Assembly (NCBI GenBank): GCA_964017155.1
Contig: OZ024854.1
Location: 49,347,067 to 49,411,066, forward strand
Source of the DNA: Oasisia sp. SBJ-2009
Taxonomy: Eukaryota; Annelida; Polychaeta; Sabellida; Siboglinidae
Length of the DNA stretch: 64,000 nt
Direction: 5' to 3'
The notes under the pieces are model-generated. The model was not told where the DNA came from. It ran no database searches and worked only from the letters and a program-made list of their open reading frames with translations. Shown piece by piece: positions 1 to 64,000 of the stretch (position 1 is its first letter; every line of letters begins with the position of its first letter). The translations under genes and the position numbers were made by a program.

Positions 1-569
1 AGAGATCGACATAGCGTAAGTGGCAATGTTGAATAAAAAAAACATCTTCAAGAAAGTTGTAATGGATCTATAGAAAACGAAATATATTAAAAACCACGAA
101 GAATACCGTTGGACATATTATGGAGATTCACGATTTATATATAGGCCTATATGCATATAAATCTTATGTACTAATCAAAATAATGATACCCCATTAGTAA
201 AATATACTAGCACAACTACACGCATGTTTAGGAGACAACTTGGAATGAACTGTTTACGCACATGCATGCACCTGGATTAGCTACTACACCTATGTTGGCC
301 AAGGCAGCCGCGAATTTTGCAATATTTCGACGCTTGTGGTTGCCTCTTAACAATTACGTGAACTAGTGTCTAATTCATCATTAATCTTAACCCTACCCCT
401 ACGCCTAACCTTAACCGTGGCAAATTCACAATTGACCAATCAGACGTGTTGACATGTTTTCCGATGGCAATTCTGTTAGGGAATCCAAAATGTGCGTGCG
501 GCTCATGGCGACCCCGTTGACGAAACGTACTGGGTGATACGTAGTGTTGACCAGCGCGTCGGTTTGCAG
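1..569. other. Probable upstream intron of guanylate cyclase gene
   Basis: No coding exon could be supported here. The next exon opens at 570 after a pyrimidine/TTGCAG acceptor and in mid-codon, so the gene continues to the left of the window and this stretch is most simply its intron. A short run of CCCTAACC-like words at about 388-415 is too degenerate to call telomeric repeat. Confidence 0.5.
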
Positions 570-2496
570 GAAGAAACTCGACCAGACGATGGCAGAACTG
601 AAGCGGACGTCAAGCGCTCTGGAGCGAGAGAAGGCGAAGACGGAGATGCTGCTGAGTCAGATGCTGCCGCCAAAGATAGCGATGCAACTGAGAGACGGCA
701 AGAAAGTACAAGCAGGTGCGTGCACCCGCCCCCACGGAGAACATTCCGTGAATCTAAAAGGGCACAATGGGTATGCCCTTCCTTGTGGATGGGGCTTATG
801 TTCATTAAGCTTGTCTGAATTTAGGGTATCACTACGGCAGATGCTAATGAACAAAACATGATCTTTAAACGTCGAATCTGGTTAATGACAACATATAATT
901 AAAACAGCCTTAACGAAACACCAACTAAATTACAATTACCCTGATTTAGTCTCATTTCAAAATTCAGGTTGTGGTCCATTGTATTATAGATTACTCTACA
1001 CCGCCGTGTTTACGACATATGGGGATGTTAAATAAATGTCACACTCCGTGAAAGCTTTTATCTATAACAATGCAGCAAAATCCAACATGCTGCCATAAAC
1101 CAGAATGAATCTACAAGTGCCTCAAATTTATTTATTTCAGTGCCCAATGAAACATGGAGTCATTCCAAGCACATTTATTATTCATCCGTAAATCGAAAAA
1201 GTGACATTTAATCATCTCCCTTCGCAGATGTGTTATTACCTGTGGCAATAGTTACAACATCGTCCAGACCTACCACAAACTAAGAACATTGACTTTTATA
1301 CAAATGTACATGTCTGTTTTGTTCTCGTTTTGTGCAGAGAAGTTCAGGCAGGTGACGATCTTATTCAGTGACATCGTCACATTCACGAACATCGCTGCCG
1401 CAGTGCAGCCGACAGACATCGTGAGTATGCTGGACGAGATGTACAGTCGCTTCGACAAACTCACCACCCTGCACGACGTCTACAAGGTAGGTCGCCAGCC
1501 AGCGCTCCAAAACGAACATTTAATATATTTTATTTCCTTTTTCCTTTTTCGTTTTGCTCGGAAGCTCCAAAAAGTGAACATAGCCTCATATATCATGCAG
1601 CAATTAAAATGACCTTATTGTTAATGTCACGGCGTTATATTTAAATCACACCTTTATTACGTCCAGGTTGAAACGATCGGAGACGCCTATATGGTGGTCG
1701 GCGGTGTACCGGAAATAAACGACACGCATGCGTCATCGGTTGCCAACATGGCGATAGATATGATGTTCAAAGCTAGAGAGGTTTTGTCTCCTGCCACTGG
1801 AGAACCACTTAAGGCAAGTGTTTGTCTTGTTTATAGTTCTACAATACATGTCAGCCGTTGTATTAAGAAACCGCTCGTTTAACACGTATATAAAGTTGAC
1901 GACACGGAGGGGTTATAATTTTATCATCGTTGATATTTACAACAACACATACCATTGTACATGAACGAAGAAGAAACTGGGCACGCTTCTCCGCCTATCA
2001 AAGCTTGTGACATGTTACTTACAACGTATACGATCCAGAGTGACTCGCGCTTCATTTTCGGTGTTCGTATAGGTGCGTTATTCATCCGTGTGCTTCTTGT
2101 AGCTCTGTCATTGTTTCGTAATGTTCCTTACAGTGAATTTGATTGCACGGATATGTCCCGCAGATTCGCATTGGCATACACACGGGGTCTGTGGTGGCGG
2201 GAGTCGTGGGCCAGAAGATGCCGCGGTACTGTCTCTTCGGAGACACCGTCAACACGGCGAGCCGCATGGAGAGCAACGGAATTCCAGCTTGCATTCACTG
2301 CAGCGAAACGACTTACAGGTGATTAAGCCGGAGCTTCTGCGCAGAGAAAATAGATTAATGTCGCTCCCCTCGTCGTGTCAGTCTTACGGGTGGATCTCCA
2401 TTTACCACGTCCGTCGGCGGCTGCATGTGCGTGCGTGCGTGTGTGCGTGTGTGCGTGTGTGTATGTGTGTGCTGGCGTGTGTGCGTGCGTGCGTGC

Positions 2497-2555
<59 letters not shown>

Positions 2556-3211
2556 CGCGAGTTTGTGCATATACAGCTCAGCAATTACTTGTAAGCATTA
2601 AAGTGGTGAATTTCAACGTTTTCTCTGCTTTCATATATCGGCGGAACGCAGTTTATGTAATACAAATTATTCAGTGTGTAGCGCGATTTTGAAATAACCA
2701 TGTACGGACTACCTCCCTATGGCGACTGACAGACCGACAGAGAACAACAAGTTGGATGGGTTGACCGAGCGACCAGACAACAGAACGGCGCGCATGGTCG
2801 ACAGAACATACACGTACAAATTGATGTCAGATGTGTACACGTCGATGTTCCGTTTGCAGTGCCCTGCAGACACACGACTACCGCTTCGTCGACCGAGGAC
2901 AGATCATTGTGAAGGGAAAGGGTTCGATGCACACGTACTTTCTCATCGGCAACGCCACCAAGAGCATCCCCCTTAGCGAAGACTTCAACTCCACCACGAA
3001 CTTCTCGAGCGTGGCGACCATCGAGGGCATGATGTCGTTGAACAGCGCCGTGCCCTCGCCCTCACCCCCGGTGCCTGCATCCACGACCTGTGTACAGCCG
3101 TTGATGACGAAACTTCCGGTCGAAGACACCGGCATGACGTATCCGGAGAAGACCAAGATGCATAAGTTAACGGAGAAAGACAAACACAGCAATGTATGTG
3201 ATATATTATAG
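570..3211 (+). CDS. Soluble guanylate cyclase, C-terminal catalytic exons (5' end outside window)
   Basis: Makes cGMP from GTP; family members act in the cytosol as dimers with an N-terminal haem (H-NOX) domain, which is not in this window. Exons, joined by phase: 570-715, 1338-1486, 1667-1813, 2164-2318, 2860-3211 (stop TAG at 3209-3211), giving about 315 residues. The first exon is the signalling-helix coiled coil ending in [20 protein letters not shown]. The cyclase domain follows with LFSDIV (first metal Asp, codon 1370-1372), [13 protein letters not shown] (guanine-specifying Glu and second metal Asp), [34 protein letters not shown] (guanine-contact Cys, transition-state Asn/Arg) and VKGKG. 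All catalytic residues are present, so the domain looks active. The tail after GNATKSIP is Ser/Thr/Pro-rich with no recognised domain. The motifs fit the atypical, Gyc-88E-like animal subfamily better than the canonical beta-1 subunit; the subfamily is inferred. Intron 3 uses a GC donor. Confidence 0.9.
2424..2562. repeat. (GT)n / GTGC-rich microsatellite
   Basis: A run of GTGC and GT dinucleotides, the purest part at about 2502-2546, ends in (GC)n. It sits in the intron between the last two guanylate cyclase exons. Open frames on both strands here encode only Cys/Val or Thr/His runs and are not genes. Confidence 0.95.
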
Positions 3212-3593
3212 TCCGGTTGTGCGCAGTGGGAAGAAAGGCATCGCTCGTCCTGAACCTTGCACCACGACGCTAACACTCGACTGTTCCGACAGGACAATTG
3301 CTGGCGTCTGGCTGTAGGGCTTGGTAGACATTGGCCAGTCTTTTAAGAACATTCCCGAGAAGTAAAATCAACGCACAGTGACGAGACAGTGGCTTTGGAA
3401 TGAAGTAAACAGCAATGTTTGGTATGTTTGAAACATCCGGTGTCATTCGCATCTCGATGTACGTGCTTGTGATACTGACTCAGAGGTCACGACTTGAACG
3501 CTTGAAGTATAATAAGACAAGCAGAAGCATTTCACTTTGCAACATGACGCAGCTTCGTGAACTGTGAAATGCTTAATATAATTCTTATATAGA

Positions 3594-3599
3594 AATAAA
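3594..3599 (+). terminator. Polyadenylation signal of guanylate cyclase gene
   Basis: AATAAA lies about 385 bases after the stop codon of the guanylate cyclase, within an AT-rich 3' flank. It is the first canonical signal downstream of the stop, so a 3' UTR of roughly 400 bases is likely. Confidence 0.5.
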
Positions 3600-5189
3600 A
3601 TATCCGTGTTTATCACACGGCATTATATCGAAGTGAACTGTACTTGATTTGATTCAAACACATGTTTATATAATGTTGTTTTTTCAGACAACCTGACAAT
3701 ATGCGGTAAAATAATAAATAGTATATTATAATAAAAAAGGCCCATTGTTGCCGCGCGTGAGACATACAGTAATGTCGCCAATTGCAATGTTCTGTATAAC
3801 GGGATTCAACAGATTTTCAGTCGCATTTACACGAAATTATAGTAGCAGTTACGAACATGTGGCTAGTGTTACACATGCAAACTGTTCAATGCCATGTAGG
3901 AATCAATGCAAGCAATAACAAACTTGCAAATCAAATCGTATCAGCGCAGGAATCGGTTAGTAAATTCCCAGTCGCGACGTCATTGCAGAGGTATTCCCCA
4001 TTCGACTTTCATGTCCGTCTTCATTATGGATTCTTAGCTTTAGCAGACAATGGTTTAATTTTAGCTCAAAGCTCCGCCTCATCCAATAACTAATCACAAA
4101 GAACACGCCCAAGGTATAGACATTTAACTTTTTTCACGACCGTGTAAACACAATGAACTGATATGCGCTGATTAACCACCGTTGTACCAAGACTACAACT
4201 AGCGGGTAGTTGTGTGCACTCAGTAATAGAGATTGTATTGGATTACTTCCCATTTTCTCATCCAGGTAAATATATCCTGTTAGATATACAGTTACATACA
4301 TATTGAACTCATTGCTGAATACTCTTAAATATATATATTAATATATACATATATATATATTTGGTATATCGTTTTATTCTATTGTCATAGTAAAATATAT
4401 TTGGTACATCGCTTTATTGTGTTATAGTAAACGGCGCAAGCATACTCGAACTGTGGCAGTGAATGTATGCTTATTATTATTACTTATTCAGTCTCCGTTG
4501 CCGGAGAAGAAACATTAGATATTATACATACATATTCATACATATATATATATATATATAAAAGACACGGCGAAGAATAAAATTAATGTTTAATAAAATA
4601 GATAGCAACAATAAGCAGAATGGCATAATACATAAAGCTCAGTGTATGTTGTGTATATCAGTTAAAAGAAAGACGCGTAGCGTACTATATTAGAGTGCAG
4701 TGGTTAAGAGATGAACTAAAACATGTTCATGTGAATGTGGTTGGTAACATTATCGGTAAATAAAAGGTGTATAATTGAGTCAACATGACAATCATTATTT
4801 GCCACACTAAGATATGAATTGAGAATAAAAAAACTCGTTTAGTGGGCGACTCGCCCCCAGATACCCCCCTATCCAGCAGTCCCGGGTACCGTTACAACAT
4901 TCAAAATAAAAACGAGACAACAAATGCTGCGTCAGTCGACGCGCTGGACTTTCTACTTTAAATAGTATGTTGTACAAGAATATATATTAGGATATACATT
5001 AAAACAATGGAACAGAACATTTTATTACAGCAAGATTGCAAGCATGCCAGTGTAGTCGATGCTGGGACAATTTATTCGTACTGAAATGTCTTATAATCTT
5101 CGTAATTTACGACAATCTTCTGGTAGGTCAGTAAGTCACGTACACCTTGCAATTTTTTGGAAGTGTTAGTTCGTTTTCATAGACATGGC
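3600..5189. other. AT-rich intergenic stretch, no gene seen
   Basis: This lies between the guanylate cyclase 3' end and a decayed retrotransposon tail. Short (TA)n tracts occur at about 4327-4362 and 4543-4561. An open frame at 3857-4093 has no recognisable domain or splice context. No promoter or RNA gene could be supported. Confidence 0.6.
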
Positions 5190-5690
5190 AATAACTCAAA
5201 CAAACAATATAAAACGATCATGGCATTGGCTCCCTGTGCACTATCGCATTATTTTCGAGATTTGTACAATAGCCTTTCCAAGTCCTCTCATCTACACAAC
5301 CAGCATTTATAAATTCTATGTTCACTCAAGGAATAAATCCCATACAGCTACGATCAATCAGAAATAACATTTTTTTTACATATTCCTCTAGTGAAAATAC
5401 AAGCTGGAACAGGAGCTTTTTCGGTTGCCGCTTCCAACTGTGTGAAATTTGTTTCCTGCCAGCGTCAAATTAGAAGGAAATATCGTTTCACATCGCCGCT
5501 GTCTAAAACCCTATCTCTTTAGTACTCCTTAGCCTCCTGACACTTTCACAATATGTCAACGACTCTTGCATTGCTTACGATTACGAGATTGCTTAATCCC
5601 TTGGTTTTGTCGCGACACTTAGCTTGATCTTCGATGATATTTGGCGCATGAAAAAGTCATTATTATTGAATTGAATTATATTAAATTGAG
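5190..5690 (+). mobile_element. Decayed non-LTR retrotransposon 3' end
   Basis: A frame opening at 5185 reads WHWLPVHYRIIFEICTIAF, the familiar LHWLPV..RI.YK....TFKAL stretch near the C-terminus of CR1/L2-like reverse transcriptase proteins. Further on, in shifted frames, about 5415-5520 resembles the FSVAAP..WN.LP...R..FKS.LKT.LF ending. A GCGC-TATA/TTATTATTGAATTG-like tail follows at about 5640-5690. Frameshifts and stops show it is dead. The clade is inferred from the motifs only. Confidence 0.6.
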
Positions 5691-5753
5691 CATTTAATCG
5701 AAACAGAAATGTATATTTATTTATTTTAAATTCACTTTTCAAAAAAACCTAAA

Positions 5754-6529
5754 TCACAGTTTTGCCTGAGGTATTGCGTCAACCGAGAAACGAAGGTTAC
5801 AGTGGTAGACGATGTCATCTTGCCGTCGTATCTGGAACTGTACTAGATCTGGGTGCTGTTGCCAGCCGTGAACGACGAGGTCGTCGCCGGCGAGGCACTC
5901 GCGGGCGTGGAATGTATCGGCGGCCGTGATCCTCTGCGCCCAGTCGTCTCGGTGAGCGTCGCGCAAGGCGGCAAGGGGACCGACGAGCGGTGCCTCATCC
6001 ACACACCGCAGGCACTCCCGCAAGTAGACCTTGTTGTTGACGTGGTGGAATGAGTCGATGTCGTCCTCGCGCACCCGATACGCGTGGCTGAACGTCATGC
6101 GTGGCAACCGCTGCACGGCGTAGACGGGCATCGGTACGTCGCCGGAGTTGTGCTCGGAGAAGGCATCGCGGAACCAGCGCGGCACTCGCACCGACCTACG
6201 TGTCGCGCTGTTAGTGAGCACCATTCGACTCAACATCGACCCCAACACCGTATCGTCGAACGTATCGATTAAATCCGCCTTCAGCAGCAGACACGACTTG
6301 CTGAACCCTTCCAGTGTCAGCGACAGCTTCAGCGGTGCGTTCTGGTAGCAGCCATGCCTGTAGCGCTTCTCCAGTTCGCTGGAGACATAGTTGATGCCGC
6401 CTAGTATTACTGGTGTCGTCGACTGGAGGATGTTAGTCCGGCCGCTGACATCGAGGAAGTCAGTCTCTTCGAACACTTGAATCCGCCAGTTTTCAATGAT
6501 CAGTAATAGTTTAATGATGTTCGGATCAT
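5754..6529 (-). CDS. Hotdog-fold acyl thioesterase-like protein, large terminal exon
   Basis: The exon runs from an acceptor (TTCTCTTTCAG ending at 6530) to a stop at 5754 and encodes 257 residues, entering with two bases of a split codon. The C-terminal half carries the hotdog signature YRVREDDIDSFHHVNNKVYL (D.D..HVNN..Y), as in acyl-ACP/acyl-CoA thioesterases of the FatA/4HBT superfamily. The first half ends with TRRSVRVPRWFRDAF, like the end of the first hotdog repeat in two-domain FAT-type enzymes. It probably hydrolyses an acyl thioester; the substrate cannot be told. The exon is strikingly GC- and CpG-rich against its AT-rich surroundings. The upstream open frame through 6530-6671 is intron plus a (TA)n tract, not protein. 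One 5' exon candidate is at 11269-11359. Confidence 0.75.
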
Positions 6530-6613
6530 CTGAAAGAGAAGATTCAGTATGACTGTCTTGGATAGGCAGGTTTTTGCATTGAAGGGGGCCACCCGACAAC
6601 CAAGCAAACTCTG

Positions 6614-6617
<4 letters not shown>

Positions 6618-6668
<51 letters not shown>
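6618..6668. repeat. (TA)n microsatellite
   Basis: About 50 bases of pure TA just upstream (minus sense) of the hotdog exon acceptor. The Tyr/Ile-alternating open frames seen on both strands come only from this tract. Confidence 0.97.
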
Positions 6669-6670
<2 letters not shown>

Positions 6671-6672
6671 AA

Positions 6673-9600
6673 ATTCAAAGTTCAAACCCAACTCGCTTAA
6701 AATGAATGACAACCAAGTTCACTGGCCAATGTAGCTGGCAGTTCAGCATAACCATTCACAGAAGGCATCAGAGTTTGAAAAAAGTAGGAGTGAAACGACA
6801 CATTATTAAAAAGACACAACCCAAAGCTCCTACATAACATCAGCCTATATCCGGCCACCATATTCTGCACGCTACTCTCCCAAACTTACTGACAAAGACC
6901 ATGGTAAATACCAACATGTAGTCACTTACTCATAAAAGTGGAGGTTGGAGTGAAAGAAAGTTCTAAGAAGACATTGGTGAGGAGTACATGGGCTGGTTAC
7001 GTGGAAAAAATGGGAGATGGAGAACTGGTAAAGAGAGCAGTGCCCGGAAAGTGGAGGGGAAATTAAGATGAGGAAGACCGAAATTGCGATTTGGTTTGCA
7101 TTAAAAGTGACCTAGAAAGAGTGGAAGAATATAAAAAATAGATAGAAGGAATTGGAGACTGCTGACAGAGAACGTTAAAAAGTAAAGTGAGAGGAAGAAA
7201 AAAGACAATGGAAAAGGAAATCATGGTCAACTCACCCCTGACGGCACTGATACCAGGAAAATAATAACAACAAATGCAATTTGACCCTAGTCTAGTAACC
7301 GGGCTACCATAATTTGGAATCCTTAATAGCCATGTATAATATTTTTGTATATTCATTGAGAATAATGAAATTGTCATTGCTCTATCAATTCTTAGGCTGC
7401 AGCCAGTGACAGAAGTGGAGAATTCCAAACTTAGTGCTATTTGAATGATGACAATATATTTCAAAAGAGTACCACTGGGAAGGAAAATCTTACACATGCA
7501 TCCTGAAACTACTGTACTTTGTGACTCTATGAATGAGGCAGGGTCCTACGTTTGGGAGGCCATGGCCCCCTTGGCACCCCCTCTGGCTACGCCACTGTGG
7601 ATAGGTTTGTGTATTTTAAGAATAGGGATCGTCAAAAGCGTGTACATAGGAACACAAACTGTATACTTTGTTCTGACCTGACTTGTACAACCTACTGTGT
7701 TTCTCATTTATTAAGATAATGTTATTAATACCAAAATAGAATATATGTTCATTATGTTGATGGCAGTATACTCCTACAAAAGTAATTGTGGTTAATAAGC
7801 ACGAGGCTTTGTTCACAACTTGAATGCTGATCAAAAAAAACTTTAATTGTTTACAAAAGAGCCAACTGAATAACAAAACACCAATAAAACATTGACATAC
7901 AGAGCTAATCAGAAGTTCCTGGAATGTTCTTTGAACTTTGTATAGCTTTAGAATAACATGTCATTATTATCCCTGGCTTGAGAAGTTGATTGCAAGAAAA
8001 CGGTGACCATCACTTTAGTACGGTCAATTTTCAGTGCACATAATTTTGCCAACGTCAATTTCTTTCTGTATAAATTGAAAGTGAAATTTCAGTGCAAATT
8101 TGTTTACTGGAAGGTTCGCTGTGGTGTTGGATTTCGAATCATTTCCCTAACTCAACCAAGAAAAATATTAATTACAGCTCTAGATTAGTATTGTTATCAG
8201 CCATGATTTGAGAATGTATTAAACTAGAACACAAATGTAGTTAATTACTTTGTGGTATTTAGAGATAGTTTGTATGCTTCTCAGAGGCAGAACAGTTGAT
8301 GAATTAAGTGGTGAACTACCAGGTAGTCTTCATGTTGTGTAACGGTTTTATTAGGAAATGCTGTCAAAGCGTACATGGTCAACTAAATAAGTTAAAATAT
8401 ATAATCAAGATTAGTAGTATTGTGGCATGTGTTTGATCTGTTATTTCATATTTTGATATAAACTAATTACTATAAAAAGTATAAAGTCATTATCTTAAAT
8501 CTTATATAAAGTTATAAACATTCTAAAAAAATTACCATCTCGGTATGTATAAGAAGTACACTATGATCAATGCATTTTTAGAAATATAACACAAAATGCC
8601 ATACCTACAATTTCATATTGTTGCCTGTCTAATCACATTTCCTACTCGAATTCGCTTGATCTGCTCACATAAGAAAAATACAACACAGAAAGCAATTGGG
8701 TACAGCTGTAATTGAAGCCTATGGCACTTAATTAGTGAAGATGACAGAATACTTAGAACTACTCTTCTGATGTAGTCAGGTAGGCCTACTTTAAATAACC
8801 TATAATCTAGCAATCAACTGTGCTCACCTGATGTAAGAACCAATGCAGATCAGGTACTTAATTGCAATTAAGCTTTGTGTGTGGGTGGTGAGGAATGCTG
8901 ATTGTACCATTGTGTTTTACATAATGTACCATTGTGTTTTACATAAGTGGTAACATCTGTTTGGCTATCACTGGAGTTTTATAGCGGCCTTTAAAGCTGC
9001 TAGTACAAATAAAACAGTTTAGTAATGTTGTGTAGTTTGATTAAAATCATCAACAATATATTTATTTTACATAGCGCATATATCCATAGCAATCACAGCA
9101 CTTTACATATGACTTCATCAAGAAAACAGCTCTGATCATACGATTGTAAGGTTTGCATAGAAGTGTCACACAGCTTATAGACTTAAACCACTTATAGTCA
9201 GAACAAGTTCTTGATAATACTCATTACCACATCATTCATGCTATAGCAATTTTTTTTATTAAATTGAAATCTTGCGTTCTAACACTCTCTATTAAAATAT
9301 ACTATAATGACCTCACACTTATTTCAAGGACACGTTCTGGCCATAGAATGTTTTATACAGTCCAGATACAATAGCTTTTTTACGCAGGTACCTTTTATAA
9401 GGTTTATAATTTTCCTTGTCTACTTTTGTAAGTATTTCACACAAGACAACTTTCTAACAGTTATTTTGCGTAAAACAATTGATGGAATGTGTTAGGGGCT
9501 TTATAAATATATTAAAAATATTCCAATAATCCATTAAAAAAAATTGATAGGATCAACGCCACCCACTCGCCTCTAATAAATTAGAATATTAAGGTGAGAC

Positions 9601-11268
9601 ATTGATCTTCTTTCAGTGGTGGAGTTTCTAGAAAATTACAGGATGTACATACAGGATTCTAATTTCTTTTGAAAAGAAAGATAGTTACAACAATTACACA
9701 ACAGCTTTATTATATCAAAAAGTAACCACACATTTACAGGCGCAGCTAAAATGTATACCATAAAAGCTTAATTTGTCCATGTTTTGTGTTTACTGTGAAG
9801 TAGTAAACCCATTTTGTTTATTCCAAATGTACCCTCCAATTTTTTGGCTTATTGTTTTATTTTATTTTACAAAGCCTCTTAGACATTTAGCCTATTTAGA
9901 TACATTATGGATGAAATCTGTTTAGGTTTTGTTAAAACTGCATAAAATATTAAGATGCATGGTTAGTGGCCTACACCTAATACATACAATCTAACTTGTT
10001 GTTTTTATTTTGCTTACCATGTAAATTTTTGCTGTCACAACATATCCTGATAATCCAAACTGTTGGTATCACCACGGACTTATGTGCATATATGTCCGTG
10101 GTATCATCATATGTGGGAAACTAGAACTAGTTTTTGCCAAATATACCAAGCAACATCTACATGCCTGGGCTACCTTACCGAGTTTTGACCACATTTGCAA
10201 TACCCTGTTGTGGTTTTGTACATTTGGGTTTTGTCCTTGCATCACCTTACCTGTCACTATAGTATTACTCAGAGATGGAATAGTTACAATACAAATGTAA
10301 TTGATTACAAGTATGAAGATGCATGAGTATGATTATGAGTACAACTACTCAGAAAACAAATGTAATCGATATTACAATTAACAATGATTATTTTCATGAT
10401 TACTTTAAGGAAGATATATCAAATAATATTTTTAGATGAGAACCTTGTCAAGTAGAACACAACAGAGTGAAATAAATATTTATAACATATGTTACCAAGC
10501 AGCAGAGAATGGAACTGCTATGTAGCCGCTACAGTGTAGAGAGGGCAGAGGGGAAAGTATTGTTTGCTAAGGCAGTTAATTTGACTTTGCCAATATCCAC
10601 CTCTTGTTCCAAGTCTGCTACCCTAGCTCCAGGGACAATCCAGGTACAGTGCAATGTGTGCACACACACTGATTGAACCGTTGCCGAACAGGTCACTATA
10701 GGGTCACAGAATTATAAATTCATAGCATCAGACAAAACTTCAAATTTCCTCTGTCTAAAATGTCAAGTACAAATACACATTACACTAATAACCTTTCAAA
10801 CACGGAAATTCAGAGTTACCAGGGTATCTCATATGCTTGAAATGGATGTGTAAAATATTGTAATGCTTTGAATATTTTTTATATCCGTTTATTTTAATGT
10901 TTTAAACTATTTACTATTTTTAATAAGTTTATTCAAATAATCACAGAAAATGTTTTAATATCTTAAATTATTAAAATTAGTTTTATAGATACATAATGTA
11001 TATTATTTACATTATAATTTATATATATTTATGCTAATGTCTTAAATAAAAATTATTTCAATCTATTTTTAACAACTATACTTTGCATGTTTTATGTACA
11101 CATTCCTATCTCTATGATTCCCCAGAGTGAAATTAAACCATTATTATTATAAACCATTATTACACTAGTCCAGTCCAAGAAGAGCAGAGGCCAGAGGCAG
11201 AGCGTCGAGATCTGCTCTCAGCTCTGTAACCCCCCCCCCCCCCCCCCCCGAGACTGCCAGAGGCTCAC
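6673..11268. other. AT-rich non-coding stretch, probably intron of the hotdog gene
   Basis: Apart from the dispersed repeat copy at 7020-7600 no coding exon could be supported. A nearly perfect hairpin, ACCACGGAC...GTCCGTGGT, lies at about 10070-10102. The words ACCATTGTGTTTTACATAA are duplicated side by side at about 8906-8947. A pure C run of about 20 bases is at 11230-11249, just inside the candidate intron's 5' end. Confidence 0.5.
7020..7600 (+). repeat. Dispersed repeat family, copy 1
   Basis: Shares long blocks with 16660-17045: the words around GTGGAGGGGAAAT, TTGAGAATAAT, CAGTGACAGAAGTG, ACACATGCATCCTGAAAC and CTGTACTTTGTGACTC occur in the same order in both. It ends in GGCCATGGCCCCCTTGGC. 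No protein is recognisable. Its class is unknown. Confidence 0.7.
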
Positions 11269-11359
11269 CTGTCCTAAGCCATGAACCAAAGATGCTTCGT
11301 GGAACTATCAAATCGGTTTTTGCCTTATCTGCAGAAACGATTTCTGACCGTTCGTACAT
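11269..11359 (-). CDS. Candidate first coding exon of the hotdog thioesterase gene
   Basis: On the minus strand an ATG at 11359 opens 30 codons (MYERSEIVSADKAKTD... ending SWLRT) and then meets a good donor, ACAG|GTGAGC, at 11269/11268. It leaves one base (G), exactly what the acceptor at 6530 needs (G+AT = Asp). Joined directly, the two exons give a 288-residue open frame, a sensible size for a two-hotdog protein. The peptide has no recognisable motif, so the link rests on phase, splice signals and position. Additional exons in the 4.7-kb gap are possible. Confidence 0.35.
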
Positions 11360-12568
11360 GGGGGTATCTACAGTGTTTCAGGATTTGTCAAAAGGCAGAA
11401 TATGAGATATCCGTCCAGTAGGTCAAACCAGTTCAAGTCTAGGTTTGGGAAATGGTCCGAGTGGCCCTCTGGACGCGGTGGCGCCACATCGCGGAAACGG
11501 TGGAATCATATCGATACATTATCGCGGATCGAATTAATTTTTCTCAAACACTTCTCATTATGTGGATCATTATAAAACGGCACTAAAAATCATTAAATAA
11601 TAAGTACAATAGAATCATATAACTTATCGTAATAATATAGGTATATTTTTACCATCATGTAAACGCTTGTTAATATAAACCAATCACCTTTCCAAGAAAG
11701 ATTCGCACCAGTTTGTTGTTGTCATGGCTTTATCAGTACACTTCCTGTTTAGTTACTCAATCGTGCCGCTGGTTCGAATTATACAACGGTAATCACCACT
11801 TGAAATGATCAGTGCCTATTTTTGGCAAACGAAGGTTATAGATAAAGCTTAATGCGTTAAATAATTTACGAGTTGTCGTACATGGAAGGCCAGTTTGGTA
11901 AACCTTTCTCCTTATAGTCACACTTCACCGTTCACGTTCTTGGTAACAATCAACCTCTACCTGAAACGATAAACTGTTCATCAAGTCTTGACTAGCCGCG
12001 TTCAACAAGGTGAGGATATGCCGATCGCGAGGGCGTCGTACGTAGATAGGCAGGCACATGTCATATCTATGTGTGTTTGTTGTAGTTCCAGTTCTAGTTG
12101 TTTCCAGCACTCGGCAGGTTTTTATTAACAAGCTGACAGTGACAACATGTCATGTGCACACACCACCGGCACCACCCCGCCCCTATCACACCCCCACCCT
12201 GACCCTGGAGCTCCAACACTGACTTATGCTTTTCCCCATCCACTCCACCTAAATCCCATATTCCCGAGCACAAACACCCTTATTTCACTTCCATAACATG
12301 AAGCTAGCCATCCTGAAATCGACCAACCAATTGAACCATACTAGACTCTACTGTCTAGACTAGTGCGTGTTGCTCCAGTGGGGTTTTGCACTACAAAAGA
12401 TGAGACTCGGAATTAACTGACTATATAGTCTGTTTATATTGTGGTTACAATAAATTATTATGATCTATGCTCTACATTCTAATTAATATTTTTACACTAA
12501 ATTGGTTATTTGTAAAAAGAAATGTTGTTTTATACATAAAGATAACATGTGTCGATCACTTATATAGT
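11360..12568. other. Possible promoter region between head-to-head genes
   Basis: This stretch lies between the candidate first exon of the minus-strand thioesterase gene and the LTR retrotransposon. A CpG-rich island-like patch at about 11455-11530 is unusual in this AT-rich window. On the plus strand CAACAAG|GTGAGG at 12009/12010 is a strong donor that could end a 5' UTR exon of CFAP100, whose first coding exon (36418 onward) opens with an acceptor and so needs an upstream exon. None of this is proven by sequence alone. Confidence 0.3.
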
Positions 12569-13050
12569 TGTAGCGTTTGCGGGATAACACCCCGCCACCA
12601 AATCGTATCGTTTGGCGCGAGCGGTCGGCACGGAGGCGTCTAGTGGCGGACTCGGGCACACGTTCACTCACTCAGTCTAACCAGTCTAACACCAACAATA
12701 TATATAAGGTTTCTACAGTTTATTACATCAAAATCCTACCAGTACAAATCTAAGACACTCACTAAAATACTTCACTAACTAAACCAATATAAACACAATA
12801 CAAATGTGACGGTACTGACAGCGTGTTTGACACGCGATCAAGCAAAGAACTCACCCACAGGTGTGGTGTGGTTCCTCAATCAGAGCACAATATGCCTCGT
12901 ACGGCACAACTTCTTTCAGCACAATGGACTGTGACAGTATCTTTGTCACAGGGCGCTCTGGAGCGGCGTGTTTCGGGGTGAACAGCGTATGTGTGTGTTC
13001 CCCGACAAATGGCCCCAGTAGTCAACCTCGAATCATTAAAATACTCCCTA
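12569..13050 (-). repeat. 3' LTR, outer fragment (left of the transposon insertion)
   Basis: The first 482 bp of the left LTR in plus orientation, matching 34904-35385 or so base for base by eye. It stops at the TA target duplication (13049-13050) of the 17-kb DNA transposon. Confidence 0.95.
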
Positions 13051-13059
13051 CCCAGATAG

Positions 13060-14131
13060 CAAGCCTACGTTGGCCCAATGTTGGCCCAACTATGGTACCG
13101 TTGGCATAATGTTGGCGTTGGGTGAACAACGTTGGGCCAACATTGGGCCAATGATGTACCGCCAACATAAATTTCAAATAAACTGAGTTTGATATTATTA
13201 ATGTTGGTACAGGGGTGGTTCAATTAATGACACAATCCACATAATTATACAGTTAAATTTTCAGTTATACAAATTTGGACTAACGTTGGGCCAACGTTGG
13301 GCCAACATTGGCATTTTACATTGGGCCAACATTGGCAAAATACGTGGGGCCAACGTCATTTTGCTCGTTGGCCCTACGTTGGCCCAACATGTTGGGCCAA
13401 CGTTGGGCCAACGTTGGCAAATTATAATCCAATGTTGGGCCAACGTTGGGCCAACGTTGGCATTTTACATTGGGCCAACGTTGGCAACATACGTTGGGCC
13501 AACGTCATTTTGCTCGTTGGCCCTACGTTGGCCCAACATGTTGGGCCAACGTTGGGCCAACGTTGGCAAATTATAATCCAATGTTGGGCCAACGTTGGCA
13601 TTTTACATTGGGCCAACGTTGGCAACATACGTTGGGCCAACGTCATTTTGCTCGTTGGCCCTACGTTGGCCCAACATGTTGGGCCAACGTTGGCAACATA
13701 CGTTGGGCCAACGTCATTTTGCTCGTTGGCCCTACGTTGGCCCAACATGTTGGGCCAACGTTGGGCCAACGTTGGCAAATTATAATCCAATGTTGGGCCA
13801 ACGTTGGCATTTTACATTGGGCCAACGTTGGCAACATACGTTGGGTCAACGTCATTTTGCTCGTTGGCCCTACGTTGGCCCAACATGTTGGGCCAACATT
13901 GGGCCAACGTTGGCAAATTATAATCCAATGTTGGGCCAACGTTGGCATTTTACATTGGGCCAACGTTGGCAACATACGTTGGGCCAACGTCATTTTGCTC
14001 GTTGGCCCAACATGTTGGGCCAACGTTGGCAAATTATAATCCAATGTTGGGCTAACGTTGGCACATTTTAATCCAATGATGGCCCAACGTTGGGTTTGTG
14101 TTGGGCCAACGTTGGCCCAATATTGGGCCAA
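13060..14131 (+). repeat. Left subterminal array of GTTGGGCCAAC palindromes
   Basis: Tandem and higher-order repeats of GTTGGGCCAACGTTGGC, punctuated by recurring spacers (ATTATAATCCAATG, GGCATTTTACATTGG, CGTCATTTTGCTCGTTGG). The higher-order unit is about 130-180 bp. Because the core is its own reverse complement, open frames appear on both strands (WANVGPTL-type peptides). They reflect repeat length, not selection. Confidence 0.97.
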
Positions 14132-14319
14132 CGTAAGCTTAATATGTGTATGTGGTTTTTATGTTCAGCCAGCATTAACTGGCTTAACGAATATATTTTT
14201 GGTCTTGTGTTCAGAAGCTACATGTTTCTTATATAGCACACAGGTCTTGGTTTTTAAAAATGGTTTATTAATATGGAACTGCTCATAACATATGATACCG
14301 TCACATCACTAAACTTCAA

Positions 14320-14692
14320 TACACCCACACACAAGCACACATTCACATACATCTACATACACACCACCACAGCTACATGCACACAACAGCATAGCACACA
14401 CCACACACACACACACACACACGCACGCACGCACATGTACACACACATCCACACACTCACACACATACTCAGTCACTCACACGTACACATTACACAACTA
14501 CACACACACTCGCACACACTCGGTCACTCACACACACGTTTACACACATACACATGCACATGCACATGCACATGCACATGCACATGCACATGCACATAAG
14601 CACCACACACACACACACCACATAAACACACATATGCACACCTATGTATGCATCAACACAAATGTGCACACACTCGTATGCACATACATGTG

Positions 14693-14738
<46 letters not shown>

Positions 14739-14885
14739 CACACGTGTATGTGTGCATATGCATGCACACATGGATCGATTTGCAGGTATACACATATATA
14801 GACAACCAACACACACACACATAGACAACATATAAACATCACACACACCACATATACACATCCACACAACTACACTTATGCACAA
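14320..14885. repeat. (CA)n-rich low-complexity block
   Basis: CACA, CACG and CATGCA runs (ACATGC hexamer repeated at about 14550-14594) with a (TA)n core at about 14706-14735. It lies inside the big transposon next to its left array. It resumes after the MITE at about 15143-15320. Apparent Thr/His or Cys/Val open frames are artefacts. Confidence 0.95.
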
Positions 14886-14892
14886 ACATGTA

Positions 14893-15141
14893 CCCAGACA
14901 GCATGCAAACGTTAATCTAACGTTAATTTAACGTTTGCATTAACGTTTGTTTAACGTCTACGTACGAACGTTTTTTTGCGTTATTTTGCTCGTTTATTTA
15001 ATGTAGATCTACGTTTACTTTCTAACCAAAAAAACAAACCAAAAACTAACATTTCGGGAACGTTAGAGATTTAACCGTAACCAAAATAAAACGGTTATAA
15101 CCAAATGCAAACGTTAATGTAACGTTTGCATGCTATCTGGG
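14893..15141. mobile_element. 249-bp MITE with the same termini as the 17-kb transposon
   Basis: Begins CCCAGACAGCATGCAAACG and ends in its inverse (CGTTTGCATGCTATCTGGG). It is flanked by TA (14891-14892 and 15142-15143), the same duplication as the big element. The TIR is about 22 bp with one mismatch. Inside are repeated AACGTT words and ATTTTGCTCGTT, the same motif as in the spacers of the big element's arrays. It has no coding capacity. It is most simply a non-autonomous relative mobilised by the same type of transposase. Confidence 0.88.
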
Positions 15142-15324
15142 TATGCATACACACACTCATACACGTGCACATACATATGCACACACACATATGGGTGTCC
15201 ATACATATACACACACAGATGCACACACAGGTATACACACACACTTACACACATATACAACCAACATACACATACCACGTACATACATAGACACACCACA
15301 TGAACACACACACACCATGTAGAT

Positions 15325-15505
15325 GCATACAAATTAATTGAGTTTAATATTCTAACGATGGTACAGTGATGGCTCAATTACTGACCTGATACACATAATT
15401 ATGCAATTCCATTTTTATACAAATATCAACCAACGTTGGACCGACATTGGGCCAACAACTCTAAATCAACGTAGTGCTAATATTGGGCCAACGCTGGGGC
15501 AATAT
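15325..15505 (+). repeat. Second copy of the transposon's left subterminal sequence
   Basis: TTGAGTTTAATATT, GATGGTACAG, GGCTCAATTA, TACACATAATTAT and TATACAAAT appear in the same order as at about 13180-13270 (TTTGATATTATT, TTGGTACAGG, GGTTCAATTA, CACATAATTAT, TTATACAAAT). Both copies lead into CAACGTTGG palindromes, so the left arm has been partly duplicated. Confidence 0.7.
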
Positions 15506-16253
15506 GTTGGCCAAATAAAAAAATGTCACCAAAAAAATTCATATAAAGCATGATGGAATTAACCTATTTAGTTAATTAAAGTACAATTACTATGAAATAT
15601 GTCAATTAGATTAACCGGATGCATTTATCAGGTCAATCAAAGTAAAATATTGCACATATATACACTGGCAAATAATGACAGTTATTCATACACTATCATT
15701 GTGTCACATATGTAATATAGTTTTGGGGAATGGACATTAATTTTGTTATCCATTTATAACTACAGTCTATACAGACCAAAGTTGGTCAACCACCCTAAAC
15801 CAACGTTGTGCCAAATTTACCAAAAAGGAATCAACTATACATTTACAGTTAACTATTAATAACCTCACACATGTATCTGCTCAAAGAAATGGCTCTTTCT
15901 AAAGAATACCGGGGTAATTGTACATTCTCTGACACGTGGTTGCAATTATTATGTACACTGTCACTGTCTCACAGGGAGAAGGCATTTTTGAGGAAATGAA
16001 ATAGAATATTTTTTCTAGTTTTACATATTGTAAACAGATGTTTTACAGATGTTGAAACATGGCAAACAATAAACAGAGAACATACGGTGCTTACATCCAC
16101 TTACATTACATACTGATATATATAAAAGTTCTAATAATTATATACATATATTGATTAATTAGTATCTACACTGACACATGTCATATATAAATATATATAA
16201 AAAATATATAAATTTATGTAATATAAACATACATATATACTCACACACATATG

Positions 16254-16315
<62 letters not shown>

Positions 16316-16659
16316 CACTATAATTTTTACAAGTGTTGATGCAGATACTAATTCATTTGTAGACTATCATAAGTCATTATATAATTATACCTGCTGATCA
16401 CCAATATTGTGCTCAATATTTCGAAATATGTAACTTGAAATCTGGAGTACCTGTTTAAATAATAGTGAACTTCTAATAGAACTAAAATCCAGATATGTAC
16501 GTTACCCAGTGACTATATATATAATGCAAATTATTACTGCATGACTTTCCCCTCTGAGACTTAGTTGGTGGCACTGCCTAAGTTGGTTAGAGTTACTTCC
16601 TTATTTATTTTCCCCTACCCTGAATGAAATTAAAATGAATGAAATGAGAGTGAAAAACA

Positions 16660-17045
16660 CTGACAGAGAGCAGATGCCCAGAAAGTGGAGGGGAAATGGA
16701 GGCGAGAAAGATCAAAATTGCAATGGGGGATTGCATTTAAAACCATTATCCATCATGCACATTGAGAATAATAACATTTTCATTGCTCTGTCAATTCTTA
16801 TGCTACAGTCAGTGACAGAAGTGAAGATTCGTGAAAATTCCTAACTTAATTCCTTAACTATATATGAATGATGACAATTGTTTTTTGAAAGGGTAGATCT
16901 GGGAAAGAAAATCTAACACATGCATCCTGAAACCAACTGTACTTTGTGACTCCATGAATCAGGCAGCCAGTTATTGGTCCTCCATTCCTCACCATCCTAA
17001 TTGTTTTCCAGGTTTGGGGGGCCATGGCCCCCTGGCCCCCCTCTT
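16660..17045 (+). repeat. Dispersed repeat family, copy 2
   Basis: Collinear with 7020-7600: shared GTGGAGGGGAAAT, TTGAGAATAAT, CAGTGACAGAAGTG, ACACATGCATCCTGAAAC and GGCCATGGCCCCCTGG. It lies within the big DNA transposon, so the family inserted there independently. Confidence 0.7.
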
Positions 17046-17269
17046 ACTGTACCAATGTATACCAAAATATACAGACACACCACAGCCTAGAAAAACAGCT
17101 TGGCTAGAATGTCAAAGGACTAGCAGTTCATATCATCTTCAGAGAAGTTGGATGACTACTTAATTGATTCCTTATCAAACCCCTAGATGTTCCCCATTTA
17201 GCAAATGATTATTGAATGACCATATCACTTTCCTCCTTAGACACTATAAGCCTGCAAGTTATAGGATTT

Positions 17270-17570
17270 CTTCAGTTGTCACCATCACTGCCAGTGTATA
17301 AAGACCTATAGGGCCTACTTCTGTGAATTACAGCCTTTTGTTTATTGGCCTTACTGTCTCCAGCTGATATCAAATTAGTGTTGGGGCTAAAATGCTGTTT
17401 TATCAGGAAGGCCTGGTTCTGACTGTGGTAATGTGATAATTACCCTGACAGGATGGGCAGTAAATTGATCAAGTCCAGTGTGTCTGGATTCTGGAAGCTG
17501 GTTTGTGGTGGCAGGCAGTCCAGATATTATAAACAGATGTGATAGTCCCAATGAAGCAATTACTTTAATT
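17270..17570 (+). repeat. Diverged repeat pair, copy 1
   Basis: Matches 21215-21482 in order: CAGCC.TTTGTTTATTG, TGACATCAAAT/TGATATCAAAT with AGTGTTG, ATGTGATAATTA and AGTCCCAATGAAG versus AGTGCCAATGAAG. Both copies lie inside the 17-kb transposon. No protein is recognised. Confidence 0.65.
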
Positions 17571-18369
17571 CCCAGCTTGAATCACTGTATCAGCAGTCCT
17601 CTGGGATGCACACATATTCTACTTCCAGACTTGCCTTCCACTATATATAACATATACTTAATTTATGCTATTTTATAAATATATTATTTTATACCTAATG
17701 TATTTTATTTTGATCCTAGATCTTATGTAATTTCTCACAAAAATTGTGCCAACCATTTTTTTATCATAGGTTGTTTAATTTATTTGGCTAGAAGGGATAC
17801 CCCCTTTCGCACACGAATATTTTAAATCCACAAAACTGTGGCCAATAGATGGTCATATTTTCATATGTTTTGGACAATTTCTTGGCTATAGGTAATTAAT
17901 TATTTTATTATGTTACACTGTATGTAAGGCATTCAGCTAATATTTATGTAGGATTACGTATACTTCTGCATTTATTTACCAAAAAAATAGGAGTTAATGT
18001 CATATCCTTACCATCAGTGTTATTGTGCTGGGGAAGTTTTGCAACACCGTCCATCTGCAGGCCTTTGTAGGTATAACCTATCAATAATGACCATGCATGC
18101 ACTTATTCTACACTCAATGTTAGTTGATAAATTGTATGTTAAGTGATTTTAGGTGTATTTCTTTATTAATGTCTTAACAATGATCTTAACACCAATTTGG
18201 AGACATTTTTACATCACCATCCGTCTCGCACTAGGATACGTACTATAACGTGATTTTTAGAGATTATAGTTAAACTAATTCCAAATCCGTGATTATGACG
18301 TGTCAAACTTCATATATACCAAAGGAATTATAAATATTCCTATTTCCCTGCATTATGTGGTGTCTTATT

Positions 18370-18612
18370 TTCACTCTACATTGCTTTAGTGCACTCAGCT
18401 GTATAAATGAGTATCTGGCTATAGACAGTGGTGGATATGTGTACGAGCAGCCTTCGCGCATTAATTGTAGCATATGGCGGGATGCTTCCCAGAGAAGTTG
18501 AGACTGTGTTTGACTGAACAGATCTGCCAGGGAAGTAAAGTGTAAAAGTGCTTTGAGCAGTTCTGGGGACTGTATAAAATATACTGTGCTATATAAGAAC
18601 TTACATTTTTAC
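18370..18612 (+). mobile_element. SINE, 5'-truncated copy
   Basis: Matches the body of the full SINE at 62503-62832: ACTCTACATTGCT, AAATGAGTATCTGGCTA, GTGGATATGTGTA.GAGCAGCCTTCG, GGATGCTTCCCAG and GTGCTATATAAGAACTT. The tRNA-like head is missing. Confidence 0.85.
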
Positions 18613-19319
18613 AATAAAGTGACTGGTGTATGCCTATTGGGTAATGCAAGAGGTTAAACATATATATATTTTATTCATTTGAACTAAGAATGTGTATTTT
18701 ATGTATAGTTTACAAGTTATTTGCATCACATTTGGCACCTACACACACAATCTGATTGAGGTTTGTGAACATACATATTCAAAATAAATACCTTATATTA
18801 CATGTAATACTCATTTTTGATGTATGTAACCGCACAGTGCGAGTAGCATGTTTGTTAATAATGCAAATGATACATTTGACATCCTATTGCGTAAGAATAT
18901 TTATGGTTTAAAAAAATGCATTTTTAACATAACCAATTAACTGTATTGATATAGTAAAATTTATGGTCCAATGTGGAACAGCTGGGCCAAATCACTGTAC
19001 ACTGTAAACCAGGAGGATTAACATCATGTCTTGCATATAATATATGTTTAATGTTATTTTTTAAGTTATTAATTTGTTTATATAACTTAACAATTTATAA
19101 ATTTTATCCATTTAGCTACAGGTGTAAATTATATATTATACAATCATATATAATATATAATATTATTTTTAATGTTTTACTGCACTTTTACATTAATCTA
19201 ACATGTAACCTTATTTATTTTTTATCTACTCATTGTTTAACATATTTACCTTGTAAAGGCTCTTTATGTGTATATGTATCAACTGTATATGGGTTTTACC
19301 TGAAATAAATATATTAGTA

Positions 19320-20686
19320 GGGGAAGTAGGGGCATATCGGCACACTGAGGCATGTCCGCACACCCTATTATTTGTGCATCCCGTAACATCTGGTTAGTGG
19401 AATCATGCTAATCAGCATCGTCTAACCCCCAAATCAACCACTTGTATATACTTTTTGACAGAAGTGTATAAGTAAAAAGTTATGACATACAATTTTATTT
19501 TCGTAAACACTGATGTAATTTTACTCATATGCTGTTATGTGTATTACTTTAACTGTAAGACGTGCAGATACATTTTTGTTCATAATTCCAAAGTGCATTT
19601 TAATGTTTTATGATGTGTGAAATAATGGATACTTTCATAAGTAGCATTTTCGCGCAATTCAGAATTATTCACGTGTTCGATGCTTGGGGCATGTTCGCAC
19701 AGGCCTGTGCGGTCATACCCCACCCGCTGTGCAGACGTATTTCGTGCATCGATTGGTGCTTATCATATTATATAGTCTACTTAGATACATATTTAGATAC
19801 TACAGTTGCATACCAGAAATATTATAGAAAACTTTGATGTGAGATAGTATATATATATGATTATTATTATATAATTATTTAATATTATCAAACTTATTAT
19901 ATCATACATCGCTTCGTCAGTGTGTAATAGGCTATATCGCGTTGACGTCACTTTTTTCATGTTGTGTATCATTAGGTCCGTTAAAGAAATAAAGCTTAAT
20001 TGATCATTGCTCATAGACTAAAATAACCAAGATGACAACTGATGTATAATCTATAATATAGAACTTTGCCCGTATATATTAGTCCATACAAAGCCATGCT
20101 CGCACAGCCAACAAACTGAGTTTTTAGTTTGACATTGCGCTTTACGAGATTATGCTGTTTTAGCTAGAAGGCTTCAGACAAGCTGCGTTGCAAACTTTGA
20201 CTTTCCCCGTTACAAAATCATGCTGTTGTTTGCTATGACTCTCATGGAGGAATAAACGTCGACTATGATTCAAGGCCACTGTATTTTCTAAACTTTACGT
20301 ATATATGAAAACTTGAAACCGTTGATTTGTGTTCTGTTGTGTTTTTTTAGTAATGCACGTGTCAGTAGTGTACACATACCAATACATATTATTATTGCAG
20401 TTAATGGTCGTCTCTGTGAGACCAGCTGTTGTTTCGCCATTCCTGGGGCATAACTGCACACAGTGTGCGGCTATGCCCCGTACCTTGGGGCATGGCCGCA
20501 CAAAGATATGCCTCTACATTTGACCAAATATTTAAATATCTGATGGGATATGCGATCTCTTAACTAACTAACAACAAAGTAATATGATTGCTCATTCTGA
20601 ATACTAAATATCACCCTCTTAGCACACACTGTGCATTATCTATAGCTTGTTTCACCTTAAGTTTGCGGACATGCCCCTACTTCCCC
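19320..20686. mobile_element. 1.37-kb TIR DNA element nested in the big transposon
   Basis: Begins GGGGAAGTAGGGGCAT and ends ATGCCCCTACTTCCCC, a 16-bp perfect inverted repeat flanked by TA (19318-19319 and 20687-20688). Inside, the terminal theme recurs: GGGGCATGTTCGCACAGG and TGCGGTCATACCCC at about 19687-19720, and GGGGCATAACTGCACA and GGGGCATGGCCGCACA at about 20446-20502. No transposase is readable, so it is non-autonomous. Confidence 0.87.
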
Positions 20687-20688
20687 TA

Positions 20689-21968
20689 TTTATAATTGAC
20701 ATCCGTTGCATAATGAGGTAAAAAAAATGTGCAGATAACTCAAAAGGGTGGAATATACATAGATAATATGGATTGGATTCTCAATATGCTGAAGGCAAAG
20801 GCTTCCTAGCCCACTTTCCATCTGGAGTTCACTCTCAGATGGCAATCTTGTTAAATTTGGTTAAATCTTGTAATTATTACCACCACCGCGTTACCATTTC
20901 GAATCGCAGCACGGAAATTTCTTCGCGCGACATTGTCTCGAATGGGTATATTTTGTATTTCGCCAAAATATACCTTTTTAAAAATTCATTTGCACAAGTG
21001 GAATAAAATAAGTGTTACATACACTGTATTTTGAATATCGGTACACTTTGCAAATGTTTCTTCATATTTTGAAAAATCGGCATGTTTTTTACTCATGTGT
21101 TCGACTAACAGGCTGGCCAGTAATAAAAAGGCAGTATCATATTATAGACCTGGCTTATAGTTACAATAGTAGCAGGATTTCTTTCATTTCCATTTGTTCT
21201 GGGTGAGGCACCCATTGACAGTGGACCCCATTGATTGCTTCTGCTTCTACAGCCATTTGTTTATTGCCCTTGTGATAGCAGGCTGACATCAAATGAGTGT
21301 TGCAACTGGTCTAGACTAGATTGTGTTTAATCAGGACATCTTGATGCTGATAGTGACCATGTGATAATTAGCCTAACATCTTTCGATGTAAATTGATTAC
21401 AGTGCTTCTGTCTGGCATCTGGCTGACACTGACTGTAAACAGACCTAGCTATCACGTGATAGTGCCAATGAAGTAAATGACAAATTCATAGTATTCATTT
21501 CCATAAAAAGGAATTTTAACATAACTTAAAAAGGTAATGTATTAAGCAATTTTGATTAAAAATGTATATGTAATAAACATTGTAAATGAGAATGATACTT
21601 TCACAGAATAGTATTTTCAAAGCAAGAGCAGTTGTTTGGTGCGGGGCAGCTTCTGGCTTTGGCGCCCGGGGATTAACGGACGCTAATGGATTAGACCATT
21701 AGTGGCCTGCTGCTTCTACAGGGTGGACAGTTTTATTGTTGATTGCGATTTCCGTTGGAATTAAGACTGTGCAAGGATTGAGGTTTGTGTAACACATATT
21801 TTGCTTTTTATTTAAGTGTCTGGTTGTCAAACTGCATCATATTACATATCTATACTGATTGATGTATATATAATATAGCCATTTATTTAGTGGGATCATT
21901 TGCGTTATTAATCAGTCAGGCTCAAAACAGTTGTTGAAATATTTTTTCCTATATTCTATGAATCTATC
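20689..21968. other. Region upstream of the transposase gene
   Basis: No coding exon seen. It holds a diverged repeat copy (21215-21482) and a GC-rich patch at about 21635-21735 (GGCGCCCGGGG) some 240-330 bases before the transposase ATG. That patch could be part of its promoter or 5' UTR. No TATA box could be assigned. Confidence 0.4.
21215..21482 (+). repeat. Diverged repeat pair, copy 2
   Basis: Second copy of the block at 17270-17570, about 0.5 kb upstream of the transposase start. It may be an old internal duplication or two insertions of one family. Confidence 0.65.
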
Positions 21969-24062
21969 ATGAACGATAAGGCATCATCATCATACTGGAC
22001 ACAACGGCGGATAATCAGGGAGAATGTAGCCCAACATATCAATAGTATCATAGGTGAATATGTTTGTTCAGAAGAACAGGATTCTGAGACTGAGTCCACC
22101 GTGACCAGTGAAACTTTTGAACAGCATCATGATCATGTCACGGGCATGGATGTCTGTAATGGATTTCATGGCAATATGGATGAAACTGTTCAGACTGTGC
22201 CTGAGCCAATTGCTTGTGAGTTTGATGACAATGTTGATGTCAATCAGTTTGATGATATGGAGGGTATCAATTCACCGAATCTCTCCTGTGTCAGTGAGAG
22301 TGACAGTGATACTGACAGTGATGATTTTAGTGATGTATTGACTTGCATCAAAGAGTGGGCAGTGGAATGTCAGATACCAATGTCTTCACTGGCATCTTTG
22401 TTACAAATCCTGCGGCCATATTTTCCAAACCTCCCAAAAGATCCTAGGACTTTGTTGCGTACGAAAACAAAGTACGATATAACAGAGGTGGCCGGTGGTT
22501 TATATTACCACTTTGGGATAGAATCAGGGATTCTATCCAGGTTTGTAGAACACCCTGAATTTATCCTGGATGATATGTGTGTTTTTGTTCAAGTGAACAT
22601 TGATGGACTGCCGCTTTTCAAAAGTTCAAATCATCAATTCTGGCCTATACTGTGTCGCATGGAACAGCTTCCTGACACAGAGCCTTTTGTAGTCGGGTTG
22701 TACTCTGGGAAAAGTAAACCTTCAAATGCTGAAGAGTACCTGCGTGCTTTCAAAAATGAAGTTAACCATCTCACCACTGACGGATTTGAACACAAGGGCA
22801 TGCAGTATACAGTGAAGGTATCCTCTGTCATATGTGACACACCTGCCCGAGCTTTTGTGAAGAGGGTCAAATCTCATACTGGTTACTATGGTTGTGACAA
22901 ATGTAGCCAAAGTGGTGAATGGTTGGGAAAGTTAATATTCCCGGAGACAGATGCGACACCAAGAACAGATGTAGCATTTGATGAGATGGAAGATGAATAC
23001 CATCATCTAGGACCTTCTCCTCTAGCAGGTTGTGGCATTGGCATGGTGTCTCAGTTCCCACTAGACTACATGCACCTTGTGTGTCTGGGTGTGATGAGAC
23101 GCCTGCTGATGCTTCTGACTAAAGGGCCACTGCTGTGTAGGTTAGGGCCACGTGTTGTTACACACATATCGGATTCTTTGGTAGCAATGAAACATTTCAT
23201 GCCCAGAGAGTTTGCCAGAAAGCCAAGAGCTCTTTCTGAGATGGACCGATGGAAAGCTACTGAATTTCGCCAATTTCTCCTGTATACCGGACCTGTAGTT
23301 TTGTTAAACAACGTCTCTGATGCAGTATACAAGAACTTTCTTCTTTTATTTGTGTCTATCCACATACTTGTGAATCCACAGCTTTGCTCTCTCAATTGTG
23401 ATTATGCACATAAGCTGCTGGTCTTGTTTGTCCAACATTTTGAAACAATCTATGGGCGAAACATGTTGGTATACAATGTTCATGGATTGGTCCATTTAGC
23501 AGAGGATGCAAGAAGATTTGGCTGTCTTGACAATATATCAGCATTTCCCTTTGAGAATTTCCTAGGTAAACTAAAAAGAATGGTACGTAAACCATCATTT
23601 CCACTGCAGCAGATAATTCGTAGGCTTCATGAAAAATCAGAACACCACAGGAGAGACAAAGATTCTCATAAGTTTCCACCATATCTGAAGAAACAACACA
23701 ATATGGGTCCTGTTCCACAGGGATATCCTTTATGTGAACAGTACAGTCAAGTGCACCTTCAGAATTGTTGTTTTACTACCCTGCAAGGTGACAACTGTGT
23801 GAAAGTTTCCCAAAACATAGGTCTTGTAAGAAATATATTATTATGCAAAGGTGACATTCACCTAGTTCTGGAATACTTTCAGACAGTTGACAATTTTTTT
23901 GATTATCCTTTGACATCCGAAACACTTGGAATCCATAAAGTGTCACATCTTAATGGTCACCTACATGCAGTACCTTTGTCTGAAATTCAATGTAAATGTG
24001 TTCTGCTGCCATACAGGAATTCTTATATTGTGACACCTGTCACAACCACATCAGTGTGGTAA
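21969..24062 (+). CDS. DDE-type transposase of the 17-kb element (697 aa)
   Basis: One intron-less frame from ATG 21969 to TAA 24060-24062. The start MNDKASSSYWTQRR fits the common beginning (..YWTQRR.IR..V..H) of this animal transposase-like family. Residues about 35-120 are acidic. The core carries VNIDGLPLFKSS (D212), VICDTPARAFVK (D290), a HTGYYGCDKC zinc pair (C309, C312), FPLDYMHLVCLGVMRRLL (D366, H369), KATEFRQFLLYTGPVVL, MLVYNVHGLVHLAED and AFPFENFLGKLKR (E529). D212, D290 and either D366 or E529 are the likely metal-binding residues; this is inference by pattern. The family resembles tnp2-like/DUF4218 proteins in the L-D-MH-GV stretch. It would cut at the CCCAGATAGCA ends. No frameshift or stop breaks it. 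Confidence 0.88.
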   Translation: MNDKASSSYWTQRRIIRENVAQHINSIIGEYVCSEEQDSETESTVTSETFEQHHDHVTGMDVCNGFHGNMDETVQTVPEPIACEFDDNVDVNQFDDMEGINSPNLSCVSESDSDTDSDDFSDVLTCIKEWAVECQIPMSSLASLLQILRPYFPNLPKDPRTLLRTKTKYDITEVAGGLYYHFGIESGILSRFVEHPEFILDDMCVFVQVNIDGLPLFKSSNHQFWPILCRMEQLPDTEPFVVGLYSGKSKPSNAEEYLRAFKNEVNHLTTDGFEHKGMQYTVKVSSVICDTPARAFVKRVKSHTGYYGCDKCSQSGEWLGKLIFPETDATPRTDVAFDEMEDEYHHLGPSPLAGCGIGMVSQFPLDYMHLVCLGVMRRLLMLLTKGPLLCRLGPRVVTHISDSLVAMKHFMPREFARKPRALSEMDRWKATEFRQFLLYTGPVVLLNNVSDAVYKNFLLLFVSIHILVNPQLCSLNCDYAHKLLVLFVQHFETIYGRNMLVYNVHGLVHLAEDARRFGCLDNISAFPFENFLGKLKRMVRKPSFPLQQIIRRLHEKSEHHRRDKDSHKFPPYLKKQHNMGPVPQGYPLCEQYSQVHLQNCCFTTLQGDNCVKVSQNIGLVRNILLCKGDIHLVLEYFQTVDNFFDYPLTSETLGIHKVSHLNGHLHAVPLSEIQCKCVLLPYRNSYIVTPVTTTSVW

Positions 24063-24401
24063 TTATCTACTGACCAATGTCCACCCTTCCAGTAGCAACT
24101 TTCAGAGTTTGTATGATTGTCTCCGGATCATTATATTTTTGTTAGTTTATAGTTTTATACATGATAATTGCCATCCATGAGTAGGACGTTTTTTTACTGC
24201 CATTTAGCAATATGTGTATCCTGTCTTTTTGATATTCTTTTTACCTCATACTTAGAACCTGATGACGTGCCGAGATATTATAAAAGGGATTAAAATGTGC
24301 ATTATACATAGAATTTTTTTTTTTTTAATATAACTATTCACAAATATTAATTTTTAATGGAAATCATTCAAGCAATCAACTGTATAATTGCTTTCTGTAG
24401 A

Positions 24402-27400
24402 ATGTATGTGATAGTGGAATTTGCGTTGGATGGCTCCATCGCATTAGTCCATAAAAAATGGATGACAACTGAAAAAGCTTGTATGTGGCCTGAATCCAAG
24501 TCGGCCATGAAAATTAACAAGGCTGTGCGGTCAGGCATGGAGCCTGACTCCTCGTTTAAGGCACACGAATGTCGTGTGCTGTACACGTCAAGTAAGTAAA
24601 AGTATTGATTAGTATTAATATTAACTGTGACTGGTAAAATAATAAATCTTTGTGAAATTTCTTACCAGTCTATGTGTTTTATTTTTAATGTTTCCTTAAT
24701 TCAGATTAACATTTAGCTATTTGTTTGTAAAAAGTATAATATCAGAATTTTTTTATGTTAGGTAGGTTTGCTGCAGGCAGAAACAGGACCACTACTAATT
24801 GATTCCATCATTGACCAGTTTACTGTTTTAAAGTTGACCAGTTTAATGGTTTAAGTTTTAAACCTCTACAATTACTAAGGTCACATTTGGTGCATTCCAT
24901 GTCAAATCAATAAAAAAACAGTGTGAAATTTACATGGCCATCTTTGATTATAATAAAATCAACTGCATTGAACTGGGCATTTTCACTATTTGTTATTGAC
25001 AGCTTTCTACGACAAAGCTCGACAAAAATTACAGCAGGCAGAGATGACCTCAGATCTGGCAACAGATGCAGAAGAAGAAACACCCAAAAAAAGACAAAAA
25101 AGGTTAGTTATTATACACTCATCTCAGTTCTGACTTAGACACAAATTATTGTAGCTGTAATTTTGGAGTAATACAGTTAAGTTGTATTATGCGACCAGGA
25201 GATGCGGATGCCTAGATGATTCCTGATTTTTATTGTTTCTATAAATAGTAAACCCATTGAACCAGATCCATCAAGGAAGTTTAGTTGACTGTGCACATGT
25301 TTTCTCTTTGTCAGCCATGGCCTGTCATGCTTGGTGGGTATCTCGGTAAGCAATACAAAGTGCTGCATTCTCTCCCAAAACAGTTCATGCTGTATAATTC
25401 AAGCTGTACAGCTGACTTGAAATTACTTTTTATTATTGCAGGCCTACATCTCGCTACTTATTGTCGGACTCGGATTCTGATTCTGGATCAGCAGATGTGA
25501 GACAGCCACAGCCCACCCGGATGGCATCACCTCCACCACATCAGAATTCACTCTCTTCGCCTCCACCACGTCAGAATTCATTGCCATCACCTTCATCATG
25601 CCAGAATTCGTTGCCTTCACCACCCCCAGTTCCATATGGTCTGACCAGCCCTCACACACCAACTTCAGTATCAGGTATATCATTTTTAATTAGGTGTATT
25701 ATTTGATGTGTTATTATCAGTTTAATGCTGCTGCAGTTTAATGCACATTTTGCTGAAAAAATTTAAGCTTGATGTTATGCTGCTGCGTAACATCTAGCTT
25801 CAATTTTTCAGCAAAATGTTATTCATACGGAATCATAAAAAAATGTATGTTCCCTATGATGACTAGTGTTTGTAATATGTCAGAATATCACACAATGATT
25901 CATTCTAATGCTCATTTCGACCCAAAAGCTATCCTTGTAAACATGCTCAGAATGTAAAGAAAAGCCTGATGCCAGTATGTGCCATCTCTGATGTCATAAT
26001 TGGGCATCCAGAAAACAGGGCAAAAATCTGCACATGTCAGATTTGTTGTGATGAGCTAAAATATATGAGTTGTGTTAAATATTTACACCTTGATGAGATT
26101 GTAAAGCTGTGAATATTTAACACAGAGCTTTGAAAGCCATTTCTAAGACGGTTTGGTGGAAAGTTGCCCGAAAATATATTTCTCTGACACAGAATGACCT
26201 AGTATGTCTTATGCTTGATCAGCCGCAAGGTTAATGTCAGTGGTACTCTCGGTCAAGTGATTTCATGAAAAGGAATGTTGCACAAGTGCAAGATATTGAG
26301 CCTATAAAAATAGGAAAGGGATTGCCCCTAACACTCTATGACCACTTTGCAAACATATTCAGTGAAGTACTCAAGTTTTGGTTTCATTATTCATACAAAT
26401 GTGCTATTCTTTGTTGACAGCCATTGATAGGAAAATGCTGACCCTTCTCGAAGAGCTAAAACAGCAGGGAAAGCAAACTCAAGCGTTGCTGAGACAAATC
26501 TTGAACAGTCAAGGTGCTGCCAGCAAAGATACTGGCCCAGCAGAACTGCCAGATGGCGTGGTCTTCCCTCTAGGAAGCCTTGATGCTATGAGGGAAATGG
26601 AAGCACTCCTGTGCAGACAGGAAATCTACAAACGTGTGGTATGTACATTATTTATATGCAGGGCTTTATGCAGGACCAAATTTAATTAATTATTGCCAGT
26701 CACACATGTTTTGATGGACACATGGATGTTAACTGTTAAGCCAGTTTACAAACTTTAAAATGTGTCTGATGACCTGAAATGGACTACAAACACAAATGTG
26801 ACACCATTTCAACTCACTTCTAAGGCATAACTGACAATATCTATGGTTTTGGAACACCTTTTCTGCGCCATTTTTTACCCGTCCACCCATATTTCTAACC
26901 ATCCACAATGGTTTTTACCCATCCAAGTGACGGGTGGAAGGGTCTCTGCATAATGCTGTGTTTATGCTACTATCAAACATATTCTGGGCAGTTAGATGCC
27001 TAGCCTGTTATCTAATTGTATAGAGATTTTATTATGACACTATAGATTTTTTTAGAGCAGTATCAATTATTCTTATTTAATACATATTTGTATGAAATTA
27101 TTTCTTTAATAACATATATACATATACATATATATATTTGTATATTCAAGTATATATTTGGATAGCATACTTAATGCAGTTGAAGTCTTGGGACAAATAC
27201 TGCTTATAATAGGTTTATTCGTAATTTAGAATAATAAATATAATGTTAAATTATGACATCTGATATTACTTTTCAAGATTATGCAAACAAACTTCAGTGT
27301 GTGTTGAATGTAAACTAAAACATATTCCTTGTTGCAGTTGGCTTTTCTTGGCACAGTGGGTGGGGAAAGCACCAGGGACACAGTGCGTCGTATCATGCGG

Positions 27401-28261
27401 CTTGTGCTGTCAACCCATCTGGCCCAGCAGCTGAACTGGATCGGGAAGGGGATCACCAAAACAGCCTTCTCCAACACGAAGATTCAGCTGATGATTACAA
27501 GTAAGAATATTATGTGGTATTTTTATGGCATACAGACTTTGTAATTGGTGAAAGTTTAATGGAATTCTAATCTTATCTGGTCAAAGCAATCTCTGTCAAG
27601 TTATCCTATAAATTATATGTATTATAATGTACATGTGCAGACGTTTAATATAATTTATGGTAGAATCACAGCTTGGATGACAACCAAGTACCTATTAATT
27701 TCACAGTTCTGTATATGTTTTTATGAAATTGTATTGAAAATAGATAGAGCCTATTCATGGTGTGCAGTATTTTGTATTATACCAAATACCCCCTTAGGGT
27801 TATTACAATAAGAGAATCTAGAATTTCACTTAAATCGAATATCTTTGACATTTGTTATACAACTCGAATATTGAATTGAATACAAATATTGAGTGGCTTC
27901 GAATTCAACTAGAATATTGAACGCTCTAGAGATGTCTTGCCGGGACCTGCATGGCAGCATTATCCCATGGCCATAGGCACAACTCCGAGCTGGAGTTGTC
28001 CGCATTGTGGCCATACGGCATACACATCGATCTTTTTGTTTACTTTCTGACCTAATCATGAAAGCAATTTCTTACAGCCGCCACACTTCTCACATCTTAT
28101 GTACATATACACACACTTTGTTAAAAAAATTAACAAAACAAACGCTATACCTGACATGATTTGCGGCAGGTACATGTAAGCCAGCAAGTTTTTGCAAGTT
28201 TTTAAATATTTTATGTTTTATAGTAATGCTAATGATTTTACTTTGTAACCTAGTGTGTGTA

Positions 28262-28350
<89 letters not shown>

Positions 28351-28808
28351 GTGTATATATATATGTGTGTGTGAGGATAAGTTTGGTGGTAGTTATTTAA
28401 GAGTTCACACTGACTAATTACCAGATATATTGCCATATGCTACTTAGTTGTGGATAATCATCAAAGGATATGATTATTTGTATTTAATGTGTGGAGAACA
28501 GATAATAGTTGATATTTCAACCAAGGCCATTGCAGCTATGCAGATTGAATAATCTGATGCATAGTAGAGTAGATGTCTCGCAAAAATCAGATTATACTAG
28601 TTATGACTTTGTTATACAAAACTAATCCACCATTATTGTATCCATTGCAGAGGCCGTCCGCTTCAATGCAGCGTCTGTAAAGGCGACAGATGCAGACATT
28701 GAAGCAGTCATGAAAGATTGGCTGCGCTATGCGAAGGATCGCGATGGTGGGCGCAGAAGGCGGGCTGAGGCGAAGACTCAGCAGGAAAACCGAGATGGAG
28801 ACTTTTAA
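24402..28808 (+). CDS. DUF4806-domain protein, second gene of the transposon (353 aa)
   Basis: Six exons joined by phase: 24402-24591, 25003-25102, 25442-25674, 26421-26638, 27338-27500, 28651-28808 (stop TAA). The start [16 protein letters not shown] directly follows a CTTTCTGTAG acceptor, so a 5' UTR intron is likely and this ATG is preferred to 24357. Residues 1-63 are the usual N-terminal module of this family (VEF.DG..ALV...W). A charged linker, a Ser/Asp stretch and four SPPP.QNSL-like repeats (about 110-165) follow, then a short coiled coil (about 180-207). The DUF4806 domain spans about 223-335: [59 protein letters not shown]. The basic tail is RRRRAEAK. The function of DUF4806 is unknown. 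Sitting tail to head with the transposase inside one TIR pair, it may be an accessory DNA- or protein-binding factor of transposition. AATAAA follows at about 28820. Confidence 0.87.
25744..25822. repeat. Hairpin in a DUF4806-gene intron
   Basis: CATTTTGCTGAAAAAATT and AATTTTTCAGCAAAATG face each other around GATGTTATGCTGCTGCGTAACATC, forming a near-perfect 75-80-bp inverted repeat. A second, smaller one (TGTTAAATATTTACA / TGTGAATATTTAACA) is at about 26072-26124. Confidence 0.8.
28264..28350. repeat. (TA)n microsatellite
   Basis: About 80 bases of TA in the last intron of the DUF4806 gene. Confidence 0.97.
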
Positions 28809-29116
28809 AACTTGTATGTAATAAATAAGTTACATTAAATTCATTTCTCTAATTACTATATGTTTGGACATTTGTTTGTTACACCAATTGTGTCATGTCA
28901 TGATTAGTTGTATATTAATAAACATTTATTAACAATCAAGATCAATCGTATACACCAAGACCAATCGTATACACCTGTTGAAAATGCACTTGAAACATAG
29001 TGTCTCAATCAACACTAAAGCAGATCTGTACCAGCATAAATACTAAATGTAATAAATACATGATCCAATACCAGGCACATATACAACGATTTTGCATTGA
29101 CAAACACGGCCTATGG

Positions 29117-30190
29117 TTACATATTATGACCTAATGTTGGGCCAACCGTGGCACATGCATAACCCAACGTTGGGCCAACATTGGCACATCCATAACCCAA
29201 CGTTGGCCCAACGTTGAGCCAACGTTGGCCCAACATTGAACCAACATTGAGCCAATGTTGGGCCAACCGTGGCTCATCCATAACCCAACGTTGGGCCAAT
29301 GGTGGCACATCCATAACCCAACGTTGGCCCAACATTGATCCAACGTTGGCCCAACATTGATCCAACGTTGGCCCAACATTGATCCAACGTTGGCCCAACA
29401 TTGAGCCAATGTTGGCCCAACATTGAGCCAACGTTGGCCCAACATTGAGCCAATGTTGGGCCAACAATGGCACATCCATAACCCAACGTTGGCCCAACAT
29501 TGATCCAATGTTGGCCCAACATTGAGCCAACGTTGGCCCAACATTGAGCCAATGTTGGGCCAACAGTGGCACATCCATAACCCAACGTTGGCCCAACATT
29601 GACCCAACATTGGCCCAACGTCGAGCCAACGCTGGCCCAACATTGAGCCAATGTTGGGCCAACAGTGGCACATCCATAACCCAACGTTGGCCCAACATTG
29701 ATCCAATGTTGGCCCAACATTGATCCAACGTTGGCCCAACATTGAGCCAACGTTGGCCCAACATTGAGCCAATGTTGGGCCAACAGTGGCACATCCATAA
29801 CCCAACGTTGGCCCAACATTGACCCAACGCTGGCCCAACATTGAGCCAACGTTGGCCCAACATTGAGCCAACGTTGGCCCAACATTGAGCCAATGTTGGG
29901 CCAACAGTGGCACATCCATAACCCAACGTTAGCCCAACATTGAGCCAACGTTGGCCCAACATTGATCCAACGTTGGCCCAACATTGAGCCAACGTTGGCC
30001 CAATGTTCGGCCAATGTTGGATTATAATTTGCCAACGTTGGCCCAACGTTGGATTATAATTGGCCAACGTTGGCCCAACGTTGGGTCAACATGTTGGGCC
30101 AACGAGGGGCCAACGAGCAAAATGACATTGGCCCAACGTACGTTGCCAATGTTGGCCCAACGTAAAATGCCAACGTTGGCCCAACGTGGG
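29117..30190 (-). repeat. Right subterminal array of GTTGGGCCAAC palindromes (inverted)
   Basis: About 1.07 kb. The inner part is a 22-bp repeat alternating ATTGAGCCAACGTTGGCCCA and ATTGATCCAACGTTGGCCCA units, with a higher-order unit marked by GTGGCACATCCATAACCC. The outer 200 bp repeat the left array's spacers in inverted order (ATTATAATTTGCC, GAGCAAAATGACATTGG, GTAAAATGCC) and run into the right TIR. The long minus-strand open frames have no gene character. Confidence 0.97.
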
Positions 30191-30205
30191 TCTGCTATCT
30201 GGGTA

Positions 30206-30748
30206 TTTATACTAGTGGTACTGTAGCCCGAGGACAGACGCTAGACGCCTTACCTAATATTTTGTCCAGCGCGTCTACCCCTAGAAATCTTGGCAGGGTG
30301 CCAGCGGACTCTGCACCCTGTGGTTTTCCCCAACAACAATAAAGTGGAGCATTTTCTTAAACCAGATGGCCCTAGAAATTAGCATAGACGAGCCTGCAGT
30401 GCTAGTGAACTTTCCCTCCCCTGGTAGCGTCCCAAAATACCAGGGTTGGTCCTCTGCCTCAGCCAGATGGCCCTAAAATTACCATATAAATTGCATAGGA
30501 AACCTTCCATACTGGTTATAGTCTCTTAACTGGGTAAACACCCTCCTTGTAAAATTATATAAGTATTTGCATGGCTTTAGTAGCCCTAAATAGTGGTAGA
30601 TATATATAAACAGTGGTACATAGATAATATCTATATATATATATATTACATATATATAGATATATATCATAATATGCACATACATACATGCATACATATA
30701 TATATATATACTTATAATTATAATCGTTATCGCTGAAAAATCCCTACA
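30206..30748 (-). repeat. 3' LTR, inner fragment (right of the transposon insertion)
   Basis: The remaining 543 bp of the left LTR, matching 35386-35928. It ends at CCCTACA, directly next to the polypurine tract. Its (TA)n-rich end is also the same length in both LTRs. Confidence 0.95.
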
Positions 30749-32918
30749 TTACCCCCGCCCCACTAAAATTTCGTCCCGAAATTATAACAGGTAACATGCA
30801 TGCAACATTATAATAATCAATACAATGCTGAAAAAGAAAGCATACAATTTATACTCAAATGTTCACTTTTCACAAATGTTCATGTCCGGTTGATATGTCT
30901 TCCATCACGCGATCGTCAGTCGCATCTGTTGAGCCGATAGTATCCTCCGTCGTAACCCACTTCATGGACGCACGGTAGACGCACGTCAGTTCACCGCTAG
31001 TAGTGGACGCTCAGCTCAATCTCGCCTGCGTCTTCTTCCATCTTCTATCTTCTTTGCAGATAACGCTGCAGGTTGTGACCAGAATGAATTCTGGTTCCTG
31101 CGTCTTCTTCCATCTTCTTTGCAGATAACGCTGCAGGTTGTGACCAGAATGAATTCTGGTTCCTGCATTTTTGTGTGTACGTATCTCGTACGCAGCACTG
31201 TTATGGTGTTTGCCATAATTAGTGTCATATGACCGTCGTGGTCATACATCGTTCGCCATTGCTTGACATGTCACAGCACTGACATGTACCAGGAGAATAA
31301 CGGACAACCATTGTCACATCCACAAAGATAGAACTTCATATCCTTGCCCTCAGACACAGAATGTGCCAATTAAGGTCGCCTGGCCTGACCAGGGTAATCG
31401 CTATCTCTGCCATCAGACAGTGTCTGCACCTTAGGGACTTGAAGCTGCCCTGTGATACAGATTCCTTGTGGCCAACTACGGCTGAGATACTGTTCTCAGG
31501 CCTATGCACTACTAACTCTTCTAGTATAGTTTCTCTGTGTATGTAACAGTATAATCTTCCAAGATATCTATATATATGACCAACAAGAGCTAACACATGA
31601 AAACTGACTCTAATCAACTTCATCCTATTCTGTTTAGCAGAACACACCCTGTGCCAATTAAATATCTATTAAGCCAGAAGCTGCCCTGAACAGAACTATG
31701 TTGATACTCGTTAACTCCTCTCATTACACCACTGGGCCAGTCATTGACCCCTAGACTGCAGCCATGCTGTGTGCTGACATAATCTAACCAGATGGTCTCA
31801 CAGCCTGAAACAGCCACAATGACCAGTTCACTGGCTGGCTGGTCAAATTACTTCTGTTTGACCAAGACTACTCTCTATAATTGAAATAAATGCATGAACT
31901 ATGCTTCAAGACCTAGCTGGCAAAAATCAGGATGAGAAGATGAACAATTCGAAGTGATGACATAAAACGCAGAAAGTTGAAAGCTGTATATGGCATCATA
32001 GCAATGAGGATGGTGATGATGATGATGATAAAATAAATATAGCTGTCCATGTCAGCAAGTGATTCCGTCCACTTTGACTGGGCAGATATGTGCAGGAACT
32101 TTTTGTTGGAAAGTACTTGAACGAAAACAATCACTTATTTTTAAACAATCTTTGAAACCAAACTTTCATGTGTTGAAAATAATTGGTTACAACGACATAG
32201 GGTAGACACGATTACACCGTAACATTTGTCATGTTCGGTTCTGTTTGTCACAGACCTCGTGTTTTGTGATGTTCGGTTCTACAAACTGTAGACCTCGCGT
32301 TTTGTGACTACCTCACAAACCATATGAACGATTACACCGTGACATCTGTCATGTCCGGTTCTGCACGGGGCAGACCTCGCGTTTTGTGACTATTTCACAA
32401 ACCATATGAACGATTACACCGAAATATTTGTGTTGTTCGGCTCTGCTTATAGCAGACCTCGCGTTTTGTGACTATTTCACAAACCATATGAACGATTACA
32501 CCGAAATATTTGTCAGGTCCGGCTCTGCATCTAGCAGACCTCCTGTTTTGTGAATCTCACAAATCATCTGAACGATTACACCGTGACATTTGTCATGTCC
32601 GGCTCTGCGTCTAGCAGACCTCGTGTTTTGTGAATCTCTCTTAGGCAATAAAACATACCATTGCCGACTATCATTCTCAGTTGGGTGTGACATATCCTGA
32701 TGATAATATGTGTTAGCGCTGTCTATCACAGACAGCGAATCAAGCCGTTATTTCTATATGACCATACATCAAATCCAGAATCCGCTAAACATTCTACTGT
32801 ATACCCTAATTCGATGAAAATATAACTAAGCAAACACCTATAATAGTAACTTGACATTATAGCAGATATAACATCTCTTCAACAGATCCAGCTATCCATT
32901 GAAGAAACCTTTCTCAGG
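30749..32918 (-). other. Non-coding internal part of the LTR retrotransposon
   Basis: This lies between the end of gag and the 3' LTR, where pol would normally be. No reverse transcriptase motif is readable. It holds a tandem duplication at about 31025-31166 (unit about 70 bp including AACGCTGCAGGTTGTGACC) and the array at 32207-32636. Confidence 0.7.
32207..32636. repeat. Tandem repeat, about five copies of an ~82-bp unit
   Basis: Each unit begins ACGATTACACCG and carries TTTGTCATGTCCGG, GCAGACCTCG and GTTTTGTGACTATTTCACAA. Copies start near 32207, 32329, 32411, 32492 and 32572. It sits just downstream of gag within the LTR element. Confidence 0.9.
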
Positions 32919-34739
32919 TCACCCCACCATGATCCTTTTACTGTTGTGACATTTCAAACTGTGTTGCCAGTGTCCAGAATCACCGCAACTGTAGCATTTC
33001 CTCCAGTTATGCCACTCCGCACGACGGTCATTCTCTCCCGACATTTGTGGGCGATCTATCTTGGTTTCCACCAAAGATAATCTTTCAGCCATACGTTGCA
33101 ATAGCGTTGCAACGTCTTGACTGCCGACATTACTGCCTTCAGTCTTAGTGTGGCTGATGGACCGCAAAGCATACCTTGGGCCGGCTCTCCGAGATCGGCC
33201 CATTTGAAATGCTTCATATTCAAGCGCCAGTCGTAATGCGTCATCCACCCCCTTCGGTTTTCCTTGGAATATGTTCCACTCCATGTCAGAGTCTCCCACG
33301 GCATCGGTAAAAGCGTCGCAGGCAAGCGCCTCTTTAACATCAACGCTGGCCTCAGGATAAGCCTTTCGCACAAGTCGTTTGATATCTTGCGCTAGTTCCG
33401 CCAGGGGTTCGCCGCGCCGGCGCTGTCTCGCCTTCATTTGCGCACGAAACGCCTCGGATTGGTATTCCGGCTCGAAGCGATTCAACAGAGCCCGGACTAA
33501 CTTGGGATAGTTAGCCCTGTCTGCTGCCTCGAGATCACTTAAGACACCCTGTGCCTGACCACGCAAACTCGTAGCCAGTTCAAGCGCGCGAGTGTCTGCG
33601 GTCCATCGGTTTAATTCTGATACCATCTCGAATTGTACCAGGTAGTCTCGGCAACTACTTTTTCCATCGTACAACGCAGGACTTTTTGGTCTTGGGGCAT
33701 TGATCTGAGTTGCTGGCACTGAGAACACCCCTTGACCTGCGGTGTTGTTACTGGCGTCATTATGTCTACGGCCCCAACGGTCATTAACGAGACCGCTATC
33801 TGGGTGACTTGGGTTGACCCACTGACCATCTCGGTCACCAGTGTCATACACTGGCCGACAAGATGTAAACATTGGCTGCCGTCGCAGACTATCAACACCC
33901 CGGGGGGGTTGGTACTGACGAGGGTAACTCGACGCCGGTGCTGGTGTCTGAGACTGAGGTCCAACTGCCCAGTCGTAGTTACGCATACGAGATGGAACAT
34001 CAATGTCGCGTTCTGTAACGTGTACAGGTTCAACATTCGATCTGCCAACATAATCTGGCAGATTTGTAGCCGGCACCCTCGCATAGGAGGCCGTAAACAA
34101 AGGGGACGGAACACGATTGGTGTCATCTCTGCTTGGATCAGAAATAACGTTATCTGGCGCTTTACACGCCTGGAATTTCTGTGCAACCGCTACAGGTTGT
34201 AGCATGGTAGCAACGGTATCACGAATCATCGGAGTAGATTTGTCCTGGGGACTGGGCAAAACTGGGACAGTTTCTGTCCTGTTCTCAAACAGCGATTGCG
34301 CCCGGTTTCCTGCACTCAGACCAGCGCAAGTTTCTGGGAACAAATTTAGTACTGACCGTTCCAGCTCTGATCTACTAATTTCATTTAGCAGCAAATCTTC
34401 TTCAGAGGCTAATTGATTATTTTCTACCATCAACTGCTCCTCCTGAAATTTCAATTGCTGCTCTTCTAATTTCAGCATTTCTTTCTGCTGTCTCAGTTTG
34501 GACAACCTCTCACCTAGCTCAGCCTTTCTATCCCTTAGAAACTGTAATGACCTCTCCCTATCTGTTCTGTCTATTCCTATAGACCTGTCTAACCTGACAG
34601 TGGATTGCATAACGTCGTCCATCCTACCAGGTAGCCTTAGCAAAACTTCACTATCCTCGTCCTCGATCACTGGGGAATTATCACCCACAGTTGACATGTT
34701 ATATAATATTTTGCTGCCACCAGAGAAGTAACTTCTCAC
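32919..34739 (-). CDS. Gag-like polyprotein of the LTR retrotransposon
   Basis: A 606-codon open frame. Roughly residues 60-125 form a charged coiled coil rich in Gln/Glu/Leu/Lys. After a Pro/Arg-rich linker, about residues 345-510 match the Gypsy-type retrotransposon gag (capsid) pattern: YDGKSSCRDYLVQFEMV, ATSLRGQAQGVLSDL, EPLAELAQDIKRLVRKAYP. The C-terminus has a zinc-knuckle-like CYSCGDSGHWQHSLKC (C582, C585, H590, C597). Its last spacing is six residues rather than the usual four, so it is altered or defective. Translation may start at the inner Met (residue 15, MSTVGDN). Its normal role would be packaging element RNA in cytoplasmic particles. No protease or polymerase follows in any frame. 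Confidence 0.85.
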   Translation of the reverse strand: MRSYFSGGSKILYNMSTVGDNSPVIEDEDSEVLLRLPGRMDDVMQSTVRLDRSIGIDRTDRERSLQFLRDRKAELGERLSKLRQQKEMLKLEEQQLKFQEEQLMVENNQLASEEDLLLNEISRSELERSVLNLFPETCAGLSAGNRAQSLFENRTETVPVLPSPQDKSTPMIRDTVATMLQPVAVAQKFQACKAPDNVISDPSRDDTNRVPSPLFTASYARVPATNLPDYVGRSNVEPVHVTERDIDVPSRMRNYDWAVGPQSQTPAPASSYPRQYQPPRGVDSLRRQPMFTSCRPVYDTGDRDGQWVNPSHPDSGLVNDRWGRRHNDASNNTAGQGVFSVPATQINAPRPKSPALYDGKSSCRDYLVQFEMVSELNRWTADTRALELATSLRGQAQGVLSDLEAADRANYPKLVRALLNRFEPEYQSEAFRAQMKARQRRRGEPLAELAQDIKRLVRKAYPEASVDVKEALACDAFTDAVGDSDMEWNIFQGKPKGVDDALRLALEYEAFQMGRSRRAGPRYALRSISHTKTEGSNVGSQDVATLLQRMAERLSLVETKIDRPQMSGENDRRAEWHNWRKCYSCGDSGHWQHSLKCHNSKRIMVG

Positions 34740-34903
34740 TAAACTATTCTACTTTAATCTATCTGAAGCAAGTAAACGTGCGGCCCGTGTGAGTTCTTTC
34801 AAGTGAGATTTTCAAGATAGATTAACCAAAAACCGTTACTACGGAACGTAGAGGAATACGGTCAGGTTTATCTACCGAAATCCCACCCCGGCTGCCACCA
34901 AAT

Positions 34904-35928
34904 TGTAGCGTTTGCGGGATAACACCCCGCCACCAAATCGTATCGTTTGGCGCGAGCGGTCGGCACGGAGGCGTCTAGTGGCGGACTCGGGCACACGTTC
35001 ACTCACTCAGTCTAACCAGTCTAACACCAACAATATATATAAGGTTTCTACAGTTTATTACATCAAAATCCTACCAGTACAAATCTAAGACACTCACTAA
35101 AATACTTCACTAACTAAACCAATATAAACACAATACAAATGTGACGGTACTGACAGCGTGTTTGACACGCGATCAAGCAAAGAACTCACCCACAGGTGTG
35201 GTGTGGTTCCTCAATCAGAGCACAATATGCCTCGTACGGCACAACTTCTTTCAGCACAATGGACTGTGACAGTATCTTTGTCACAGGGCGCTCTGGAGCG
35301 GCGTGTTTCGGGGTGAACAGCGTATGTGTGTGTTCCCCGACAAATGGCCCCAGTAGTCAACCTCGAATCATTAAAATACTCCCTATTTATACTAGTGGTA
35401 CTGTAGCCCGAGGACAGACGCTAGACGCCTTACCTAATATTTTGTCCAGCGCGTCTACCCCTAGAAATCTTGGCAGGGTGCCAGCGGACTCTGCACCCTG
35501 TGGTTTTCCCCAACAACAATAAAGTGGAGCATTTTCTTAAACCAGATGGCCCTAGAAATTAGCATAGACGAGCCTGCAGTGCTAGTGAACTTTCCCTCCC
35601 CTGGTAGCGTCCCAAAATACCAGGGTTGGTCCTCTGCCTCAGCCAGATGGCCCTAAAATTACCATATAAATTGCATAGGAAACCTTCCATACTGGTTATA
35701 GTCTCTTAACTGGGTAAACACCCTCCTTGTAAAATTATATAAGTATTTGCATGGCTTTAGTAGCCCTAAATAGTGGTAGATATATATAAACAGTGGTACA
35801 TAGATAATATCTATATATATATATATTACATATATATAGATATATATCATAATATGCACATACATACATGCATACATATATATATATATACTTATAATTA
35901 TAATCGTTATCGCTGAAAAATCCCTACA
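34904..35928 (-). repeat. 5' LTR (intact, right copy)
   Basis: A 1025-bp repeat with TG...CA termini. Its sequence reappears as 12569-13050 joined to 30206-30748. Around 35387-35390 the uninterrupted target reads CTCCCTATTTATAC, which shows that TA was duplicated when the DNA transposon entered the other LTR. Open frames in it have no recognisable product. Confidence 0.95.
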
Positions 35929-35932
35929 TAGT

Positions 35933-36417
35933 GCCAGTTTCTGTCATTTTGTATAAAATTACAATTACATGGATATATCACATTTTGAAATAAAATGATA
36001 TTGATTTATCGTATTCTGATAACAAATGTCATTTTTGTGTGCGATTTTTCATTAAAAAAATGCAAAACAAGATTGTATTTTTTTTACCAATCTCTTTGAT
36101 TTTATGTTATTAAGATATTTGAGTATGATGCAAATGTGTACAACTACCCTTTGAGAGTGAAACGCAAACGTGCATTTATCTCAAAATGTAAACAATTGAT
36201 AAATCGCGTTTGCCCTCAAGCCCTTCATATTTTTTATGCAAAAAGTTTGCTTTTTTAATATGTATCCTTTCCCTTTTGTTAGCATAACTCATTGTTAGTT
36301 GCAAGCACATTTAGGTATATACTTTAGCTATATATTGTCTATGTGTTCATGTACATGCATGTATAGATTTATAAAGGTTTAAATCTTGAATGTATGAAGA
36401 CTGTTTTTCATTTGTAG
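35933..36417 (+). other. Upstream flank or intron before CFAP100 coding exon 1
   Basis: AT-rich, with no coding potential. It ends in the acceptor TTTTTCATTTGTAG at 36404-36417. The real 5' UTR exon and promoter of CFAP100 must lie further left, probably beyond the whole retrotransposon. Confidence 0.55.
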
Positions 36418-36426
36418 ACTACCAAA

Positions 36427-60542
<24,116 letters not shown>

Positions 60543-61964
60543 GTCCCGCCACTTAGTGTCATCACATGACATGTCACATGATGTACCTGGACATGCTGTG
60601 CTCGGTGTGCCGACGTGTTGTTACAGTTACGCACCACATTTGACACATTGAATGGTGACGTGTCATCTAGACATGTCGTGTGTCAACAGGAATGAGGTGA
60701 CATGTAAGGTTACCAATGATTGGTTGACTTTTTACAAATGTCTGACATGGTGATGTGTTAAGTGTACATAATGTGTCCTCGATGACAGACTATATCTTAT
60801 GTCACGTGGGGTAAAAGTTCATTCTGTCATCACGAATAAGTCACCAACGTCATTGGCAAGGTGATGGTATTTAATGTCATGTTGACTGGCCAATGATATT
60901 ACAAAGACAATAATTGTGATAATACATGGTCTTCCGCAGTATTAAAAATTTAGTAATAAAATATAATTAAGTTGTAATTAATTTAGTAAAATTACTTATA
61001 TACCATACACGATGTGGTGTGGTGCTTATATATATTTAATTGACACACATTATTGTTTATAGATCTTGATTACCCTCTCCAACGACATAGTCAAAGCAAT
61101 TGTTTTTAAGTACAATGAGTTAATTTATGATGAATGCATTTTACTTATGTAACTTAGCTTGCATTCTGTCAATGTTGATATGTGTTTCAGCTACATTTGA
61201 ATATAAATGGTGTCTTTATTTTAATTTAGAGAAACTAAGATGTTTGTTAAGGTTACTGATTCACTCTGTTTTACCATGTAAGATGTTTGTCAAGGTGATT
61301 CATTGTTCCAGTTGATATCTGGCAGTCTTCCAAGAGTCTACATGTAACAGGTCAAGGCCACCTAGTTAACTGTTGTTGTTCTGCTTCGTTCAGATGGTAA
61401 AACAAAGGTTCCAGTGTTGCCAAGTTGAGTATTTTGAATGGCGTTATCTGACACATTTGACCTTACCCTTTATGATTGTGTTGACATTTTTATTATTTTA
61501 TTTGTATTGTGACATTGACCATAACCTCTCATGGCTGGGGACAAAGTACTTGTTAAATTTACTTGTTTTGGTGAAATTAACAAATGTAATATAAATAAGT
61601 GTTGTTAAATTTTATTAAATTATTATAGTTTAAAAGCATGAAATATTTGTTTTCATAAGTGTGTAAATATATTTATAAAGTAAGAGTACCATGTTACTCG
61701 TGAAGTACTCAAGTGCTTTCATGAAGTACTTGTCCCCACCCACAAGTACATGTGACCTTGTAATAACTGCTGACTGGTACGTTTTGTTCGTAGCAACCAT
61801 CTAATTGCCTCAATTAACAGAGTGACATGTTTGAAATAATAACTGTACATTTGAGTAAACATTGTATTTACAGAATTTATCTATGTGTATTTATGCAAAA
61901 TGTATTTAATATGTGCCTGAAATCTGCTGTGCTCATATGATTGTACGATTAAAGTATTTTTATA
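60543..61964 (+). other. Probable 3' UTR of CFAP100
   Basis: Follows the TGA stop directly. The first 300 bases are rich in GACATG/TGTCA words resembling the neighbouring intron repeats. No further exon or gene was recognised. Confidence 0.45.
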
Positions 61965-61970
61965 AATAAA
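61965..61970 (+). terminator. Likely CFAP100 polyadenylation signal
   Basis: AATAAA lies 1.4 kb after the stop, preceded by ATTAAA at 61949-61954 and followed by a GT/T-rich stretch. The 3' UTR between has no recognisable element. Earlier ATAAAATA-like words at about 60955 are weaker candidates. Confidence 0.4.
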
Positions 61971-62162
61971 ATGTGCCCGTTTTCTTACCCGGATGAAAGC
62001 TGATTCCCCTGTGCAGGGTCAATCAACTCTCCACAATACAGTCACCTTGCAAATGTAGTCACTACAACATAGTCCCAAATTACTTTCAAATGTATGAAAC
62101 TAATCCCATTAATTCTGTTACCTCCTCATTAAGATAACTTTGTCATGAGGAGGTCTTAATAA

Positions 62163-62222
62163 AGACATTCCACTGTGAATATATATATATTATAAATATA
62201 TATACATATAGCAGGTATATTG

Positions 62223-62280
<58 letters not shown>

Positions 62281-62500
62281 CATATATAAAATACTGGGTA
62301 TATTTTATGTATATATATACATATATATATATATATCTATATATATATATATATATATTATGTACATCATATATACATTATATAATATACCTGGTATATA
62401 TGTGTATATCATATAATATACCTGGTATATATGTGTATATCATATAATATACCTGGTATATATGTGTATATCATATAATATACCTGGTATATACATAGAG
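62163..62500. repeat. (TA)n tract and ~36-bp tandem repeat
   Basis: Long pure TA at about 62226-62278 and 62315-62358, followed by four copies of a unit containing ATATACCTGGTATATATGTG at about 62384-62494. Confidence 0.93.
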
Positions 62501-62502
62501 TG

Positions 62503-62832
62503 CAATGGCTCAGAGGTAGAGCTTCAGACTCTCAACTACGAGAACCCGGGTTAGAATCCTATGCTGCGGTGTTAAAACCTTGAGCATGTTTTTCCACTCT
62601 ACATTGCTCCAGTTCACTCCACTCGGCTGTGTAAATGAGTACCTGGCTATCCACTGGTGGATATGTGTAGGAGCAGCCTTCGTGCATTAATTATAGCATA
62701 TGGCTGGATGCTTCCCAGGGAAGCCGAGATGGTGTCTGAGTGAACAGGTCTGTCAGGGAAGTAAAGTGTAAAGCATTTTGAACGCTCCTGAGAACTGGAT
62801 TCTGTGCTATATAAGAACTTGCCTTGCCTTTA
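62503..62832 (+). mobile_element. tRNA-derived SINE, full-length copy
   Basis: The head carries an A-box-like TGGCTCAGAGGTAGAGC and a B-box-like GGTTAGAATCC, as expected for a tRNA-derived polymerase III promoter. The conserved body contains AAATGAGTACCTGGCTA, GTGGATATGTGTAGGAGCAG and GGATGCTTCCCAGG. It ends GTGCTATATAAGAACTTGCC. A truncated sibling is at 18370-18612. It is not a functional tRNA gene: the fold is incomplete. Confidence 0.88.

Positions 62833-64000
<1,168 letters not shown>

Follow-up and report, generated by a model that had tools for sequence, protein, structure and literature searches.

A putative CACTA-like transposon carrying a transposase gene and a DUF4806 gene in the annelid Oasisia

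Introduction

A preliminary description of the window (the whole stretch of 64,000 nucleotides from contig OZ024854.1 of Oasisia sp. SBJ-2009 analysed here) reported a DNA transposon of 17,153 bp inside a retrotransposon LTR, with two genes, two large subterminal arrays and nested passengers. The locus raises the question of what kind of transposon this is and what its second gene and its arrays do. The features of the locus, together with two related families in the same assembly, are given in table 1.

Table 1. Positions of the features in the window and of the related families
Feature	Position	Strand	Remarks
Whole DNA transposon (family A)	13051..30203	+	17,153 bp; ends CCCAGATAGCA / TGCTATCTGGG
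Left terminal inverted repeat	13051..13061	+	11 bp perfect, patchy match beyond
Right terminal inverted repeat	30193..30203	-	
Target duplication (TA), left copy	13049..13050		2 bp
Target duplication (TA), right copy	30204..30205		2 bp
Split LTR, left piece	12569..13050		
Split LTR, right piece	30206..30748		
Intact LTR with empty site	34904..35928		motif CTCCCTATTTATA starts at 35379
Left subterminal array	13075..14126		CCAACGTTGG-type palindromes; strongest period 11 bp
Right subterminal array	29163..30187		same CCAACGTTGG-type palindrome; periods 11/22/33/44/55
Nested MITE	14893..15141		249 bp; ends CCCAGACAGCA / TGCTATCTGGG; TA each side
Other interspersed repeats	17727..18500		17727-18368 at 71-84%; about 18365-18500 at 94-97%
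Transposase gene	21969..24062	+	single open frame, 697 aa
DUF4806 gene	24402..28808	+	six exons, 353 aa
DUF4806 exons	24402-24591, 25003-25102, 25442-25674, 26421-26638, 27338-27500, 28651-28808	+	
Family B	C1:39.33 Mb		
Family C	C6:17253967-17263174 and C1:4709310-4718518		

Results

The insertion and its contents

The boundaries of the transposon are exact, with TA flanking each side and each end reading CCCAGATAGCA. When the element and one TA are taken out, the split LTR agrees with the intact LTR at 1025/1025 bases, and the LTR unit is bounded by its own 4-bp duplication, TAGT. This alignment (0/1025 differences, 95% upper bound of divergence 0.29%) bears out the earlier view that the insertion is recent and postdates the LTR element. 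Because a single LTR was hit, the insertion points to cut-and-paste movement and not to copying by reverse transcription. We infer that the transposon may still be active. A search of the whole window with Rfam at gathering scores gave no matches.

The two arrays are confined to the element, in which exact CCAACGTTGG occurs 48 times, against 0 times in the remaining 46.8 kb of the window. Among the array units with one mismatch, 23/37 are C>T or G>A changes at the central CpG; the observed/expected ratio of CpG is 0.83 in the left array, 0.57 in the right array and 0.48 in the rest of the element. The nested passengers are real as well. They comprise the MITE, which is kin of family B, is unrelated to its host element and has at least 40 other full or near-full copies among those scored in the genome, and the interspersed repeats at about 17727-18500 (region examined, 17000-18500; 1369 candidates at first look, 40 scored).

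Two genes

Both genes are uninterrupted, as first described: the transposase frame is open with its catalytic residues kept, and the second gene has GT..AG introns and no stop. In an alignment of 51 proteins, the window protein included, D212, D290, C309, C312, H505, H509 and E529 are invariant (51/51). These residues give the predicted transposase the DDE + C(2)C + H(3)H pattern that marks the CACTA/EnSpm group; the CMCT signature described in PMC12730594 has C(2)C followed by H(3-4)H, placed between the second D and the last E. At a Pfam threshold of E 0.01, DUF4218 was found in 31/51 and Transposase_21 in 4/51 of the aligned proteins; the window protein itself matches DUF4218 at E 2.4e-5 with 24.6 bits, below the cut-off of 27. 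By sequence, the transposase has no relative in PDB. A search of viral and prokaryote contigs confirmed no relatives. P0002, 91% identical and with 59 member sequences, suggests that another assembly may hold many gene-bearing copies.

The product of the second gene matches Pfam DUF4806 at E 1.2e-7, with a score above the family cut-off. DUF4806 has been termed a subtype of BEN in PMC11075544, which cites Pan et al. 2023. A Pfam search at E 10, in which HMMER itself discards most hits weaker than about 0.1, found BEN by sequence in 0/6 DUF4806 proteins. The DUF4806 profile found no credible relative in PDB: its 35 rows were judged to be chance, the main ones being TAL effectors in which no stretch passes independently and the others weak (E 0.56-1.6).

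Copies in the same genome

To the 764 Mb of the Oasisia assembly, the left end gave at least 39 other full matches at 97-99%, and the exact right end is also present in 15/20 of the left-end copies that were fetched, which disposes of the idea that no second copy shares these termini. Neither the transposase nor the DUF4806 protein has a match within 9.7 kb in any of the fetched copies (20/20); 5/20 of them lack the exact right end within 9.7 kb, and for these five more distant genes are therefore excluded only by the genome-wide protein searches. Those searches found one full transposase of family A, with the next best at 46% (49/49 candidates scored), and one full DUF4806 gene of family A (57/57 candidates scored). 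The window insertion is thus apparently a complete copy, and the sole one found in the assembly with both full genes. The gene-less copies are about 3.3-6.8 kb long, and all those with two ends (15/15) carry palindromes at each end, 10-26 in 1.2 kb on the left and 2-26 in 1.1 kb on the right, with few right-hand palindromes in 2/15 (2 and 6). One gene-less copy, L009, differs from other full-length copies by about 2-7% in long matches, a range that refers to the L009 comparisons only.

Termini and target duplications

The TA duplication noted at first holds for the window copy and fails as a rule of the family. Of the 39 other left-end copies of family A, 18 were read at both flanks; 18/18 have a 2-bp duplication, comprising 10 different dinucleotides, and only 6/18 have TA. 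TA is enriched among the duplications (P 0.002 vs 8% background), and this target preference is left unexplained by the model proposed below. Duplications in the 2 to 5 bp range of CACTA/EnSpm are found in 18/18 copies of family A and 2/2 of family C. The terminus, CCCAGATAGCA, has a CCC core and is neither CACTA nor 5'-CA..TG-3'; because the source describes CA..TG as found 'in most cases' (PMC12730594), this end weighs against strict CACTA membership only.

These observations bear on two other readings of the locus. That a Tc1/mariner-like or other TA-specific element is involved could be suspected from the TA at the window copy and at 6/18 of the others, but 12/18 duplications are not TA, the family C copies are flanked by TA and TG, and the transposase has C(2)C/H(3)H, has relatives with DUF4218 or Transposase_21 and yields DUF4218 alone when searched against Pfam at E 1; we regard this reading as refuted. 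It is equally hard to credit that the element is an assembly join and not a real insertion: the exact ends, the 2-bp duplication, the matching empty site and the outer TAGT duplication all speak against it, as do the same ends at 18 other sites, each with its own 2-bp duplication. The non-TA duplications (12/18) also exclude membership in ESTA, which is defined by TA duplications.

Related families and sea cucumbers

Two further families in the same assembly, B and C, have 45-46% identical transposases and share with family A the order of transposase, DUF4806 gene, array and CCCAGATAGC[A/C] terminus, whereas their array motifs differ. Family B has 22 TAACGTTA, and the right arrays of the two family C copies have 8 and 9 CCGATCTCGG, with 0 of one another's motifs. 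Among periods of 5-59 bp, 11 bp ranks top in B, in C and in the left array of A, and fourth, behind 22, 44 and 33, in the right one. The CCGANNTCGG motif of family C occurs 17 times in 520 bp on the right and only twice on the left, in the 637 bp that precede the transposase match. Arrays at both sides are therefore not general, and our confidence in the model below was lowered slightly on this account. Family C shows no excess of exact 8-bp palindromes (3 vs a shuffle mean of about 5), since its motif is a near-palindrome only. The left end of family B was absent from the about 20 kb searched upstream.

Judged from sequence, the genes for transposase and DUF4806 also lie side by side, or are joined into one, in two sea cucumbers. 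In Holothuria, HOLleu_44057 and HOLleu_44058 have consecutive names and contigs equally long. In Apostichopus, BSL78_20370 (P0138) has a transposase match over 340 positions (52%), followed by a match to a DUF4806 protein over 185 (99%). Similarly, in P0129 a transposase stretch with 76% identity runs into a short end that resembles DUF4806 (38% over 47).

Discussion

Comparison with known elements

The size and the arrays of the element had been thought unusual. This view is not supported, as published CACTA elements include Tam1 of 17 kb and Tgmt* of 20.5 kb with subterminal repeats (PMC2613891), and 17 kb is not unusual because the CCC terminus and the 2-bp duplications match animal TRC elements (DeMarco 2006). 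As described in PMC1636069, the TRC elements (SmTRC1 of Schistosoma mansoni, and those of Aedes and Tribolium) resemble the window element in the CCC terminal core, in 2-bp duplications, in insertions into LTR retrotransposons with empty sites and probably in a Transposase_21-related protein; the TIR in Tribolium begins CCCTAGTAGCA, that of the window element CCCAGATAGCA. SmTRC1 differs in its length of about 4.5-4.7 kb, its 54-bp TIR and its alternatively spliced transcripts, and the available parts of that paper mention neither a DUF4806 gene nor palindromic arrays, both of which the window element has.

The plant CACTA/EnSpm elements (En/Spm, Tam1, Tgmt*; PMC2613891) are likewise large and have gene-less derivatives, their array motif varies by family while the terminus is conserved, and the arrays of Tgmt* are asymmetric like those of family C. 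They differ in the CACTA terminus and, in Tgmt*, in a 3-bp duplication. According to the same source, they have two functions, a transposase and a binder of subterminal repeats, of which the window element may have a counterpart. However, the DNA-binding protein of En/Spm is a product of alternative splicing with little similarity between families, whereas the window element has a separate second gene with one domain common across animal phyla. ESTA, the EnSpm-like elements of rust fungi, have the CMCT catalytic signature in common with the window element, but are defined by TA duplications (PMC12730594), whereas the window family duplicates varied 2 bp. The BEN-domain protein Insensitive (PMC6317261) may resemble the DUF4806 protein by analogy in binding, and differs in that DUF4806 here gives no Pfam BEN match by sequence.

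A model for the two proteins

We consider it likely that the element is a CACTA-like cut-and-paste transposon of the animal TRC type, apparently complete, in which the transposase would read the terminus and the DUF4806 protein the array. The transposase, with its CMCT catalytic signature, would bind and cut the conserved CCCAGATAGC[A/C] terminus and then, at a stagger of 2 bp, join it to the target. The product of the second gene probably reads the arrays near the element ends, which we infer from the gene order and the family-specific motifs; it would bind the repeated motif, probably in dimeric or higher oligomeric form on one face of the helix given the 11-bp spacing, and pair the element ends for the transposase, the role that TNPA plays for TNPD in En/Spm. 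Both proteins may serve the gene-less copies in trans. The array motif of its own would keep each family separate, the terminus being common to all. Several observations weigh against this model: DUF4806 gave neither a BEN match by sequence nor a credible PDB relative, two of the gene-less copies keep few right-hand palindromes, family C has few motifs on its left and no excess of exact palindromes, TA is enriched among the duplications, five fetched copies lack an exact right end within 9.7 kb, P0002 hints at gene-bearing copies elsewhere, and the left end of family B was not found.

An alternative, to which we give a minor chance, is that DUF4806 serves in regulation or against silencing, the arrays being bound by a host protein or by the transposase itself. 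The changes at the central CpG are expected of methylated arrays, so that a role against methylation is plausible, and the TET/JBP genes borne by fungal transposons likely aid escape from silencing (PMC12730594). However, CpG is no scarcer in the arrays than elsewhere in the element, the arrays are kept in copies without genes, and the related families combine a common terminus with different array motifs, which fits a separate reader diverging with its array. We also think it rather improbable that the transposon has by now died or been silenced and that the gene-less copies were mobilised in the distant past by different masters, since lost. The divergence seen with L009 and the single gene-bearing copy are in keeping with such a history, yet the window copy moved after the insertion of an LTR element whose LTRs are still identical, and its frames are open. 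On balance we favour an element whose DUF4806 protein would read the arrays.

What the element means

The insertion by itself repeats the SmTRC1 result of 2006. A two-gene element of transposase and DUF4806 was not found in the available parts of the literature on DUF4806, TRC/CACTA and DUF4218, and a Repbase entry is possible. As far as these searches go, the new observation is the plan of transposase and DUF4806, found in sea cucumbers and in three families of a single genome, with a common terminus and family-specific arrays. Because natural pairs exist in one animal, the old CACTA question of how repeat and reader coevolve becomes directly testable, and one gene-bearing copy with dozens of end-sharing copies is a natural system of master and dependents. 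The two-gene plan also proposes a function for DUF4806, a domain of unknown function. More tentatively, DUF4806 may have begun or spread as the array-reading subunit of an animal-wide CACTA-related lineage, with family-specific pairs of motif and reader coexisting without cross-mobilising and the window copy as the single master of dozens of gene-less copies. In that case, many 'host' DUF4806 genes would be former transposon subunits.

Insertion into an LTR and Order of Events

With the element and one TA removed, the split LTR is identical to the intact LTR, the empty site, at 1025 of 1025 positions, and the 11-bp termini (CCCAGATAGCA/TGCTATCTGGG) are perfect. These confirm the preliminary description of a 17,153-bp transposon inside an LTR, and the LTRs that it read as identical show 0/1025 differences (divergence ≤0.29%, 95% upper bound). 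The LTR unit is limited by TGTAGC and CCTACA, with a 4-bp duplication, TAGT. A retrotransposon copies its two LTRs from a single template; since only one of them has been hit here, the DNA transposon was inserted after the retrotransposon had integrated. The 17 kb once considered unusual lies inside the size range of CACTA elements (PMC2613891).

The LTR element has an interior of only ~4.2 kb, with one non-overlapping stop-to-stop frame longer than 200 aa, which is gag-like (Retrotrans_gag, E 2e-4, below the cut-off; zinc knuckle, E 0.01). Apart from it, the interior holds no frame of polymerase size, and the retrotransposon is perhaps gag-only. A succession of large minisatellites, more than the table lists, occupies 40571-59885.

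Features of the window and of related families in the own assembly (C1, C6: its contigs)
Feature	Position	Strand	Details
Transposon (family A)	13051-30203		17,153 bp; TA on each side
Transposase, family A	21969-24062		single open frame, 697 aa
MITE nested in left part of element	14893-15141		249 bp; ends CCCAGACAGCA/TGCTATCTGGG; TA both sides
LTR element interior	30749-34903
Gag-like frame	32919-34748	minus
Minisatellite	40571-43040		40-bp unit
Minisatellite	45250-46529		35-bp unit
Minisatellite	53782-54868 and 56853-57357		26-bp unit
Minisatellite	58006-58727		15/31-bp unit
Family B transposase	C1:39334426-39336417	minus	46% identical to window's
Family B DUF4806			four exons recognised, 3' of B transposase
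Family B array			beyond DUF4806 exons; 22 TAACGTTA, 0 CCAACGTTGG
Family B right terminus	C1:39329324-39329314		exact TGCTATCTGGG, after array
Family C copy	C6:17253967-17263174		9,208 bp; both ends; TA/TA
Family C copy	C1:4709310-4718518		9,209 bp; both ends; TG/TG

Genes and Subterminal Arrays

The transposase belongs to a family of 3,261 proteins at E 0.001, and D212, D290, C309, C312, H505, H509 and E529 are invariant in an alignment of the window protein with 50 proteins chosen among the best 120 of these matches (n = 51). Their spacing is the C(2)C and H(3-4)H pattern given in PMC12730594 for the CACTA/EnSpm group. Pfam weakly supports this placement, both through the protein itself (DUF4218 at 24.6 bits, below the cut-off of 27) and through its relatives (at E 0.01, DUF4218 in 31 and Transposase_21 in 4 of the 51 aligned). 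The second gene, of six exons with GT..AG introns, encodes a predicted 353-aa protein with DUF4806 at E 1.2e-7, which exceeds the curated cut-off. Among named relatives, the nearest come from the tubeworm Ridgeia piscesae (P0122, 72% over 90%; P0123, 90% over 50%), which makes a related animal the probable host.

Exact CCAACGTTGG occurs 48 times in the element (21 left, 26 right and one between, at 15430) and 0 times elsewhere in the window. On either side the outermost CCAAYRTTGG-type unit lies 24 bp from the element end, and among periods of 5-59 bp the strongest is 11 bp in the left array and the leading ones are 22, 44, 33, 11 and 55 bp in the right. Exact 8-bp palindromes number 37 and 32 in the arrays, against Markov-shuffle means of 8.1 and 7.5. 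Among 37 one-mismatch units (13075-14126, 29163-30187), 23 have their central CpG altered by C>T or G>A; these look like decay of methylated sites, and the arrays may be germline-methylated. Counting against such decay, the arrays exceed the remainder of the element in CpG observed/expected (0.83 and 0.57 versus 0.48) and show no overall CpG depletion relative to it.

Other Copies and Target Duplication

In the own assembly (764.1 Mb, 33 contigs), a 198-bp left-end query matches over its full length at no fewer than 40 sites, the window among them, at 97-100% (40 of 118 candidates scored). From 20 of the 39 other left-end copies at least 9.7 kb inward from the left end was taken; 15 have the exact right end within 9.7 kb (lengths 3,259-6,831 bp), which disposes of the earlier concern that a second copy with the same termini might be lacking, and none of the 20 stretches matches the transposase or DUF4806 protein. 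Array units are kept at both ends in all 15 two-ended gene-less copies, with few on the right side in two (2 and 6). Genome-wide there is one full family A transposase (the next is 46% identical; 43 stretches, 49/49 candidates scored) and one full family A DUF4806 gene (57/57 candidates scored, in a search that recognised just one family B exon and no family C exon and is no census of DUF4806 genes). The window thus holds the sole copy found in the assembly with both full genes. A decayed relative on contig C2 (~51.54-51.55 Mb) retains fragments of the transposase (up to 68%) and DUF4806 fragments resembling exon 1 (71-75%). At four left-end copies (L025, L039, L040, L041) the flanks are near-identical (..ACGCCGACTC or ..GACGC before CCCAG), so the left end is seemingly carried inside another repeat; the flank of L041 is that of L022.

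Of the 39 other copies, 18 had both flanks readable (sets of 12 and 6); the remaining 21 either showed no exact right end or were not retrieved, and five partnerless left flanks (L038-L042) were excluded. The duplication is exactly 2 bp in 18/18: TA in 6, AG, GA and GT in 2 each, and AA, AT, CC, CG, TC and TT in 1 each. TA exceeds expectation (P = 0.002 against 8% background in the window outside the element) and is favoured as target but not required. The TA duplication noted earlier therefore stands for the window element, but not for the other copies at large.

Related Families B and C

No left end of family B was found in ~20 kb upstream, and a second partial copy at C8:7.06 Mb (97.6% over 3.3 kb) has neither array nor end in the 10 kb taken. 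The nested MITE matches the family B right end (81% over 140 positions from the terminal base, E 3e-33), whereas a comparison with the remainder of the window's element gave nothing at E 0.001; judged by sequence, it is an element of this other family. Besides this one, the assembly has at least 40 copies, full or near-full, at 93-97% (40 of 236 candidates scored). Eight copies in G000:C3:41231188-41299701 (G000, the own assembly) are often spaced ~5.4 kb apart, as if borne in a longer tandem repeat, and two MITEs abut at C10:30660254-30660756.

Family C has the ends CCCAGATAGCC, transposases 45-46% identical to the window's and DUF4806 exons 3' of them. Its two copies share 98.9% identity across 6,495 bp, the match running one common base past the predicted right end, and the right end has at least 40 full or near-full matches (40 of 127 candidates scored). 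The right array consists of CCGATCTCGG/CCGAGATCGG and contains neither the A nor the B motif (0 copies). The C6 copy has a one-sided array, since CCGANNTCGG occurs 2 times in 637 bp on the left versus 17 times in 520 bp on the right. Exact 8-bp palindromes number 25 in family B (Markov-shuffle mean 11.9) and show no excess in family C (3 against ~5), where the array motif is a near-palindrome only. Families A, B and C share a common terminus and have three array motifs. Transposase relatives at G000:C8:7058312-7060000 and G000:C4:38754663-38755868 lie within open frames of exceptional length (3,074 and 2,178 aa), which may reflect fusion, simple repeat or a taken-over gene.

The Gene Pair in Other Animals

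In Holothuria leucospilota, the transposase HOLleu_44057 (P0027) and the DUF4806 protein HOLleu_44058 (P0125) have consecutive names, both on contigs sized 36,383. Apostichopus BSL78_20370 (P0138) matches the window transposase (52% over 340 positions) and, from residue 339, the Apostichopus DUF4806 protein P0136 (99% over 185 positions). Another protein, P0129, matches the window transposase (76% over 205 positions) and has a short DUF4806-like segment at its end (38% over 47, compared with a Ridgeia protein). Both are predicted fusions that may be gene-model errors; in either case, the predicted transposase and DUF4806 parts are adjacent. Among sturgeons, a DUF4806 protein occurs in Acipenser and a transposase relative in Huso (P0137 and P0048), and from these separate proteins the pair may reach vertebrates.

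Discussion

The anatomy of the element, the order of the two insertions, the arrays kept in gene-less copies and the single terminus combined with three array motifs are direct observations. We consider it probable that the transposase would read the terminus and the DUF4806 protein the subterminal array. In En/Spm, TNPD is the transposase and TNPA binds the subterminal repeats, both are needed, and deletion derivatives may be mobilised by them in trans; the TIR is conserved from family to family, while the subterminal motifs vary (PMC2613891). DUF4806 is described as a BEN subtype in PMC11075544, citing Pan et al. 2023; by sequence, none of six DUF4806 proteins gave a BEN match in Pfam at E 10. 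The left side of family C, being without a clear array, slightly lowers our confidence in this division of labor, and makes a DUF4806 protein that is not the array reader a little less unlikely than before, though still unlikely. Tgmt* has unequal arrays too, like the one-sided array of family C (PMC2613891).

SmTRC1 and its relatives have the CCC terminus, 2-bp duplications (in 7/14 copies) and LTR-retrotransposon insertions with an empty-site check, as here (PMC1636069); this kind of element is thus already known. The literature searched, Repbase aside, yielded no description of a DUF4806 gene or family-specific arrays in such elements, and as far as that search reaches, these are what the Oasisia families add to the known kind.
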